From Xanthobacter autotrophicus (GTDB taxonomy: Bacteria > Pseudomonadota > Alphaproteobacteria > Rhizobiales > Xanthobacteraceae), in contig NZ_VAUP01000037.1 of NCBI RefSeq assembly GCF_005871085.1, forward strand, positions 248,001-312,000: 64,000 nt of DNA, in the 5' to 3' direction. Position 1 is the stretch's first letter, and the number at the start of each line of letters is the position of its first letter. Under the pieces are notes generated by a model. That model was not told the origin of the DNA and did not search any database. It saw nothing but the letters and a program-made list of their open reading frames with translations. Positions 1-64,000 of the stretch are shown here, one piece after another. A program made the position numbers and the translations under genes.

Positions 1-838
1 CCTTGTCGCCACGGCCCGCGTGCCGCTCATTGTAATAATAGCGGATCACCGTGCCCACCACGAGGGACAGCGCCACGATGACATAGGCATAAGGCGTGGA
101 ATAGGTGAGCGGATAGTGGTTGGAGATCATCAGGAAGACGACGGGCAGCGTGAAATAATTGTTGTGCCCCGACCTCAGCTTCGCGGTCTTGCCGTAATAG
201 GGGTCCGGAACCTGCCCCGCCTTCAGCGCCGCCACCACCTTGTGCTGGTTGGGGATGATCACGAAGAAGACGTTGCCGCTCATGATGGTGGCCATGAGCG
301 CGCCGGTGTGGATGAAGGCGGCGCGGGCCGAGAACACCTGCTGGAACAGGTAGGCCGCCAGCACCACGCCGACGAACACGATGACGCCCACCGCCATGGG
401 ATTGTTGCCGAGCCTGGAACGACACAGCTGGTCATAGGCAATCCAGCCCAAAGCCAGCCCGCCCATGCCGATGACGAAGGCGACGAACGGCTTCAGGTTC
501 ATCACCGCCGGGTCGATGAGATAGATGGACGATTTGTAGTAATAGATCCAGATCAGCAGGAAGAAGCCGGTGAGCCAGGTGGCATAGGACTGCCACTTGT
601 GCCAGCCTAGCTCCTCGGGCAGGAAGCTCGGCGCCACCAGATACTTCTTCACCTGGTAGAAGCCGCCGCCATGCACTTCCCAGGCTTCTCCGCCCTTGCC
701 GGCGGGGATGTCGGGGGTCGCCTTCAGGCTGGCGTCGAGATGCATGAAATAAAAGGACGAGCCGATCCACGCCATGCCGGCGATGATGTGCGTCCAGCGC
801 AGCAACAGGCTGCCCCACTCGTGAAGGATAGGTTCCAT
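1..838 (-). CDS. puuD: Urate hydroxylase PuuD, membrane domain (3' end beyond window)
   Basis: Membrane-bound urate oxidase that converts urate to 5-hydroxyisourate. The visible 279 codons start with MEPILHEWGSLLLRWTHIIA and continue through several hydrophobic helices, with GMAWIGSSFYFMHLD near residue 25 and IYLIDPAVMNLKPF in the middle; this is the N-terminal multi-helix domain of the family. Family members carry a C-terminal cytochrome c domain, which would lie beyond base 1 and cannot be seen. The ATG at 838 gives the full known N-terminus. It is divergent from a LysR gene, with about 190 bp between them, and sits beside the permease and the remaining urate-degradation genes, which supports the assignment. 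There is no sign of damage within the visible part. Confidence 0.9.
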   Translation of the reverse strand, partial: MEPILHEWGSLLLRWTHIIAGMAWIGSSFYFMHLDASLKATPDIPAGKGGEAWEVHGGGFYQVKKYLVAPSFLPEELGWHKWQSYATWLTGFFLLIWIYYYKSSIYLIDPAVMNLKPFVAFVIGMGGLALGWIAYDQLCRSRLGNNPMAVGVIVFVGVVLAAYLFQQVFSARAAFIHTGALMATIMSGNVFFVIIPNQHKVVAALKAGQVPDPYYGKTAKLRSGHNNYFTLPVVFLMISNHYPLTYSTPYAYVIVALSLVVGTVIRYYYNERHAGRGDK

Positions 839-1030
839 GTCCGTTCAGGTCCCGTAGCTGGAAGGCGAAGGCGCGTTTCCTTCGGAGCCCGCGCCGATGG
901 GCGTGCGCCGCAAGCCCATCGGATGACGCGGTCTCTCATGTGATTGTTGATCCGGGATCTTGCGGCGCCATTGGCCCCGCCGTCCCGCGTGCTTATCGTT
1001 GTGAAGGTTCAGGTCAAGGGACGTGGCATC

Positions 1031-1957
1031 GTGCTCGACAATATGAAGGCCTTCGCCATGTCGGTGGAGAGCGAGAGCTTCTCGGAAGCCGCGCGGCGGC
1101 TGCGCCTGTCCGCCAATGTGGTGAGCCACCGCATCCAGATGCTGGAGAAGCACCTGGGCTGCCGGCTGTTCAACCGCACCACCCGCCGCATGAGCCTGAC
1201 CGAGCAGGGCCGCGTCTATTACGAGGCCATCACCGACGCGCTCCGCCTCATCGATGCGGCGGAGAGCAATGTGTCGGAATTGGGCGCCCTGCCCCGCGGC
1301 GCGCTCAGGGTCACCGCCCCGCTCCATCTGGGCCGGCGCCTGGTGGCGCAGGTTTCGGCGCGTTACCAGGAGGCGCACCCGGAGATCGACGTGCGCCTGC
1401 GCCTCTCCGAACACACCCTCGACCTGATCGCCGAATCCATCGACGTGGCGCTGCGCCTCGCCACCTTCGAGGATTCCAGCATGATCATGCGCAAGGTGGC
1501 GCAGGTGGAACGCATATTGTGCGCCTCCCCGGCCTATCTGGAGCGGGCGGGAGTGCCGCTGCGCCCGCAGGACCTGTTGTCCCATCAATGCCTGCTCCTG
1601 AGATTTGCGAGCCTTCGGGAACTGCGCTGGATGCTGACCGACGAGGGCCGTGACCTCGCCGTTCCGGTCACCGGGCACCTGGAGGCCGACGACGGCGATG
1701 TGCTCACCGTCTGGGCCCTCGAGGGGCGGGGCATCGTGGTGAAGCCCCGCTTCGAGGTGGCGGATGCGCTCGCCGAGGGCCGCCTGGTGCCGGTGCTTCA
1801 GGCGCACCCGCCCAAGCCCGCGACCCTCGCCGTGCTCTACCCCGCCCGCCAGCTGGTGCCGTTGAAGGTGAAGGCCTTCGCCGACATGCTGGTGGACCAG
1901 GGCCGCCGCTACATCGCCCAGGAGCTGGGGAAGATCGGGGAGCGGCTGTCCGCCTGA
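1031..1957 (+). CDS. LysR-family transcriptional regulator of the purine locus
   Basis: DNA-binding regulator of about 308 residues. The N-terminal winged helix-turn-helix reads FSEAARRLRLSANVVSHRIQ and is followed by LGCRLFNRTTRRMSLTEQG, the LysR signature; the rest is a periplasmic-binding-protein-like effector domain. I chose the GTG at 1031 (VLDNMKAF) because AAGGGA lies about ten bases upstream and it matches the usual LysR start. An ATG at 1043 is the alternative, while the longer TTG start at 944 adds an unlikely tail. It is divergent from puuD and upstream of the convergent permease, so control of urate catabolism is likely; the effector is unknown. Confidence 0.85.
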   Translation: MLDNMKAFAMSVESESFSEAARRLRLSANVVSHRIQMLEKHLGCRLFNRTTRRMSLTEQGRVYYEAITDALRLIDAAESNVSELGALPRGALRVTAPLHLGRRLVAQVSARYQEAHPEIDVRLRLSEHTLDLIAESIDVALRLATFEDSSMIMRKVAQVERILCASPAYLERAGVPLRPQDLLSHQCLLLRFASLRELRWMLTDEGRDLAVPVTGHLEADDGDVLTVWALEGRGIVVKPRFEVADALAEGRLVPVLQAHPPKPATLAVLYPARQLVPLKVKAFADMLVDQGRRYIAQELGKIGERLSA

Positions 1958-2025
1958 GCGCGTGCCAGTCTGATTGGCCGCGTTCACCCTTGCGCCGCCC
2001 CCCGCCTCCGCCCGACTGCCCCGCC

Positions 2026-3417
2026 TCAGTGGGCCTCGGCCTGCTTGGCCGCCGCGACGATCTCCTCGGTGGAGGTCTGCTTCACGCCGTTGAAGAAGAC
2101 GTTGAGCAGCACGGCGACGATGGCGCACAGCAGGATGCCGCTCTCCAGCAGCGGGTGCAGCTCGTGCGGCAGGTTCTTGAAGAAGTTGGGCGAGACCAGC
2201 GGGATCATGCCGAAGCCCACCGACACCGCGACGATGAACAGGTTGAAGCGGTTGGTCTTGAAGTCGACACCGGTGAGGATGCGCGCGCCGGTGGCCGCCA
2301 CCATGCCGAACATCACGAGGCCCGCGCCGCCCAGCACCACCTGGGGCACCGCCTCCACCAGCGCCGCCATCTTCGGCAGCAGGCCGAGGCCGAGCATGAT
2401 GGCGCCGCCCACAACCGTCACCCAGCGCGAGCGCACGCCGGTGACGCCGACGAGGCCCACGTTCTGCGAGAAGGAGGTGTAGGGGAAAGTGTTGAAGATG
2501 CCGCCGAGGAAGGTGCCCACACCATCGGCGCGCAGGCCCTTGGTGAGCGCCTTCTGGTCCACCGGCTTGCCGGTGATGTCCGAGAGGGCGAGGAACATGC
2601 CGACGGATTCGATCATCACCACGATCATCACGATGCACATGGTGATGATGGGGACGAGGTGGAACGTGGGCATGCCGAAGTGGAACGGCAGGATCACGTC
2701 GAACCAGGACGCCGCCGCCACCTTCTCGAAATGCATGATGCCGAGGAAGGTCGCCAGCACCGCGCCGGCGATGATGCCGAGTAGCACCGCCACATTGGCG
2801 AGGAAGCCCTTGCCCCACTTGATGAGACCAAGCACCACCAGCATCACGAACAGCGAAATGCCGAGGCCCTGGAGCTGGCCGTAATTGGGATTGGCCACCT
2901 GCACCACCTTGCCGTCGATGGTCTGGGTCAGGAATGGAATGCCGCCGCCGGCCCAGTTGATACCCACCCGCATCAGCGAGATGCCGATGATGAGGATGAT
3001 GGTGCCGGTCACCACCGGCGGGAACAAGGGCAACAGCCGCGAGACGAATGGCGCGACGATGATGCCGAAGATGCCCGCCGCGATCACCGAGCCATAGATG
3101 CCCAGAAGGCCGATCTCCGGGCTCGCCGCCATGGAGAGCATGGGACCGACCGAGGCGAAGGTGACACCCATCATCACCGGCAGGCGGATGCCGACGCCAA
3201 AGAAGCCGAGGCACTGGGCCAGCGTCGCGAGGCCGCAGGCGAACAGGTCGGCACTGATGAGGAAGGCCACGTCCTGGGGTGGCAGCTTCAGCGCGCGGCC
3301 GATGATGAGCGGCACCGCCACCGCGCCGGCATACATGACCAGCACGTGCTGGAGGCCGAGGATGGCGAGTTTCGGAGCTGGCAGTATTTCGTCTACGGGA
3401 TGAACGGCTTCGGACAT
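2026..3417 (-). CDS. Nucleobase:cation symporter-2, urate/xanthine permease
   Basis: Inner-membrane importer of the NAT/NCS2 family, 463 residues with roughly 12-14 hydrophobic segments. The QH pair in the first helix ([20 protein letters not shown]) and the family signature [10 protein letters not shown] near the middle are intact. The start at 3417 ([11 protein letters not shown]) is preceded by a strong AGGGGGA ribosome site; an in-frame upstream ATG at 3480 lacks this. Flanking puuD, uraH and allantoin genes suggest urate or xanthine as the substrate, but sequence alone does not separate the two. It is divergent from uraH, and the shared 258-bp spacer holds a perfect palindrome that could be an operator. 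Confidence 0.88.
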
Positions 3418-3579
3418 GAGGTCCCCCTGGAAAGGCAGTCGGGTCGGGTGCGGAAGGGCGTTTTCGTTTATTGGCGCCATTTTGCGTGCGGCGCGGGTAC
3501 CGGTCCGGCGGGTCTGCCCAACGTATCGGCATGCCTAATGAAAGATCAAATCGCGCGCCGTGAAAACCGTTGGTTAATC

Positions 3580-3591
3580 GGAAGATCTTCC
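3580..3591. promoter_or_regulatory. Perfect 12-bp palindrome in the permease-uraH divergent spacer
   Basis: GGAAGATCTTCC is a perfect inverted repeat about 85 bp upstream of uraH and 160 bp upstream of the permease. AT-rich sequence (CAATATTTTT) follows it, fitting a promoter region. Its use as an operator is inferred from position only. Confidence 0.35.
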
Positions 3592-3675
3592 AATATTTTT
3601 GGGAAATGGATCGTCCGCGACCGGGTTATGCTGCCCTGCAGCGGATCTTTTGACCGCAAGGCCTGCGAGGGAAAA

Positions 3676-4029
3676 ATGGGGCGCCTGTCCACGCATGTAC
3701 TCGACACCGTCGCTGGTGGTCCGGCGGCCAATGTGGCGGTTGAACTTTACCGTCTGACGCCGGATGGCTCGCGCACGCTCGTGACCGAGCGCCGCACCAA
3801 TGCGGACGGGCGTACCGACACGCCCCTGCTCGCGGGCGATGAGTTCAAGGCCGGCACCTACGAGCTTCAGTTCCACATCGGTGCGCATTTCCGCGCCACC
3901 GGCGCTCCGGCGTCCGATCCGCCCTTCCTCGACGTGGTGCCCCTGCGCTTCTCGCTGGCGGAGGACGGGCATTATCATGTGCCGCTTCTGTGCTCCCCGT
4001 GGAGCTACTCCACCTATCGGGGCTCCTGA
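3676..4029 (+). CDS. uraH: 5-hydroxyisourate hydrolase (transthyretin-like)
   Basis: Hydrolyses 5-hydroxyisourate, the product of PuuD, to OHCU. The 117-residue protein has the family's usual length and landmarks: [17 protein letters not shown] at the N-terminus, [10 protein letters not shown] in the middle, and the C-terminal [18 protein letters not shown] ending in the diagnostic YRGS. The ATG at 3676 has GCGAGGGA just upstream; longer in-frame starts add non-homologous sequence. It lies three bases before the puuE-uraD fusion gene, so the two are almost certainly co-transcribed and probably translationally coupled. No signal peptide is seen, so cytoplasmic action is expected. Confidence 0.93.
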
Positions 4030-4032
4030 GGA

Positions 4033-5481
4033 ATGTCCGTGCCCAACGATCCCATCACCGGCCGGCCCTACCCGCGCGACCTCATCGGCTATGGGCGCAC
4101 CCCGCCCCATGCCCGCTGGCCGGGAGACGCGCGCATCGCCGTCCAGTTCGTGGTGAATTACGAGGAGGGCGGCGAGAATTCCGTCCTCCACGGCGACAAT
4201 GCCTCGGAAGCCTTCCTGTCCGAAATCATCGGCGCCCAGCCCTGGCCCCGCCAGCGGCACATGAACATGGAATCCATCTACGAATACGGTGCCCGGGTAG
4301 GCTTCTGGCGGCTGCACCGCCTGTTCACCGAGCGCGCCATGCCGGTCACGGTCTATGGCGTCGCCACCGCACTCGCCCGCAACCCGGATGCCGTCGCCGC
4401 CATGAAGGAGGCCGACTGGGAGATTGCGAGCCACGGCTACAAATGGCTGGAATACAAGGACTTCACCCGCGACGCCGAGCGCGAGCACATCGACGAGGCG
4501 ATCCGCATCCACACCGAAGTGACCGGCTCCCGCCCGCTGGGCTTCTACCAGGGCCGCTCGGCAGAGCACACGGTGCCGTTGGTGATGGAGAAAGGCGGCT
4601 TCCTCTATGCCGCCGATAGCTACGCCGACGAACTGCCCTACTGGATCGAGAGCGCCAAGGGTCCGCAATTGGTGGTGCCCTACACGCTGGACGCCAACGA
4701 CATGCGCTTCTCGGTGGCGGCGGGCTTCGGCACCGGCACCGATTTCTTCGACTATCTCAAGGACAGCTTCGACCTGCTCTATGCCGAGGGCGAGACCGCG
4801 CCGAAGATGATGTCGGTCGGCCTCCATCCCCGCCTCGCCGGCCGGCCCGGCCGCGCCCAGGCGCTGGCTCGCTTCCTCGATTACATCGCCGGTCATGAGA
4901 AGGTGTGGGTGGCCCGGCGCGTCGACATCGCCCGCCACTGGATCGCCACCCACCCCCCCGTCGGCGGCTACCGGCCCACCTTCATGCCGCGCGGCCTGTT
5001 CGTGGAACGGTTCGGCGGCGTGTTCGAGCATTCCCCCTGGATCGCGGAAGGCGCCTACGACAAGGGCCTCACCCCCCGCGAGGACACCGCCGCCGGCCTC
5101 CACGCAGCCCTTGCCGCCGTGCTGCGCGCCGCCCCCATCGAGAAGCAGATGGCGGTCATTCATGCCCATCCGGACCTTGCCGGGAAGCTCGCGGAAGCCA
5201 AGCTGCTCACCGCCGAATCCACCGCCGAGCAGGCGTCCGCCGGCCTCGACCGGCTGACGGCGGAGGAGAAGGCCCGCTTCACCGCCCTCAATGACGCCTA
5301 CGTGGCAAAGTTCGGCTTCGTCTTCATCATGGCCATCCGCGGCCGGACCAAGGCCGAGATCCTCGACGCCTTCGAGCGCCGGCTCGCCCATGATCGCGAC
5401 CAGGAGGTCAACGAGGCCCTCACACAGATCGAGCGCATCGCCCGGCTCCGGCTGGACCAGATGCTCCCGGAGGCCGCATGA
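4033..5481 (+). CDS. puuE-uraD: Bifunctional allantoinase PuuE / OHCU decarboxylase UraD
   Basis: A 482-residue fusion. Residues 1 to about 310 are a PuuE-type allantoinase of the polysaccharide-deacetylase fold (NYEEGGENSVLHGD, GVATALARNPD, EIASHGYKW, GFYQGR, VGLHPRLAGRPGR). Residues from about 320 are an OHCU decarboxylase, with RFGGVFEHSPWIAE, a VIHAHPDLAGKL motif and a C-terminal FGFVFIMAIRGR. One protein would thus decarboxylate OHCU to S-allantoin and open allantoin to allantoate, two consecutive steps. Fusions of this kind are known in alphaproteobacteria. The start at 4033 lies in the uraH tail context TGAGGA. The last four bases overlap the start of the amidohydrolase gene. Confidence 0.93.
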   Translation: MSVPNDPITGRPYPRDLIGYGRTPPHARWPGDARIAVQFVVNYEEGGENSVLHGDNASEAFLSEIIGAQPWPRQRHMNMESIYEYGARVGFWRLHRLFTERAMPVTVYGVATALARNPDAVAAMKEADWEIASHGYKWLEYKDFTRDAEREHIDEAIRIHTEVTGSRPLGFYQGRSAEHTVPLVMEKGGFLYAADSYADELPYWIESAKGPQLVVPYTLDANDMRFSVAAGFGTGTDFFDYLKDSFDLLYAEGETAPKMMSVGLHPRLAGRPGRAQALARFLDYIAGHEKVWVARRVDIARHWIATHPPVGGYRPTFMPRGLFVERFGGVFEHSPWIAEGAYDKGLTPREDTAAGLHAALAAVLRAAPIEKQMAVIHAHPDLAGKLAEAKLLTAESTAEQASAGLDRLTAEEKARFTALNDAYVAKFGFVFIMAIRGRTKAEILDAFERRLAHDRDQEVNEALTQIERIARLRLDQMLPEAA

Positions 5482-6758
5482 ACAAGGTCTTCCCCGTGCC
5501 GCAACCTGCCCCCGTCCCCACCCTCGCGCCCCTTGACGGCAATGCCATCACCGCCCGCCTGAAGGAGCTTGCCGCCTTCTCGGACGTACCGGGCGAGCTC
5601 ACCCGCCTCTCCCTCACCCCCTCCCACAAGCGGGCGGCGGCGCAGGTGTCGCACTGGATGCGCGAGGCCGGCCTCACCCAAGTCCACATGGACGCCACCG
5701 GCACCATCGTCGGGCGCTATGCGGCGGACCGGGCCAATGCCAAGACCCTGCTCATGGGCTCGCACATCGACACCGTGCGCAACGCCGGCATCTATGACGG
5801 AAACCTGGGCGTGCTCACCGCCATCGCGGCGGTGGAGGCCCTGAACGCGCAAGGCCTGCGCCTGCCGTTCGCCATCGAGGTGGCGGCCTTCGCGGATGAA
5901 GAGGGCGTGCGCTTCCTCTCCACCCTCACCTCGTCCAAGGCCATGGCGGGCATCTTCGACCCCAGGAGCCTGGAGGACGTGGACCAGCAGGGCATCTCCC
6001 GCGCCGAGGCGCTGCGCTCGTTCGGCGCGCCGGCGGAGCGTATCGCCGAATGCCGGCGCGATCCGGCAGACATGCTGGGCTATGTGGAAGTGCATATCGA
6101 GCAGGGCCCGGTGCTGGAGGCGGCGGGCGCGCCGCTCGGCATCGTCACCGGCATCGCCGGGGCCTCGCGCGGCCATATCCGCGTGCGCGGCGAGGCCGGC
6201 CATTCCGGCACCCTGCCCATGCCCATGCGCCACGACGCGCTGGCCGCCGCCGCCGAGATGATCCTCGCCGTGGAAGCCCGCGGCCGCGCCGATGCCGATG
6301 CCCTGGTGACCACGGTTGGCACCATGATCATTGCTGGCAGCGCCGTGAACGTGGTGCCGGGGGAGGTGCAATTCTCCCTCGACGTGCGCACCCTGTCCGA
6401 CGACCTGCGCCAGCGCGCCGTCGCGGACATCCGCGCGGCCATCGACGAGATCGCGGCGCGGCGCGGCGTGCGCGCCATCCTCGACATCGGCCACGAGGTG
6501 CCGGCCGCGCCCTGCCACGGCGTCCTGAAGGAGCGCATGGCGGAAGTTGTGGAGGGCCTCGGCCTGCCGGTGCTGCGCCTGCCCTCCGGCGCCGGTCACG
6601 ACGCCATGGTGTTCCGGGGCATCATGCCCATGGCCATGCTGTTCGTGCGCTCGCAGAACGGCAGCCACAATCCGCGTGAATACGCCTCCCCCGCCGACAT
6701 CGGCCTCGCCGCCGAAGCGCTCCACGCGTTTCTTCTGAAGACCGCAGGGGAGGTGTGA
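5478..6758 (+). CDS. allC: Allantoate amidohydrolase, M20 zinc family
   Basis: Zinc amidohydrolase of the hydantoinase/carbamoylase M20 family, 426 residues. Metal-binding and catalytic elements are visible: GSHIDTV (His96, Asp98), YDGNLGV (Asp107), ADEEGVRF (Glu141/142) and HIEQGP, with a C-terminal GAGHDAM. In this context it should convert allantoate to ureidoglycine/ureidoglycolate, releasing ammonia and carbon dioxide. It starts with an ATGA overlap with the puuE-uraD stop, so it is the third gene of the uraH operon. The family also includes N-carbamoyl-amino-acid and beta-ureidopropionate hydrolases; the neighbourhood, not the sequence, decides for allantoate. Confidence 0.88.
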   Translation: MNKVFPVPQPAPVPTLAPLDGNAITARLKELAAFSDVPGELTRLSLTPSHKRAAAQVSHWMREAGLTQVHMDATGTIVGRYAADRANAKTLLMGSHIDTVRNAGIYDGNLGVLTAIAAVEALNAQGLRLPFAIEVAAFADEEGVRFLSTLTSSKAMAGIFDPRSLEDVDQQGISRAEALRSFGAPAERIAECRRDPADMLGYVEVHIEQGPVLEAAGAPLGIVTGIAGASRGHIRVRGEAGHSGTLPMPMRHDALAAAAEMILAVEARGRADADALVTTVGTMIIAGSAVNVVPGEVQFSLDVRTLSDDLRQRAVADIRAAIDEIAARRGVRAILDIGHEVPAAPCHGVLKERMAEVVEGLGLPVLRLPSGAGHDAMVFRGIMPMAMLFVRSQNGSHNPREYASPADIGLAAEALHAFLLKTAGEV

Positions 6759-6888
6759 GCGGGTTGTGTACCTTGCTGGTGCGGTATCTCCGCGCCCGCG
6801 AGCCCCAGGTCGATCACGCGGGCTGGAAAGAGCGGCGAGGCGTTTCGGGCCGGGAAACCGCCATCCCGGCCTCCCGCCGCCGCCCCAT

Positions 6889-6917
6889 TTGACATTCGCT
6901 CCCGCCCTGCCTTTAGT
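6889..6917 (+). promoter_or_regulatory. Sigma70-type promoter of the cobalamin operon
   Basis: A perfect TTGACA (6889-6894) is followed after 17 bp by TTTAGT (6912-6917), a four-of-six match to TATAAT. It lies immediately upstream of the cobalamin riboswitch, where its promoter should be. The expected transcription start is near 6924. Confidence 0.6.
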
Positions 6918-7106
6918 GCCCGTGTCGAAGGTCCCGTGGTCCCACACGGGCGCAAAAGGGAATGCGGTGCGGGAGGCCTCTCCCAATGCCGTGGCTGCCC
7001 CCGCAACTGTAAGCGGTGAGCCCCTGCCAGATGCCACTGGCGCCGCAAGGCGCCGGGAAGGCGGCGGGGGCGCTGATCCGCGAGCCAGGAGACCTGCCTT
7101 CGACAA
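6918..7106 (+). ncRNA. Cobalamin (AdoCbl) riboswitch
   Basis: Leader RNA element that senses cobalamin and represses the downstream biosynthesis genes. Conserved blocks appear in order: a CCCGTG/CACGGG hairpin arm pair near 6920-6950, AAAAGGGAATGCGGTG around 6954-6969, the core GCCCCCGCAACTGTAAGCGG around 6996-7015, GCCACTGG around 7032, and the B12 box AGCCAGGAGACCTGCC at 7083-7098. It lies between the promoter and the DUF1636 gene, leaving about 110 bases to the first start codon for the expression platform. I see no clear intrinsic terminator there, so control of translation initiation is the likelier mode. Confidence 0.95.
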
Positions 7107-7214
7107 GGTCCGCGCCGGGCGGGGTGCTCCGGTTTGCGTCCCTTCAAGCCCGCCTTGCGCGGGCGGCCCGCGCACCCGTGGATATGTCTCGTGGAGCGCG
7201 GCGAACCTGCCGAC

Positions 7215-7661
7215 ATGACCGGCGTTGCCACGGCGGAGACCCCCGCCGGGACGACGCCCCGCGCGTACGACGCGCCGACCGCTATGCCCGGCGATCGTCC
7301 GGCCGTGACCGTCTTCGTCTGCACCACCTGCCGCAGCTCCGGCGAAGGCGCCTTCCCTGTCGATGGTGTCGCCCTCGCCGAAGCCACCGCGGCAGCCCAG
7401 TTGCCAGATGGCGTCGCGGTGCAGGGCGTGCGCTGCCTCGCCAACTGCAAGCGCGCCCTGTCCGCCGCCATGGTCCGCCGCGACGGCTGGACCTATGTGT
7501 TCGGCGACCTTTCCGCCGATGCCGCTCCCGACCTCATCGCCGGTGCGGCGCTGCTGGCGTCCTCCGGCGACGGCCTCATGCCCTGGCGCGGACGGCCCGA
7601 CAGCCTGAAGCGTGGCATGGTCGCCCGCATCCCGCCTTTGTCCCTTCCCAAGGAGCCCTGA
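7215..7661 (+). CDS. DUF1636 protein with four cysteines, first gene of the cobalamin operon
   Basis: A protein of about 148 residues of the uncharacterised DUF1636 family, commonly found with cobalamin genes. Four cysteines stand out: FVCTTCR (Cys36, Cys39) and RCLANCKRA (Cys74, Cys78). The second pair, in a CLxxC context, resembles thioredoxin-like [2Fe-2S] ferredoxins, so metal or cluster binding is likely; that is inference. The start is uncertain: ATG at 7215 is used, but GTG at 7191 is in frame and neither has a strong ribosome site, which might reflect riboswitch control of translation. Its stop overlaps the cobW start (TGATG). Confidence 0.75.
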   Translation: MTGVATAETPAGTTPRAYDAPTAMPGDRPAVTVFVCTTCRSSGEGAFPVDGVALAEATAAAQLPDGVAVQGVRCLANCKRALSAAMVRRDGWTYVFGDLSADAAPDLIAGAALLASSGDGLMPWRGRPDSLKRGMVARIPPLSLPKEP

Positions 7662-8695
7662 TGATCTCGCTCGCCCGCGTGCCCTGCACCATCGTCACCG
7701 GCTTCCTCGGCGCGGGGAAGACCACGCTCATCCGCCACATGCTGGAGAATGCCGGCGGCAAGCGCCTCGCGGTGATCGTCAACGAATTCGGCGACGTGGG
7801 CATCGACGGCGAGATCCTGAAGGGCTGCGGTATCGAAAGCTGCAGCGAGGACACCATCGTGGAGCTGGCCAACGGCTGCCTGTGCTGCACGGTCGCCGAC
7901 GATTTCGTGCCGGCGCTGGACCAGATCCTGTCGCGCACCCCGCGCGTGGACCACATTCTCATCGAGACCTCCGGCCTCGCTTTGCCCAAGCCGCTGGTGC
8001 AGGCCTTCCAGTGGCCGGCCATCAAGAGCCGGGTAACGGTGGATGGCGTGGTGGCGGTGGTGGACGGCCCGGCGCTGGCCGAAGGGCGGGTGGCGGCAGA
8101 CCTCTCGGCGCTGGCCGCCCAGCGCGCGGAAGACACAAGCCTCGACCATGACGACCCAGTGGAAGAGGTGTTCGAGGACCAGATCGCCTGCGCCGACCTC
8201 GTCATCCTCTCCAAGAGCGACCTGCTCGACGAGGCCGGCTTCGCCATCGCCGAGCGGGTGGTGGCGCAGAGCCTGCCGCGCGCGGTGAAGCTGGTGCGCG
8301 CCACCGCCGGCAAGGTGGATATCGCCGTGCTGCTGGGCCTCGGCATCGGCGTGGAAGATGAGATCGACGCCCGCCGCACCCATCACGACGACGAGGAAGA
8401 CCACGACCACGACGAATTCGAGAGCATCGTGCTCCAGCTGCCCGAGATCGCCGATCCCGTCGCCCTCGCCGCCCGCGTGGTCGCTGCGGCCGAGACGCCG
8501 GACGTGCTGCGCGTCAAGGGCTTCGCGGCGGTGACCGGCAAGCCCATGCGGCTGCTGGTGCAGGGTGTCGGCCCGCGCGTGTCGCACCATTTCGACCGGC
8601 CGTGGGGCGCCGAGGAGGCGCGGCGCGGGGCGCTGGTGGTAATCGGCCTGAAGGGCTTCGACCGCGCGGCGGTGGAACGGGCCATCCTCGGCTGA
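7661..8695 (+). CDS. cobW: CobW-family GTPase, cobalt chaperone
   Basis: G3E-family GTP-binding protein of 344 residues, linked to cobalt delivery for cobaltochelatase. The P-loop GFLGAGKTT is at residues 14-22, the metal-binding CLCC motif at 73-76, the ETSG switch near 102, and SKSD (184-187) takes the place of NKxD. A His/Asp-rich stretch HHDDEEDHDHD at 241-251 adds a probable metal-binding loop. It starts at the TGATG overlap with the DUF1636 gene and stands directly before cobN, whose cobalt it may supply. The C-terminal CobW domain is complete. Confidence 0.93.
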   Translation: MISLARVPCTIVTGFLGAGKTTLIRHMLENAGGKRLAVIVNEFGDVGIDGEILKGCGIESCSEDTIVELANGCLCCTVADDFVPALDQILSRTPRVDHILIETSGLALPKPLVQAFQWPAIKSRVTVDGVVAVVDGPALAEGRVAADLSALAAQRAEDTSLDHDDPVEEVFEDQIACADLVILSKSDLLDEAGFAIAERVVAQSLPRAVKLVRATAGKVDIAVLLGLGIGVEDEIDARRTHHDDEEDHDHDEFESIVLQLPEIADPVALAARVVAAAETPDVLRVKGFAAVTGKPMRLLVQGVGPRVSHHFDRPWGAEEARRGALVVIGLKGFDRAAVERAILG

Positions 8696-8710
8696 GGCGA
8701 ACCAGACCCC

Positions 8711-11700
8711 ATGCACATCCTCGCTACCACATCGACGACGCTGGAGGATCTGGCCGAGCCGGTCGATCTCGCCCAGCCGCCCGGCGACATGGTGGCGCTG
8801 TCCTTCACCGACAGCGACCTGCTGGCCTTGTCCGCCGCCTGGCGGGCGCGGCGGGACAGCCTGCCCAGCCTGCGCCTCGCCCGGCTGAAGGACCTCACCC
8901 ACCCCATGTCGGTGGATTTGTGGGTGGAGAAGGTGGCGCGCCACGCCAAGGTGGTGCTGGTGCGCCAGTTGGGCGGCCTCGACTGGTGGCGCTACGGCGC
9001 CGAACAGCTTTCCGCCCTCGCCCGAGCCCGTGGCATCGCCCTCGCGCTGCTGCCGGGGGAGGACCAGGACGACCCGCGCCTCGCGGCCCTCTCCACCGTG
9101 CCGGCGGAGCAGCTGGCCCAATGGCTCGCCTATTTTCGTGCCGGCGGGCCGGACAACATGGGCGCCCTGCTCGCCCGCATGGCCCGGACGGCCGGCTTTG
9201 CCGCGCCCGCCGCGATCGCTCCGCCGCGCCCCGTTCCCGCCACGGCCTTCTATCGCCCCGGCGCGGGGCTGACGGAACAGCAGGAAGCCGGTGCCGCCGC
9301 GCAGGCGGATGGGCGGCCCAGCGCCCTGATCCTGTTCTACCGCTCCCAGTGGCTCGCGGCGGACACCGCCGCCATCGATGCGCTGGCCGCCGCCCTTGAG
9401 GCGCGCGGCATCGCCGCCGTGCCCCTGTTCGTGCCCAGCCTGAAGGCACCCGAAGCGCGCGCCGCCGTGCGCGATGCGCTGGCCGCGCTCAAGCCGGCGG
9501 TGATCGTCACCACCACCGCGTTTGCGGCGGGGGATGCGGCGGAGCTGTTCCCGGCAGGAGGGCCGCCGGTGCTCCAGGCCGCCCCCGCCACCACCGCCCG
9601 CGCCGCCTGGGCGGGCAGTCCGCGCGGGCTGTCGGCCGCCGACCTCGCCATGCATGTGGTGCTGCCGGAGCTGGATGGGCGGGTGCTGGCGGGCGCGCTC
9701 TCGTTCAAGGATTTTGCCCCGGCCGATGCGGACCTTGCCTTCGCCCCCGCCATCAACCGGCCGGAGCCGGACCAGGTGGCCCATGTGGCGGACCGCGTCG
9801 CCGGCCTCGTGCGCCTCGCCATCACGCCCCGCGCGGAGCGGCGGCTGGCACTGATCCTGCCCGATTATCCCGGCGCCGAGGGCCGCTCCGGCTATGCGGT
9901 GGGCCTCGACGTGCCGGAGAGCGCGCGGCGGATGATTTCAACGCTGGGCGACGCCGGCTACGCCACCGGCTCCGCGCCGGCCGACGCCAAGGCGCTGCTC
10001 GCCGCCATCGCCCCCGCGCCGGCCCTATCCCTCGATGCCTATCGCGCCGCCTTCGACCGCCTACCGCTGGCCGCGCGCGAGGCCGTGCTCGCCGCATGGG
10101 GCGCCCCCGAAGCCGACGCGGACCTGAGGGACGGCACCTTCCACTTCCGCCTTGCCCGCTTCGGCGCCCTCACCCTCGCCTTCGCGCCCGATCGCGGCGC
10201 GGCGCTGGACCGGCGGGCGGACTATCACGACGCGGCCCTGCCGCCGCGCCATGCCCTCATCGCCTTCGGCCTGTGGCTGCGCGAAGGGCTGGACGCCCAC
10301 GCCGTCATCCATCTCGGTGCCCATGGCACGCTGGAATGGCTGCCGGGCAAGGCGGTGGCGCTGACGCCGGCCTGCTTCCCGCAACTGGTCATGGGGGCGC
10401 TGCCGGTGGTCTATCCCTTCATCGTCTCCAATCCCGGCGAGGCGGCACAGGCCAAGCGTCGGCTCGCCGCCGTCACCATCGGCCACCTGCCGCCGCCGCT
10501 GGCCGCCGCCGGCCTGTCCGAGGCCGAGCAGAAGCTGGAACGGCTAGTGGACGAATATGCGCAGGCCGACGGCCTCGACCGCCGCCGCCGCGAGCGCCTC
10601 GCCCAGCTCATCGTGGAGACCGCCGGCGACACCGGCCTCGCCGCCACCGCTGGCGTCACCACCGCCACCGATCCCGACGAGGCCCTGCGCCGTATCGATG
10701 CCTGGCTGTGCGACCTGAAGGACCTCGCGGTGAAAGACGGCCTCCACATCTTCGGCCATGTGCCGCAGGACGAAGCTGACCCGGCCCGCAACGCCAGCGC
10801 CGGCGCCGAGACCCGCGCGCTGCTCGACGCCCTCGACGGAAGCTTCGTGCCGGCCGGTCCCGCCGGGGCGCCGGCGCGGGGGCGGCGGGACGTTTTGCCC
10901 ACCGGGCGCAACCTCTACACCGCCGATCCGCGCACCCTGCCCACCCCCACCGCCTGCGACCTCGCCCGCAAGGCGGCCGACGAGGCCCTGCGCCTGCTGC
11001 TGCAGGAACACGGCGACTGGCCCCGCGCGCTGGTGCTGGACCTGTGGGGCAGCGCCTCCCTGCGCACCGGGGGCGAGGAGATCGCCCAGGGCCTCGCCTT
11101 CCTCGGTTGCCGCCCCATGTGGGAGGCGGCGAGCGGCCGCGTCACCGGCATCGAGGTGCTGCCCCCGGCCGTGCTGGGGCGCCCGCGCATCGACGTGACC
11201 TTCCGCATCTCCGGCCTGTTCCGCGACATCTTCCCGGCCCAGATCGCGCTCTTGGATGCCGCCGTGCGTGCCGTGGCCGCGCGGGACGAGGACGATGCCG
11301 AGAACCCGCTCGCCTCCGCCCGCCGCCGGGGCGAGGACCTGTCCCGCCTGTTCGGCTCGGCGCCGGGCGCCTATGGCGCGGGCATCGAGGCGCAGCTCCA
11401 GCGCGGCGTCTTCGCGGATCGCGCCGAGCTGGGCCATGCCTATCTCGCCGCCGCCTCCCATGCCTATGGCGGGGCGGACGGCGTTGCGCGCCCCGCCCCC
11501 GGCGCCTTCGCCGGACGCATCGCGCAGGCCGACGCGCTCATCCACGGCGCGGATGATGCCGCCCGCGACCTCCTGGACGGCAGCGAGGATGCCGCCTTCA
11601 TGGGGGGCTTCGCGGCGGCCGGCGCGGCGCTGGGGCGCAAGGCGCACCTGGTGGTGCTCGACACCACCGACCCCGACCGCCCCCGCGCCCGCCCCTTGTC

Positions 11701-12076
11701 CGAAGCACTGGCGCGGCTGGTGCACGGGCGCGTCTCGCCGACCTTCATCGCCGGCCAGATGCGCCACGGCCCGCGCGGCGCGGCGGAACTGGCGGAGACG
11801 GTAGACCGCCTCGTCGCCTTCGCCGAGACCACGCAGGAGGTGGCGAGCGCCCTGCTGGACCGGCTCCACGCCGCCTATCTGGCGGAGCCGTCCGTGCGCG
11901 CCTTCCTGCTCGACCAGAACCCCGCCGCCGCCCGCACCATGGCCCGCCGCTTCGCCGATGCGCGCCGCCGCGGCCTGTGGCACAGCCGCCGCAACGCCCT
12001 CGACGCCGATCTCGACGCCCTCCTCGCCGAGGCCGCCGCGCCCCACGAAAAAGCACCGAAGGAGGCGGCGGAATGA
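8711..12076 (+). CDS. cobN: Cobaltochelatase subunit CobN
   Basis: Large subunit (1121 residues) of the ATP-dependent CobNST cobaltochelatase, which inserts cobalt into hydrogenobyrinate a,c-diamide in the oxygen-dependent pathway. The protein contains the family's HLGAHGTLEWLPGK motif, with the His of HGTLE at residue 538, followed by YPFIVSNPGEAAQAKRR and, near the C-terminus, GRVSPTFIAGQMRHGPRGAAE. It is somewhat shorter than typical CobN proteins of about 1250 residues. cobS and cobT are not in this window and must be elsewhere. Its TGA overlaps the cobG ATG by four bases. Confidence 0.95.
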   Translation: MHILATTSTTLEDLAEPVDLAQPPGDMVALSFTDSDLLALSAAWRARRDSLPSLRLARLKDLTHPMSVDLWVEKVARHAKVVLVRQLGGLDWWRYGAEQLSALARARGIALALLPGEDQDDPRLAALSTVPAEQLAQWLAYFRAGGPDNMGALLARMARTAGFAAPAAIAPPRPVPATAFYRPGAGLTEQQEAGAAAQADGRPSALILFYRSQWLAADTAAIDALAAALEARGIAAVPLFVPSLKAPEARAAVRDALAALKPAVIVTTTAFAAGDAAELFPAGGPPVLQAAPATTARAAWAGSPRGLSAADLAMHVVLPELDGRVLAGALSFKDFAPADADLAFAPAINRPEPDQVAHVADRVAGLVRLAITPRAERRLALILPDYPGAEGRSGYAVGLDVPESARRMISTLGDAGYATGSAPADAKALLAAIAPAPALSLDAYRAAFDRLPLAAREAVLAAWGAPEADADLRDGTFHFRLARFGALTLAFAPDRGAALDRRADYHDAALPPRHALIAFGLWLREGLDAHAVIHLGAHGTLEWLPGKAVALTPACFPQLVMGALPVVYPFIVSNPGEAAQAKRRLAAVTIGHLPPPLAAAGLSEAEQKLERLVDEYAQADGLDRRRRERLAQLIVETAGDTGLAATAGVTTATDPDEALRRIDAWLCDLKDLAVKDGLHIFGHVPQDEADPARNASAGAETRALLDALDGSFVPAGPAGAPARGRRDVLPTGRNLYTADPRTLPTPTACDLARKAADEALRLLLQEHGDWPRALVLDLWGSASLRTGGEEIAQGLAFLGCRPMWEAASGRVTGIEVLPPAVLGRPRIDVTFRISGLFRDIFPAQIALLDAAVRAVAARDEDDAENPLASARRRGEDLSRLFGSAPGAYGAGIEAQLQRGVFADRAELGHAYLAAASHAYGGADGVARPAPGAFAGRIAQADALIHGADDAARDLLDGSEDAAFMGGFAAAGAALGRKAHLVVLDTTDPDRPRARPLSEALARLVHGRVSPTFIAGQMRHGPRGAAELAETVDRLVAFAETTQEVASALLDRLHAAYLAEPSVRAFLLDQNPAAARTMARRFADARRRGLWHSRRNALDADLDALLAEAAAPHEKAPKEAAE

Positions 12077-13389
12077 GCCCGCGTCCGCCCGTGCGCCGGG
12101 GCGCCTGCCCGGCCTTCCTCGCGCCCATGGAAACCGGCGACGGCCTGATCCTGCGGCTCGTGCCGGCGGAAGGCGCCATCTCCCCCGGCCAGTTGCGCGG
12201 CCTGGCCCGCGCGGCGACGGCCTTGGGCAACGGCATGATGGAGATCACCGCCCGCGGCAGCCTGCAGGTGCGCGGGCTGACGGCGGAAACGGTGGCGCCG
12301 CTTCAGGATGCGGTTCTCGCGCTCGGCATCACGCCGCGCCTCGGCCTCGCCATCGATATCTCCCCGCTGTCGGGGCTCGATCCCCGGGAAATTGCCGACG
12401 CCCGTCCCCTCGCCCGCCTCATCCGGGAGGGAACGGCGGGACTTGCGGGGAAACTGGGGCCGAAGGTGTCCGTGGTCGTGGACGGCGGCGGCGCCATCGG
12501 CCTTTCCGGCCATAAGGCGGATGTGCGGCTCATCGCCGTGCGCTCCGGGGCGGATGCGAGGTGGTCCGCCACCATCGGCGGCGGTATGCAGGAATTGCTG
12601 GCCGAGCAGGAGGCGGCCACCCGCGCCCTCGACGCCCTGTCGCGGATCGCCGCCCTCGGCCACCGCGCCCGCGCCACCGACCTGCCGGGCTGCACATCCA
12701 CGCCACTCGCCAACTCCGGTGATGGCGGCATCCCCTCCACCCCACTGGGCACCTTCCCGCTCGTCGAAGGCCGCTTCGCCTGCGGCATCGGCTTGCCCTT
12801 CGGTGCCGGCGTGGCCGACCTGTTCGCATCTCTCGCGGATGCGGCCGACGAGGCCGGCGCCCGCGACCTGCGGCCGGCCACCGAGCGGGTGCTCCTCGCC
12901 ACCGGCCTCGACGCGGACGGCGCCCATGCCTTCGCTGCGGAAGCCCGGCGGCTCGGCTGCCTCACCGCGCCCGACGATCCGCGCGCCTTCATCGCCGCCT
13001 GCCCCGGCGCGCCGGCCTGCGTCTGCGCCCATTTCCCGGCGCGGGACCTCGCGGCCGGGGTGGCGGACGCCCTCGCGCCGCTGCTGGACGGCACGGTGAC
13101 GGTACATCTGTCCGGCTGCGCCAAGGGCTGCGCCCATCCCGCGCCGGCGACCCTCACCTTCGTGGGCATGGACGAGGGGATCGCGCTGGTGCATGAGGGC
13201 GCACCGTCCGGAGCACGCGGTCCGGTGATCGCGGTGGAGGCGCTGGCGGCAACCCTCGCGACGCTGGCCGTCACGTCCCGCGCGCCCGGCGAGACGGGAC
13301 GCGGGCTTCTGGCCCGGATGCAAGAGGTGGGATTATTGGCGGGCCTGTGGGTGCGCGAAGGAAACGACAGACCGATGGTGAAGACGTGA
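12073..13389 (+). CDS. cobG: Precorrin-3B synthase CobG
   Basis: Oxygen-dependent monooxygenase that makes precorrin-3B, the hallmark of aerobic cobalamin synthesis. The 438-residue protein belongs to the nitrite/sulfite-reductase superfamily: two ferredoxin-like half domains (GLILRLVPAEGAISPGQL; ITARGSLQVRGL) precede the [4Fe-4S] ligands Cys310-x5-Cys316 and Cys349-x3-Cys353. All four cysteines are present. It needs electrons from a partner, which is not identified here. The start at 12073 overlaps cobN (ATGA), and cobH follows after 13 bp. Confidence 0.92.
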   Translation: MSPRPPVRRGACPAFLAPMETGDGLILRLVPAEGAISPGQLRGLARAATALGNGMMEITARGSLQVRGLTAETVAPLQDAVLALGITPRLGLAIDISPLSGLDPREIADARPLARLIREGTAGLAGKLGPKVSVVVDGGGAIGLSGHKADVRLIAVRSGADARWSATIGGGMQELLAEQEAATRALDALSRIAALGHRARATDLPGCTSTPLANSGDGGIPSTPLGTFPLVEGRFACGIGLPFGAGVADLFASLADAADEAGARDLRPATERVLLATGLDADGAHAFAAEARRLGCLTAPDDPRAFIAACPGAPACVCAHFPARDLAAGVADALAPLLDGTVTVHLSGCAKGCAHPAPATLTFVGMDEGIALVHEGAPSGARGPVIAVEALAATLATLAVTSRAPGETGRGLLARMQEVGLLAGLWVREGNDRPMVKT

Positions 13390-13402
13390 CGAGCCGCGCA
13401 GC

Positions 13403-14038
13403 ATGACCCTTCCCTTCGATTACGTGCGCGACGGCACCGCCATCTACGAGCGCTCCTTCGCCATCATCCGAGCGGAGGCGGACCTGTCGCGCTTCTCCCC
13501 CGAGGAGGAAGACGTGGCGGTGCGCATGATCCACGCCTGCGGGCTGGTGGAGGCGGCGCGCGATTTTGTCTTTGGCCCCGGCGTGGTGGCCGCCGCCCGC
13601 GCGGCGCTGCAAGCCGGCGCACCGATCCTGTGCGATGCGCAGATGGTGGCCCACGGCATCACCCGCGCCCGCCTGCCCGCCAACAACGAGGTGGTCTGCA
13701 CCCTGCGCGATCCCGCGGTGCCGGCATTGGCCGAGAAGCTCGGCACCACCCGCTCGGCCGCGGCGCTGGAATTGTGGCGCGCGCAGCTTGCCGGCGCAGT
13801 GGTCGCCATCGGCAATGCGCCCACCGCCCTGTTCCACCTGCTGGAAATGCTGGACAAGGGCGCGCCCCGGCCCGCCGCCATCCTCGGCATGCCGGTGGGC
13901 TTCGTGGGCGCGGCGGAATCCAAGGATGCGCTGGCAGCCGACCCGCGCGGCGTGCCGTTTGCCATCGTGCGCGGGCGGCTCGGCGGCAGCGCCATCACCT
14001 CCGCCGCCGTCAACGCGCTGGCGAGGGCCGGGCTATGA
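13403..14038 (+). CDS. cobH: Precorrin-8X methylmutase CobH
   Basis: Catalyses the 1,5-methyl shift from precorrin-8X to hydrogenobyrinate. It has 211 residues, the family's size. The catalytic histidine lies in MIHACGLVEAARDF (His44), and GFVGAAESK with PFAIVRGRLGGSAITSAAVNAL near the C-terminus are typical of the family. It overlaps cobI by four bases and is one gene downstream of cobG, as in many alphaproteobacterial cob operons. Confidence 0.94.
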   Translation: MTLPFDYVRDGTAIYERSFAIIRAEADLSRFSPEEEDVAVRMIHACGLVEAARDFVFGPGVVAAARAALQAGAPILCDAQMVAHGITRARLPANNEVVCTLRDPAVPALAEKLGTTRSAAALELWRAQLAGAVVAIGNAPTALFHLLEMLDKGAPRPAAILGMPVGFVGAAESKDALAADPRGVPFAIVRGRLGGSAITSAAVNALARAGL

Positions 14039-14760
14039 AAGGCCAGCTCATCGGCGTGGGCGTCGGCCCCGGCGACCCCGATCTCATGACCCTTAAGGCG
14101 GTGAAGGCCATCGCCGGCGCCGACGTGGTGGGCTATTTCGCCAAGGCCGGCAACGTCAGCCACGCGCGGACCATCGCCCAGGCGCACTTCCGTCCGGACA
14201 CGGTGGAACTGCCCCTGCTCTATCCCGTCACCACCGAGATCCACCGGCATGATGCCGCCTATCGCACCGCCATCGGCGCCTTCTACGACGCCTCGGCGGC
14301 AACGGTGGCGGAGCACATCCTCGCCGGCCGCACGGTGGCGGTGCTGAGCGAGGGCGACCCGCTGTTCTACGGCTCCTACATGCACCTGCATGTGCGCCTC
14401 GCCCAGCGCTTCCCCACCAAGGTCATTCCCGGCGTCACCGGCATGTCCGGCTGCTGGTCGCAGGCCGGCGCGCCCATCGCCCAGGGCGACGACGTGCTCA
14501 TGGTGCTGCCCGGCACGCTGGATGAAGACGAGCTTTCCCGCCGCCTCGCCACGGCCGATGCGGCGGTGATCATGAAGGTGGGCCGCAACCTGCCCAAGAT
14601 CCGCCGGGCGCTGGCCGCCGCCGGCCGGCTCGATCGCGCGCTCTATGTGGAGCGCGGCACCATGGCCGATTGCGCGCTGGTGCCCCTCTCCGAGCGGGCG
14701 GACGAGCGCGCGCCCTATTTCTCCATCGTGCTGGTGCCCGGCTGGGAGCGCGCGGCATGA
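14035..14760 (+). CDS. cobI: Precorrin-2 C20-methyltransferase CobI
   Basis: SAM-dependent methylation of precorrin-2 at C20 to give precorrin-3A. The 241-residue protein starts MKGQLIGVGVGPGDPDLMTLKA, the tetrapyrrole-methylase N-terminal motif, followed by VAVLSEGDPLFYGSYMH and VIPGVTGMSGCWSQAG, which fit the C20 enzyme rather than the C11 or C17 enzymes. Start and stop overlap cobH and cobJ by four bases each, so translation is probably coupled along the operon. Confidence 0.93.
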   Translation: MKGQLIGVGVGPGDPDLMTLKAVKAIAGADVVGYFAKAGNVSHARTIAQAHFRPDTVELPLLYPVTTEIHRHDAAYRTAIGAFYDASAATVAEHILAGRTVAVLSEGDPLFYGSYMHLHVRLAQRFPTKVIPGVTGMSGCWSQAGAPIAQGDDVLMVLPGTLDEDELSRRLATADAAVIMKVGRNLPKIRRALAAAGRLDRALYVERGTMADCALVPLSERADERAPYFSIVLVPGWERAA

Positions 14761-15557
14761 CTGGCGGCGACAGGCGCGGGCGCATCACCGTGGTGGGCCT
14801 CGGCCCCGGTGCGGCGCGGCAGATGACGCCGCAGGCCGCGGCGGCGGTGGAAGCGGCGGACCTCGTCTTCGGCTATGCCCCCTATCTCGCCCGCCTGCCA
14901 GAACGGCCGGGGCAGGAGCGCCGGCCCTCCGACAATCGCGAGGAGATCGCCCGCGCCTCGGCGGCGCTGGACGCGGCGGTTGCGGGTGCGCGGGTCGCCA
15001 TGGTCTCGGGGGGCGATCCCGGCGTGTTCGCCATGGCCGCCGCCGTGTGCGAGGCCATCGAGCATGGGCCGGACGCCTGGCGCGCCCTCGATCTCGAGGT
15101 GGTGCCCGGCGTCACCGCCATGCTGGCGGTGGCGGCGCGCTGCGGGGCGCCGCTGGGCCACGATTTCTGCGCCCTCTCCCTCTCCGACAATTTGAAGCCC
15201 TGGGCGCTGGTGGAAAAGCGCCTGCTGCTGGCGGCGGAGGCGGGCTTTGTCATCGCCCTCTACAATCCCATCAGCCGGGCACGGCCGTGGCAGCTGGGAC
15301 GGGCCTTCGCGCTGCTGCGCGAGCGCCTTGCGGGCAGCGTGCCGGTGGTGTTCGGCCGCGCGGCGGGGCGCGAGGACGAGCGTATCACCCTCACCACTCT
15401 GGCCGACGCCAACCCGGCGCAGGCCGACATGGCTACCTGCGTGATCATCGGCACCGCCGATACCCGCATCGTACAGCGCCCCGGCCTGCCGCCCCTGGTC
15501 TACGCACCCCGCTCGGCGGACAGGCCCGTGTCTCCGGTGGAGGAAACCGCGCCGTGA
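14757..15557 (+). CDS. cobJ: Precorrin-3B C17-methyltransferase CobJ
   Basis: Ring-contracting methyltransferase that acts on precorrin-3B, the CobG product, giving precorrin-4. It has 266 residues, with ITVVGLGPGAARQMTPQA at the N-terminus, VAMVSGGDPGVFAMAAAV, EVVPGVTAMLAVAARCGAPL and FALYNPISRARPWQ-like sequence typical of CobJ/CbiH. The 3' end overlaps the convergent cobK gene by 58 bp, so the last codons of the two genes are antiparallel. cobL resumes the plus-strand series after cobK. Confidence 0.93.
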   Translation: MTGGDRRGRITVVGLGPGAARQMTPQAAAAVEAADLVFGYAPYLARLPERPGQERRPSDNREEIARASAALDAAVAGARVAMVSGGDPGVFAMAAAVCEAIEHGPDAWRALDLEVVPGVTAMLAVAARCGAPLGHDFCALSLSDNLKPWALVEKRLLLAAEAGFVIALYNPISRARPWQLGRAFALLRERLAGSVPVVFGRAAGREDERITLTTLADANPAQADMATCVIIGTADTRIVQRPGLPPLVYAPRSADRPVSPVEETAP

Positions 15558-16315
15558 GCGCCGAGCTGGTGGAGCAGCCACGCCTCGGCCTCCGCCGGCG
15601 TTTCCACCGCCGGGACGGCGGGGATGGCGGGCCGCGCGATCAGCAGCACCTCGATGCCCAATGCGCGCGCCGCCGCCATCTTGCCGTAGGTGGCCGCACC
15701 GCCGCTGTTCTTGGCCACGATGGTGTCCATGCGATGCGCCTCCAGCAGCGCGCGGTCGTCGCCCTCGCCGAACGGGCCGCGCCCCAGCACATATTGGGCC
15801 TGCGGCACCGCCAGCGGCGGCAGGACCGGATCGACGCTGCGCACCAGATAGGCGTGCTGCGGTGCCGCCTCGAAGGCGCGCACCTCGTTGCGGCCGAGGG
15901 CGAGGAACACCCGCCGCGGCGCATCCCCCAGCGCGGCCACCGCCGCCGGCACATCCGCCACCTCGCGCCAGCGATCGCCGGCAACGGGCATCCACGGCCC
16001 GCGCCGCAGGGCGAGGAGGGGCACGCCCGCCGCCGCGCAGGCCTGCGCGGCATTGAAGGACATCCGGGCGGCATAGGGATGGGTGGCATCCACCACGGCG
16101 GCAACGCGCTCCGCCTTCAGGTAGTCTTCAAGGCCCGCCGCGCCGCCGAAGCCGCCGACGCGCACGGGCACCGGCTGGGGCGCGGGATGTTCCGTGCGCC
16201 CTGCCAGCGACAGGACCACGTCGAGATCGGCATGGTCCGCGATGCGGGCGGCGAGGCATTTGGCGAGGGCGCTGGCCTCGCTGGTGCCGCCCAGCAGGAG
16301 AATGCGCGGGACCAT
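15500..16315 (-). CDS. cobK: Precorrin-6A reductase CobK
   Basis: NADPH-dependent reduction of precorrin-6A. The 271-residue protein starts MVPRILLLGGTSEASALAKCL, has VDATHPYAARMS, a YLVRSVDPVLPP segment and the C-terminal IVAKNSGGAATYGKM motif shared with CobK/CbiJ. The start at 16315 is chosen because homologues begin there; further upstream ATGs, for example 16354, would run into cobL. It is oriented against the rest of the operon, overlaps the end of cobJ by 58 bp and is only 37 bp from the divergent cobL start, so it needs its own promoter inside or near cobL. Confidence 0.9.
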   Translation of the reverse strand: MVPRILLLGGTSEASALAKCLAARIADHADLDVVLSLAGRTEHPAPQPVPVRVGGFGGAAGLEDYLKAERVAAVVDATHPYAARMSFNAAQACAAAGVPLLALRRGPWMPVAGDRWREVADVPAAVAALGDAPRRVFLALGRNEVRAFEAAPQHAYLVRSVDPVLPPLAVPQAQYVLGRGPFGEGDDRALLEAHRMDTIVAKNSGGAATYGKMAAARALGIEVLLIARPAIPAVPAVETPAEAEAWLLHQLGAHGAVSSTGDTGLSAERGA

Positions 16316-16352
16316 GGCTGAAACGGCGCGGGTCGAGACGGAGGGATCGCTC

Positions 16353-17600
16353 ATGGCGGGCATAAGTGCCCCAGCCGGGCGCTGGCTGTCCATCGTCGGC
16401 ATCGGCGAGGACGGGGCGGACGGCCTCTCCCCCGCCGCGCGCGCCGCCATCTCCTGCGCCGAGATCGTGTTCGGCGGGGCGCGCCATCTTGCCCTTGCCG
16501 GCAACCTCGTTACCGGCGAAGCGCAGGTTTGGCCGAGCCCCTTCAGCCTTGCCGGCGTTCTCGCCGCGCGCGGGCGGGCGGTGTGCGTCCTCGCCTCGGG
16601 CGACCCCTTCCTTTACGGCGTGGGCGCGAGCCTCGCCCGCCATGTGCCGGCGGACGAAATGCGCGCCTTCCCCGCGCCCTCTGCCTTCTCCCTGGCCGCC
16701 GCGCGGCTGGGCTGGGCGTTGCAGGAGGTGGACCTTATCTCCCTCCACGGCCGGCCGCTCGCGCGCCTTCGGCCCTGCCTGCAGGACAGCGCGCGGCTGA
16801 TCCTGCTCACCTCGGACGGTAGCGGGCCGCGACAGGTGGCGGATTTCGTCACCGCCCACGGCTGCGGCGCCTCGCGCCTCGTGGTGCTGGAGGCTCTGGG
16901 CGGCCCGTCCGAGCGGGTGCGCGAGACGCGGGCCGATGCCTTCGCCTTCACCGACGTGGCCGCGCTGAACGTGGTGGCGCTGGAGGTGGCGGCGGACACG
17001 GACGCCCCTCTCCTGCCCCTCGCCAGCGGCCTTGCCGACGACCTGTTCGAGCATGACGGCCAGATCACCAAGCGCGAGATCCGCGCCCTCACCCTCTCCT
17101 CCCTCGCGCCGCGACGGGGGGAATTGCTGTGGGATATCGGAGCGGGGGCGGGCTCCATCGCCATCGAATGGCTGCTGGCCCATCCGTCCCTCAACGCCAT
17201 CGCCATCGAGGGGCATGCGGAGCGCGCAGCCCGCATCGGCCGCAATGCCGGGCGCCTCGGCGTGCCCCATCTGAAAGTCGTAGAGGGTGCGGCACCCGGC
17301 GCCCTTGCCGGACTACCCCCGCCGGATGTCATCTTTCTCGGTGGCGGCGCCTCCGAGCCGGGCGTGTTCGAGGCGGCGCTGGCGGCGCTGAAGCCGGGCG
17401 GGCGGCTGGTGGCCAACGCGGTCACGCTGGAGACGGAAGCGGTGCTCCTTGCCGCCCATGCAAGGCTCGGCGGCGATCTGGTGCGCATCGCTCTGGCGCG
17501 CTCAACGCCGGTGAAGGGAATGACCGGCTGGCGGCCTGCCATGCCGGTCACCCAGTGGCGCTATGGCAAGCCGCCCAAGACAGAGGGAGGCGGGGCATGA
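16353..17600 (+). CDS. cobL: Precorrin-6B C5,15-methyltransferase (decarboxylating) CobL
   Basis: Two-domain methyltransferase of 415 residues that methylates precorrin-6B at C5 and C15 and decarboxylates the C12 acetate. The N-terminal half (WLSIVGIGEDGADGLSPAA, VCVLASGDPFLYGVGASL) is the CbiE-like tetrapyrrole methylase. The C-terminal half (KREIRALTLSSLAPRRGELL, WDIGAGAGSIAIEWLLAHP) is the CbiT-like SAM domain. The ATG at 16353 is 37 bp from the divergent cobK start. It overlaps cobE by four bases. Confidence 0.94.
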   Translation: MAGISAPAGRWLSIVGIGEDGADGLSPAARAAISCAEIVFGGARHLALAGNLVTGEAQVWPSPFSLAGVLAARGRAVCVLASGDPFLYGVGASLARHVPADEMRAFPAPSAFSLAAARLGWALQEVDLISLHGRPLARLRPCLQDSARLILLTSDGSGPRQVADFVTAHGCGASRLVVLEALGGPSERVRETRADAFAFTDVAALNVVALEVAADTDAPLLPLASGLADDLFEHDGQITKREIRALTLSSLAPRRGELLWDIGAGAGSIAIEWLLAHPSLNAIAIEGHAERAARIGRNAGRLGVPHLKVVEGAAPGALAGLPPPDVIFLGGGASEPGVFEAALAALKPGGRLVANAVTLETEAVLLAAHARLGGDLVRIALARSTPVKGMTGWRPAMPVTQWRYGKPPKTEGGGA

Positions 17601-17986
17601 TCGTGGCCGGCATCGGCTCCAAGCGGGGGGTGAGCGTGGACGAGGTGCTGGCCGCCTTCGACGCGGCCCTCGAGCGCGCCGCGCTGGCGCGGGACGACGT
17701 GGCCCTCATCGCCGCGCCGGCGGTGAAGGGGGGCGAGGCCGGCATCAGCGAGGCGGCGGCCAAGCTTGGCCTGCCGCTGGTGCTGGTGCCGCAGACTCAG
17801 CTTGAAGCCGCCTCCAACCGAACCCAGACCCGCTCGGAGCGGGTGATCGCATTGTTGCGCGTGCCCTCTGCGGCGGAGACAGCGGCGCTGGCCGCCGCCG
17901 GCGCGACGGCACGACTTCTGGGGCCGCGCCTCGCGCTGGGGCCCGTCACCTGCGCCCTCGCCCGGCGGGAGGAAGAAGAAGAGTGA
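17597..17986 (+). CDS. cobE: CobE / CbiG C-terminal-domain protein
   Basis: A 129-residue protein matching the CbiG C-terminal domain, called CobE in aerobic cob operons. Its precise role is not established, though it is tied to corrin-ring synthesis. Recognisable pieces are [21 protein letters not shown] at the start, [18 protein letters not shown] and, further on, [15 protein letters not shown]. It overlaps cobL by ATGA and cobM by GTGA, so it sits inside a chain of translationally coupled genes. The acidic REEEEE tail is at the very end. Confidence 0.85.
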
Positions 17987-18744
17987 CCGTTCATTTCATC
18001 GGCGCGGGACCCGGCGCGGCGGACCTCATCACCGTGCGCGGGCGCGATCTCATCGCCCGCTGCCCGGTCTGCCTCTATGCCGGGTCCATCGTGGCACCGG
18101 AGCTGCTGGACTACTGCCCGCCCGGCGCCCGAATTGTGGACACCGCCCCCCTCGACCTCGACCGGATCGAGGCTGAATATGTGCGCGCCTTCAAAGCGGG
18201 AGAGGATGTGGCGCGGCTGCACTCCGGCGACCTCTCTGTCTACAGCGCAGTGGCCGAGCAGATGCGCCGGCTCGACCGGCTGTCCATCCCCTATACGCTG
18301 ACGCCTGGCGTGCCCGCCTTCGCGGCGGCGGCGGCGCTGCTGAAGCGGGAATTCACCGTGCCGGAGGTGGCGCAGAGCCTCGTCATCACCCGCGTCTCGG
18401 GCCGCGCCTCCGCCATGCCGGCGACGGAGAACCTTGCCGCCTTCGCCGCCACGGGGGCGACGCTTGCCATCCATCTGGCAATTCACGCCCTCGACCGGGT
18501 GGTGGCGGAACTGACCCCGGTGCTCGGCGCCGACTGCCCGGTGGCGGTGGTGGCCAAGGCCTCCTGGCCGGATGGGCGGGTCGTCACTGGAACGCTCAGT
18601 GACATCGCGGCCCAACTTGAGGTCGACCCCATCCCGCGCACGGCGCTCATCCTGGTGGGGCGGGCATTGGCGGCGCAGGATTTCCGCGAGAGCGCGCTTT
18701 ATGACACCGCCTATGTCCGCCGCTTTCGCGGGGGCGGGGAATGA
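17983..18744 (+). CDS. cobM: Precorrin-4 C11-methyltransferase CobM
   Basis: SAM-dependent methylation of precorrin-4 at C11. The 253-residue protein begins at a GTG ([19 protein letters not shown]) that overlaps the cobE stop. The motifs [38 protein letters not shown] and [17 protein letters not shown] identify CobM/CbiF. The C-terminus is complete. The stop lies just eight bases from the end of the convergent cbiD gene. Confidence 0.93.
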
Positions 18745-18752
18745 GCGGCCGT

Positions 18753-19883
18753 TCAGGCCTGCGCTGGGGCGAAGGGCGCGCGTCCCATAAGCGTGCCATC
18801 GCGGTCGAACACCACGATCTCCAGTGCCACGTCAGCCCGGCCAAGCGCCCGCGCGGCGGTGGCCCAGGCGGCGCGGGCCACGCGATCGCCCAGCGGGAAG
18901 CCTGCGGCCCGGGCGATCTGGAAGGCCTCCGCCACCATGTGCGCGGCGCCGATGCGCGCCGCGAGGTCTGGCCCGGCGCCCGCGCCCGACGCGAGGGTGG
19001 CGAGGGCCTCCATGTCGGCGCGGCCGCGCTTGGAATGGAGATCCAGGAAGCCCTGCCCGAGCTTGGTCATCTTGGCGACGCCGCCGGCCACCGTCACCTT
19101 GGCCACCGGATGGGCGCGCACATATTTCAACATGCCGCCGACGAAATCGCCCATGTCGATGAGCGCCACCTCGTCGAGGCCATGGAGCTTCTGCACCGCC
19201 TGTTCGGAGGCATTGCCGGTGGCCCCGGCCACATGGTCCAGCCCCATGGCGCGGGCCACATCGATGCCGCGATGGATGGAGTGGATCCACGCCGCGCAGG
19301 AATAGGGCACGACGATGCCCGTGGTGCCCAGCACCGAGAGCCCGCCGACGATGCCGAGGCGCGGATTGAGCGTCTTGAGCGCGAGGCGCGCGCCGTCGGC
19401 GATGAAGATTTCCACCTCCGCGTCGGCCGCGACGCCCGCCGCCCGCGCCACCTCGGCGATGCCGGCGGCGATCATGCGACGGGGTACCGGATTGATGGCC
19501 GGTTCGCCCGGCGGGATGGGCAGGCCCGGCCGCGTGATTATGCCCACCCCCTCCCCGGCCCGGAAGGTGACGCCCGCGCCCGCTGCCCCGCGCCGGACCG
19601 TGGCGCCCACGAGGGCGCCATGGGTCACGTCCGGATCATCGCCCGCATCCTTGACGATGCCGGCCATGGCGCTGTCGGGCTGAAGGTCCTGCACTGCGAG
19701 GGCAAAGGCCGGACGGGCGCCGTTTGGCAGCTCCACTTCGACCGGATCGTGAAAGGCGCCGGTGACAAGCGCCGCGAAGGCGGCCTTTGCCGCGCCGGCG
19801 GCGCAGGTGCCCGTGGTCCAGCCGCGCTTCAGCGGCCGGTCGGTGGGGGCGCCTTCGGAACCGTCGCTCGGCACGTCGCTCAT
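18753..19883 (-). CDS. cbiD: Cobalt-precorrin-5B C1-methyltransferase CbiD
   Basis: C1-methyltransferase and deacetylase-pathway enzyme of 376 residues, with RGWTTGTCAAGAAKAAFAAL at the N-terminus, GVGIITRPGLPIPPGEPAINP, and GGLSVLGTTGIVVPYSCAAW in the middle. CbiD was defined in the anaerobic pathway; aerobic operons of the Pseudomonas denitrificans type use the unrelated CobF for this step. Here CbiD stands among CobG, CobN and CobL, and no cobF is visible, so it probably fills the CobF role. It is on the opposite strand, convergent with cobM and divergent (47 bp) from cobB. The start at 19883 is chosen from homology; an upstream ATG at 19940 would overlap cobB. Confidence 0.92.
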   Translation of the reverse strand: MSDVPSDGSEGAPTDRPLKRGWTTGTCAAGAAKAAFAALVTGAFHDPVEVELPNGARPAFALAVQDLQPDSAMAGIVKDAGDDPDVTHGALVGATVRRGAAGAGVTFRAGEGVGIITRPGLPIPPGEPAINPVPRRMIAAGIAEVARAAGVAADAEVEIFIADGARLALKTLNPRLGIVGGLSVLGTTGIVVPYSCAAWIHSIHRGIDVARAMGLDHVAGATGNASEQAVQKLHGLDEVALIDMGDFVGGMLKYVRAHPVAKVTVAGGVAKMTKLGQGFLDLHSKRGRADMEALATLASGAGAGPDLAARIGAAHMVAEAFQIARAAGFPLGDRVARAAWATAARALGRADVALEIVVFDRDGTLMGRAPFAPAQA

Positions 19884-19930
19884 GACCGCCTTGATAGAGA
19901 GGCCAGACGGACTGTGGAAGGGGGGACCGC

Positions 19931-21244
19931 ATGGTGACACCCCGCGGCCTCCTCATCGCCGCCCCGCGCTCCGGCTCGGGCAAGACCACGATTACCCTCG
20001 CCCTGCTCGCGGCGCTGGCGCGGCGGGGCGTCGCCGTGCGGGCGGCGAAATCGGGGCCGGACTATATCGACCCGGCCTTCCATGCCGCCGCAACCGGACG
20101 GCCGGGGCTCAATCTCGACAGTTGGGCCATGCCGCCGGCCCTCGTCGACCACCTCGCCTCGACCGCCGCGCAGGGCGCCGAGCTGTTGGTGGCGGAAGGC
20201 GCCATGGGCCTGTTCGACGGGGTGGCGACCGAAGCTGGCCGCACTGGTGCGGGGGCCGACATCGCCGCGCGCCTCGGCCTGCCGGTGCTGCTGGTGCTCG
20301 ATGTATCGGGGCAATCGCAGACAGCCGCTGCGGTGCTGCGCGGCTTCCTCACCCATGATCCGCGCGTGCGCATCGCCGGGGTGGTGCTGAACAAGCTCGG
20401 CAGCGAGCGGCACACACGCATGATCCGCGAGGCCATCGCCCCACTGGGCGTGCCCATCCTCGGCACCGTGCCGCGCGAGGCGGCCATCGTGCTGCCGGAG
20501 CGCCATCTTGGCCTGGTGCAGGCGGGGGAGACCGACGACCTCGCGGCCCGGCTCAAAGCCCTGGCCGATCTCGGCGAGCGCCATCTCGACCTCGACGGCA
20601 TCCGCGCTGCCGCCGGCCCGCTCGACCTTGCTGCGGGAGATGCGGGCGCGCTGATTGCGCCGCCCGGCCAAAGGATCGCGCTGGCGCAGGATGCGGCCTT
20701 CAGCTTCATGTATGGCCATCTACTGGCCGGCTGGCGGGCGCTGGGGGCGGAGATCCTGCCCTTCTCACCGCTTGGCGACGAGGCGCCGGACCCGTCCTGC
20801 GACGTGTGCTGGCTGCCCGGCGGCTATCCGGAGCTTCATGCCGGCCGGCTGGCGGCGGCGGGCCGGTTCCTTGAAGGCACGCGCCGCTTCGCGCGAGCAA
20901 AGCCGGTGCACGGGGAGTGCGGCGGCTATATGACCCTCGGTCACGCGCTGACCGACGCGGAGGGGAGCACCCACGCCATGCTCGGCCTCCTGGACCTTGA
21001 GACCAGCTTTGCCCACCGCAAGATGAACCTCGGCTATCGGGCGGCGCGCCTTGTGTCCCCCTCCCCCCTTGGGGCGGTGGGGGAGACGGTGCGCGGCCAC
21101 GAGTTTCACTACGCGACCGTGCTCACCCGCGGCGGGGATGCACTCGCCGAGCTATCCGACGCCGAAGGCCGCCCGCTGGGCCCCGCCGGCAGCCGGCGCG
21201 GCACCGTCACGGGCGGCTTCTTCCACGCCATCGCGCGGGACTGA
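19931..21244 (+). CDS. cobB: Cobyrinate / hydrogenobyrinate a,c-diamide synthase CobB
   Basis: ATP- and glutamine-dependent amidation of the a and c side chains, giving the substrate for CobNST. The 437-residue protein has an N-terminal P-loop domain (IAAPRSGSGKTT, residues 8-19, and AKSGPDYIDPAFH) and a C-terminal class I glutamine amidotransferase domain with CWLPGGYPELHAGRL and nucleophile Cys in VHGECGGYMTLG. RKMNLGYR and VRGHEFHYA close the family pattern. It is transcribed divergently from cbiD and ends the cobalamin block; a short membrane-protein gene follows on the other strand. Confidence 0.94.
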   Translation: MVTPRGLLIAAPRSGSGKTTITLALLAALARRGVAVRAAKSGPDYIDPAFHAAATGRPGLNLDSWAMPPALVDHLASTAAQGAELLVAEGAMGLFDGVATEAGRTGAGADIAARLGLPVLLVLDVSGQSQTAAAVLRGFLTHDPRVRIAGVVLNKLGSERHTRMIREAIAPLGVPILGTVPREAAIVLPERHLGLVQAGETDDLAARLKALADLGERHLDLDGIRAAAGPLDLAAGDAGALIAPPGQRIALAQDAAFSFMYGHLLAGWRALGAEILPFSPLGDEAPDPSCDVCWLPGGYPELHAGRLAAAGRFLEGTRRFARAKPVHGECGGYMTLGHALTDAEGSTHAMLGLLDLETSFAHRKMNLGYRAARLVSPSPLGAVGETVRGHEFHYATVLTRGGDALAELSDAEGRPLGPAGSRRGTVTGGFFHAIARD

Positions 21245-21256
21245 CCCCTGCGTCGC

Positions 21257-21463
21257 TCACGCCTGCTTGGCAGTGACAGCGAGGATGCGCTTGGCCACCA
21301 CATAAGCCGCCGGAATAGCGGCGACCGCGCCGATGGCGGCAGCGATGGGGATGAGGCGCATGTCCTGCCCCGCCAAGGACGGCATGGCCAGCACGAACAG
21401 GATGGCAGCGCCGGCAAAGGTGGTGCCCAGAATGAGCCAGACGAGAATCGCAATCTTAAGCAT
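21257..21463 (-). CDS. Small two-helix membrane protein, unknown
   Basis: A 68-residue hypothetical protein starting MLKIAILVWLILGTTFAGAA. It has two hydrophobic segments (about residues 3-30 and 38-58) separated by a short loop with SLAGQDMRL, and a basic C-terminus (VAKRILAVTAKQA). The start at 21463 is preceded by a GGAGCC ribosome site. It converges on cobB with only 12 bp between the stops. I do not recognise a family with a known function. Confidence 0.6.
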   Translation of the reverse strand: MLKIAILVWLILGTTFAGAAILFVLAMPSLAGQDMRLIPIAAAIGAVAAIPAAYVVAKRILAVTAKQA

Positions 21464-21661
21464 GGTGAGGCTCCGCGGCAGACGCCCCTTGATACGCCCT
21501 TCCGTTGGGTCCGCTTTTGACACCGATCAACTGTGAATGGGACCGTCGCGTCGCATGCATTCACTGCATGACCGGGACCGGCGTTTGCGCGTTATAGTCT
21601 CGTCTGCAGGCGCGCCGCCGGGCGCCGGAAGGGCGCGCCGCCGATCCCCGGGAGGGACGTC

Positions 21662-21883
21662 ATGCAGTGTCAGTTCAAGGAAGACGACTTCCGTGCTGCC
21701 ATCCTCGACATCGTCAGCCACAAGGATGGGCAGGCCATCATCATCCAGGTGGTGGGGGGCAATACCCTCACCGGCTTCGCGCCCCTGAGCGTGGGCCGCG
21801 ACTATCTGCGGTGCCAGGTGGCCGCCGGGAACGGGCAGAAGGAGCAGGTCGTTCCCTTCCACTCCATCACCTGCGTGCGTTGA
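21662..21883 (+). CDS. Small protein with Sm/Hfq-like sequence pattern
   Basis: A 73-residue protein of no known family. The ATG at 21662 follows a strong GGGAGGGA ribosome site. The middle reads GQAIIIQVVGGNTLTGFAPL, then VGRDYLRCQV, and the end is VVPFHSITCVR. This order (beta strand, GG-x-L-x-G turn, strand with D, and a final V-x-x-H-x-I-x-x-V) recalls the Sm1 and Sm2 motifs of Hfq, whose end reads YKHAIST. It lacks an obvious N-terminal helix like that of Hfq. An Sm-like fold is my inference; RNA binding is not shown. It stands alone between the small membrane gene and gabD. Confidence 0.6.
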   Translation: MQCQFKEDDFRAAILDIVSHKDGQAIIIQVVGGNTLTGFAPLSVGRDYLRCQVAAGNGQKEQVVPFHSITCVR

Positions 21884-22040
21884 GAGTCGCGTGCGCTGAG
21901 ACCTCCGGGCGCGAATGCCAGCATGCGGCGAGGAACCGCCTTCGTCGGCTGGACGCCGCGCTGGCCGTTCCGTCCTATATCGTATATCCAACGCGGGCGT
22001 TCGATCGCCCCGGTCCTTCATGCCCCTCAGGAGCCTTCCC

Positions 22041-23519
22041 ATGGCAGCACCCCAGCCCGTTTCCCGTTCCGCAACCGCGCGCTTCGCGCTGCTGCGCGAC
22101 AAGATGCTGATCGGCGGCGCCTGGGTGGACGCGGATTCCGGCGCGACCATCGAGGTCAACAATCCCGCCACCGGCGAGATCATCGGCACCATCCCGAAGG
22201 CCGGTGCCGCCGAGACCCGCCGCGCCATCGAGGCCGCCTCCGAGGCCTTCAAGACCTGGCGCGCCACCACCGCCGCCGAGCGCGCGGTGAAGCTGCACAA
22301 GCTGGCCGACCTCATCACCCAGAATGCGGACGAGCTGGCCGCCATCCTCACCACCGAGCAGGGCAAGCCGCTGGCCGAGGCCAAGGGCGAGATCGGCGCC
22401 TCCGCCGGCTATGTGCGCTGGTTCGCGGAAGAGGCCCGGCGCCTCTATGGCGACGTGATCCCCTCGCCGTGGGGCAATCGCCGCATCCTCGTCACCAAGG
22501 AGCCGGTGGGCGTGGTGGCGGCGGTGACGCCGTGGAACTTCCCCTCCTCCATGCTGTCGCGCAAGATCGGCGCGGCGCTGGCGGCGGGCTGCACGGTGGT
22601 GGCCAAGCCTTCCGAGCTGACCCCCTATTCGGGCCTGGCCTGGGGCGTGCTGGCCGAGATGGCCGGCATCCCGGCGGGTGTGGTCAACATCGTGGTGGGA
22701 GAGGCCCCCGCTATCGGCGGCGAGATGACCTCCAACCCGCTGGTGAAGAAGGTGACCTTCACCGGCTCCACCCCCGTGGGCAAGCTGCTGATGAAGCAGT
22801 CCGCCGACACCATGAAGAAGATCTCCATGGAGCTGGGCGGCAACGCGCCGTTCCTGGTGTTCGACGATGCCGACCTCGACCTGGCCGTGGAGCAGGCCAT
22901 CGCCTCCAAGTTCCGCAACGTGGGCCAGACCTGCGTGTGCGCGAACCGCTTCTATGTGCAGGCTGGCATCTATGACGCCTTCGCCGCCAAGTTCGCCGAA
23001 GCTTCGAAGAAGCTGAAGGTGGGCAACGGCCTGGACGAAGGCGTGGTGGCCGGCCCGCTCATCGACGACCGCGCGCTGGCCAAGGTGGAGCGCCTGCTGA
23101 AGGACGCCTTGGACAAGGGCGCCACCGTTCTCACCGGCGGCAAGCAGCCGGCCATCGGCGGCACCTTCTTCGAGCCCACGGTGCTGGCCGGCGCCACCCA
23201 GGACATGGCGTTTGCCCGCGACGAGATCTTCGGCCCGCTGGCCCCGCTGTTCAAGTTCGAGACCGAGGAGCAGGCCGTCGCCTACGCCAATGCGACGGAA
23301 TACGGCCTCGCCTGCTACTTCTTCACCAAGGACCTCGGCCGCGCCTTCCGGGTGGCGGAAAAGCTGGAATATGGCCAGGTCGGCATCAATGCCGGCGTCA
23401 TCACCACCGAGGTCGCCCCGTTCGGCGGCGTGAAGGAGAGCGGCATGGGCCGCGAAGGCTCCAAGTACGGCTGCGACGACTATCTGAACATCAAGTACAT
23501 GTGCGTCGGCGGGCTCTGA
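22041..23519 (+). CDS. gabD: Succinate-semialdehyde dehydrogenase (NAD(P)+)
   Basis: Aldehyde dehydrogenase of 492 residues oxidising succinate semialdehyde to succinate, usually the last step of GABA breakdown. Visible features are VTPWNFPSSMLSRKIGAALAAG, cofactor-site FTGSTPVGKLLMKQ, the catalytic Glu in MELGGNAPFLVFDDADLD, catalytic Cys298 in GQTCVCANRF, and APFGGVKESGMGREGSKYG near the end, the GabD-type C-terminus. The ATG at 22041 has CAGGAG seven bases upstream; a longer in-frame start at 21915 is less likely. AT-rich TATATCGTATAT about 60 bp upstream may be part of its promoter. No gabT is adjacent. Confidence 0.9.
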   Translation: MAAPQPVSRSATARFALLRDKMLIGGAWVDADSGATIEVNNPATGEIIGTIPKAGAAETRRAIEAASEAFKTWRATTAAERAVKLHKLADLITQNADELAAILTTEQGKPLAEAKGEIGASAGYVRWFAEEARRLYGDVIPSPWGNRRILVTKEPVGVVAAVTPWNFPSSMLSRKIGAALAAGCTVVAKPSELTPYSGLAWGVLAEMAGIPAGVVNIVVGEAPAIGGEMTSNPLVKKVTFTGSTPVGKLLMKQSADTMKKISMELGGNAPFLVFDDADLDLAVEQAIASKFRNVGQTCVCANRFYVQAGIYDAFAAKFAEASKKLKVGNGLDEGVVAGPLIDDRALAKVERLLKDALDKGATVLTGGKQPAIGGTFFEPTVLAGATQDMAFARDEIFGPLAPLFKFETEEQAVAYANATEYGLACYFFTKDLGRAFRVAEKLEYGQVGINAGVITTEVAPFGGVKESGMGREGSKYGCDDYLNIKYMCVGGL

Positions 23520-23528
23520 GCCCGCCAC

Positions 23529-23552
23529 CCCCGGGCGGTTCGCCGCCCGGGG
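23529..23552. terminator. Bidirectional terminator-like hairpin after gabD
   Basis: A perfect 10-bp stem CCCCGGGCGG/CCGCCCGGGG with a TTCG loop lies between the convergent gabD and AhpD-like genes. No long T run follows on either strand, so it is terminator-like rather than canonical. Confidence 0.55.
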
Positions 23553-23561
23553 CGTCCCGCA

Positions 23562-24020
23562 TCAGGCCGGCGGCGCGAAGCGCAGTGCGATGCCGATGCG
23601 GTTCCAGGCGTTGATGGAGGCGATGGTCACCGTCAGGAAGACCGCCTCATCCTCCGAGAATTCCAGCAGCAGCGCCGTCCAGGCCGCGTCAGAGGCGGCT
23701 TCCGCCTCAAGCAGCGTCAGCTCTTCCGCATAGGCCAGCGCCGCCCGTTCCCGCGCCGAGAATGCCGGCGCATCCCGCCAGGCCGCGAGCAGGTCGAGCT
23801 TGTCCTGCGGCACGCCGGCCTTCCGCGCCACGCCCAGGTGGAACTTCAAGCAGAAGGCGCAACCGTTGATCTGGGAGGCGCGCAGCTTCACCAGCTCGGT
23901 CAGCCCCTTGTCGAGGCCGGAGGCGTCCACCGCCTTGGTGAGGGCGGACAGGCCGGCATAGACATCCGGCGCACGCTCGGTGAAGGCCTTGTAGGTGGGG
24001 CGGGACAGAGTGTCGGTCAC
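23562..24020 (-). CDS. AhpD-like carboxymuconolactone decarboxylase-family protein
   Basis: A 152-residue alpha-helical protein of the AhpD-like alkylhydroperoxidase family. The redox motif INGCAFCLKFH gives Cys54, Cys57 and His61, the AhpD-type catalytic arrangement, and Glu42 in LTELVKLRAS is the usual proton-relay position. Such proteins reduce peroxides or act in related redox steps; the physiological partner is unknown. It converges with gabD across the terminator-like hairpin. The ABC transporter genes lie upstream on the same strand, and their last stop is 38 bp from this start, so co-transcription is possible. Confidence 0.82.
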   Translation of the reverse strand: MTDTLSRPTYKAFTERAPDVYAGLSALTKAVDASGLDKGLTELVKLRASQINGCAFCLKFHLGVARKAGVPQDKLDLLAAWRDAPAFSARERAALAYAEELTLLEAEAASDAAWTALLLEFSEDEAVFLTVTIASINAWNRIGIALRFAPPA

Positions 24021-24058
24021 GCGGCTTCCTTTCGGTTCGCAGATCGCAGGCTTCGCTG

Positions 24059-24820
24059 TCAGCTCTTCAGCCGGTAGCCGGTGCGGAACATCCAGCGCAC
24101 CGTGAAGAGGCAGACGATAAGGAAGGCCAGCGTCATGGCGAAGCTCACCTCCACCCGCACATCCGAATGGCCGAAGAAGCTCCAGCGGAAGCCGGATACC
24201 AGATAGACCACGGGGTTAAACAGCGTCACCGTCCGCCACACCGGGGGCAGCATGTCCAGGGAATAGAAGGTGCCGCCGAGGAAGGTCAGCGGCGTGATCA
24301 CCAGCATGGGGATCAATTGCAGCCGCTCGAACCCGTCCGCCCAGATGCCGATGATGAAGCCGAACAGGGAGAAGGTGACCGCCGTGAGCACCAGGAAGCC
24401 CAGCACCCAGAAGGGATGGCGGATCTCCAGCGGCACGAACAGCGAGGCGGTGGCGAGGATGATCAGCCCCAGCACGGTGGACTTGGTGGCCGCCGCCCCC
24501 ACATAGCCCGCCACGATCTCGAACGGCGAGACCGGCGCCGACAGCAACTCGTAGATGGTGCCGGTGAAGCGCGGGAAGTAGATGGCAAACGCCGCGTTGC
24601 TGATGGACTGCGTGAGCAGCGTCAGCATCATCAGCCCCGGCACGATGAAGGCACCATAGGCGACCCCCCCAACTTCAGCCATGCGCGGGCCGATGGCCGA
24701 GCCGAACACCACGAAATAGAGCGAGGTCGACAGCACCGGCGAGACCACGCTCTGCCCCAGCGTGCGCCGGGTGCGGTTCATCTCGAAGCCGTAGATGGCG
24801 GCGATGGCTTGCAGGTTCAC
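24059..24820 (-). CDS. ABC-2 type transporter permease
   Basis: Membrane subunit of an ABC exporter, 253 residues with about six hydrophobic helices, starting at GTG ([19 protein letters not shown]). The family's conserved core [14 protein letters not shown] and [17 protein letters not shown], followed by [13 protein letters not shown], match the YadH/NodJ-type ABC-2 permeases. The GTGA start overlaps the stop of the ATPase gene, so the two subunits are made together. The substrate cannot be read from sequence. Confidence 0.88.
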
Positions 24821-25806
24821 GGCTCGCGCCTCACCAGGCTCACGAAGATGTCTTCGAGGGAGCTTTGCTCCGTATGGAGATCCTTGAAGGCGATGCCCTC
24901 GGACGAGAGTGCGGCCAGCAGGCCGGCGATGGAGAGGCCGTCGTCGTCCCCCTCGCGGTTGGTCGCATAGGTGTAGGTGAGGCGGATGCCGTCGTCCGAA
25001 AGGGCAAGCCCGAAGTCGGCCAGCGCCTGCGGCAGGGCGACGAGCGGCGCGGTCAGCTCGACGGTAAGCTGCTTCTTGCCCAGCTTGCGCATGAGCGTCG
25101 CCTTCTCCTCCACCAGGATCAGCTCGCCCTTGGCGATCACCCCCACCCGGTCGGCCATCTCCTCGGCCTCCTCCAGATAGTGGGTGGTGAGGATGATGGT
25201 GACGCCCTCGTCGCGCAGCTCGCGCACGAGGCGCCACATGTCGCGGCGCAGTTCAACGTCCACGCCGGCGGAGGGCTCATCGAGGAACAGCACCTCCGGT
25301 TCGTGGGACAGCGCTTTGGCGATGAGAACGCGGCGCTTCATGCCGCCCGAGAGCGTCATGATGCGGGCATCCTTCTTGTCCCAGAGGGACAGGCTGCGCA
25401 GCACCTTCTCGATATAAGCGGGGTTCGCCTTGCGGCCGAACAGGCCGCGCGAGAAGCTGACCGTGGCCCAGACACTCTCAAACGAATCGGTGGTCAGCTC
25501 CTGCGGCACCAGGCCGATGCGGGAGCGCGCCGCGCGATAGTCCGCGACGATATCGTATCCTGCAACCTCCACCTTGCCGGCGGTGGCGTTCACGAGGCCG
25601 CAGATGACGGAGATGAGGGTGGTCTTGCCCGCGCCGTTGGGCCCGAGCAAGGCGAAGATCTCGCCGCGCCGGATCTCGAGGCAGACATCCTTTAGGGCCA
25701 CGTGGCCCGTCGCATAGGTCTTGCCGAGGCCGGAAACGGTGATGACGCTGCTGGAGGCGCCGGGGGTGGCGATCATGGAAGAGTCGCGGGTCGCGGAAGC
25801 GCTCAT
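24817..25806 (-). CDS. ABC transporter ATP-binding protein
   Basis: Nucleotide-binding subunit of the exporter, 329 residues. Walker A is GPNGAGKTT, the signature is LSGGMKRRV, Walker B is [13 protein letters not shown], and the H-loop lies in [17 protein letters not shown]-terminal extension of about 80 residues after the core is typical of the YadG type. The start is slightly uncertain: ATG at 25806 is used, and an in-frame ATG at 25776 is also possible, as neither has a strong ribosome site. It overlaps the permease gene by four bases. Confidence 0.9.
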
Positions 25807-25882
25807 GGGGGCGCTTTAGACCACGTCACGGCGGCGGCGGGAAGCCCCGCCGCCTTCCTCTCACGCAGACGCGCAAGGCCGC

Positions 25883-26890
25883 TCAGGCGCCCTGGATGGC
25901 GCTGAGGCGCCAAAGCCCCGCTGCCCCGCCGCCCGTGGGACCGGCGACGCGGTCGCGCACGAAGGTCCACACCTCGGTGCTTTCTCCCACGCCCGCAGCA
26001 TCCCCGGAGACAAGCTGGCCGCTCTTGCGATCCAGCATCACGTCGCGGCTGGCATAGCGCATGGCGACGGTGGCGTACTCGCGGTTGCCTTCCCGCCACG
26101 CCTCGGCGAGGTCGCCCTGAAGCAGTTTCACGTCGGAGACATCGTTGCGGACCCCGCGCTCGGCATTCTCGCGCAGTTCGTCGGCGAGGTAGCCGAACAT
26201 CTCCGGCGTGGTGTTGGCGCGAAGTTCGGCCTGGTCCTCACGGCTGACCGCGCCCTGGATGATACCGAGCAGACGCTCGAACGCATCGAAATCCGCCGCG
26301 GCGAGGCCGATCTCGTCCTGCACGCCAGGCGTCCGTGCACTGGCGGCCGGAGGCACGCTCGCCGCCGGAGGCACGCTGGCGGCGCGCCAGTCACCGGGAG
26401 CGGCGGGACGCGGCCCGCCGGAGCCTGCCCCCCCCCGCGCACCGGCAGCGGCGGGAACCGGCTGGGAACGGCGCAGCAGGCGCATGATGAGCATCACGCC
26501 GCCCACCACGAGGCCCACCTGAAGCAGCAGCCCCAGGATACCAGCAAGCCCGCCGAGTCCCTGCCCCATCAGCATGCCGATGAGACCGCCGATGAGCAGG
26601 CCGCGCATGAGTGAGCCGGCAAAGCCATTGCCGAACATGGAAGAGCGCGGCGCGGCGGCCTGCGGCCGGGCCGCCGCGGAAGGCGCCGTCTGTGGCGAAG
26701 TGGTGGAGCGCTGCACCGGCGCCACCGTCCCCGGCGCCGTGGGGGTCGCGGCCGGCGTCTGATAGGTCCGGGTTCCCCGGCTGCCGATGGAGCCGGCGCG
26801 CCGCGCCTCCGCATGGTCCGCGGCGACGAGGGTCAACGCGCCCGCGACGGCCAGCGCCGCCAGAACCGTCCGCTTGCGAAACATGGACAT
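25883..26890 (-). CDS. Tim44-like domain protein, membrane anchored
   Basis: A 335-residue protein with an N-terminal hydrophobic export segment (about residues 8-30, ending in ADHAEARRAGS), a long Pro/Ala/Thr-rich linker, a Gly-rich hydrophobic block MRGLLIGGLIGMLMGQGLGG and further helix around residues 100-150, a second low-complexity linker, then a C-terminal Tim44-like domain (DFDAFERLLGIIQGAVSRED to the end). Bacterial homologues are thought to act at the membrane, but the function is unsettled. The ATG at 26890 has GAGAGGA upstream and is followed by a second ATG at 26884. It is divergent from the secreted unknown at 27057. Confidence 0.78.
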   Translation of the reverse strand: MSMFRKRTVLAALAVAGALTLVAADHAEARRAGSIGSRGTRTYQTPAATPTAPGTVAPVQRSTTSPQTAPSAAARPQAAAPRSSMFGNGFAGSLMRGLLIGGLIGMLMGQGLGGLAGILGLLLQVGLVVGGVMLIMRLLRRSQPVPAAAGARGGAGSGGPRPAAPGDWRAASVPPAASVPPAASARTPGVQDEIGLAAADFDAFERLLGIIQGAVSREDQAELRANTTPEMFGYLADELRENAERGVRNDVSDVKLLQGDLAEAWREGNREYATVAMRYASRDVMLDRKSGQLVSGDAAGVGESTEVWTFVRDRVAGPTGGGAAGLWRLSAIQGA

Positions 26891-27056
26891 TCCGATCAGA
26901 TCCTCTCCGACGCCGGGCAAATGCCGCAACGTCACATGGCCATTCATATAGGAGGAGGCCGCACCGATTGCGAGGGCCTCGGCTTCGCGTTTGCGACCTG
27001 AGCCCGCGCTGATATGGTCGCCCGGCCTGCCACGCCGTCGCTTCCCGGAGCCCCTG

Positions 27057-28100
27057 ATGCCCGTCCCTGCCGTGCGTGCCCTTGCCAGAAACGCCTTTGC
27101 CGGGAACAGGTTTACAAAACCGATCCTGGGCCTTTTCGCCTGCTGCGCCCTTCTCGGCGCGCCGATCGCGCGGGCCGAGCCTATCGGCGTCACCGTGCGC
27201 AACGAGAGCGTGGCCGCCACCTGCGCCGAGACCGACAACGTCACGCTGTCCTTCGTCTCCGACAAGGTGAGCCGGTTCCGCATCATCGCCCGCCACCCCG
27301 CCTATGCCGGCATGCTGCGCGTCGACCGGACCGAGCCGGACTTCGAAACCTGTGATTTCTCCGCTGATCCCGTGGTGCCGGCCACCGCCCCCGCGCCGGC
27401 GGGAACGCCGCCCACGGCGATCCCGGCGCCGAAGCGCATCACCATTTATGAGACGCCGGACCTGTGGCTCACCGGCTTCATCTTCCCCTCGTTCTGGCGT
27501 GCAGCGACCGTGCCGTTCCGGGTGGGCACCGAAGCGACGCAGGGCCTGCACATGGTGCAGCTGTGGGTGCGCGGCAAAGACCAGCAGCCGGAAGAGGTGC
27601 TGGTGGTGTATCCGCCGGATGGCTATTGGCGGGCGCGGCCGCTGTCGCCGGCGCACCTCGCCAGTACCGCCTACGGCTCGTCCTTCCTGCTGGGTCCGGT
27701 GGAGCAGGCCGAGCGCCCGCTGGTGCGCCTGAAGGAGATCGGCTTCGCGCCGCAGACGCGCACCTTCACCCTGTCGTTTGCCGACGGCGGCAAGGCCCGG
27801 CTGAAGATCGCCGACGTGGATCGCGATGCGCTGACCCTGGAAGCGGAATTCGACGGCACGGCGCCGCGCACCTTCGCCGCTTTGCGCTCCATGTATGTGA
27901 CCGAGGGCAATGCGGATGTGGCCCGCGTCTCCTGGCGGACGCTGGCGAAGACCGGGGCGCCCGCCACCATCGGCGAGGCCCCGGTGCTGAGCTTCACCGA
28001 TGCCGACAACGTCGCCATGCTGTGGGCGGGGCGCCTCGTGCCCTCCCGCCACAACACCAGCGCGCCGGACTTCGTCTTCGACGGCTTCACCAGCCGCTGA
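27057..28100 (+). CDS. Secreted protein of unknown function
   Basis: A 347-residue protein with a clear signal peptide (basic start, hydrophobic ILGLFACCALLGAPIARA, cleavage before EPIGV). The mature part is beta-rich, with TCAETDNVTLSFVSDKVSRF, a Pro/Ala linker around residues 105-120, VVYPPDGYWRARPLSP and SMYVTEGNADVARVSW. The C-terminus LVPSRHNTSAPDF looks conserved in character, but I cannot assign a function. Two cysteines (in TCAET and ETCDF) may form a disulfide. CGGAG precedes the ATG at 27057. It is divergent from the Tim44-domain gene and ends six bases from the convergent acyl-CoA dehydrogenase gene. Confidence 0.65.
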   Translation: MPVPAVRALARNAFAGNRFTKPILGLFACCALLGAPIARAEPIGVTVRNESVAATCAETDNVTLSFVSDKVSRFRIIARHPAYAGMLRVDRTEPDFETCDFSADPVVPATAPAPAGTPPTAIPAPKRITIYETPDLWLTGFIFPSFWRAATVPFRVGTEATQGLHMVQLWVRGKDQQPEEVLVVYPPDGYWRARPLSPAHLASTAYGSSFLLGPVEQAERPLVRLKEIGFAPQTRTFTLSFADGGKARLKIADVDRDALTLEAEFDGTAPRTFAALRSMYVTEGNADVARVSWRTLAKTGAPATIGEAPVLSFTDADNVAMLWAGRLVPSRHNTSAPDFVFDGFTSR

Positions 28101-28106
28101 GAAACC

Positions 28107-29897
28107 TCAGGCGACGGCGAGCACCGCCTCCGCCTCCAGCACGCCATTGGCGCCGCTGGTGACGGATTCCTCCAGCCCCTTCGCCTCGGTGGCGAGGTTT
28201 TCCGCGAAGAAGCGGGCAAGAGCGATGCGCGCGGCAAGGCGCGGATCGGTTCCGCCCGCCGCGCGCTCCGCATAGGCGGCCAGCGCCACCTTGGCGAGAT
28301 AGGCCCCGCCGGCGGCACGGGCGAACAGGCGCAGATAGGGCGTTGCCCCGGCCAGCGCCTTGGCCTGGTCGCTCGGCAGCCAGTCCAGAATCTTGAGGGT
28401 GGCGCGGGCGAGCGCATCGATCGCCTCGGCGAGCCGCACCCCGGTATGGCCGAAATCCGGAGAATTCAGCGCGGCCACCTCGGCGGCGATGTCGCGATAA
28501 TCGGCGATCACCGCATTCACCACGTCGCCGCCCTCCTGCGGCAGCTTGCGGGTCACGAGGTCGATGGCCTGGATGCCGTTGGTGCCCTCATAGATGGCGA
28601 AGATGCGGGCGTCGCGCATATGCTGGGCCGCGCCGGTCTCTTCCACATAGCCCATTCCGCCGTGCACCTGCACGCCGGTGGACGCCACCTCGATGCCGAT
28701 GTCGGTGGAGAAAGCCTTGGCCACCGGGGTCAGAAGGCTCGCCTCGGCCAGCGCGGCGGCGCGGGCGGAGGGGTCGGGCAGGCGGCGGGCGCGGTCGAGA
28801 GCGTCGGCGGTCTTCAGGCAGATGGCGCGGGCGGCGTCAGTCTCGGCGCGCATGGTCAGCAGCATGCGCTTCACGTCCGGATGGGCGATGATGGGGGCCG
28901 AGCCCTCGAAGCCCGCGGCCTTGCCCTGCCGGCGATCCTTGGCATAGGCGAAGGCGCGCTGGGTGGCGCGCTCGGCCACCGCCACGCCCTGGATGCCCAC
29001 CGCGAGGCGGGCGTTGTTCATCATGGTGAACATGCAGGCGAGGCCGCGGTTTTCCTCGCCCACCAGATAGCCGATGGCGCCCTCGCCCTTTTCGCCGAAC
29101 ACCATGGTGCAGGTGGGCGAGCCATGAAGGCCGAGCTTGTGCTCGATGCCGGCGCAGACCACGTCATTGCGTTCGCCGAGGCTGCCGTCCGCATTCACGA
29201 GTACCTTCGGCACCAGGAACAGGGAGATGCCGCGGGTGCCGGCCGGCGCATCCGGCAGGCGGGCGAGCACCAAGTGTACGATGTTCTCGGCGATGTCGTG
29301 CTCGCCGTAGGAGATGAAGATCTTGGTGCCGAAGACGCGATAGGTGCCATCCGCCTGCTTCACCGCCTTGGCGCGCAGGGCGGCAAGATCGGAACCCGCC
29401 TGCGACTCGGTGAGGTTCATGGTGCCGGTCCAGGTGCCGGCCACCATCTTGGTGAGATAGGTCTGCTGCAGTTCGGGGGATCCGTGGGCGGTGAGGGCCT
29501 CGATGGCGCCCATGGTCAGCACGCCGCCGATGCCGAAGGCGGGTGAGGCCGAGTTCCAGAATTCCGTGAGCGCCGAGGTCACCGAGGTGGGCAGGTGCTG
29601 GCCGCCGAACTCTTCCTCCGCCGCGACCGAACTCCAGCCGGCGGCGGTCCAGGCCTCATAGGCGGCGCGCCAGCCTTCGGGGGTCGTCACGGCGCCATCC
29701 TTGAGGGTACAGCCCTGCTTGTCGGACACCTTGTCGAGGGGGGCGATGACGGAAGCCGCGAACTTGCCGGCCTCTTCCAGCACCGGATCCACCACGTCGA
29801 AGGAGAGGTCCACGAGGCCCTGCTCCATCAGCAGGGGAAGGGCCGTGCAGGTCTTGAGAAAAAAGGCGACCTCTTCCACCGGCGCGCGATAGCTCAT
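28107..29897 (-). CDS. Acyl-CoA dehydrogenase, DmdC-like long type
   Basis: Flavin acyl-CoA dehydrogenase of 596 residues, about 200 longer than the classical enzymes. The length and C-terminal extension match the DmdC/3-methylmercaptopropionyl-CoA dehydrogenase-like group. MNLTESQAGSDLAALRAKA is the FAD/substrate signature, followed by IFISYGEHD, GIEHKLGLHGSPTC and HGGMGYVEETGAAQHMRDARI. The predicted catalytic region IFAIYEGTNGIQAIDL is intact. The substrate is not decided by sequence; members also oxidise ordinary short- or medium-chain acyl-CoAs. The gene stands alone, divergent from the Sua5 gene. Confidence 0.87.
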   Translation of the reverse strand: MSYRAPVEEVAFFLKTCTALPLLMEQGLVDLSFDVVDPVLEEAGKFAASVIAPLDKVSDKQGCTLKDGAVTTPEGWRAAYEAWTAAGWSSVAAEEEFGGQHLPTSVTSALTEFWNSASPAFGIGGVLTMGAIEALTAHGSPELQQTYLTKMVAGTWTGTMNLTESQAGSDLAALRAKAVKQADGTYRVFGTKIFISYGEHDIAENIVHLVLARLPDAPAGTRGISLFLVPKVLVNADGSLGERNDVVCAGIEHKLGLHGSPTCTMVFGEKGEGAIGYLVGEENRGLACMFTMMNNARLAVGIQGVAVAERATQRAFAYAKDRRQGKAAGFEGSAPIIAHPDVKRMLLTMRAETDAARAICLKTADALDRARRLPDPSARAAALAEASLLTPVAKAFSTDIGIEVASTGVQVHGGMGYVEETGAAQHMRDARIFAIYEGTNGIQAIDLVTRKLPQEGGDVVNAVIADYRDIAAEVAALNSPDFGHTGVRLAEAIDALARATLKILDWLPSDQAKALAGATPYLRLFARAAGGAYLAKVALAAYAERAAGGTDPRLAARIALARFFAENLATEAKGLEESVTSGANGVLEAEAVLAVA

Positions 29898-30048
29898 GTG
29901 ACCCTCCCGTGTGCGGCATGCGCTTGACCGGCCCCGCGGGGCGCGCTCTAAGCACGCGACGTTCGGCTTCCCACATCGCGGCGCCGGCCGGCTTCGTCAA
30001 GAGGCGCGCCCAGGCCCATTGGTCGGACACGCGCGGATTGAAGGCATC

Positions 30049-31086
30049 ATGGTTTCTCCCGCTCCGCCCCAGACGCGCCCGACCCGCCTGCTGCCGGCCG
30101 CCGCCCCCGGCGCCATCACCGAGGCGGCGCGGCTCCTGGCCTCCGGCGGTCTCGTGGCCTTTCCCACCGAGACGGTCTACGGCCTCGGCGCCGATGCGGC
30201 GAACCCCCAGGCCGTCGCCGCCCTCTATGCCGCCAAGGGGCGCCCGGCCTTCAACCCGCTGATTGCCCACACGCAGGATGCCGCTGGCGCCCGCCGGCTT
30301 GGCACCTTCAACCGGGCGGCGAACATCCTCGCGGACCGCTTCTGGCCCGGGCCCCTGACGCTGGTGGTGCCCTATGCCGGCGGCGACGGCGTCTGCGAGC
30401 TGGCGCGGGCGGGGCTCGACACGGTGGCGCTGCGCGTGCCCGCCCATGGCGATGCCGCCGCGCTGATCGCGGCATTCGGCGGGGCGGTGGTGGCGCCCAG
30501 CGCCAACCGCTCGGGCCATGTCTCCCCCACCACCGCCACCCATGTGATGGACGACCTTTCCGGCCGCATCGACATGGTGCTGGACGGCGGACCGACCCTG
30601 GTGGGGGTCGAATCCACCATTCTCGATGTGACTGGCGAAGTGCCGGTGCTGCTGCGTCCCGGCGGACTGGCGCGGGAGGAGATCGAGGCCGCCCTCGGCC
30701 AGCCCATCGCCCGGCCCGGCGCGAGCGACGACGCCCGCCCGATGGCACCCGGCCGCCTCGCCTCCCACTACGCGCCCCGCGCCGCGCTGCGGCTCGACGC
30801 TGCCCGGGTCGCTCCGGGCGAAGCCCTGCTCACCTTCGCCGGCGCAGCGCCGGACGGCACGCCGGCCGCCGGAACGGTGCTCGACCTCAGCCCGTCTGGT
30901 GATCTCACGGAGGCCGCCGCCCGGCTCTATGGCGCACTGCGGGCGCTGGACGCCTCCGGTGCTGCCGCCATCGCCGTGGTGGCGCTGCCCCGCACCGGCC
31001 TGGGCGAAGCCATTTACGACCGCCTCGCGCGCGCCGCCGCGCCCCGCCCCTCCCAAGACCCTTCCGGAAGCGAGATCCCCGCATGA
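30049..31086 (+). CDS. tsaC: L-threonylcarbamoyladenylate synthase (Sua5/TsaC type)
   Basis: Makes threonylcarbamoyl-AMP for the t6A37 modification of tRNAs that read ANN codons. The 345-residue protein is the long Sua5 form: an N-terminal YrdC domain (GGLVAFPTETVYGLGADA, FNPLIAH, FWPGPLTLVV, SANRSGHVSPTTATHV), then VESTILDV and a C-terminal Sua5 domain following RPMAPGRLASHYAPRA. The ATG at 30049 has GAAGG five bases upstream; the in-frame start at 29911 adds non-homologous residues. Its stop overlaps the GNAT gene by four bases. Confidence 0.92.
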   Translation: MVSPAPPQTRPTRLLPAAAPGAITEAARLLASGGLVAFPTETVYGLGADAANPQAVAALYAAKGRPAFNPLIAHTQDAAGARRLGTFNRAANILADRFWPGPLTLVVPYAGGDGVCELARAGLDTVALRVPAHGDAAALIAAFGGAVVAPSANRSGHVSPTTATHVMDDLSGRIDMVLDGGPTLVGVESTILDVTGEVPVLLRPGGLAREEIEAALGQPIARPGASDDARPMAPGRLASHYAPRAALRLDAARVAPGEALLTFAGAAPDGTPAAGTVLDLSPSGDLTEAAARLYGALRALDASGAAAIAVVALPRTGLGEAIYDRLARAAAPRPSQDPSGSEIPA

Positions 31087-31535
31087 CCGAGACCCTCGCC
31101 ACCACCGCCGTTGAGGGCTTCGCCTTCAGCCATGCGCAGGACACCGACACGCCGGCGCTTGCCGCCCTGTGGGAGCGCGCCGGCCTGACACGCCCGTGGA
31201 ACGACCCCTTCGCCGACATCGCCCTGGCGCGGCGCGGACCCCATTCCACCATCCTGGTGGCGCGGCGGGACGGGGCGCTCGCGGGCTCGGTGATGGTGGG
31301 CCATGACGGCCATCGCGGCTGGGTTTACTACCTTGCGGTGGAGCCCAATCTGCAGGGCAAGGGCCTCGGCCGCGCCCTGCTCACCGCCGCTGAGGACTGG
31401 CTGCGCGCCCGCGCCGTGCCCAAGCTCATGCTGCTGGTGCGCCCGGACAACGAGGCCGTGCGCGGCTTCTATTCCGCCGTGGGCTATCTGGAGGAGCCGC
31501 GCGTCGTCTTCTCCCGCCGCCTCGACGGGAAGTAG
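31083..31535 (+). CDS. GNAT-family N-acetyltransferase (YpeA-like)
   Basis: A 150-residue acetyltransferase. The acetyl-CoA binding motif A is present as YYLAVEPNLQGKGLGRALL, followed by MLLVRPDNEAVRGFYSAVGY, typical of the YpeA group. The substrate is unknown. It starts in an ATGA overlap with the Sua5 gene, an arrangement suggesting co-translation, though no functional link is evident beyond that. Its stop is 13 bp from the convergent oxidoreductase gene. Confidence 0.85.
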   Translation: MTETLATTAVEGFAFSHAQDTDTPALAALWERAGLTRPWNDPFADIALARRGPHSTILVARRDGALAGSVMVGHDGHRGWVYYLAVEPNLQGKGLGRALLTAAEDWLRARAVPKLMLLVRPDNEAVRGFYSAVGYLEEPRVVFSRRLDGK

Positions 31536-31548
31536 GCGCGCCGACGCC

Positions 31549-32532
31549 TCAGGCTGCCGCGCGAAGCTGCGGACGGATGCGGGCGGCGAAGGTCTCAAGG
31601 TCGCTCAGGCGCTTGGCATAGCTTGGCGCCATCGGCTTGAGGACCAACGTGCGCGGCGCGAACTCCCGCTCCAGCGTTGCCACCTGCGCCGCCACGTCCG
31701 CCTCGGTGCCGATGAGCGAATCCGCGATCATGCGGTCAAGCTCGAACCAGGGGGTCCAGTCCGGCCGCACCTGTGCGGTGGTGGCGCGCATGCGCTCCAC
31801 GAATGGGGCGAGAAAGGCCTTGGCCTCCTCCACCGCCTGCGCGCGGCTCTCCGCCAGATGCAGGAAGCGGATGAGCGTGAGGCGCGGGTCCCCATCCGGC
31901 GCGGTCTCGCGGTAGCGGGCGAGATTGGCGGCCAGCCCCTTGAGCGGAAAGGGCGGCGCCGCCATGAGCCCGTAGCCGCGACGGGCGGCGAGGGCCACCG
32001 TCTCCGGCGTGGCGCTCGCCATGTGGACAGGCACGGGCTTCTGCACCGGCCGCGGCACCAGCTCGAGCCCCTCCGCCGCGTAGAAGCGGCCCTTGAAGGT
32101 CACTGACGCGCCGTCGAGCAGCGCCTCGATCAGGTCGAGCGCCTCCAATGTACGGTCCCGCGCATCCTCCTTCGCCACGCCGAAATGCTTCATCTGCATG
32201 GGGAAGGGACCACCCTTGGCGACGCCGAACTCGAACCGCCCGCCGGAGAGGATGTCGACGGTGGCCACGTCCTCGGCCACCGTGATGGGATTGTGCAGCG
32301 GCAGCAGCACCGCCGCAGAGCCGAGGCGGATGCGCGAGGTGCGACCAGCGAGATAGGCGAGGATGGGAAGGCAGGAGGGGCTTGCCGCCTGCGGATTGAA
32401 ATGATGCTCGGCGATCCACGCCTCCTCGAAGCCGAGGGCCTCGATCCGCTCCACCAGTTCGGTCTGCTCCCGGAAGGCGCTGGCGTAATCGAGCTGCGGA
32501 TTCTCGTAGGTGCAGAACAATCCTATGCGCAT
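31549..32532 (-). CDS. LLM-class flavin-dependent oxidoreductase (luciferase-like)
   Basis: A 327-residue protein of the bacterial luciferase-like (beta/alpha)8 family, which uses reduced FMN. MRIGLFCTYENPQLDYASAF begins the barrel; EEAWIAEHHFNP, then RLGSAAVLLPLHNPITVAED and RFEFGVAKGGP are typical of the group. The ATG at 32532 starts at the first barrel strand; an upstream in-frame ATG at 32583 would add a basic, non-homologous tail. The substrate is unknown. It shares an AT-rich divergent spacer with the FAH-family gene. Confidence 0.83.
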   Translation of the reverse strand: MRIGLFCTYENPQLDYASAFREQTELVERIEALGFEEAWIAEHHFNPQAASPSCLPILAYLAGRTSRIRLGSAAVLLPLHNPITVAEDVATVDILSGGRFEFGVAKGGPFPMQMKHFGVAKEDARDRTLEALDLIEALLDGASVTFKGRFYAAEGLELVPRPVQKPVPVHMASATPETVALAARRGYGLMAAPPFPLKGLAANLARYRETAPDGDPRLTLIRFLHLAESRAQAVEEAKAFLAPFVERMRATTAQVRPDWTPWFELDRMIADSLIGTEADVAAQVATLEREFAPRTLVLKPMAPSYAKRLSDLETFAARIRPQLRAAA

Positions 32533-32702
32533 GGCAACCTCCGGGAGCGGCAATGAAGAGCGCTGGCGCCGAAGCGGCGCCAAAAAGCTATATTACATTG
32601 GATATAACTCTGTCGCCAAGGCACCCCCGACGGAACGGCGGACGCCCTTCCCTCCCCGTCGCCTGCGTCCTATGGAAAGGAACCCCTCCCCGGAGCCTTG
32701 CC

Positions 32703-33392
32703 ATGGTTTCTTACGTCTTCGCGCCGCCCGCCGTCCCCACCCTTCCCATCGTGGGCAGCGACGATCACTTCCCGGTCCACCGCATCTATTGCGTGGGCCG
32801 CAACTTCGCCGACCATGCGGTGGAGATGGGCCATGATCCCAACAAGGAGCCGCCCTTCTTCTTCCAGAAAAACCCCGACACCTTGGTGCCCCACGGCGCG
32901 ACCATCGCCTATCCGAAGATGTCGCAGGACGTGCACCATGAGATCGAACTGGTGGTGGCGCTGAAGGCCGGCGGCGAGGACATTCCGCTGGAGCGGGCGC
33001 TGGACTGCGTGTTCGGCTATGCGGTGGGCCTCGACCTCACCCGCCGCGACCTGCAGGGCGAGGCCAAGAAGCTCGGCCGCCCGTGGGAAGTGGGCAAGGC
33101 GTTCGAGGAGGCCGCGCCCTGCTCGGCCCTGGTGCCGGCGGCCACCATCGGCCATCCCGACGCGGGGCGCATCTTCCTGAAGATCAACGGGTCCGTGAAG
33201 CAGGAGGGCAACCTCAACCAGATGATCTGGAAGGTGCCGGAGATGATCGCCACCCTCTCCACCCTGTTCCGCCTTGCCCCCGGCGACCTCATTTTCGCCG
33301 GCACCCCGGCGGGCGTCGGCCCCATCTCCAAGGGCGACGTGCTGGAAGGCGGCGTGGAGGGCGTGGGTGAACTCCGCCTCACGGTGGTGTGA
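32703..33392 (+). CDS. Fumarylacetoacetate hydrolase-family protein
   Basis: A 229-residue metal-dependent hydrolase of the FAH family. IYCVGRNFADHAVEMGHDPNK opens the catalytic domain; metal ligands lie in HHEIELVVAL and GYAVGLDLTRRDLQ, and GDLIFAGTPAGVGPISKGD ends the fold. The size and the PFFFQKNPDTLVPHG segment fit the fumarylpyruvate/acylpyruvate hydrolase subgroup rather than true FAH. CGGAG precedes the ATG at 32703. No ring-cleavage dioxygenase is adjacent, so the pathway is open. Confidence 0.86.
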   Translation: MVSYVFAPPAVPTLPIVGSDDHFPVHRIYCVGRNFADHAVEMGHDPNKEPPFFFQKNPDTLVPHGATIAYPKMSQDVHHEIELVVALKAGGEDIPLERALDCVFGYAVGLDLTRRDLQGEAKKLGRPWEVGKAFEEAAPCSALVPAATIGHPDAGRIFLKINGSVKQEGNLNQMIWKVPEMIATLSTLFRLAPGDLIFAGTPAGVGPISKGDVLEGGVEGVGELRLTVV

Positions 33393-33495
33393 GAGCCGAG
33401 GCGCCTGCGATCAGGTCGTCTAACCCAAGTCGTCCAACGCCGGCCCCGGACCCAGGTCGCAGCCAGTGTCCGGGCGGCCTTGTTCTGGCCCGATA

Positions 33496-33523
33496 GAGAC
33501 AGGGGCCATCAGGCCCCTGTCTC
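33496..33523. terminator. Terminator-like hairpin between FAH gene and tRNA-Gln
   Basis: A perfect 12-bp stem GAGACAGGGGCC/GGCCCCTGTCTC with an ATCA loop. It lies 104 bp past the FAH-family gene and about 100 bp past the 3' end of the convergent tRNA. There is no T run on either strand, so it is terminator-like; RNA end processing or pausing is equally possible. Confidence 0.5.
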
Positions 33524-33623
33524 AGCCAGCGGATGGGCCCAAAAGCAGCACGGACGCAAAGCCCGGCTCGCCTCAATGAAGGGCCGGCTCAATGGCGGAG
33601 AAAGATGTTTGCGAGTTCGGGAT

Positions 33624-33697
33624 TGGCTGGGGGACTAGGATTCGAACCTAGATTAACGGAGTCAGAGTCCGCGGTTCTACCGTTGAACTATCCCCCA
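33624..33697 (-). tRNA. tRNA-Gln (anticodon CTG)
   Basis: Read on the minus strand, a complete cloverleaf: acceptor TGGGGGA pairing with TCCCCCA, D arm GTTC...GAAC, anticodon stem GCGGA/TCCGT with loop CTCTGAC (anticodon CTG, decoding CAG), T arm TAGG-TTCGAAT-CCTA, and an encoded CCA end. It is 74 nt including CCA. Confidence 0.95.
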
Positions 33698-33939
33698 ACG
33701 CCGCCCTCTATGCGCCACCGAGGTGGCCAAGGACGCGTGCCCCGAAAGGCAGGTGGGGTCTATACGCAATTCTCCGCCCCGGTTCAATAGGCTTTCGAGT
33801 CATCCACAGCCTGCCGCGGACCCGCTCTGGTATACGGTATCCGCATTGGTGCCATGCACAATCGATGCTGTTGCAGCGCACGCACCTGGCTTATGTTGCG
33901 GTCATCGAATTTGGAGCCACTCTCCAAGTGGAGGCGAAA

Positions 33940-34146
33940 ATGGCCACGATCACTGCAACTCCTTCCCGCGAATTCGGGCTGTTCGGGCGCCTGGGCGCCG
34001 CGGCTTCCAAGGTGGCTTCCGCCATTGCCGAAGCCCGCCAGATGGCGGCCCGTTATGAGCAGCTCCGCCGCATGCCCAACAGCGAACTCGCCAAGCTCGG
34101 CTGCACCCGCGACGAGATTGCACAGCTGGTTGTCCGCGGTCTCTGA
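33940..34146 (+). CDS. Small DUF1127-domain protein
   Basis: A 68-residue protein ending in the DUF1127-type motif YEQLRRMPNSELAKLGCTRDEIAQLVVRGL. The ATG at 33940 follows GGAGG with good spacing; the longer in-frame start at 33865 is less likely. Short DUF1127 proteins are common in alphaproteobacteria; some affect phosphate/carbon metabolism or RNA turnover, but the role of this one is unknown. It is monocistronic: a clear intrinsic terminator follows 73 bp downstream. Confidence 0.8.
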   Translation: MATITATPSREFGLFGRLGAAASKVASAIAEARQMAARYEQLRRMPNSELAKLGCTRDEIAQLVVRGL

Positions 34147-34219
34147 GCCTCTTCTGCTTCTGCCTTTCCGGGCTCGGTTGCCCGGAGCGTGACATCTTCC
34201 GCGTTTCCTCCCAGTGCCT

Positions 34220-34257
34220 GTCCCGCCCACCGCAAGGTGGCGCGGGACTTTCTTTTT
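34220..34257 (+). terminator. Intrinsic terminator of the DUF1127 gene
   Basis: A stem GTCCCGC-CCACC/GGTGG-C-GCGGGAC with a GCAA loop and one bulged C, followed by TTTCTTTTT. This is the most canonical rho-independent terminator in the window; it also separates the convergent pbpC end. Confidence 0.88.
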
Positions 34258-34270
34258 GGGGTGATGGGTC

Positions 34271-36361
34271 CTACTCGACCCGCACCGTCACGCTGTCGGA
34301 AAGCCCCGCCGCGTCGATCACGGTGAGGCGGGCAAAGCCCCGCCCCTGCGGCGTCCAGAACAGGGTGCGCCGGTCGTCCACCTGCGCCACAGGGCGGCCG
34401 TCCATCAGCAGGGTAAGCGGGAAGGTGCCGCCATCCACCTTGAGCGCGAGGGTCTCCGCCTCGGCGCCGGAAACCCGCGCGCCGTCCGGCGGATAGACCA
34501 CCTGCAAGGGCTGCTCCTGCCGGGTGCGGCCGAAATGGCGCTGCGGCACGGGAAGGCGAGCGTTCGCCGCCATCACCGCGCCGCGCGGCGCCGGGCCAAG
34601 GCCCGCCGGGGTGCGGACGATGCGGGCAAAGGCGTCGAACAAAAGCGGCGCCGCCGCCGCGCGGCCGGTGAGATCCGGCACCGCCTGCCCGTCCGGCCGG
34701 CCCACCCAGACGCCCACGGTGCGCCGCCCGTCGAAGCCCATGGCCCAGCTGTCGCGATAGCCGTAGGACGTGCCGGTCTTGAAGGCGATGCGGCCGCCCA
34801 GCGCATTCTCCGGCGCCGGCGTGCCCAGAAGGCACTGGCCCACGTACCAGGCCGCCACCTGATCCACGAGCTGGGACCGGCGCGGCGCCGTCACCGCGCG
34901 CCCTTCGCGGCGGAACACAAACGGATGCGCTTCCCCGCCCCGCGCCAGCGCGGCGTAGAGCATGGTGAGGTCCACGAGGCGGATGCCCACGCCGCCGAGC
35001 CCCATGGGCAAAGCCGGCGCCGCCCCCGGCGGCAGTTCCAGCCGCGCCCCGGCCTGCTGAAGGCGGGTGGCGAGGCGCTGCGGCCCCACCGCATCCAAGA
35101 GCCGCACCGCCGGCACGTTCAGGGACAATTGCAGCGCCTTGCGCACCGAGAGGGTGCCCTGGAAGCTGCGGTCGAAATTCTCCGGCCGCCAGCCGCCGAA
35201 ACGGGCCGGCCGGTCCTCGATCATCGTCTCGGGATGGGCGATGCCGTCCTCGAAGGCGAGGGCGTAGATGAAGGGCTTGAGCGTCGAGCCTGGCGAGCGC
35301 ACCGCGCGGGCAAGATCCACCGCGCCGGCGCGGTTCTTGTCGAGGAAATCCGCCGAGGCCACATAGGCCCGCACCTCGGCGCTGTCATTGTCCATCACCA
35401 CCATTGCGGAGGACAGACCGCGGCCCAGAGCCCGCGTGCGCTCGCGCACCAACTCCTCCAGCTTCTCCTGCAGCGGCGCGTCGAGGGTGGAGAGGTGGCG
35501 GGAGAGATCCGGCCGCTCGGCCACCATCTGCTCGGCCAGATGAGGCGCCAGTTGCGGCAAGGGGCGCCGCGCCGTGGGCACCGGCTCGGCCTTGGCCACG
35601 CGCACCTCGTCGGCGGCAAGCAGGCCCTGGGACAGAAGCCGGTCCAGCACCCGGTCGCGCGCCGCCCGTGCCCGGGCCGCAAAGCGATCCGGCCGGCGGG
35701 TTTCCGGCGCCTGCGGCAGGGCCACCAGCAAGGCCGCCTCGCCGAGGGTGAGCCGGCGCGGCTCCTTGCCGAAATAGGTCAGCGACGCCGCCCGCACCCC
35801 CTCGATGTTGCCGCCATAGGGGGCGAGCGTCAGATAGAGCCCGAGGATCTCGGGCTTGGACAGATGGGCCTCCAGCTCCAGTGCCCGGCGCATCTGGGCG
35901 AGCTTGGCGGCGAGGGTGCGCGGACGCGGCGGCAAAGTGAGGCGCGCCACCTGCATGGTGAGCGTCGAGCCGCCGGAGACCACCCGCCGCGATCCCGCCG
36001 CCTGCCCTGCCGCCCGCAGCAGCGCCAAGGCATCGACGCCGCCATGTTGCTCGAACCGGCGATCCTCATAGGCGAGGATCATGGTGATGAGGCGCGGGTC
36101 CACGTCCTCCACCGTGGCGGCGAGGCGCCAGCGGCCATCGGGCAGCGCGAAGGGCCGCAGCAGCCGGCCCTCGCGATCCACCACCTCGGCCGAGACCTTC
36201 ACCTGCGGCGCAGGCGGAGCGTTGGCGCGCAGATGATGCAGCCCCGCGAAGCCGCCGCCCACCAGCACCCCCGCCCCCAACACAAGGCCGGCCGCCACCC
36301 GCCGCAGACGGCGGCGGGCGGGAGCGGCGGGCGATGGCCCGGATGGCTGGGTCGCGCTCAT
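34271..36361 (-). CDS. pbpC: Penicillin-binding protein 1C
   Basis: Bifunctional peptidoglycan synthase homologue of 696 residues. There is one N-terminal membrane helix (about 22-42) and a GT51 transglycosylase domain with catalytic Glu99 in AYEDRRFEQHGGVD and GGSTLTMQ. The transpeptidase domain has S359-T-L-K362, SLN (413-415) and KTG (528-530), all intact, and a C-terminal PBP1C-specific domain ends the protein. The ATG overlaps the alpha-2-macroglobulin stop by four bases, the usual pairing in bacteria. It is probably active outside the cytoplasmic membrane, repairing or protecting the wall. Confidence 0.94.
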   Translation of the reverse strand: MSATQPSGPSPAAPARRRLRRVAAGLVLGAGVLVGGGFAGLHHLRANAPPAPQVKVSAEVVDREGRLLRPFALPDGRWRLAATVEDVDPRLITMILAYEDRRFEQHGGVDALALLRAAGQAAGSRRVVSGGSTLTMQVARLTLPPRPRTLAAKLAQMRRALELEAHLSKPEILGLYLTLAPYGGNIEGVRAASLTYFGKEPRRLTLGEAALLVALPQAPETRRPDRFAARARAARDRVLDRLLSQGLLAADEVRVAKAEPVPTARRPLPQLAPHLAEQMVAERPDLSRHLSTLDAPLQEKLEELVRERTRALGRGLSSAMVVMDNDSAEVRAYVASADFLDKNRAGAVDLARAVRSPGSTLKPFIYALAFEDGIAHPETMIEDRPARFGGWRPENFDRSFQGTLSVRKALQLSLNVPAVRLLDAVGPQRLATRLQQAGARLELPPGAAPALPMGLGGVGIRLVDLTMLYAALARGGEAHPFVFRREGRAVTAPRRSQLVDQVAAWYVGQCLLGTPAPENALGGRIAFKTGTSYGYRDSWAMGFDGRRTVGVWVGRPDGQAVPDLTGRAAAAPLLFDAFARIVRTPAGLGPAPRGAVMAANARLPVPQRHFGRTRQEQPLQVVYPPDGARVSGAEAETLALKVDGGTFPLTLLMDGRPVAQVDDRRTLFWTPQGRGFARLTVIDAAGLSDSVTVRVE

Positions 36362-39300
36362 CGGGCGGGGGCCACCTCCAGCGTGCCGGCGGCGGTGCGG
36401 GCGAAGCGGTCGGGGCGGTACATGTCCTCCACCATGGCGGGGGGATGGGCATAGCGCCCGGGCGAAACCGCCCGCACCGTGTAGGCGACGACGAAGGCGC
36501 CATCACCCTCCTGCCGGGTCACCGAGGCGACGAAGCGGTCGTCGCGGAACTCCACGTGGCCCGCCTCGCTGGTCTCATCCAGCCAGGTGAAGCCGCCGTC
36601 GCCGCCCTGGACGAGGCTCGGATTCTCGATCTCGAAGCCGGCGGGCAGATAGTCCACCAGCAGCACGTCGGCCAGCGCGCTCTGGGTCTCGCTGAACGAG
36701 AGCACCACCGCGAAGCGCTGGTTCTGCACCGCCTTGGAGGGGTCGGCGGCCTTGCCGTCGAGGGTGAAGTAGCGCCGCTCCAGGGTGAAGCCCTTCGCCA
36801 CCGGTGGCTCCGGCGCCACGGGGGCGCCATTGATGCCGATCACCACCTTCACCGCCTCGGCGCCGGCATTGCGCAGGGTCACCGGCCCGCGCTCCAGATC
36901 GGCGCGAGAAAGCTTGCGGCCGAACGGGCCGCGCACCAGACCTCCATCCACCTCAAGCCCCATGTTGGCGGCGCTGGCCGCGAGCGAGCGGGCGGCGAGC
37001 AGCAGCCAGGCGTTTTCCTGCGTGGAGGTGCGCTCGGTGCGTACCCGCGCCGCATCCACGCGGGCAAGCGCCACGTCGGCCAGCTTCTCCAGGCCCGCCT
37101 CGCGGGCGAGCACGGTGAGGGCCGCCGCATCGCGCAGCACCGAGCCGAAATCGGGCCGGCCCGCCACCGGCGCACCGGGATTGGCGGGCAGGCCCTCGAT
37201 GGCCACGTTGAAGGCCCGTTCCGCCCGGGTGCGATCCCCGAGCAGGGCGAGCGCCGCGCCCACCTGTCCCTTGGCGAGGGGGGTGCCGAGGTCCTTCAGC
37301 CTTGTATCGGCCAGATAGCGCAGATCGCCCAGGGGCGCGCGGCCGTTGCGGGCCAGTACATAGAGCGCATAGGCGAGGTTCTCGGTCTCCGCGCGCATGT
37401 CGGCGCCGGCGAGGTTGACCACGTTGCGCAGCCGGTCGAGGGCCAATGAGAAGGCCACCTCCGGCACGGCAAAGCCCTTCTCCTTGGCGCGGCTCAGGAA
37501 ATCCACCACATAGGCGTCGAGCCAGGTGTCGGTGCCACCCGCCGACCACAGGCCGAACGAGCCGTCCGAGCCCTGCCGGGCCATGATCCGCACGATGGCG
37601 TCGCGGATGCGCTGGTCCGCCTCCGGGTCGGTGGCGCGGCCCGCCAGCACGCTCAGCTCGTTGTAGGACAGGAGCGGCAGCGCCCGGCTGGTGATCTGCT
37701 CGGTGCAGCCATAGGGGTAGCGGTCGAGGGCGGCCAGCAGGGCCGGCACGTCGATGGTGCTGGAAGGCATGGCGCTCACCGCCACGCTGCCGGTCCCCGG
37801 CAACAGGTCGGCGAAGAGGTCGCGCGACAGCGTGATGCTCTCGCCCGGCGCGAGCGTGCGCACGGTACGCCGCTCGATGTCCGGATAGGCCGGGCGCACG
37901 TTCATCTCGAAGCTGCGGGTGATGTCGAGCCCCTGCCCCGTCAGCCGCGCGGTGACGGTGGCGGGTCCCACGCTCTTGCCTTCCAGCGCGAGCCGCAGGG
38001 ACTGGCGCTGCTTGGCCGCCAGCGTCACCGGGCCTGCCGGCTGGGTGACGGTGGCCGCACCGGTGGCGGAGACATCAAGGCGATACTCGCCGTCGGGCGC
38101 CTCCACATTGGTGAGGTCGAGGTTCAGGCTGGAGCGGTCGCCGGAGGCGAGGAAGCGCGGCAGGGTGGCGAGCATCACCACCTTGTCGCGCACCACCACG
38201 TCGGCGGAGGCATGTCCGAGCTTGCCGGCGCTCCAGGCGATGGCCATCACCCGCGCGGTGCCGTCAAAGGCGGGGATGGGGAAGGCGACCGAGGCGGTGC
38301 CGTCCGCCCCGACTTCCACGAGGCCGGAGAACAGCGCCAGCGGCGGCCCGTTCGGCGGGCTCGCGAGCATGGCGGTCTCGCCGCCGTCGCCGCCCGAGCG
38401 CAGCCGACCGGCGGCGCCCTGCATGCCGTCGATAAGCGCGCCGTAGAAATCGCGGATGTCGGAGGCCAGCCGGCGCTGGCCGAACACCACCGCATCGGGC
38501 GCCGGCGGCTTGTAGCCGGTGAGGTTGAGGATGCCCACATCCACCGCCGCCACCGTCACATAAGCCTTCTCGCCCGCGCTGAGGCCGCTGACGCGCACCG
38601 GCACGGTAAGGCTAGTGTTGGGGCGGATCTGGGCGGGCGGCGTCAGTTCCACCTTCAGGGTGCGCGCCTCCTTGTTCACGGAGAACCAGGAGAGGCCGAT
38701 GGCGCGGCCGGGCATGCGGCTCGCCCCCACGTCGAGCGGCCGGTGCATGAAGGCCACCACATAGGCCCCCGGCCCCCAACCTGCGCCCACCTTGAAGCTC
38801 ACCTTGTTAGCGCCGGGCGAAACAGTGAGGAACTTCTGCTCCAGAAGGCCCTCGTTGAGCACCAGCACGCTGGCGGTGCCGGCGGCGCGGGCGGTGAGGG
38901 TGGCATCCAGCGTGTCGCCGGAGGCATAGGCGGCGCGGTCCAGCGTCAGCTCCAGCCGGTCGGGCGTGTCGGCGCTGCCCTCGCCGGCAAATCCCGCCTC
39001 GAACGGCAGGCTGGTGAGCGGCAGGCCGTCGCCGATGATGTCGAGGCGGTAGCGGCCATACTCAGTGGGCACGGCGAGGCGCGCGGGACCGTCCGCCTTG
39101 GTGTCGAGCCGGCCTTCCGCCACGCGGGTCACGGTCTTCACCGGCTCATAGTCCCACGAGCCGCTGACGCGATACCACTGGTAGCGCGTCTCGATGCGCG
39201 AGAGCTTCCAGGAGAGGCCGGGGGCCGCGAGGAGCTTGTCGTCGGTGCCGGCGACCACCACGTCGAAATTGGCCACTTCCCCTTCCCGCACCCGATCGGC

Positions 39301-41706
39301 GAACAGCGGCTTCACGCCGATCTGGCTGCCTGCCGGCGCCACCGGCAGCACGATGGTGCGCTGGACCGCGCGCCCGCCCGCCTCCACAAGGCGCACGAAG
39401 GCTTCCATCTCCAGCGGCCGGGCCGTGCGCGGCAGTTCGGAGGCGATGAGCCGCAGGCTGGCGCGGCCGCGCGCGTCGGTGGTGGGCGTATCCGCCAGCG
39501 GCTGGCGCTCGGCCAGCACTTGGTCATCCCCATTGCCGAAGCGATAGCCGGCAAAGCCGGGGCGCTCGGCGGCGGCGCGCAGTTCACTCTCCGCCTCCAC
39601 GTCGAGGCCGGAAGCGGGGGCGCCGAACAGAAAGCGCCCGTCCACCAGCACCTCGGCCGGCCGGTTGCGCGGCAGGCGCGTCTCACGGGCGGAGAGGTCG
39701 AATTCCACCCGGTCGGGCACATAGTCTTCCACCAGGAAGGTCACCTCGCCCACGGCCGGCGCCTTGGGATCGGTGAGCGCCTTGGCCCGCCAGGTGCCGG
39801 TCATGGCGCCCGTGAGCAGGGTGAAGTCCGCCGTGCGCCCGCCCGCGCCCTGGTCCGCCACCACGAGGCGCCGGTCGGCGACCCCGTCGGGCCGGAAAAG
39901 CTGGAGGGTCAGGGGCACGCCGGGTGCGGCATTGCCCTGCGCGTCCCGCAGCAGCACGGTGAGATGCACGCTCTCGCCGGACCGGTAGACGCCGCGCTCG
40001 GTGGCGAGGAAGGCATCCAGCCCCCCCGGCGCATCGCGGCCGGACACGCCGCGGTCGGTGAGGTCGAAGGCGGTCTCCTTCAGCGACAGGAAGGCATAAT
40101 CGCCGCCCTCCGTGCGCGCCGTCACCACCTCCGGCCCGAGGCCGGCGGGGCCGCGGGAGAGGCCGGCATCGAAGCGCACATAGCCGTTGGCATCGCTCTT
40201 GGCCGTGCCCAGAACCTCGTTGGAGCGGGCGATGAGGCGCACCTCCGCCCCGGCCACCGGCTCGGCGCTGCCCAGAGAGCGCAGCAGCACATGGACGCCG
40301 TCCTGTCCCGACAGGGCGGTGAGGCCGAGATCGGAGACGATGAACCACTGGGTTGCCCTGGTGGAATAATCGTCGTCGCCGGCGGTCTTCTGCGGCTCGG
40401 CGGTCATCACATAGACGCCGGGCTCAAGCCGCCCCACGGCCTCGGCGACGGGCATGGCGGTGGTGACATCGGCGTTCAGCGGATTGTCCACCTCCAGCAC
40501 GCCGGAATAGACGGCGATGGCGCTACCGTCGGCCAGCCGCTCACGCGTATAGGCCTCGATGCCCTGCCGGAATTCGCCCTGGATGGCGGTTGGCACAAGG
40601 CCCCGGTCGCCGATGCGCAGGATGTCGACCTTCACCGCGCTGGTGTTCACCGAAACCAGCGGAATGCCCTTCTGCCCGGTGCGCGGCAGCACATAGTTGC
40701 GGCCGGTGAAGCGCACGGTGGGCGAACGGTCGCGCACATAGATGGTGAGTTCGGTGGACTTGCGCAGCCGCTCGCCGGTGACGGCGGGAATGCCGGGGCG
40801 CACCGCCAGCGTGTAGCGCTCGCCGTGCTTCAGGCCCTCGACGCAGATCTGTCGGGCCTCGCCGGTGATGGCCGGCTTGTCCAGTCCTCCCACCTGTACG
40901 AAGGCGGCGAAATCGGTGCCGGGCACCAGATCCTCGGAGAATTGCACGCAAGCGCGCGGGGCGGCGGCGTCCGATTCCACCGAATAGTCCACCAGCCGGA
41001 ACCCGTGCTCCTCCTTCAGCTTGTCGAGGAAAGTGCGGTCGGCGGCGTTGTCGCGCAGGTCGAGGGCCGTCTTCATGGTATCGATGGCGGCGTTCCACAG
41101 GCGCCGATCGGCATAGACGCGGCCGATGAAGGACAGGGCCTCGCCCTCCTCCGCCCGGGTCTGCGCCCGGCGATAGGCGATGAAGGCGGCGCCCATGGCA
41201 TTGTCGACGAAGGCGGACGCGTCCTCGGTGTCGGTCGCCTTGATGGCGGCCAGCGAGCGGGCAAGGCGCAGCCACACCCCCGCATCCTGCGCCTGGGCGA
41301 CGGCGAGGCTGGCATACAGCTCGGCGGCGGCGCGGGCATCGTTGCGCTGGAAAGCCTGGGCGGCGTCACGGCGCACCTTGTCGAGGGGCTGGCTGGGCGC
41401 GGTCACCTCCCGCCGCAGCACGCGCTCATAGCGGCGCGCGGCGCTCACCAGATCCGAGCGCTGGAAGGTCTTGAGGCTGGCGGGACGCGGCGGCACGGGC
41501 GGCTGGGGCTGGGCCGAAGGCGCGCCGCCCGGCACCGTCGCCGGCGGGCGCGGCACCTGCCCGAATGCCAGAGTTGCAGGGGCCGATACCGCGACGGCAA
41601 GGCAGGCGACGCGGCCGAGCGTCAGGAGGCGCCGGCGCAGGGATATTCCGCGAAGCGAATCGGAACGCGAAAACTCACGGCGCAGGAAAAAACGGCGAAG
41701 GTCCAT
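36358..41706 (-). CDS. Bacterial alpha-2-macroglobulin with intact thioester
   Basis: A 1782-residue periplasmic protease-trap protein of the YfhM type. An N-terminal basic stretch and a hydrophobic export segment (LGRVACLAVAVSAPATLAFG) precede tandem macroglobulin domains. The thioester motif is intact as YGCTEQ with Cys1334, and PEVAFSLALDRLRN and similar helices follow in the thioester domain. No good lipobox is seen at the N-terminus, so it may be soluble in the periplasm, unlike the lipoprotein in E. coli. It is transcribed first and overlaps pbpC by four bases; the pair is thought to guard and repair the envelope. Confidence 0.93.
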   Translation of the reverse strand: MDLRRFFLRREFSRSDSLRGISLRRRLLTLGRVACLAVAVSAPATLAFGQVPRPPATVPGGAPSAQPQPPVPPRPASLKTFQRSDLVSAARRYERVLRREVTAPSQPLDKVRRDAAQAFQRNDARAAAELYASLAVAQAQDAGVWLRLARSLAAIKATDTEDASAFVDNAMGAAFIAYRRAQTRAEEGEALSFIGRVYADRRLWNAAIDTMKTALDLRDNAADRTFLDKLKEEHGFRLVDYSVESDAAAPRACVQFSEDLVPGTDFAAFVQVGGLDKPAITGEARQICVEGLKHGERYTLAVRPGIPAVTGERLRKSTELTIYVRDRSPTVRFTGRNYVLPRTGQKGIPLVSVNTSAVKVDILRIGDRGLVPTAIQGEFRQGIEAYTRERLADGSAIAVYSGVLEVDNPLNADVTTAMPVAEAVGRLEPGVYVMTAEPQKTAGDDDYSTRATQWFIVSDLGLTALSGQDGVHVLLRSLGSAEPVAGAEVRLIARSNEVLGTAKSDANGYVRFDAGLSRGPAGLGPEVVTARTEGGDYAFLSLKETAFDLTDRGVSGRDAPGGLDAFLATERGVYRSGESVHLTVLLRDAQGNAAPGVPLTLQLFRPDGVADRRLVVADQGAGGRTADFTLLTGAMTGTWRAKALTDPKAPAVGEVTFLVEDYVPDRVEFDLSARETRLPRNRPAEVLVDGRFLFGAPASGLDVEAESELRAAAERPGFAGYRFGNGDDQVLAERQPLADTPTTDARGRASLRLIASELPRTARPLEMEAFVRLVEAGGRAVQRTIVLPVAPAGSQIGVKPLFADRVREGEVANFDVVVAGTDDKLLAAPGLSWKLSRIETRYQWYRVSGSWDYEPVKTVTRVAEGRLDTKADGPARLAVPTEYGRYRLDIIGDGLPLTSLPFEAGFAGEGSADTPDRLELTLDRAAYASGDTLDATLTARAAGTASVLVLNEGLLEQKFLTVSPGANKVSFKVGAGWGPGAYVVAFMHRPLDVGASRMPGRAIGLSWFSVNKEARTLKVELTPPAQIRPNTSLTVPVRVSGLSAGEKAYVTVAAVDVGILNLTGYKPPAPDAVVFGQRRLASDIRDFYGALIDGMQGAAGRLRSGGDGGETAMLASPPNGPPLALFSGLVEVGADGTASVAFPIPAFDGTARVMAIAWSAGKLGHASADVVVRDKVVMLATLPRFLASGDRSSLNLDLTNVEAPDGEYRLDVSATGAATVTQPAGPVTLAAKQRQSLRLALEGKSVGPATVTARLTGQGLDITRSFEMNVRPAYPDIERRTVRTLAPGESITLSRDLFADLLPGTGSVAVSAMPSSTIDVPALLAALDRYPYGCTEQITSRALPLLSYNELSVLAGRATDPEADQRIRDAIVRIMARQGSDGSFGLWSAGGTDTWLDAYVVDFLSRAKEKGFAVPEVAFSLALDRLRNVVNLAGADMRAETENLAYALYVLARNGRAPLGDLRYLADTRLKDLGTPLAKGQVGAALALLGDRTRAERAFNVAIEGLPANPGAPVAGRPDFGSVLRDAAALTVLAREAGLEKLADVALARVDAARVRTERTSTQENAWLLLAARSLAASAANMGLEVDGGLVRGPFGRKLSRADLERGPVTLRNAGAEAVKVVIGINGAPVAPEPPVAKGFTLERRYFTLDGKAADPSKAVQNQRFAVVLSFSETQSALADVLLVDYLPAGFEIENPSLVQGGDGGFTWLDETSEAGHVEFRDDRFVASVTRQEGDGAFVVAYTVRAVSPGRYAHPPAMVEDMYRPDRFARTAAGTLEVAPAR

Positions 41707-42092
41707 GGACCGCTCCCTCGGTGCGCAGCACCGTTATGGGAGGCGAGGCGTGCGCCGCGGCCTTCAAGTAGGGCGGCGATCAGGCGTTGTGCCCGGTCGG
41801 TCACCCGGATCACGGTCCCCTCGGATTGCAGCGCAACCCGATTCGAAAACCGCACCCTGTCCTGAAGTCGGAGTCGGACCCACCGTGCAGGCCAATTCAA
41901 CCTGAACGGATCCGGCTCCAAAGCCCGCTGATCGTTCGACCGGCCCCCTTACGAGATATGACCGACCGGTGCCCGCCTCCCCAAGAGAAGCTGGCCCGAC
42001 CCCGCGCCGCCATCTATGCGCAACCGGGGCGGCTCGCCAAGGGGGATGTTCGGAACCGCCCGGAAATTTCAGGGGCGGAAGCGCTTCGGCCT
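41707..42092. other. 386-bp gene-free region upstream of the alpha-2-macroglobulin gene
   Basis: This spacer should hold the promoter of the macroglobulin-pbpC operon on the minus strand and lies past the 3' end of the glycosyltransferase gene, also on the minus strand. Short open frames cross it on both strands, but none has a convincing ribosome site or recognisable protein. I see no tRNA, terminator or repeat. Confidence 0.5.
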
Positions 42093-42698
42093 TCAGACGT
42101 CCTTCGCCGGCATCAGCACATGTGGGCGCAGCAGGTGGATGCGGCGCCGGCCGATCCGCGCGATCAGGCGCCGTTCCGCCCGGGCGCCGGAAGGGTGGCC
42201 GCCGAGCCGCTCGTAATAGCTACGGGAGATGAGAAGCCCTTGCCCGGGCGCCGGCAGGCCGAACAATGCCAGCCGCGCCACGGCCAGCGCTTCACCGATG
42301 CGCGGGCCGATGCCGTAGCCATCCACGGCGAGGCGGAAGGTGGCGGCGATGCGCTCGGCCTGTCCGCGCCGCTCGCAGGTCTCGATGAAGGTCATCACCT
42401 CCCGCGCCCAGCCTTCCTCCAGGATGGAGCAATCGGACAGGAACAACACCCAGCGGCCGCGCGAATGGGCGGCGCCCTGGCGCAGGCGAACACCCACGTC
42501 GGCCACGGAGGAAAGGAAGGCACAGCCGGCGGCATCGGCAATGGTGGCGGTGCCATCGGTGGAACCTGAATCCACCAGGGTCACGTCACGCAGCACGCCC
42601 GCCGTCACGCCCTGAACGAGGGCCGACAGGACCGGCACGAGCTGGCGCTCGGAATTGTGCGTTGCAATGACGACGGACAGCACGGGAAACGTTCTCAT
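42093..42698 (-). CDS. Small family-2 glycosyltransferase
   Basis: A 201-residue GT-A-fold protein starting MRTFPVLSVVIATHNSERQL, with TLVDSGSTDGTATIAD and GRWVLFLSDCSILEEGW in the nucleotide-sugar domain. It is short for GT2 (usually 250-350) and lacks a clear DxD metal motif, with LSDCS in that position, so activity is uncertain. A GGGAAC ribosome site precedes the ATG at 42698; an upstream in-frame ATG at 42860 would add a basic, unrelated tail. The acceptor and pathway are unknown, and no polysaccharide genes are adjacent. Confidence 0.75.
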   Translation of the reverse strand: MRTFPVLSVVIATHNSERQLVPVLSALVQGVTAGVLRDVTLVDSGSTDGTATIADAAGCAFLSSVADVGVRLRQGAAHSRGRWVLFLSDCSILEEGWAREVMTFIETCERRGQAERIAATFRLAVDGYGIGPRIGEALAVARLALFGLPAPGQGLLISRSYYERLGGHPSGARAERRLIARIGRRRIHLLRPHVLMPAKDV

Positions 42699-42882
42699 TG
42701 AGCGTTCCCGCCAGCTATACCGCCGCATCCGCGCGCCGTCGATGCCGCATTGCACCAAAGCGGATGCTTGTGGCGACCTCAAGCGATGCGGATTGACGCG
42801 GGCTAGCCTGGAGCCGTGCGCAAATACCTTGAGTCCGCGCGCAACGGCTCGGAGCGGCACCCGCAGGACGGCTAGGGCTTAG

Positions 42883-43071
42883 CTATTTGGGGCAGGGCAC
42901 CACCTTGTAGACCGCGTCGGCGAACTGCTTGACGCCCACGTTGATACGCAGGGGCGAAGTCCAAGTCTGGTAGGTGACGATGCCACGGGTCATGGCAATC
43001 ACTTTATAATTCTCGATGCCCTTGGTCTTGTAGCACTTGCCGGGCTGAATATCCTCTTCCTTCAAAGGCAT
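42883..43071 (-). CDS. Hypothetical 62-residue protein
   Basis: Small protein starting MPLKEEDIQPGKCYKTKG, with GIVTYQTWTSP and ending YKVVPCPK; two cysteines and a probable all-beta character. GAGGTTT precedes the ATG at 43071. Base use is less GC-rich than its neighbours (KTKGIENYKVIAM), which may reflect either a short AT-rich gene or later acquisition. I do not recognise a family. Confidence 0.55.
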   Translation of the reverse strand: MPLKEEDIQPGKCYKTKGIENYKVIAMTRGIVTYQTWTSPLRINVGVKQFADAVYKVVPCPK

Positions 43072-43178
43072 GGCAAAAACCTCAACGCAAATGGCCGAAA
43101 CAATAAGGCCAGTATGATCGCCTTGAGGATCACGATCAAGACGGCCCGCCGCAGTGCAGCAGGCCCGCCGAAAGGGGG

Positions 43179-44000
43179 TCAGGCCATGATGGAGAGGCCG
43201 CCGTCCACATAGACGGTCATGCCGGTCAGCCGCCGCGCGAAGGGGGTGGCGAGGAAGGCCGTGGTGAGGCCCACGTCGTCGATGTCCACCAGTTCCCCGA
43301 TGGGCGCGCGCTGGGTCGCCTCGGACAGGAGCACGTCGAAATCCTTCAGGCCCGAGGCGGCGCGGGTCTTCAGCGGGCCGGGCGAGACGGCATGGACACG
43401 GATGTCCTTTTGGCCGAGTTCGTAGGCAAGATAGCGCACCGTGCTTTCCAGCGCCGCCTTCACCGGTCCCATGAGATTGTAGTTGGGCACCACCTTTTCG
43501 GCGCCGTGATAGCTCATGGCCATGAGCGTGCCGCCACCCGTCATCAGCGGTTCGGCGAGCTTCGCCATGCGGATGAAGGAGTGGCAGGAAATGTCCATGG
43601 CCACCTTGAACCCCTCCGCCGAGGAATCCACCAGCCGGCCCTGAAGGTCATCCTTGGGCGCGAAGGCAATGGAATGCAGCGCGATGTCGAGGCCGCCCCA
43701 CTCCTTCCCGATGCGGGCGAAGACGGCTTCCAGCTCCCCCTCCCGGCTCACGTCGCAGGGGGCGAAGATGCTGGCGCCCAACTCCTGCGCCAGCGGCTCC
43801 ACATGGGGCCGCGCCTTCTCGTTGAGGTATGTGATCGCCAGCTCCGCGCCGAGCCGGCGGAACACCCGGGCGCAGCCATAGGCGATGGAATGCTCGTTGG
43901 CGATGCCCAGCACCAGGGCCTTGCGGCCCTTCAGCGCCGCTCCCAGCAGGTCCCAGTCCGGCTGCGACATGGAACCCGTCGTCGTCTCCTGCGCGCTCAT
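43179..44000 (-). CDS. fabI: Enoyl-[acyl-carrier-protein] reductase (FabI family)
   Basis: SDR-fold reductase of 273 residues. GIANEHSIAYGCARVF is the FabI cofactor motif, and the catalytic Tyr-x6-Lys is YNLMGPVK (Tyr174, Lys181); the end ARRLTGMTVYVDGGLSIMA fits the family. It may reduce enoyl-ACP, but its place in the phosphotransacetylase/acetate kinase/DUF3141 operon suggests a special rather than the main fatty-acid-synthesis copy; that is inference. The ATG at 44000 overlaps the DUF3141 stop by four bases; an internal Met at residue 11 is an alternative start. Confidence 0.88.
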   Translation of the reverse strand: MSAQETTTGSMSQPDWDLLGAALKGRKALVLGIANEHSIAYGCARVFRRLGAELAITYLNEKARPHVEPLAQELGASIFAPCDVSREGELEAVFARIGKEWGGLDIALHSIAFAPKDDLQGRLVDSSAEGFKVAMDISCHSFIRMAKLAEPLMTGGGTLMAMSYHGAEKVVPNYNLMGPVKAALESTVRYLAYELGQKDIRVHAVSPGPLKTRAASGLKDFDVLLSEATQRAPIGELVDIDDVGLTTAFLATPFARRLTGMTVYVDGGLSIMA

Positions 44001-46282
44001 ACGGCCTGCCCTGCGTAGGAAGGAAAAGGAATGACCTGACCCTCGGCGCCCTGCCGCGCCGGGCCCTCGGCCAGCACGCGCTTCACATCGGCGACCACGT
44101 CGTTCACATCCGGCCCGAAGGCGATGTTCGCAAGCAGCCGGTCGAGCAACGTCAGCAGGTGGGCACGCGCCTCGGGCGTGGGAAGCAGCGCCGGAAGCGT
44201 GGCGAGGGCCTCGTCGGGCGCATGCTCGACGATGATGGACTGCCGCCGGATGATCGCCTGCCCGTCGTCGGCCGGCAGCGCGAGGAGGCCCACCTCCTGC
44301 CCCACCAGCTCGCGGATCTGCTTCAGGATGGAGAGCCTCTGCTGGCCGCCGCCGCGCTTCTGGGCCAGCAGCGCCACGCGCACCGCCGCATCGGTGAAGC
44401 CGCCCTCGCGCAGGTTGGCAAGGGCGGACGCCACCTCAACCGGCGGCTGCTCCACGATGGCGGGCGTCGTCGGCGCCGTGAGGTCGGGGTCCAGCATGGC
44501 GAGGGTGCCGTAGAGGCGGAAGAATTCCGTCTCCACGGTGGCGTCGCGCAGTTGCCGGTAGAGGTCGAAGCCGGCGGTGATGGCGGTGGCCAGGAAATGC
44601 TCGGCGGCCACGTGCGGGCCGTCCTCGTTGCGCGGGGTGCGCTGGCCACGGGCAAATTCGGCGAAGGGCGCCAGGGCCGCGAGCAACGGATTGAGGTCGG
44701 AGAGGCCCCAGCGTGCCGCCCGCAGTGGATGCACCGCCCGCAGCACCCGCCCCATCTCCGGCGTCACCACCGCCGAGAGAACGGGATGCACGAAAGTCTC
44801 ATAGGCCCGCGCGTTGACCTGCGAGACATTCGCCACCACCTCGAACGGGATCTCGTCGTTCCGGCTGTATTTCTGCAGCAGGTCGAGGTCTTCCACCCGG
44901 CGCTCGGTGAGCGTCACGTCGTATTTCACCTCGCCGCCGGAATGATCCTCCTCGATGGTCATGCCATAGAGGCCCGGCGCCAGCGCCTCCACATAGTCGA
45001 TGAGGTCGACGATCTGCGCATGCTCGCGCTTGGCCACCGCACCCGAGACGAAGATGCCCAGATGGCCGACGCTTTCGTGCATCAGGCCTACCACCACCTG
45101 CCCGGCACTCTTGAGGGCCTGCGTGGTGGGATAGAGGTCGGCGACCCAGTTGATGGCCTGCTGCGGCGGGGTGATGTTGTCGCCCAGCGAGGCGAAGATG
45201 ATGATGGGCGAGCGCACCGCCTTCAGGTCGAAGGACTTGCCCGGCGCCCATTCCGCCTTGCCGGCGGCAAGCTTGTTGCCGACGAACAGATTCTCGACGA
45301 TCCACTTGATCTCTTCCCGGTTCATCAGGAAGTAGCCGCCCCACCAGCGCTCGAATTCCAGGAAGCGCGCCGGCTCGGTGTCGATGCGGGAATAGAGGGT
45401 GTAATACTTGCCGAAATAGGTGTTGGCCGGGTTCAGATACTCGAAATTGTCCACCAGATAGGCGCCGTCGAAGACCCCGCCACCGAGGTCCGCGGCCAGC
45501 GAGGCCGTCCACGCGCCGCCGAGCACGCCGCCGGCGTAGCGCATGGGGTTCTCGGCGTCGTTGCCGGCCCAGTAGGACATGGGCGCGCCGTTCACCACGA
45601 TGGGACCCACATTGTCGGGATCCAGCGCCGCCACCAGCATGGCGGCCCAGCCACCCTGGCAATTGCCCATCACCACCGGCTTGTCGCAGGTGGGATGGCG
45701 CTCGCGCACGATGCGCACGAACTCGGCCTCCGCCAGCGAAACGTCCGCCAGCGTCTGCCCCGGCACCGGCTCAGGGAAGAAGATGACCATGTAGACCGCG
45801 TGCCCGGCCTTCAGCGCGAAGCCGACTTCCGAATCCGCCTTGAAGCCGCCGATGCCAGGCCCATGGCCGGCGCGCGGATCGATGATCAGGAACGGCCGCT
45901 TGTCGGGATCGAGCGTCACCCCCTCGGGGGGCAGAATGCGCACCAGGGCGTAGTTGGCGGGGCGCGCGAAGCTGCGCGCATCGGCGATCGTCTCATAGTC
46001 GAAGGCGAGCAGCGGTGGCTTGCCGGCCTTCTCGTGGGCGATCCAGTTGTTGCCGCGCTGGCGCATGGTGTCCCAGAAGATGAGGGAGCGCTGGGCCGCA
46101 TCGAACGTGTAGGAGACCGTGTCGCGCCAAGCGGAAACGGGATCCTGGGGCCGGCCGGCGGCCGCAAACGCGCTTGCCGCGCCCCGCATGGCGGCGCCAT
46201 AGGCCGAGACCGCCTCGCCGAGGCGCAGGCGGTAGATCTCCGCCACCCGGCCGTACACTTTCATCATGTCCAACGGGTCCAT
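43997..46282 (-). CDS. DUF3141 protein with PHA-synthase-like Cys lipase box
   Basis: A 761-residue protein of the DUF3141 family, of unsettled function. Residues about 90-420 look like an alpha/beta-hydrolase: PFLIIDPRAGHGPGIGGFK, then VVMGNCQGGWAAM, where Cys208 stands in a G-x-C-x-G box as in PHA synthase. Asp368 in SLGDNITPP and His407 in SVGHLGIF would complete a Cys-Asp-His triad. The C-D distance (160) is close to that of C. necator PhaC (319 to 480). The C-terminal part is helical and unassigned. AAGGAG precedes the ATG at 46282. It is the third gene of pta-ackA-DUF3141-fabI. Confidence 0.78.
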   Translation of the reverse strand: MDPLDMMKVYGRVAEIYRLRLGEAVSAYGAAMRGAASAFAAAGRPQDPVSAWRDTVSYTFDAAQRSLIFWDTMRQRGNNWIAHEKAGKPPLLAFDYETIADARSFARPANYALVRILPPEGVTLDPDKRPFLIIDPRAGHGPGIGGFKADSEVGFALKAGHAVYMVIFFPEPVPGQTLADVSLAEAEFVRIVRERHPTCDKPVVMGNCQGGWAAMLVAALDPDNVGPIVVNGAPMSYWAGNDAENPMRYAGGVLGGAWTASLAADLGGGVFDGAYLVDNFEYLNPANTYFGKYYTLYSRIDTEPARFLEFERWWGGYFLMNREEIKWIVENLFVGNKLAAGKAEWAPGKSFDLKAVRSPIIIFASLGDNITPPQQAINWVADLYPTTQALKSAGQVVVGLMHESVGHLGIFVSGAVAKREHAQIVDLIDYVEALAPGLYGMTIEEDHSGGEVKYDVTLTERRVEDLDLLQKYSRNDEIPFEVVANVSQVNARAYETFVHPVLSAVVTPEMGRVLRAVHPLRAARWGLSDLNPLLAALAPFAEFARGQRTPRNEDGPHVAAEHFLATAITAGFDLYRQLRDATVETEFFRLYGTLAMLDPDLTAPTTPAIVEQPPVEVASALANLREGGFTDAAVRVALLAQKRGGGQQRLSILKQIRELVGQEVGLLALPADDGQAIIRRQSIIVEHAPDEALATLPALLPTPEARAHLLTLLDRLLANIAFGPDVNDVVADVKRVLAEGPARQGAEGQVIPFPSYAGQAV

Positions 46283-46307
46283 GTGCGTCTCCTTCGAGAG
46301 CCGCCGC

Positions 46308-46319
46308 GTTTCATGAAAC
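46308..46319. promoter_or_regulatory. Perfect 12-bp palindrome between ackA and the DUF3141 gene
   Basis: GTTTCATGAAAC sits in the 71-bp spacer, about 25 bp upstream of the DUF3141 start, with GCCGC/GCGGC partly extending the stem. It could be an operator or an RNA hairpin affecting expression of the second half of the operon; neither is shown. Confidence 0.35.
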
Positions 46320-46353
46320 CACGAAGCGGCTTCAGGCCTTGGGCTTAAGCCGC

Positions 46354-47565
46354 TCAGATCTGGCCGGCATCCTGCCGGCTCTCCGCCAGCACCGCGCGCA
46401 TCTCGCGCACGATGGTCCATTCCTCGTCAGTGGGGATCACATAGGCCTGCGGGCCGCTGCCCCTGGTGATGCGGGTCGCGCCGGAGCGGTTGGCTTCCGG
46501 GTCCAGCTCGAAGCCGGCCCAGCGGGCGGCCTCGATCACCTCGGCGCGGGTGGCGGCATCGTTCTCGCCGATACCGGCGGTGAAGACGAGGGCGTCGAGG
46601 CCGCCCAGCGCCGCCACCAGCGAGCCGAACTCCCGATTGATGCGATAGATGAACAGGTCGATGGCCCGCTGCGCGCTCGGCTCCGCCTCCGCCTTCTCGC
46701 GCAGTTCGCGCATGTCGTTGGAGATGCCGGAGACGCCGAGCAGGCCGCATTTGGTATAGAGGAAATGCTCGGCCTCCAGCGCGCTCATGCCCAGTTCGCG
46801 TTGGAGATAGAACACCACTCCCGCATCGATGGTACCGCAGCGTGTGCCCATCACCAGCCCATCCAGGGCGGAAAAGCCCATGGTGGTGGCGATGCTCTTC
46901 GATGCCAGCAGGGCACCAAGGCTCGCGCCCGAGCCGAGGTGCGCCGCCACCACCCTGCCGTGGACGAGGCGCTCGTCCACGTGCGGAAACTGGGTGGCGA
47001 GATAGGCATAGGACAGGCCGTGGAAGCCGTAGCGCTTCACCCCCGCGTCGGTGAGGGACTGCGGGATGGCGAAGGCCTGGGCGATCTCCGGCTGGGTGCG
47101 GTGGAAGGCGGTGTCGAAGGCCGCCACCTGCGGCAGGCCCGGCACCCGCCGCGCGATGATGCGGATGGGCTCCAGGCTGCGCGGCTGGTGCAGCGGCGCC
47201 AGCGGGGAGAACTTGTCCAGCTCGGCGATGATCTCCGGCGTCAGCCGCACCGCGTGAGTATAGTTGGGTCCGCCATGCACCACGCGATGGCCCACGGCGG
47301 CGAGCTGGTGGCCGCCGCGATGGGCGGCAAGCCAATCGGAGAGATAGGCCAGCGCCTCCTCGAAGCCGAAAGCGGCATTTTGAAGCCAGCGCTCCTCGCC
47401 CACCACTTCGCCCTCATGGTCCTTCACCCGGAAGCGCGGATCGGTGCCAAGGCCCTCGAACAGGCCGCGATAGAGGCGATTGGGCACATCCGCCCCGTCG
47501 TCCACGAACACCTGGAACTTGAGGCTGGAGGAGCCGGCATTCAGGACAAGCTGCACCTTCGCCAT
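46354..47565 (-). CDS. ackA: Acetate/propionate kinase
   Basis: Acyl-phosphate kinase of 403 residues that interconverts acetyl phosphate plus ADP with acetate plus ATP. VLNAGSSSLKFQVF is the family's N-terminal phosphate-binding signature; VGHRVVHGG, FDTAFHRTQP and GFHGLSYAY are conserved blocks, and LVFTAGIGEND is the C-terminal motif. The start at 47565 gives a standard N-terminus (MAKVQLVLNAG). It follows pta with only two bases between stop and start, so it is the second gene of the operon. Confidence 0.93.
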   Translation of the reverse strand: MAKVQLVLNAGSSSLKFQVFVDDGADVPNRLYRGLFEGLGTDPRFRVKDHEGEVVGEERWLQNAAFGFEEALAYLSDWLAAHRGGHQLAAVGHRVVHGGPNYTHAVRLTPEIIAELDKFSPLAPLHQPRSLEPIRIIARRVPGLPQVAAFDTAFHRTQPEIAQAFAIPQSLTDAGVKRYGFHGLSYAYLATQFPHVDERLVHGRVVAAHLGSGASLGALLASKSIATTMGFSALDGLVMGTRCGTIDAGVVFYLQRELGMSALEAEHFLYTKCGLLGVSGISNDMRELREKAEAEPSAQRAIDLFIYRINREFGSLVAALGGLDALVFTAGIGENDAATRAEVIEAARWAGFELDPEANRSGATRITRGSGPQAYVIPTDEEWTIVREMRAVLAESRQDAGQI

Positions 47566-47567
47566 GC

Positions 47568-48551
47568 TCAGACCTCCACCGCCTTGGCGATCGCGCGCTG
47601 CGCCTCGGCCAGCAGAGCCGCCACGGCGCACGAGGCGAGCCGCGTGGTCTTGGAATCCGCCCGGCTGGTGAGGATGATGGGCACCCGCGCCCCGAGCACG
47701 ATCCCGGCGGCATCGGCGCCGGCCAGGAAGGTGAGGCTTTTCGCCAGCATGTTGCCGGCCTCAAGGTCCGGCACCACCAGAATGTTGGCCCGCCCCGCCA
47801 CCGGGGAGGTGATGTGCTTGATGGCCGCCGAGCCGAGGTCGATGGCGTTGTCGAGGGCCAGCGGCCCATCCACGATCCCGCCGGTGATCTGGCCGCGATC
47901 AGCCATCTTGCACAGGGCCGCCGCCTCGATGGTGGAGGGCACGTTGGGGTTCACCGTCTCCATGGCCGAGAGCACGGCGACGCGCGCCTCCTCGAACTTC
48001 ATCGCATGGGCAAGGTCGATGGCGTTCTGGACGATATGGCTCTTGTCTTCCAGCGAGGGGGAGATGTTGATGGCCGCATCCGTGATGATCAAGGCATCCG
48101 GGTGACTGGGCACATCCATCACGAAGCAATGACTGATGCGCCGCGCGGTACGCAGGCCGGTATCGCGGGCCACCACCGCGCCCATCAGTTCGTCGGTGTG
48201 GAGGCTGCCCTTCATCAGGGCGTCGGCCTCACCGCAGCGTACCAGTTCCACCGCCTTGGCGGCGGCATCGTGGCTGTGGGCGGCGTTCACCTGCCGCACA
48301 GCGGAAATGTCCAGCTTGGCAGCGCTCGCGGCCGCCGCGATCTTCCCCGGCGGGCCGACCAGGATGGGCTCGATGAGGCCAAGCTCGGCCGCCTCCAGCG
48401 CCGCGCCGAGGGAGGCCTCATCGCACGGATGAACGACTGCCACCCTCAGCCGAGGCAAGGCCTGCGCGGCAGCGATGAGGCGATCATACTTCTCGTGACG
48501 CGGCGCCTGGGCGTGAGGAATGGACGGCTCTAGGGCGATGGAGGCCGGCAT
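47568..48551 (-). CDS. pta: Phosphate acetyl/butyryl-transferase
   Basis: Acyl-CoA:phosphate acyltransferase of 327 residues, related to the Pta catalytic domain and to Ptb. Conserved pieces are LMKGSLHTDELMGAVV, RISHCFVMDVPSHPDALIITDAAIN and DGPLALDNAIDLGSA; the end is MLAKSLTFLAGADAAGIVLGARVPIILTSRADS-like in order. It lacks the N-terminal regulatory domains of long Pta and may belong to the enoyl-CoA hydratase-linked phosphate acetyltransferase group. The ATG at 48551 has AGGGAGA eight bases upstream; the TTG just before it (48554) is a less likely start. First gene of the operon. Confidence 0.87.
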   Translation of the reverse strand: MPASIALEPSIPHAQAPRHEKYDRLIAAAQALPRLRVAVVHPCDEASLGAALEAAELGLIEPILVGPPGKIAAAASAAKLDISAVRQVNAAHSHDAAAKAVELVRCGEADALMKGSLHTDELMGAVVARDTGLRTARRISHCFVMDVPSHPDALIITDAAINISPSLEDKSHIVQNAIDLAHAMKFEEARVAVLSAMETVNPNVPSTIEAAALCKMADRGQITGGIVDGPLALDNAIDLGSAAIKHITSPVAGRANILVVPDLEAGNMLAKSLTFLAGADAAGIVLGARVPIILTSRADSKTTRLASCAVAALLAEAQRAIAKAVEV

Positions 48552-48659
48552 CAAGATTTCTCCCTGTCGTCCCGCCTGGCCGGTACACGATCGTCCTCTC
48601 CCCGGCGATCCAAAGCGCGACAGGTGGAGGAAAATTCACGACCGGGTCAGGTTCAAGCC

Positions 48660-48687
48660 GAATTGAGCCCGAGGCTATGCCCAATTC
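48660..48687. promoter_or_regulatory. Inverted repeat upstream of pta
   Basis: GAATTGAGC (48660-48668) and GCCCAATTC (48679-48687) form an imperfect inverted repeat (8 of 9) with a 10-bp spacer, about 110 bp upstream of pta. Position suggests an operator for the pta operon; it is not proven. Confidence 0.3.
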
Positions 48688-48725
48688 AGGCTCTCGTCTT
48701 CCATGACACAAATCAATCATGGATT

Positions 48726-50444
48726 TTATGACGCTTTGGTATCGTCTTCTTCGTCTGGATCGGACTGGTCCGTATCCACTGCCGCCAGCGCCTTCACGGC
48801 ATGGCGCAAGGTGGGATGGATGACGATACCATCGGGATTGAAGCCGTGGGTTACCATCCAGTTGCGCCACTCGGTCTGCCGGCCGGCTCCGACGAGCGCA
48901 ATGCCGCGCTGGCCCAGGATCTCCGATACCTCCTTCAGGGTGAACAGGCCGGTCACATCCGTCTCCGTCACCGGCAACAGATCGAGAATGACAGCCTTCG
49001 GCGCCCCCTCTTCCGCAGTGGTGGCCGCCAGAAGCGTGTGACGAAAATGGCCGGCATTGAAGAAGACGAGCGGACCGTTGAAGCGGAAAATGACGAGACC
49101 ATGGGGGGCCGTCGCGTTCTGGTGCCGCGACAAAGCGTGGAAGCCCGGCATGCCGGCCACCCGGCCGAGGATTTCCACCCGGGGCCGCGCGCTCATGCGC
49201 AGGAACCGCAGCAGCGCCAGCACCACGGCCACCAGGATGCCCTGGGTCGCCCCCAGCACCACCACCCCCAGCGTGGCGAGAATGGAGATGGCCGCCTCTG
49301 CCCGGTCGGCGCGGGCGATGAGGCGCAGGGTGGCAAGGTCCACCAGCGAGAGGCCCGCCATCACCAGCACCGCACCCAGCGCCGCCACCGGCACGTAGCG
49401 CAGCGGCGCGGTGAGGAACATAAGCACCAGCGCCACCGCGAGGGCCGCGAACAACGCCGCAGCGTGGGTGCGGCCACCGGCAGCATCGGACATGGCGGTG
49501 CGCGAATCCGCGCCACTGATGGCGAAGCCATAGGTGAGGGCCGAAACCACGTTGGCGGCCCCGAGGGCGGCGAAGTCCTTGTCCGGATCCACTTCGTAGC
49601 CGTTCTTCGAGGCGAAGGAGCGGGACGTGAGCATCATGCTGGTGAAGCTCACCAAAGCGAGACCGCCGGCAGCGGGCACGAGCGCGGCCAGCGCGTCGGG
49701 ATCAAGCCGCACCAGCATGATTCCCGGAAGCCCCGCCGGCACCACGCCCAGCGTCTTCACCCCCTCGAGGTCGAGGCCCAGCAGGAATACCGCCAGCGCC
49801 GCGCCGGCCATGGCCAGCACCGCCGCAGGAAAGGCCGGCAGCAGCCGCCCGCTCACGATCATGAGGCCGAACGCGCCGAGTGCCAGCAGCAGGGTGGGCG
49901 GATGGGTCTCGCCGAGACGCAGGATGAGATTGAAGGTTGCATGCAGGACATGGCCGCCCGTGCCCTCGATCCGCGTGATCTTGGCGAGCTGGCCCAGCAC
50001 GATGGTGATGGCGATGCCGTTCAGGAAGCCGATGAGGATGGGCTTGGACAGGAAATCAGCCAGCACGCCGAGGCGCAGGAACCTTGCCAGGATGCAGATG
50101 ATGCCGGTCAGCAGCGCCAGTTCCGCCGAGAGCGTCGCATAGGCCGCCCCGTCTCCCGCTGCCAGCGGCGCCACGGCGGAGGCTATGACGGCGCAGGTGG
50201 CGGCATCGGGCCCCAGCACCAGCTGGCGGGACGAGCCGAAGATGGCATAGGCCACAAGGGGGAAGACGCAGGAATAAAGCCCGACCTCCGGCCGGAAGCC
50301 GGCAAGCTCGGCATAGGCGATGCCCACCGGGATCGCCACTGCCGCCACCGCGAGGCCGGCCCTGAGGTCGGCGCCGAGATCCACCCGTCGATAGGCGAGG
50401 AGGGCGGAAAGCCCGGGTGCCCAGCGCTTCAGGGCTTCACGCAC
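48726..50444 (-). CDS. SulP-family anion transporter with STAS domain
   Basis: Inner-membrane transporter of 572 residues, with about 10-12 hydrophobic segments from RAGLAVAAVAIPVGIAYAELAGF onward, including GSSRQLVLGPDAATCAVIA and LSKPILIGFLNGIA, both SulP motifs. The cytoplasmic C-terminal STAS domain begins near HGLVIFRFNGPLVFFNA, with VILDLLPVTETDVTGLFTL; Thr replaces Ser at the usual phosphoacceptor-like position. The acidic tail DTDQSDPDEEDD is unusual. Sulfate, bicarbonate or a dicarboxylate are possible substrates; sequence does not decide. Confidence 0.88.
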   Translation of the reverse strand: MREALKRWAPGLSALLAYRRVDLGADLRAGLAVAAVAIPVGIAYAELAGFRPEVGLYSCVFPLVAYAIFGSSRQLVLGPDAATCAVIASAVAPLAAGDGAAYATLSAELALLTGIICILARFLRLGVLADFLSKPILIGFLNGIAITIVLGQLAKITRIEGTGGHVLHATFNLILRLGETHPPTLLLALGAFGLMIVSGRLLPAFPAAVLAMAGAALAVFLLGLDLEGVKTLGVVPAGLPGIMLVRLDPDALAALVPAAGGLALVSFTSMMLTSRSFASKNGYEVDPDKDFAALGAANVVSALTYGFAISGADSRTAMSDAAGGRTHAAALFAALAVALVLMFLTAPLRYVPVAALGAVLVMAGLSLVDLATLRLIARADRAEAAISILATLGVVVLGATQGILVAVVLALLRFLRMSARPRVEILGRVAGMPGFHALSRHQNATAPHGLVIFRFNGPLVFFNAGHFRHTLLAATTAEEGAPKAVILDLLPVTETDVTGLFTLKEVSEILGQRGIALVGAGRQTEWRNWMVTHGFNPDGIVIHPTLRHAVKALAAVDTDQSDPDEEDDTKAS

Positions 50445-50919
50445 GATCCCGCTCCTCGCCTCGCCATGCCGCGCGGACGCTCCGGGATTCGGGGCGGCAT
50501 AGGCGCGCGAATGTTAAATCAGGAAGGGCGAGGCAGATAGCCGGCTTGGTGCAGCTCCAAAGGAGCGCCCCGCGCTGGCGCGCGGGGCATGAGGCAAACT
50601 TGGAGGAAAATCCCGGCCGAGCCGCGTGCGGGGAAAGCGGCCCGGCCGACGCCGCCCGGAAGGTCTCGTGCAGCGCGGGATCATCATTCGTCAGGCTGCA
50701 GGTCGCCGCATCCCCCAAACTGAGGACAGCGCAGATTTCCGCCGCAACCGCCAGACGCGCACGCCGAGAGCACCTTTGCGCAGGCACCCGCCGGGAAGGG
50801 ACCAACTCGCCCGGCGTCCCGGTTCGAGATTTGAGCCGGTGTCGTTATGGTGGGGCATCCGGACCGATCCGGCTCCGAGGCAGCAGCCAAATGACTGAAG
50901 TCCCCATGATCGACGCGCG
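50445..50919. other. 475-bp gene-free region between SulP and VanZ-like genes
   Basis: The region contains a 9-bp GCCCCGCGC/GCGCGGGGC hairpin with TGGC loop at 50567-50588, which falls in the presumed leader of the minus-strand sulP gene. Small ORFs occur on both strands but lack ribosome sites or recognisable sequence. No tRNA or terminator with T run is seen. Confidence 0.5.
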
Positions 50920-51321
50920 ATGACCACAGCCGCCCCGGCCTTGCGCACCCTCCTGCGCCACAGGAATCGCCTCCTGACGGGGCTCGCCGGGCTGCTGTGG
51001 CTGGTGATCGTCATTTTGTCCCTGCTGCCGGGAAGCGAGAGGCCGCACACCGGCTATTCCGGCAACCTTGAGCATTTTATCGCCTATCTGGGCACGGCAG
51101 CGGTGACCGCCTTCGCCTTTCCGGCGGCATCCCTCTTTCGTCTCGCCCTGCCCTTCTGCCTGGCCTCCGGGCTGTTCGAGCTTGCCCAGATCGCCATTCC
51201 AGGGCGCTCGCCGGGGGTCGACAACTGGATGGCGAGCAGTCTTGGCGCCCTCGCCGGGATCATCGCTGTGCGCACCGTGGCCCGGCCTCTCCTGATGCGC
51301 TGCCTCGGCCGCACACCCTGA
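50920..51321 (+). CDS. VanZ-like membrane protein
   Basis: A 133-residue protein with three or four hydrophobic helices. LVIVILSLLPGSERPHTGYS followed by NLEHFIAYLGTAAVTAFAF, and then ELAQIAIPGRSPGVDNWMAS, is the VanZ-domain pattern. Bacterial VanZ-like proteins are mostly uncharacterised; some affect teicoplanin resistance in Firmicutes, which is unlikely to be the role here. It is a single gene with the promoter expected in the long upstream spacer. Confidence 0.78.
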   Translation: MTTAAPALRTLLRHRNRLLTGLAGLLWLVIVILSLLPGSERPHTGYSGNLEHFIAYLGTAAVTAFAFPAASLFRLALPFCLASGLFELAQIAIPGRSPGVDNWMASSLGALAGIIAVRTVARPLLMRCLGRTP

Positions 51322-51367
51322 CCAGCGGAGCGGAGGGGCCGCCCCCGCGCGGCCCCTCCCTGCCCGC

Positions 51368-52897
<1,530 letters not shown>

Positions 52898-52940
52898 GGT
52901 TTGGGCCTCTTGAAGCGGCAGGAAGGTGCCCCGTCTTCCC

Positions 52941-52999
52941 ACTTCAAAAGATGATCATCAATGCTATCATTCGAGCATCTGTTGTGCGGAATTTGAAGT
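52941..52999. promoter_or_regulatory. Palindrome-rich divergent spacer of mmsA and its LysR regulator
   Basis: The spacer contains a perfect palindrome GATGATCATC at 52950-52959, ATGCT-N8-AGCAT at 52961-52978, and a long-range pair ACTTCAAA (52941-52948)/TTTGAAGT (52992-52999). This is the layout expected of a LysR operator between a regulator and its target; which element is bound is not known. Confidence 0.45.
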
Positions 53000-53905
53000 A
53001 TGGATTGGGACCATCTGCGCGTCTTCCTTGCCGTGGCGCGGCAGGGGCAGCTTCTGGCGGCGTCGCGGCGGCTGGGGCTCAACCATGCCACCGTGGCCCG
53101 CCGGCTCGATGCGCTGGAAGAGGCCCTCGGCGCCCCATTGTTCGATCGCCGCCCCGCCGGCTGCGTACCCACCGACGCTGGAGAACGGCTACTACCGGCG
53201 GCCGAGCGGGTGGAAGCGGAGATGCTGGGCATCGCCGAGAGCTTCCGCGACGCGGCAGCCGATGTCTCCGGCACCGTGCGCATCGGCGCGCCGGATGGGC
53301 TCGGCAACTACTTCCTCGCCGCGGAGCTGGGGGCGCTGGCTGCCCTTTATCCGGACCTCGTGGTGGAGCTGGTGCCGCTGCCGCGCACCTTCTCTTTGTC
53401 GCGGCGGGAGGCGGACCTGGCCATCGTACTCGACCGGCCCACGGAAGGCCGGCTGCTGGTCTCCCGGCTGATCGACTACACGCTCTCGGTCTATGCCGCC
53501 CGCGCCTATCTGGAGCGCCACGGCACTCCGGCGAGCGTGGAAGACCTCGCCGGCCACGTTGTGGTGACGGGGGTGGAGGACCTCGCCTATGCCTCGGCGC
53601 TGGATTATTCCGGCGTGCTGGAAAAGTACGGGCGCAGCCGGTTTCGCTGCGCCAGCGTCATGGGCCAGATGGAGGCGGTGCGGGCGGGGGCCGGCATCGG
53701 CGTGCTGCACGATTTCGCCGCCGGCCGGCATCTGGAGGCGCAAGGCCCGGATGCGCTGGTGCGGATCCTGCCCGGCATCGGCTTTCGCCGCTCCTATTTC
53801 CTCCTCGCCCATCCCGACACCGCGCAGGTGCGGCGCATCACGGTGCTGCGGGATGTTCTCACCCAGCGCTTCCGCGAGGCGCGCGCCCGCTTCATCGTCT
53901 CATGA
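53000..53905 (+). CDS. LysR-family regulator, probable control of mmsA
   Basis: A 301-residue regulator starting MDWDHLRVFLAVARQGQL, with winged-helix sequence ASRRLGLNHATVARRLDALE and PTDAGERLLPAAERVEAEM. The effector domain begins at VRIGAPDGLGNYFL. It is divergent from mmsA, its likely target, and clearly paralogous to the convergent LysR gene downstream (same MDWD start, VRIGAPxGLG, LPRxxSL and IDYTL/TDYTL blocks). The two genes overlap tail to tail by 14 bp. Confidence 0.87.
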   Translation: MDWDHLRVFLAVARQGQLLAASRRLGLNHATVARRLDALEEALGAPLFDRRPAGCVPTDAGERLLPAAERVEAEMLGIAESFRDAAADVSGTVRIGAPDGLGNYFLAAELGALAALYPDLVVELVPLPRTFSLSRREADLAIVLDRPTEGRLLVSRLIDYTLSVYAARAYLERHGTPASVEDLAGHVVVTGVEDLAYASALDYSGVLEKYGRSRFRCASVMGQMEAVRAGAGIGVLHDFAAGRHLEAQGPDALVRILPGIGFRRSYFLLAHPDTAQVRRITVLRDVLTQRFREARARFIVS

Positions 53906-54785
53906 AAATGGCGCGGTCGGCACGGATGGTGGTGGTGATGGCCTCCAGCACCGCCCGCACCCGGTTGAGGTGCTTGAGGTCGTCATGCACCGAAACCCAA
54001 TAGCTGCGGGTCAGGCGAAAGACGCGATCCAGCAGCACCTGAAGCTCGGGATGGGCGGCCGCCAGAAACGCCGGCAGCACGCCCAGCGCCGCCCCGCTCA
54101 CCACCGCGTTCACCTGCGCGATGACGCTGGTGGAGCGGATGACCGGCGTCACCTCCACCCCCGCCTCAAGGGTGGAGAAATCCAGCGCGCGGGTGAACAG
54201 CAGCTCCGGGATATAGCCCGCGAAGACATGACCCTGAAGCTCCGCCGCCGTGCCGGGCCGGCCCCTGCGGTCGAAATAGGCCTGCGTGCCAAAGAGTTCG
54301 AGGGTGTAGTCCGTGAGTTTCTTCACGCTCAACTGGCCGGCGAGGGGTCGATCCAGGGTGATGGCGATGTCCACCTCGCGGCTCGCCAGCGAATAGGCGC
54401 GCGGCAGGGCGACCAGTTCTGTCTCCAGCTTCGGATTCTCCGCCGACAGCGCCGCGAGGCGAGAGGCCAGATAGCCCACCCCCAGCCCTTCCGGCGCGCC
54501 GATGCGCACCCGCCCCGCCACCTGCATGCCGGCCTCGCCGAGCCCGACGATCTTGCGCAGGACGATGGATTCCATCTCCTCCGCCGCCTGAGCCAGCTTC
54601 TGGCCCTGCTCGGTGATGACGGTGCGGCGGCCGGCGCGGGCAACGAGGGGCGCCCCCACCTCCTTCTCCAGCCGGGCGACGCGGCGGCCCACCGTGGTAT
54701 CGTCGAGGCCCAAAGCGCGCCCGGCCCCCGCCATCCGGCCGGTGCGCGCCAGCTGGAGGAAGATGCGCAAATCGTCCCAATCCAT
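53892..54785 (-). CDS. LysR-family regulator, probable control of the GMC gene
   Basis: A 297-residue regulator starting MDWDDLRIFLQLARTGRMAG, with GRALGLDDTTVGRRVARLEK in the DNA-binding helix region and VRIGAPEGLGVGYLASRLAA in the effector domain. It is a paralogue of the LysR gene it converges on (14-bp overlap). The start at 54785 matches that paralogue; an in-frame upstream ATG at 54815 exists. It is divergent from the GMC oxidoreductase gene across a 119-bp spacer with two TGCA-type repeats that could be its operator. Confidence 0.87.
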   Translation of the reverse strand: MDWDDLRIFLQLARTGRMAGAGRALGLDDTTVGRRVARLEKEVGAPLVARAGRRTVITEQGQKLAQAAEEMESIVLRKIVGLGEAGMQVAGRVRIGAPEGLGVGYLASRLAALSAENPKLETELVALPRAYSLASREVDIAITLDRPLAGQLSVKKLTDYTLELFGTQAYFDRRGRPGTAAELQGHVFAGYIPELLFTRALDFSTLEAGVEVTPVIRSTSVIAQVNAVVSGAALGVLPAFLAAAHPELQVLLDRVFRLTRSYWVSVHDDLKHLNRVRAVLEAITTTIRADRAIFMRR

Positions 54786-54809
54786 GGCCTCGGGATCTCT
54801 CGCCAATTG

Positions 54810-54862
54810 CTGCAATTTTGCAGAATGGATCCGACTTTATCGGCCTTGAGTGCAAATCTGCA
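54810..54862. promoter_or_regulatory. Two TGCAA-type inverted repeats between LysR and GMC genes
   Basis: CTGCAATTTTGCAG (54810-54823) is a perfect inverted repeat; TGCAAATCTGCA (54851-54862) is a second, related copy. Two similar sites about four helical turns apart, between a LysR gene and its divergent neighbour, fit a recognition and an activation site. The assignment is inference. Confidence 0.5.
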
Positions 54863-54904
54863 AGCTGGGATCAAGGCACAACCCAGCGCGAGGAGGAACG
54901 CCAG

Positions 54905-56575
54905 ATGCAGCGCCAGAACGAAAAGGCCGCCGAACGGCTGGAGGGAGATTACGACTATATCGTCGTGGGCGCTGGCACCGCCGGCTGCATCGTCGCCAAT
55001 CGGCTGTCGGCGGATGCGCGCAAGCGCGTGCTGATCCTCGAAGCGGGCGGCCACGACAACTGGATCTGGTTCCACATTCCGGTGGGCTACCTGTTCGCCA
55101 TCGGCAATCCACGCGCGGACTGGATGTTCAGAACCGACCCCGAGCCGGGGCTGAACGGGCGCTCGCTGGCCTATCCGCGCGGCAAGGTCATCGGCGGCTG
55201 CTCGGCCATCAACGCCATGATCTCCATGCGCGGCCAGGCGGCGGACTACGACCACTGGCGCCAATTGGGCCTCGCCGGCTGGGGCTGGGACGATGTGCTG
55301 CCCGCCTTCAAATCGCTGGAGGACCATTTCCTCGGCGCCAGCGATATCCACGGCACCGGTGGCGGCTGGCGCATCGAGGCGCCACGCATCGCCTGGCCGG
55401 TGCTCGACAAGGTGGCGCAGGCGGCGGGCGAGATGGGCATCCGCTCGGTGCCCGATTTCAACACCGGCGACAACGAGGGCGTCGGCTATTTCCACGTGAA
55501 CCAGAAGCTCGGCCGGCGCTGGTCCTCGGCCCGCGGCTTTCTGAAACCTGCCTTGTCCCGCCCCAACCTGCGACTGGAAACCGGCGTGCTGGTGGACCGT
55601 CTCGTCATCGAGAACGGCCGCGCGGTGGGCGTGCGCTACCAGCAGAACGGCCGGCTGGTGGAGGCCCGCAGCCGTGGCGAGGTGATCCTGTCCGCCGGCT
55701 CCATCGGCTCCACGCAGGTGCTGCACCGCTCCGGCATCGGGCCGGGCGAATGGCTCTCCGCGCTCGGCATCGAGACCGTGCGCGACCGGCCGGGGGTGGG
55801 CCGAAACCTTCAGGATCACCTGCAGCAGCGGGCCATCTACAAGGTGAACGGCATCCGCACCTTGAACGAAACCTATTATTCCCTGCCCCGCCGCGCGCTG
55901 ATGGGAGTGGACTATGCCCTGCGCCGGCGCGGGCCGCTCACCATGGCGCCGTCCCAGCTCGGCATCTTCACCCGCTCCGATCCGAGGCAGGAGCGGGCCA
56001 ACATCCAGTTCCACGTGCAGCCGCTGTCGCTCGACAAATTCGGCGAGCCGCTGCACCGCTTCCCGGCCATCACGGTCGCGGCCTGCAACCTGCGGCCCAC
56101 CTCGCGCGGCGTGGTGCGCCTCACCTCGCGGGCGCTGGATGCCGCCCCGCAGATCGCCCCCAATTATCTCGCCACCGACGAGGACCGTCAGGTGGCGGCG
56201 GACGCCATCCGCGTCACCCGCCGCCTCATGCGCCAGCAGGCCCTTAGCCCCTACCAGCCGGAGGAATATCTGCCCGGCCCCTTGGTGGGCGAGGACGATG
56301 CGTCCCTCGCCAAGGCGGCGGGCGACATCGGCACCACCATCTTCCATCCCGTGGGCACGGCGAAGATGGGCCGTCCGGACGATCCCATGGCGGTGGTGGA
56401 CGAGCGGCTGCGCGTCTATGGCATCGAGGGGCTGCGCGTCATCGACGCCTCGGTGATGCCCACAATCACCTCGGGCAACACCAATACCCCCACCGCCATG
56501 ATCGCTGAGAAGGGGGCCCGCCTCGCCATCGAGGATGCGGCGCTGGGCGCCTCCTCCGCCACCGCGGCGGCGTGA
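54905..56575 (+). CDS. GMC-family FAD oxidoreductase (choline dehydrogenase-like)
   Basis: Flavoprotein alcohol/choline-type dehydrogenase of 556 residues. The FAD-binding GAGTAGCIVANRLS is at about residue 22, followed by PRGKVIGGCSAINAMI, the GMC signature SAGSIGSTQVLHRSGIG and VGRNLQDHL. The C-terminal active-site motif FHPVGTAKMG places the catalytic His at 481, and TSGNTNTPTAMIAEKGA is conserved. The ATG at 54905 follows GAGGAGG. The substrate is unknown; a nearby acyl-CoA ligase and mmsA suggest an alcohol or polyol catabolic block, which is inference. Confidence 0.9.
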   Translation: MQRQNEKAAERLEGDYDYIVVGAGTAGCIVANRLSADARKRVLILEAGGHDNWIWFHIPVGYLFAIGNPRADWMFRTDPEPGLNGRSLAYPRGKVIGGCSAINAMISMRGQAADYDHWRQLGLAGWGWDDVLPAFKSLEDHFLGASDIHGTGGGWRIEAPRIAWPVLDKVAQAAGEMGIRSVPDFNTGDNEGVGYFHVNQKLGRRWSSARGFLKPALSRPNLRLETGVLVDRLVIENGRAVGVRYQQNGRLVEARSRGEVILSAGSIGSTQVLHRSGIGPGEWLSALGIETVRDRPGVGRNLQDHLQQRAIYKVNGIRTLNETYYSLPRRALMGVDYALRRRGPLTMAPSQLGIFTRSDPRQERANIQFHVQPLSLDKFGEPLHRFPAITVAACNLRPTSRGVVRLTSRALDAAPQIAPNYLATDEDRQVAADAIRVTRRLMRQQALSPYQPEEYLPGPLVGEDDASLAKAAGDIGTTIFHPVGTAKMGRPDDPMAVVDERLRVYGIEGLRVIDASVMPTITSGNTNTPTAMIAEKGARLAIEDAALGASSATAAA

Positions 56576-56596
56576 GGCCAGCCCGAGGCAATCCGC

Positions 56597-58105
56597 TCAC
56601 GTCCTCAGGGCAAGGCGCAACACCTTGCCCGAGGGCGTGTGCGGCAGCTCCGGCACGAAGACATAGGCGCGCGGGCGCTTGTAGTCGGCAAGGTGCCGGG
56701 CGGCGTGATGGGCGAGCGCGTCCGCATCGCCCACCGCCCCCTCGTGCAGCACCACGAAGGCGGTGATCAGCGACACCTCGCCGGACTTCACCTCCACCAC
56801 CGCCGCCTCGGCGACGGATGGGTGATCGGCGAGCGCCCGCTCCACCTCCTCCGGCGCCACGCGATAGCCGAAGGCGTTCATCTGGTCATCGGAGCGGCCC
56901 TCGTACCAGAGGTAGCCGTCCGCATCGAAGCGGGCGAGGTCGCCGGTGAGGAACCAGTCGCCGCGCATCACCGCCGCGGTCTCCTCCGGCAGGCCCCAAT
57001 AGCCGAGCATCAGGCCGGGGTCGGAGCGGTGGACGGCGAGGACGCCCGTCTCCCCTTCCGGCAGCGGCTGGTCGGCCGCATCCGGTGGCAGAACACACAC
57101 GCGCCGGCCCGCCTGCGGCTTGCCGGGACTGCCGGGACGCGTTGGTACGCTTGGGCCGGAGGAGATGTAGGTGGAGATTTCGCTCATGCCCAGCGCCTCA
57201 TAGAGCGGCCGGCCGGTGGCCTCGAGCCACGCGCGATGCAGGGTCGGCTTCAGCGCCTCGCCGGCGGTAAGCCCATGGCGTAGCGCGGGAAAACGGCTGG
57301 GGGTGACGGACCCATATTTCAGGATACGGCGGTAGAGGCCGGGCACGGCGGCGAACAGGGTGGCCCCCGTCGCCTCCAGCAGGTCGGGCCAGGCTTCGGG
57401 CGGGCGCTCGCCCAGATGGACGATGCTGGTGGCGCCCGCAGACCATGGGTCCATCAGCCCCGCGCCCAGGGTGTAGGTCCAGTTGAAGGCCCCGGCGTGG
57501 AACAGAAAATCGCTCGCTGAAAGCCCGAGCCAGCCCTCCCGCATGGGCCTTCGGCCGAGCACCACCCGCTGGGCATGGGCCACGCCCTTCGGCCGCCCGC
57601 TGGTGCCCGAGGTGTAGACGAGGAAGGCCAGATCGTCCGCCTTCGTATCGGAAACTTCGGCAGGATCGGCTTGTTCGAGTTCAGCGATCTCACCCCGCCC
57701 GAGCACCCGCGCCGCGCCCGGATCGGACGGCATGGCGCCGGAGCCGTCGCCCACCACCAGACGCGCCCCGGAATCGGCGAGGATGAGGTCCACCTCGTCC
57801 TGGGTGAGCAGGGTGGAGGTGGGGATGGGCGCGAGCCCCGCCGCGATGGCCCCGAAGAACAGCAGCGGGAAGTGGGAGGTGTTGCCGACCCGCAGCAGCA
57901 CCCGCGACCCGCGCGGCAGGCCAAAGGCGCCAAATCCCCCGGCCATGCGCGCCACCGCCGCGCGCATCTCGCCATAGGTCCAGGTCTCGACGATGCGCCC
58001 CCTAGGACCCTCCGCCACCAGCAGGGCGGGCTTGGCCGCGTCCGCCCCCTGGTCGAGGCAATAGCGGGCGAGATTGAAGGGGGTGTCAGGCAGGGCGTCG
58101 CTCAT
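56597..58105 (-). CDS. AMP-dependent acyl-CoA synthetase/ligase
   Basis: Adenylate-forming ligase of 502 residues. The ATP motif is LVYTSGTSGRPKGVAH, followed by HAGAFNWTYTLGAGL, AVPGLYRRILKYG, the A5-like YEALGMSEISTYISS, then GDWFLTGDLARFDADGY, RSDDQMNAFGYRVAPEEVE and the C-terminal catalytic Lys in TPSGKVLR. It is complete. The layout resembles benzoate/aryl- and short-chain acyl-CoA ligases, but the substrate is not decided. It converges with the GMC gene (21 bp between stops) and stands 178 bp downstream of the amidase gene on the same strand. Confidence 0.88.
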   Translation of the reverse strand: MSDALPDTPFNLARYCLDQGADAAKPALLVAEGPRGRIVETWTYGEMRAAVARMAGGFGAFGLPRGSRVLLRVGNTSHFPLLFFGAIAAGLAPIPTSTLLTQDEVDLILADSGARLVVGDGSGAMPSDPGAARVLGRGEIAELEQADPAEVSDTKADDLAFLVYTSGTSGRPKGVAHAQRVVLGRRPMREGWLGLSASDFLFHAGAFNWTYTLGAGLMDPWSAGATSIVHLGERPPEAWPDLLEATGATLFAAVPGLYRRILKYGSVTPSRFPALRHGLTAGEALKPTLHRAWLEATGRPLYEALGMSEISTYISSGPSVPTRPGSPGKPQAGRRVCVLPPDAADQPLPEGETGVLAVHRSDPGLMLGYWGLPEETAAVMRGDWFLTGDLARFDADGYLWYEGRSDDQMNAFGYRVAPEEVERALADHPSVAEAAVVEVKSGEVSLITAFVVLHEGAVGDADALAHHAARHLADYKRPRAYVFVPELPHTPSGKVLRLALRT

Positions 58106-58180
58106 GGCGCGATCATGGACCAGCTTCGGCCGTGCTGGCGAGAGGGCGCGCCGCCGCGACGGACGGCGTGCCCCTTGCGC

Positions 58181-58284
58181 TTATACCATCGGCCTCGGTC
58201 TTTGACCGATGCCAAGTGGGTACGCTCAGGCGCCGCGCGGGCTTGACCAACGGCCAATGAGTCAAGCTCACAGGCCATTGGTAT
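58181..58284. repeat. REPIN-like inverted pair of palindromic elements
   Basis: Two related stem-loops in opposite orientation. One covers about 58183-58222 (ATACCATCGGCC...GGGTAC) and the other about 58245-58284 (ACCAACGGCC...GGCCATTGGTAT). Read from the outer ends inward, both begin ATACCA-NN-GGCCT and share TTGAC and a closing GGT. The arrangement matches paired REP sequences (REPINs). No RAYT transposase gene is in the window. The last base touches the amidase stop codon. Confidence 0.55.
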
Positions 58285-59708
58285 CACGCCAGCGGGCCGC
58301 AGCCGGGGGGCAGCAGGGTGTGAAAATCGGTGCGGCGCTGATAGGCGTCGCCAGCCTTCAGCAGCCCCGGCTCGGCATAGGGCCGGCCCACCAGCTGGAA
58401 GGCGGCCGGCAGGCCATTGGCGGTGAAGCCGCACGGCACCGACAGGCTCGGCAGGCCGAGATAATTGATGCCACGGGTGAAGGCGGCGAGGCGCCCCACC
58501 ACGGCGGCGATGTCCTCCGGCGGGCCGGCGGTGGTCTCGGCGATGCTGGGCACCGGAACGGGGAGGGTCGGAATATGCGCCATGTCCGCCCCGCCGATGG
58601 TGGCGGCCAGCCACTCCCGCGTGACGCTGGCGCGCATCATCAGGGCCTCGGCATAGCGGGTGGCCGGCAAAGCGAGGCCAGGCAGCATGCGGGCGCGCAC
58701 CTGCGGGCTGTAGTCCTGCGGCCGCTCGGTGAGCCAGCGGCGGTGGAGGGTGGAGATTTCCACCAGCATCACCACCTGCATCAGCGCGTTCACCAGCGCC
58801 ATGTCGGGCGGGCTGGTCTCGATGAGGCGCGCGCCCGCCTCCTTCAGCACGGCCCGGCTGTCGTCCATGAGCGCCGCGATCTCCGGCGTCGCCAGCTCGC
58901 GGTAATAGCCGGAGGGCACGGCGATGGTGAGGCCCTTGAGGTCCCCCTTAAGGCCGCCCTCGAAATCGAGGCGGGGGGCCGGCAGGGTGGCGGCGTCGCG
59001 CGGGTCTGTGCCGGCGAGGACGGTCATCATGCGCGCCGCGTCGCGGGCGGTGCGGGTCAGCGGGCCGATGCTGTCGAGGCTCGGCGCCAGCGGCATGGCG
59101 CCGTAAAGGGGAACGAGGCCGTGGGTGGGCTTCAGGCCGGTCACCCCGCACATGGCCGAGGGATGGCGGATGGAGCCGCCGGTGTCCGATCCCAGCGCCC
59201 CCGGCACGATGCGGGCCGCCACCACCGCCCCGGAGCCGGAGGAGGAGCCCCCGGCCCCATAGGCGGTGTTCCACGGGCTGAGGCCGTGGCCGTAATGGAT
59301 ATTGAAGCCGGTGGGCGAGAGCGCGAATTCGGCGAGGTGCAGGGAGCCCAGATCCAGCGCGCCCGATGCATCCAGCCGCTCCAGCACGCTGGCGGTCACG
59401 TCCGGCACGAAATCCTTGCGGATCAGCGAGCCGCCGGTGGCGACGCGGCCGACGCGATAGAGCAGGTCCTTGTGGGCCAGAGGCACGCCGGCAAGCGGCC
59501 CCAGCTTTTCGCCCCGCGCCCGCGCCAGATCGATGCCGCGCGCCGCTTCACGCGCCCGCTCGGGCTCGATCTGCATCACCGCATTATAGCGCGGGCCGAG
59601 GGTCTCGAGCCGCTTCAGCGCCTCCTCGGCGAGGGCTTCCGACGACACCGAGCCATCGGCGACCGCATCGGCCATCTCGACCAGGCCGAGGGTGAAAAAG
59701 CCGCTCAT
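58284..59708 (-). CDS. Amidase signature family enzyme
   Basis: Ser-cisSer-Lys amidohydrolase of 474 residues. The catalytic Lys80 is in GVPLAHKDLLY, cis-Ser155 in YGAGGSSSGSGAVV and nucleophile Ser179 in GSDTGGSIRHP, the same spacing as GatA. ARIVPGALGSDTGG and GVTGLKPTHG are the usual flanks. The ATG at 59708 overlaps the stop of the upstream small gene by four bases, which suggests a two-subunit enzyme comparable to AtzE-AtzG or GatA-GatC. The substrate (1-carboxybiuret, an acyl amide or other) is not known; no other cyanurate genes are present. Confidence 0.88.
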   Translation of the reverse strand: MSGFFTLGLVEMADAVADGSVSSEALAEEALKRLETLGPRYNAVMQIEPERAREAARGIDLARARGEKLGPLAGVPLAHKDLLYRVGRVATGGSLIRKDFVPDVTASVLERLDASGALDLGSLHLAEFALSPTGFNIHYGHGLSPWNTAYGAGGSSSGSGAVVAARIVPGALGSDTGGSIRHPSAMCGVTGLKPTHGLVPLYGAMPLAPSLDSIGPLTRTARDAARMMTVLAGTDPRDAATLPAPRLDFEGGLKGDLKGLTIAVPSGYYRELATPEIAALMDDSRAVLKEAGARLIETSPPDMALVNALMQVVMLVEISTLHRRWLTERPQDYSPQVRARMLPGLALPATRYAEALMMRASVTREWLAATIGGADMAHIPTLPVPVPSIAETTAGPPEDIAAVVGRLAAFTRGINYLGLPSLSVPCGFTANGLPAAFQLVGRPYAEPGLLKAGDAYQRRTDFHTLLPPGCGPLA

Positions 59709-59938
59709 TCGCCCGCCCCCGAGTTGGTCTTTTCGCTGGTCGTCAGGGCAGCGGCGATTTCGGCGCACAGGGTGGAAAAGCTCCAGGGCGCGGCATCGAA
59801 GGCGAGGCGCTGGTCGGCCCCGGCCGCCACGCGGGCATTGAGATCGCCGGCGAGCGCGGAAACCGCCCGCGCCTCCGTCTCGGTCAGCGTGATGCCGTTG
59901 TCCGCGCTCACGCAAGCAGCGATGTCGTCTTGGGTCAT
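59705..59938 (-). CDS. Small GatC/AtzG-like partner of the amidase (possible DUF4089)
   Basis: A 77-residue protein starting MTQDDIAACVSADNGITLTE, with TEARAVSALAGDLNARVAAG and ending in a short hydrophilic tail. It is coupled to the amidase gene by a four-base overlap. Its size, helical look and position before an amidase resemble GatC and AtzG, the small stabilising subunits of GatCAB and of 1-carboxybiuret hydrolase. No catalytic residues are evident. Assignment to this group is from position and pattern and needs a profile match. Confidence 0.55.
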   Translation of the reverse strand: MTQDDIAACVSADNGITLTETEARAVSALAGDLNARVAAGADQRLAFDAAPWSFSTLCAEIAAALTTSEKTNSGAGE

Positions 59939-60411
59939 GGGCGGGGTTCCGGGGCAGCGTGTGACGGGCGCGGACGGCGCTTGGGCGGGATTCGCTGCAA
60001 GTGTAGAGGCTGCATCGGGCGCGGAGAAGGCGGCGGGCGGGGTAGTGATCGCGGTTCGAGCCGAAGCGCCGTCGCCCCCTCTCCCGCTTGCGGGGGAGGG
60101 CTGGGCACGTCTTCCACCCCGTCACCCTCCGGCTAGACCGGAGGGCCCATCTCGCCGCTTTTCAGCCTCCGACGCATTGTCCCGGCCGAGCCATGGGCCG
60201 TCCGGTCAAGCCGGACGGCGACGGTGCTCTATCGCCTCAAGGCGCCGCCACCCACCCCCCGCGATCTTTATGAGATTCCTATACCGCCGCTACGGCATCC
60301 CTCTCGAATCTTGATCCCGTTAGGGCCAGCTTCAGGCCCGTGAGGCGAGCGCTCCGCCAGCCGGCGCCGCGCCCTCCCCCGAAACACGGAACGGACCGGA
60401 AAGCCAAACTC
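59939..60411. other. 473-bp gene-free region with palindromic repeats before the kdp operon
   Basis: The region runs from the small GatC-like gene to the first kdp micro-ORF and holds three tandem hairpins at 60077-60219 (separate entry). Downstream, between about 60260 and 60411, an AT-richer stretch (TTTATGAGATTCCTATACC) may contain the kdp promoter. No convincing ORF is seen. Confidence 0.5.
60077..60219. repeat. Cluster of three palindromic elements
   Basis: Hairpin 1: CCCTCTCCCGC-TT-GCGGGGGAGGG at 60077-60100. Hairpin 2: CCCTCCGG-CTAGA-CCGGAGGG at 60125-60145. Hairpin 3: GCCGTCCGG-TCAAG-CCGGACGGC at 60197-60219. From memory, the first two types resemble palindromes that recur between genes in alphaproteobacteria; no second copy was found in the window. 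The cluster could also act as a transcription barrier. Confidence 0.55.
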
Positions 60412-60495
60412 ATGCTGGACCTTCTGATGCTCGCGCTGGGCCTCGGCTTCTTCGCCGTCGCCATCGGCTACGGCCACCTCTGCGAGCGGCTCTGA
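60412..60495 (+). CDS. KdpF-like micro-protein at the start of the kdp operon
   Basis: A 27-codon ORF reading MLDLLMLALGLGFFAVAIGY and ending GHLCERL: one hydrophobic helix with a charged end. It lies about 90 bp before the true kdpF and on the same strand. Similar short ORFs occur before kdp genes in other bacteria (from memory), but the function is not established. GGACCGGAAAG lies upstream. Confidence 0.55.
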   Translation: MLDLLMLALGLGFFAVAIGYGHLCERL

Positions 60496-60588
60496 GCGAA
60501 AGATCTTCCACGCCGAAATCCGGGGCGGCCTCTCGCTGCCGCCGGATCAAGTCTTGTGCGCCGACGCGGCGCATCGAGGAGAACTCCC

Positions 60589-60678
60589 ATGGTCTTTGAT
60601 TATGCGCTCGGCGGTCTCGTGACCGCAGGGCTTCTCTTCTACCTCACCTTCGCGCTCCTCAATCCCGAGCGGTTCTGA
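60589..60678 (+). CDS. kdpF: Potassium-transporting ATPase subunit KdpF
   Basis: A 29-residue single-helix protein, [20 protein letters not shown] followed by FALLNPERF, the standard KdpF length and NPERF end. It stabilises the KdpFABC complex in the membrane. GAGGAGA precedes the ATG at 60589 and kdpA starts 11 bp after the stop, so they are one transcript. Confidence 0.85.
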
Positions 60679-60689
60679 GGCATCCTCCC

Positions 60690-62405
60690 ATGACATCCAA
60701 CGGCCTGATCCAGATCGCCCTGTTCTGCCTCGTCGTGCTTGTGCTGACGCGGCCGCTCGGCGGTTACATGACCCGCGTATTCGCGGGCGAACGCACGTTT
60801 CTCTCCCCCGTCCTCAAGCCCGTGGAGACGCTCGTCTTCCGCCTCGGCGGCGTGGATGCGAGCCGGGAGCAGCACTGGCTCACCTACACCATCGCCATGC
60901 TGCTGTTCCATGCGGGCGGCTTCCTCCTGCTCTACGCGCTCATGCGGGTGCAGGACCTCCTGCCCTTCAATCCGCAGGGCATGGCGGCGGTGGCGCCCGA
61001 CCTCGCCTTCAACACCGCCATCAGCTTCATCACCAACACCAACTGGCAGAATTACGGTGGTGAAAGCACGATGGGCTACCTCGTGCAGATGCTGGGGCTC
61101 ACCCACCAGAACTTCCTGTCCGCCGCCACCGGCATCGTGCTGGGCATGGCGCTGATCCGCGGCTTTTCCCGCGCCTCGGCGCAGACGGTGGGCAATTTCT
61201 GGGTGGATATCACCCGTTGCACCCTCTATGTGCTGCTGCCCATCTGCGTGGTGTTTACACTGTTCCTGGTGTGGCAGGGCATCCCCCAGACGCTGGGCCC
61301 CTATGTGGACGCCGCGACCCTGGACGGGGGCAAGCAGACCCTTGCGCTGGGACCTGTGGCCTCGCAGGTGGCCATCAAGATGCTGGGTACCAACGGTGGC
61401 GGCTTCTTCAACGCCAATGCCGCCCACCCGTTCGAGAACCCCACCGCGCTCTCCAACTTCCTGCAGATGGTCTCCATCTTCGCGCTGGGTGCGGCCCTCA
61501 CCAACGTGTTCGGCCGCATGGTGGGCAACGAGAAGCAGGGCTGGGCGATCCTCGGCGCCATGGGCGTGCTGTTCGTCGCCGGCGTTGCGGTGACCTACTG
61601 GGCGGAGGCTGCCGGCACGCCGGCGCTCAACGCCCTTGGCCTCTCCGGCGGCAACATGGAGGGCAAGGAACTGCGCTTCGGCATCGTCGCATCCGCCTTG
61701 TTCGCGGTCATCACCACGGCGGCCTCCTGCGGCGCGGTGAATGCCATGCACGACAGCTTCACGGCGCTGGGCGGCATGATCCCGCTCATCAACATGGAGC
61801 TGGGCGAGATCATCGTCGGCGGTGTTGGCGCGGGCCTGTACGGCATGCTGCTGTTCGTGGTGATCACCATGTTCGTGGCCGGCCTGATGGTGGGCCGCAC
61901 GCCGGAATATGTGGGCAAGAAGATCGAGGCCAAGGAAGTGAAGATGGCCATGCTCGCCATCCTCATCCTGCCCCTGATGATGCTGGGCTGGACGGCGGTG
62001 GCGACAGTATTGCCGTCGGCCGTTGCGTCCATCGCCAATCCGGGACCGCACGGCTTCTCGGAGATCCTCTACGCCTTCACCTCGGCCACCGCCAACAACG
62101 GCTCGGCCTTCGGCGGGCTCACCGGGAATACCTTCTTCTACAACCTGACACTGGCCTCCTCCATGTTCGTCGGCCGCTTCCTCATGATCGTGCCGGCCAT
62201 GGCGCTGGCGGGGGCGCTGGCGGCGAAGAAGACCGTGCCGGCCTCGGCAGGCACCTTCCCCACCACCGGCGGCCTGTTCGTGGGGCTTCTGGTGGGCGTC
62301 ATCCTGATCGTGGGCGGGCTCACCTTCTTCCCGGCCCTGTCGCTGGGTCCCATCGTCGAGCATCTGGCGGCGGCGGCGGGGCAGAGCTTCGGCGCGGGAG
62401 GCTGA
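60690..62405 (+). CDS. kdpA: Potassium-transporting ATPase subunit KdpA
   Basis: K+-selective channel-like subunit of the KdpFABC pump, 571 residues with about ten membrane helices. Selectivity-filter sequences are visible in [18 protein letters not shown], in [20 protein letters not shown] and in [36 protein letters not shown] begins the protein as usual. The start at 60690 follows kdpF closely. The operon is normally induced by potassium limitation through KdpDE, which is not seen here. Confidence 0.96.
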
Positions 62406-62406
62406 C

Positions 62407-62577
62407 ATGGAGCACCACCCCCCGCCCGCCCGGCCACGTGCCGGGCGGGAGCCGAGAGAGCGCCGCATGCCGCTGTCGGCGTCCGAACTCATCCTGATCG
62501 TGTCGGTCGCCGCCCTCGTGCTCGCGGCCGCCATCCAGGCCGTCATCGCGCTGGCGCTGAACCTCTCAGCCCACTGA
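62407..62577 (+). CDS. Micro-ORF with one membrane helix between kdpA and kdpB
   Basis: A 56-codon ORF beginning one base after the kdpA stop. The first 20 residues are basic ([16 protein letters not shown]); the rest is a hydrophobic helix, [20 protein letters not shown], then [10 protein letters not shown]. The internal ATG at 62467, with GAGAGAG before it, gives a 36-residue form and is a plausible true start. kdpB follows 25 bp after the stop. The standard kdpA-kdpB junction has no such gene. It could be a small membrane subunit or a non-functional spacer ORF. Confidence 0.45.
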
Positions 62578-62602
62578 TTCCTCTTCCCCCGGGAGTGCCT
62601 CC

Positions 62603-64000
62603 ATGGCCAGATCCCATTCCGTAAGCCTGCTCGACCCCGCCATCCTCCTGCCCGCCGTCGGCGCCTCGTTCCGCAAGCTCGACCCGCGCGCGATGGTGAA
62701 GAACCCGGTGATGTTCGTGGTGGAGGTGGTCGCCCTCCTCACCACCGTGCTGTTCGTGCGCGACCTCATCACCTCCGGCACCGGCCTCTCTGCCTCGGGC
62801 GGCAGCCTGGGCTTTTCCTTCCAGATCATCCTGTGGCTGTGGTTCACCGTGCTGTTCGCCAATTTCGCCGAGGCGGTGGCGGAAGGCCGCGGCAAGGCGC
62901 AGGCGGAATCGCTGCGCCGCACCCGCACCGAGACGGTGGCGAAGCTCCTCACCGGCGAGGGCGATGCCTTCCGCACCGTGCCCGGCACGTCCCTGAAGGT
63001 GGGCGACGTGGTGCTGGTGGAAGCCGGCGACATCATTCCCTCCGACGGCGAGGTGGTGGAAGGCGTCGCCTCGGTCAACGAAGCCGCCATCACCGGCGAA
63101 AGCGCCCCGGTGATCCGCGAATCCGGCGGCGACCGCTCGGCGGTGACCGGCGGCACCACGGTGGTCTCCGATCATCTCAAGGTGCGCATCACGGCGGCGG
63201 CGGGCGCCACCTTCCTCGACCGCATGATCGCGCTGGTGGAAGGCGCCGAGCGGCAGAAGACGCCCAACGAGATCGCCCTCAACATCCTTCTCGCGGGCAT
63301 GACGCTGATCTTCATCTTCGCCACCGCGTCGATCCCGAGCTTTGCCTACTACGCGGGAGGCTCCATCTCCGTGGTGGTGCTGGTGGCGCTGTTCGTCACC
63401 CTCATTCCCACCACCATCGGGGCACTGCTCTCGGCCATCGGTATCGCCGGCATGGACCGGCTGGTGCGCTTCAACGTGCTCGCCATGTCGGGCCGCGCAG
63501 TGGAGGCGGCGGGCGACGTGGACACCCTGCTGCTCGACAAGACCGGCACCATCACGCTGGGCAACCGGCAGGCCTCCGCCTTCCACCCGGTGCGGGGCGT
63601 CAGCGAGCAGGACCTGGCGGATGCCGCCCAGCTCGCATCGCTGGCCGACGAGACCCCGGAAGGCCGCTCCATCGTGGTGCTGGCCAAGGAGAAATACGCC
63701 ATCCGCGGTCGCGACATGGCGAGCCTGAACGCCCATTTCGTGCCGTTCACCGCGCAGACCCGCATGAGCGGCGTGGACGTGGACGGAAGCTCGGTCCGCA
63801 AGGGCGCGGTGGATGCCATCCTCACCTATGTCCAGGCGGGTGCCAGCACCGTCACCGCCTCCGGCGCGGTGCAGAATGTGCGGACGCTGGTGAGCCAGGA
63901 GTCCATCCGCGAGATCAATGCCATCGCCGAGGAGATCGCCAAGTCCGGCGGCACGCCTCTGGCGGTGGCGCGGGACGGGCGGCTGCTCGGCGTCATCCAC
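62603..64000 (+). CDS. kdpB: Potassium-transporting ATPase ATP-binding subunit KdpB (3' end beyond window)
   Basis: P-type ATPase subunit that drives KdpFABC; 466 codons are visible of roughly 680-700 expected. [21 protein letters not shown] is near the N-terminus, then membrane helices, the actuator motif [11 protein letters not shown] (TGES), [21 protein letters not shown], and the phosphorylation site [13 protein letters not shown] with Asp312. The reading frame is open to the last base. The ATG at 62603 follows GGGAG. kdpC is expected downstream, outside the window. Confidence 0.95.

Follow-up and report, generated by a model that had tools for sequence, protein, structure and literature searches.

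A DUF3141 protein related to the PHA synthase PhaC is encoded with pta, ackA and fabI in Xanthobacter autotrophicus and may help to mobilise stored polyhydroxyalkanoate

Proteins with a GNCQ-type box, which appear in the literature as 'PhaC2' or as DUF3141 proteins, have variously been published as polyhydroxyalkanoate (PHA) synthases, as depolymerases and as possible mis-annotations. The Cys-Asp-His triad was described in such a protein in 2011 (PMC3227634), and DUF3141 was grouped with PHA synthase in 2024 (PMC11878206). A 2025 paper (PMC12229310) leaves the function undecided, citing a report in which the genes of two relatives yielded no PHB when placed in E. coli. Gene clusters with pta and ackA are also on record. 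In Bradyrhizobium diazoefficiens, blr3456-blr3459 is among the PhaR-repressed units and has two PhaR-type candidate motifs upstream; pta and ackA are blr3457 and blr3458, and blr3456 is named only as a hypothetical protein (PMC10888616). The main text of a microoxia proteome (PMC6515984) makes no mention of blr345x. By gene order, blr3456 would be the DUF3141 gene.

The window analysed here, a 64,000-nucleotide stretch of X. autotrophicus DNA, carries on its minus strand the gene order pta, ackA, DUF3141, fabI, as the first-pass annotation had it. The DUF3141 (PF11339) gene at 43997..46282 encodes a protein of 761 aa; an ORF check agreed with the place and strand given earlier, and the Pfam profile match (771.6 bits against a gathering cut-off of 29.7) places the protein in the family. 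Residues were numbered from the start ATG at 46282; a further in-frame ATG, at 46420, falls within ackA. On this numbering, the minus-strand codons of the putative nucleophile C208 (45659..45661, in the GNCQGGW box), the putative acid D368 (45179..45181, in GDNITPP) and the putative base H407 (45062..45064, in GHLGIF) lie where they had been claimed. Their counterparts in C. necator PHA synthase are presumably Cys319, Asp480 and His508, as the same annotation stated.

The partner genes, all on the minus strand, were assigned from profile matches. The DUF3141 stop and the start of fabI (enoyl-ACP reductase, 43179..44000; NCBIfam PRK07533, 460 bits, cut-off 337) overlap by 4 bases. The ackA-like gene for an acetate/propionate family kinase lies at 46354..47571 (TIGR00016, 342.6 bits, cut-off 293.4); its frame is open up to 47631 and the start at 47571 is provisional. 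Profile scores put this kinase nearer to acetate than to butyrate kinase. The pta gene (47568..48554) encodes a phosphate acyltransferase (PRK11890, 508.8 bits, cut-off 413). The locus had been labelled an acetyl-phosphate operon, a label that is uncertain: the curated model above its cut-off names phosphate acetyltransferase, but the phosphate butyryltransferase model (303 bits) outscored classical Pta (76.5), both falling under their own cut-offs. No MaoC domain was found in the window copy of Pta; of the 21 proteins that do have a MaoC-like domain, 13 carry the hydratase motif as SGN and 4 as SGD, while a search of the other 4 found no such motif.

Profile comparison of DUF3141 with PhaC, proposed at the outset as a check, gave class III PhaC as the best match (hhalign E 8.7e-16, score 127), with Cys, Asp and His each paired to its counterpart. 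Other profiles scored lower: 69 for class I PhaC, whose alignment paired Cys and Asp and left His unpaired, 57 for PhaZ and, for a set of 14 generic hydrolases (three without a G-x-S-x-G match), 54. Sub-threshold matches to PhaC classes recurred among the 27 members of alignment A1, to class I in 26 and to class III in 25. The window protein scored 39.7 bits with TIGR01836 (cut-off 365.3) and 18 with TIGR01838 (cut-off 622.65); TIGR01839 was not listed for it, nor was PhaC_N (PF07167) in a profile search at E up to 0.1. Because its scores are far below the PhaC cut-offs and PhaC_N is absent from its matches, we regard the protein, on sequence and model, as a divergent PhaC relative that stands outside any PhaC class. 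A quick unrooted tree showed DUF3141 as one group (support 56), with classes I and III together (95, along with six other rows). Searching PDB sequences with the window protein by phmmer returned nothing below E 0.38.

The AlphaFold2 model is consistent with this kinship. Two N-terminal helices (residues 1-85) precede a predicted PhaC-like alpha/beta-hydrolase core (about 90-435) that holds the triad, followed by a helical C-terminal part (about 460-745). In the core, C208 follows the strand at 203-207, D368 that at 360-365 and H407 that at 396-402, the usual alpha/beta-hydrolase positions, an outcome that does not go against the putative triad. The top seven PDB entries in the VIA ranking were all PhaC (Z 22.7-24.8; 9knl_B at 3.7 A over 322), the next row being a gastric lipase (Z 21.1). 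Ranking by Foldseek E-value put other hydrolases first, with the earliest PhaC entries in rows 10, 28 and 43. Modelled alone, the C-terminal part (pLDDT 84.9, pTM 0.60) had no Foldseek match at E <=0.001; its best VIA row, 2h5n_A (Z 7.9, 3.4 A over 104), was too low to trust for a helical region. Pfam searches of the C-terminal parts of 64 members gave no consistent family other than DUF3141, and a phasin-like N-terminus and a TerB-like C-terminus, guessed from appearance, were set aside.

C208, D368 and H407 were invariant in all 27 members of A1 and present in all 38 loci drawn by the family profile rather than by motif (window included in both sets). Conservation of the Cys, on which the first-pass annotation had staked its proposal, was therefore borne out. 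Across the 38 loci the C-D spacing was 157-161 and the D-H spacing 39. In A1, 84 other columns were equally invariant, and triad invariance alone is weak evidence for PhaC kinship; the link to PhaC is drawn from the alignments and the model. A plasmid check found all three residues in 12 of 13 proteins, the His pattern not being found in one. Because a further 80 loci had been found with patterns that already contained triad residues (the Cys box or GHLGIF), they were left out of triad conservation. One of these (L179, no GHG motif) was omitted from the protein list, leaving 79 of 80, and 63 of those with the window protein make up alignment A2.

Linkage of the four genes, counted over same-strand genes within 5 kb, proved common without being general. 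All three of pta, ackA and fabI accompanied DUF3141 at 20 of the 38 profile-drawn loci and none did at 12; fabI was present at 23, three of them lacking both pta and ackA. The closest relative, from Xanthobacter (L104, 76% identity), has none of the three. The second DUF3141 copy of the window genome counts among the 12 partnerless loci, its fabI, pta and ackA lying on the opposite strand. At 32 partnerless loci, recurrent neighbours mainly reflected local synteny of close relatives. The order DUF3141-pta-ackA-fabI was found in all five sister-genus loci fetched.

Canonical PhaC was also encoded in 34 of 34 DUF3141 genomes, against 234 of 398 in a phylum sample. On a P. veronii plasmid, genes for phasin, DUF3141, Pta, AckA and FabI occur together with phbB and phbC. 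Such closeness to pha genes is unusual: in the fetched flanks of 128 DUF3141 loci, the queries used detected canonical PhaC at two (L099 and L192) and phasin at one, the query's own locus. A role with hydroxyacyl thioesters or PHA, as suggested in the first annotation, thus stands as far as a link to PHA metabolism goes, through PhaC kinship and co-occurrence with canonical PhaC.

Upstream regions pointed to oxygen. The FixK/FNR box TTGA-N6-TCAA occurred upstream of 10 of 115 loci (0.85 in shuffles), made up of 7 of 38 in the profile-drawn part (0.19), five of the seven from one sister genus, and only 3 of 77 in the named set (0.61). The FNR palindrome with one mismatch occurred in 14 of 115 regions (0.7 in shuffles, maximum 3). 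Near the window operon no FNR box was found at up to one mismatch, and no exact TTGA-N6-TCAA upstream of pta; a one-mismatch near-match to the latter reads at 48703..48716 on the minus strand, a candidate that is weak alone. Judging by these boxes, the operon is probably under oxygen control in some hosts.

We favour, tentatively and at a probability of about 0.4, the reading that the DUF3141 protein is an acyltransferase with an accessory part in PHA mobilisation, one that is called on when oxygen is low and whose product goes to AckA by way of a phosphotransbutyrylase-like Pta. At PHA (PHB) granules, and mainly at low oxygen or where PhaR repression is absent, the triad would form a hydroxyacyl-thioester intermediate and pass 3-hydroxyacyl chains from polymer to CoA, a thiolysis that reverses the PhaC reaction; the protein would be an accessory enzyme and not the main polymerase. 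Pta would then yield acyl phosphate, from which the AckA-like kinase would recover ATP, and FabI may reduce an enoyl thioester as a means of electron disposal. There are precedents: in one engineered pathway Buk takes (R)-3-hydroxybutyryl phosphate as its substrate, and thiolysis by PhaZ1 gives 3HB-CoA (PMC3430594; PMC7147478). PHA is favoured as the substrate by canonical PhaC in all 34 DUF3141 genomes, the P. veronii cluster and the PhaR-repressed blr3456-blr3459, an energy role by the phosphotransbutyrylase-like Pta with AckA and the linked loci, and low-oxygen use by the box enrichment. Against mobilisation stand the rare pha linkage, a Pta under the butyryltransferase cut-off, a kinase nearer to acetate kinase, the mixed hydratase motif, a GNCQAG gene reported as expressed while PHA is being made, and the partnerless loci, L104 among them; the operon could also work in the opposite sense, taking up acetate and building PHA. 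Against low-oxygen use, five of the seven boxes in the profile-drawn part come from one sister genus, the named set has only 3 of 77, and no FNR box at up to one mismatch lies near the window operon. If mobilisation holds, it would explain how PHA could be tapped for ATP under limited respiration in rhizobia and bioplastic-producing Halomonas. A bolder version, rather improbable, has the four proteins, joined in some cases by a hydratase domain, make up a fermentation route devoted to stored bioplastic. There the Cys enzyme would free 3-hydroxyacyl-CoA from granules at low oxygen, FabI would pass electrons to an enoyl thioester, and Pta together with AckA would generate ATP, 3-hydroxybutyrate or butyrate being excreted. 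Stored PHA would then be a fermentable as well as a respiratory reserve in many proteobacteria.

The same PhaC homology and triad would suit a genuine PHA synthase that forms a distinct class and needs its own partner or phasin or other monomers, with pta and ackA supplying acyl-CoA from acetate or similar acids. A novel subclass was raised for the Halomonas TD01 protein (PMC3227634), acetate supply has been proposed for phaC-pta-ack clusters (PMC8231600), and one GNCQAG gene is reported to be expressed in PHA-producing conditions. We nevertheless consider such a synthase unlikely, and a plain PHA synthase is not supported, given a canonical PhaC already in each of the 34 genomes, scores far under the PhaC cut-offs and no PhaC_N; the two relatives without PHB in E. 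coli, as cited in PMC12229310, favour mobilisation over synthesis.

Hydrolysis of the polymer by water instead of CoA, by an intracellular depolymerase, is distinctly improbable: the PhaZ profile scored below PhaC and about level with generic hydrolases, PF06850 (intracellular PHB depolymerase) did not appear among the window protein's profile matches at E up to 0.1, and three PF06850 matches already exist in this genome, even though PhaZ too has a C-D-H triad (PMC11878206) and a Jeongeupia DUF3141 gene is labelled phaZ (PMC8050969). The presence of FabI where pta and ackA are missing, the scarcity of pha genes in the flanks and a fold common to the many alpha/beta hydrolases that top the Foldseek list would instead agree with an enzyme of fatty-acid metabolism, either thioesterase or acyltransferase, that acts on acyl-CoA or acyl-ACP, is paired with FabI and has no PHA role. 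This is quite unlikely in view of PhaC topping the profile comparison and the VIA list, the canonical PhaC in all 34 genomes, and PhaR control of the B. diazoefficiens operon, its DUF3141 gene being assigned by order.

Set against class III PhaC (TIGR01836), the DUF3141 protein has in common the core fold, the G-x-C-Q-G-G box, the GH[LI]GI[FY]VSG stretch and the aligned C, D and H; it differs in its extra helical ends, its 39-residue D-H gap and an Asn after the Asp, a position occupied by His in the class III sequence. Burkholderia 'group D' phaC-pta-ack clusters (PMC8231600) have partner genes in common with our locus and lie outside known PhaC classes, but D1 is reported to be 2-24% identical to the ORF of S. 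meliloti, so it may be another lineage. That ORF belongs to the Sinorhizobium ORF-pta-ack-fabI operon (Summers 1999); S. meliloti Rm41 and S. medicae pSymA show DUF3141-pta-ackA-fabI in that order, from which we infer that the ORF is the DUF3141 gene. Phosphate starvation induces the S. meliloti operon via phoB (PMC8231600), whereas PHO-like boxes were not in excess over DUF3141 loci at up to 3 mismatches (5 of 115 upstream regions; shuffles 4.1, at most 9). Allowing up to 4 mismatches raised the count to 44, with shuffles at 26.7 and never above 37, and degenerate matches are thus over-represented; the window held one 3-mismatch site, inside the gene, as chance predicts. The 'PhaC2' proteins of Halomonas TD01 and Halomonas sp. 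O-1 (GNCQAG, 89-93 kDa) have a DUF3141-type box, the triad, a long C-terminus and a COG3243 match (triad and COG for TD01), and from box and size very probably belong to DUF3141. In TD01, fabI, bi-pta and ackA lie together, and phaC1 lies elsewhere (PMC8686332); in the window fabI, pta and ackA flank DUF3141. The PhaC-like idea is thus largely in print already (PMC3227634, PMC11878206), and what is added here is the co-occurrence with PhaC in 34 of 34 genomes, the 20 of 38 linked loci, the FixK/FNR enrichment and, going by gene order, the place of the gene in a PhaR-repressed operon of B. diazoefficiens. Bringing these proteins into one family, whose operon includes a phosphotransbutyrylase-like Pta and in some hosts answers to PhaR and probably to oxygen, makes a confused annotation open to assay.

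The DUF3141 protein (43997-46282, minus strand) is encoded by an open reading frame that matches its family profile at 771.6 bits and carries Cys208, Asp368 and His407, as the first-pass annotation had stated. Open reading frames and family matches likewise confirmed pta (47568-48554), ackA (46354-47571) and fabI (43179-44000) around it on the same strand. The three residues, proposed to form a pattern like that of PHA synthase (PhaC), were invariant in all 27 aligned DUF3141 members and kept in all 38 loci drawn with the family profile, the window included in both sets. Elsewhere on the minus strand, a penicillin-binding protein (34271-36361) adjoins a 1782-aa alpha-2-macroglobulin-like protein (36358-41706) with a YGCTEQ thioester-type motif; both were assigned by eye, and they are probably an ordinary pair.

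The likeness to PhaC was borne out by profiles and by structure. The window protein matched the NCBIfam models for class III PhaC (E 2.8e-10) and class I PhaC (7.9e-4), both far under cut-off, and these models were matched by 25 and 26 of the 27 family members, respectively. Profile-to-profile comparison ranked class III PhaC highest (30 sequences; probability 98.6, score 127), followed by class I PhaC (9 sequences; 93.6, 69), the PHA depolymerase PhaZ (25 sequences; 85.9, 57) and 14 generic alpha/beta hydrolases from the same genome (84.0, 54). The class III alignment paired all three catalytic residues, plus the stretch GHLGIFVSG/GHIGIYVSG; the class I alignment paired Cys and Asp and left His unpaired. 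In an AlphaFold2 model (64 sequences; pLDDT 88.9, pTM 0.89), C208 lies at a strand-helix turn, and D368 and H407 follow the expected strands. When VIA-align was run on Foldseek's top 1000 chains, PhaC entries took the first seven ranks (Z 22.7 to 24.8), followed by gastric lipase (21.1); ordered by E-value, Foldseek returned a mixture of hydrolases, and PhaC stood at ranks 10, 28 and 43 among the best 50 rows. A quick tree, its root unplaced, kept DUF3141 separate from class I plus class III PhaC. The profiles, profile alignments, structure and tree therefore point to a PhaC-like core in a protein that lies outside the PhaC classes tested. We conclude, with a probability of about 0.95, that this core is homologous to PhaC and that the three residues occupy catalytic positions.

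A family of ~400 aa (loci L019-L021 and L061-L063; motifs GLCQGGW and GGHIGLFMG) came next to DUF3141 in profile searches, at 68-83 bits, and branched as a separate group in the quick tree. In the helical C-terminal part of DUF3141, the final stretch (residues 625-738; 44069-44410, minus strand) matched 2h5n_A over 104 residues (Z 7.9, 3.4 A), a value that beats the next row (5.2) and is under the safe level.

Full-length DUF3141, defined as more than 600 bits, was present in 12 of 289 genomes of the class sample, the window's own included, and in 27/398 of the phylum sample, where stop codons break two. Every genome with an intact copy (34/34, both samples pooled) also had PhaC_N, against 234 of 398 phylum-sample genomes at E up to 0.001, a comparison of raw counts that ignores kinship. 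This co-occurrence and the PhaC-like core give partial support to the first-pass view that the protein may handle hydroxyacyl thioesters or PHA; its position outside the tested PhaC classes speaks against a plain PHA synthase.

The linkage seen in the window held in part: all three partners share the strand of DUF3141 and lie no more than 5 kb from it in 20 of the 38 profile-drawn loci, one or two in 6, and none in 12. Because the four genes stay together while their order changes (five orders among the 20 loci), a shared function is suggested. A set of 80 loci, found with patterns from the alignment, had all three partners in 41 cases and none in 22, some contigs ending nearby. The closest relative found, a Xanthobacter locus, had no Pta, AckA or FabI partner in its 8 kb flanks. 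Genes for PHA metabolism proper were rarely linked: a search of 128 loci found PhaC at two (L099 and L192) and phasin only at L192, the source of the phasin query itself. L192, on a Pseudomonas veronii plasmid, holds phasin, DUF3141, pta, ackA, fabI1, phbB and phbC inside about 12 kb. The window genome has two PhaC, one over the class I cut-off, three matches to the depolymerase family PF06850, and a second DUF3141 (locus L085 on G000:C39; 8786-11275, minus strand), with a second fabI, a MaoC-Pta fusion and ackA on the opposite strand (3665-7217, plus). A ~158-aa protein (L189:11306-11782 and relatives) turned up repeatedly inside or close to the operon (matches in 20 loci, its own included), directly upstream of DUF3141 in, for example, L105-L116, and had no significant Pfam or NCBIfam family. 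Near DUF3141 in Roseomonas-like loci (L152, L153, L156, L159, L166, L169), an opposite-strand protein resembles by eye a 3-hydroxyacyl-CoA dehydrogenase.

Among the partners, the window Pta scored 508.8 bits, over cut-off, to PRK11890 (named phosphate acetyltransferase), with the phosphate butyryltransferase (303 bits) and classical Pta (76.5) models both under cut-off; two scanned relatives behaved alike. AckA was over the acetate/propionate kinase cut-off and far from butyrate kinase, and FabI was over its family cut-off. Some Pta copies carry a fused MaoC domain; MaoC-domain proteins occur in L085, L078, L079, L175 and L186, for example. The Asp of the PhaJ-type hydratase motif matters. Among 21 proteins with the domain, 13 showed SGN and 4 SGD at the start of the motif SGDxNPxH, which went undetected in the other 4; in three SGN proteins (L077, L182, L183) its final His was Asn as well. 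Judged by this motif, the SGN-type domains are perhaps inactive or changed hydratases.

A scan of 115 loci placed the FixK/FNR box TTGA-N6-TCAA upstream of the operon in 10 (shuffle mean 0.85, maximum 4), comprising 7/38 profile-drawn loci (0.19, maximum 2) and 3/77 named loci (0.61, maximum 2). Five of those seven boxes come from five loci of one sister genus in the same family and so are not independent. The window's only near-match is a one-mismatch site upstream of pta; a one-mismatch FNR-like site, TTGATCAATATCAG, lies upstream of the second DUF3141 copy. Upstream of the loci, PHO boxes showed no excess when 3 mismatches or fewer were allowed, and some excess with 4; the S. meliloti operon is reported to be PhoB-controlled (PMC8231600). 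In a B. diazoefficiens phaR mutant, pta (blr3457) and ackA (blr3458) were strongly induced, and the hypothetical protein blr3456 has a value of 7.2 in each of two tabulated expression columns; it heads the unit blr3456-blr3459, with two predicted PhaR-type motifs, a motif presumed abundant in that genome (PMC10888616). Since all five sister-genus loci have the order DUF3141-pta-ackA-fabI, we infer that blr3456 is the DUF3141 gene. The main text of a microoxia study (PMC6515984) does not name blr345x.

Related proteins have been described. Halomonas TD01 PhaC2 (92 kDa) has a GxCxA box and an identified triad, and a novel subclass was raised (PMC3227634); its box is GNCQAG (PMC8686332). PMC12229310 cites a 2014 paper in which E. 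coli carrying GNCQAG-type genes of two strains made no PHB; one such gene was expressed under PHA conditions (PMC12229310). Changing Cys329 or Cys331 abolished PHA synthesis (PMC7175313, citing the same 2014 paper); by numbering and context, we take this enzyme to be the other, canonical synthase. DUF3141 has been grouped with PHA synthase 5hz2 and assigned a C-D-H triad (PMC11878206); one DUF3141 gene is labelled phaZ (PMC8050969), one lies downstream of phaCAB (PMC8601165), and Burkholderia has phaC-pta-ack-fabI clusters (PMC8231600). The first-pass interpretation is largely anticipated in print; the family-wide context and a testable direction are what is added here.

The most likely chemistry would resemble that of PhaC, passing through a hydroxyacyl intermediate bound to the Cys. 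We tentatively propose, at somewhat less than even odds, that DUF3141 acts on PHA toward release of chains, with Pta-AckA recovering ATP. Several observations favor this direction. All 34 genomes have a canonical synthase, and two relatives made no PHB in E. coli, according to a second-hand account. PhaR, which binds PHB, represses the B. diazoefficiens operon, upstream regions show an excess of FixK/FNR boxes, and thioester energy could be conserved as ATP through Pta-AckA. Against it stand the rare linkage of pha genes, the doubtful hydratase domains, the acetate-type kinase and the loci without partners. A limited literature search found no description of a DUF3141 pathway for PHA release; precedents are the thiolysis of PHB, a feature of PhaZ1, and the route via 3-hydroxybutyryl phosphate of an engineered Ptb-Buk system.
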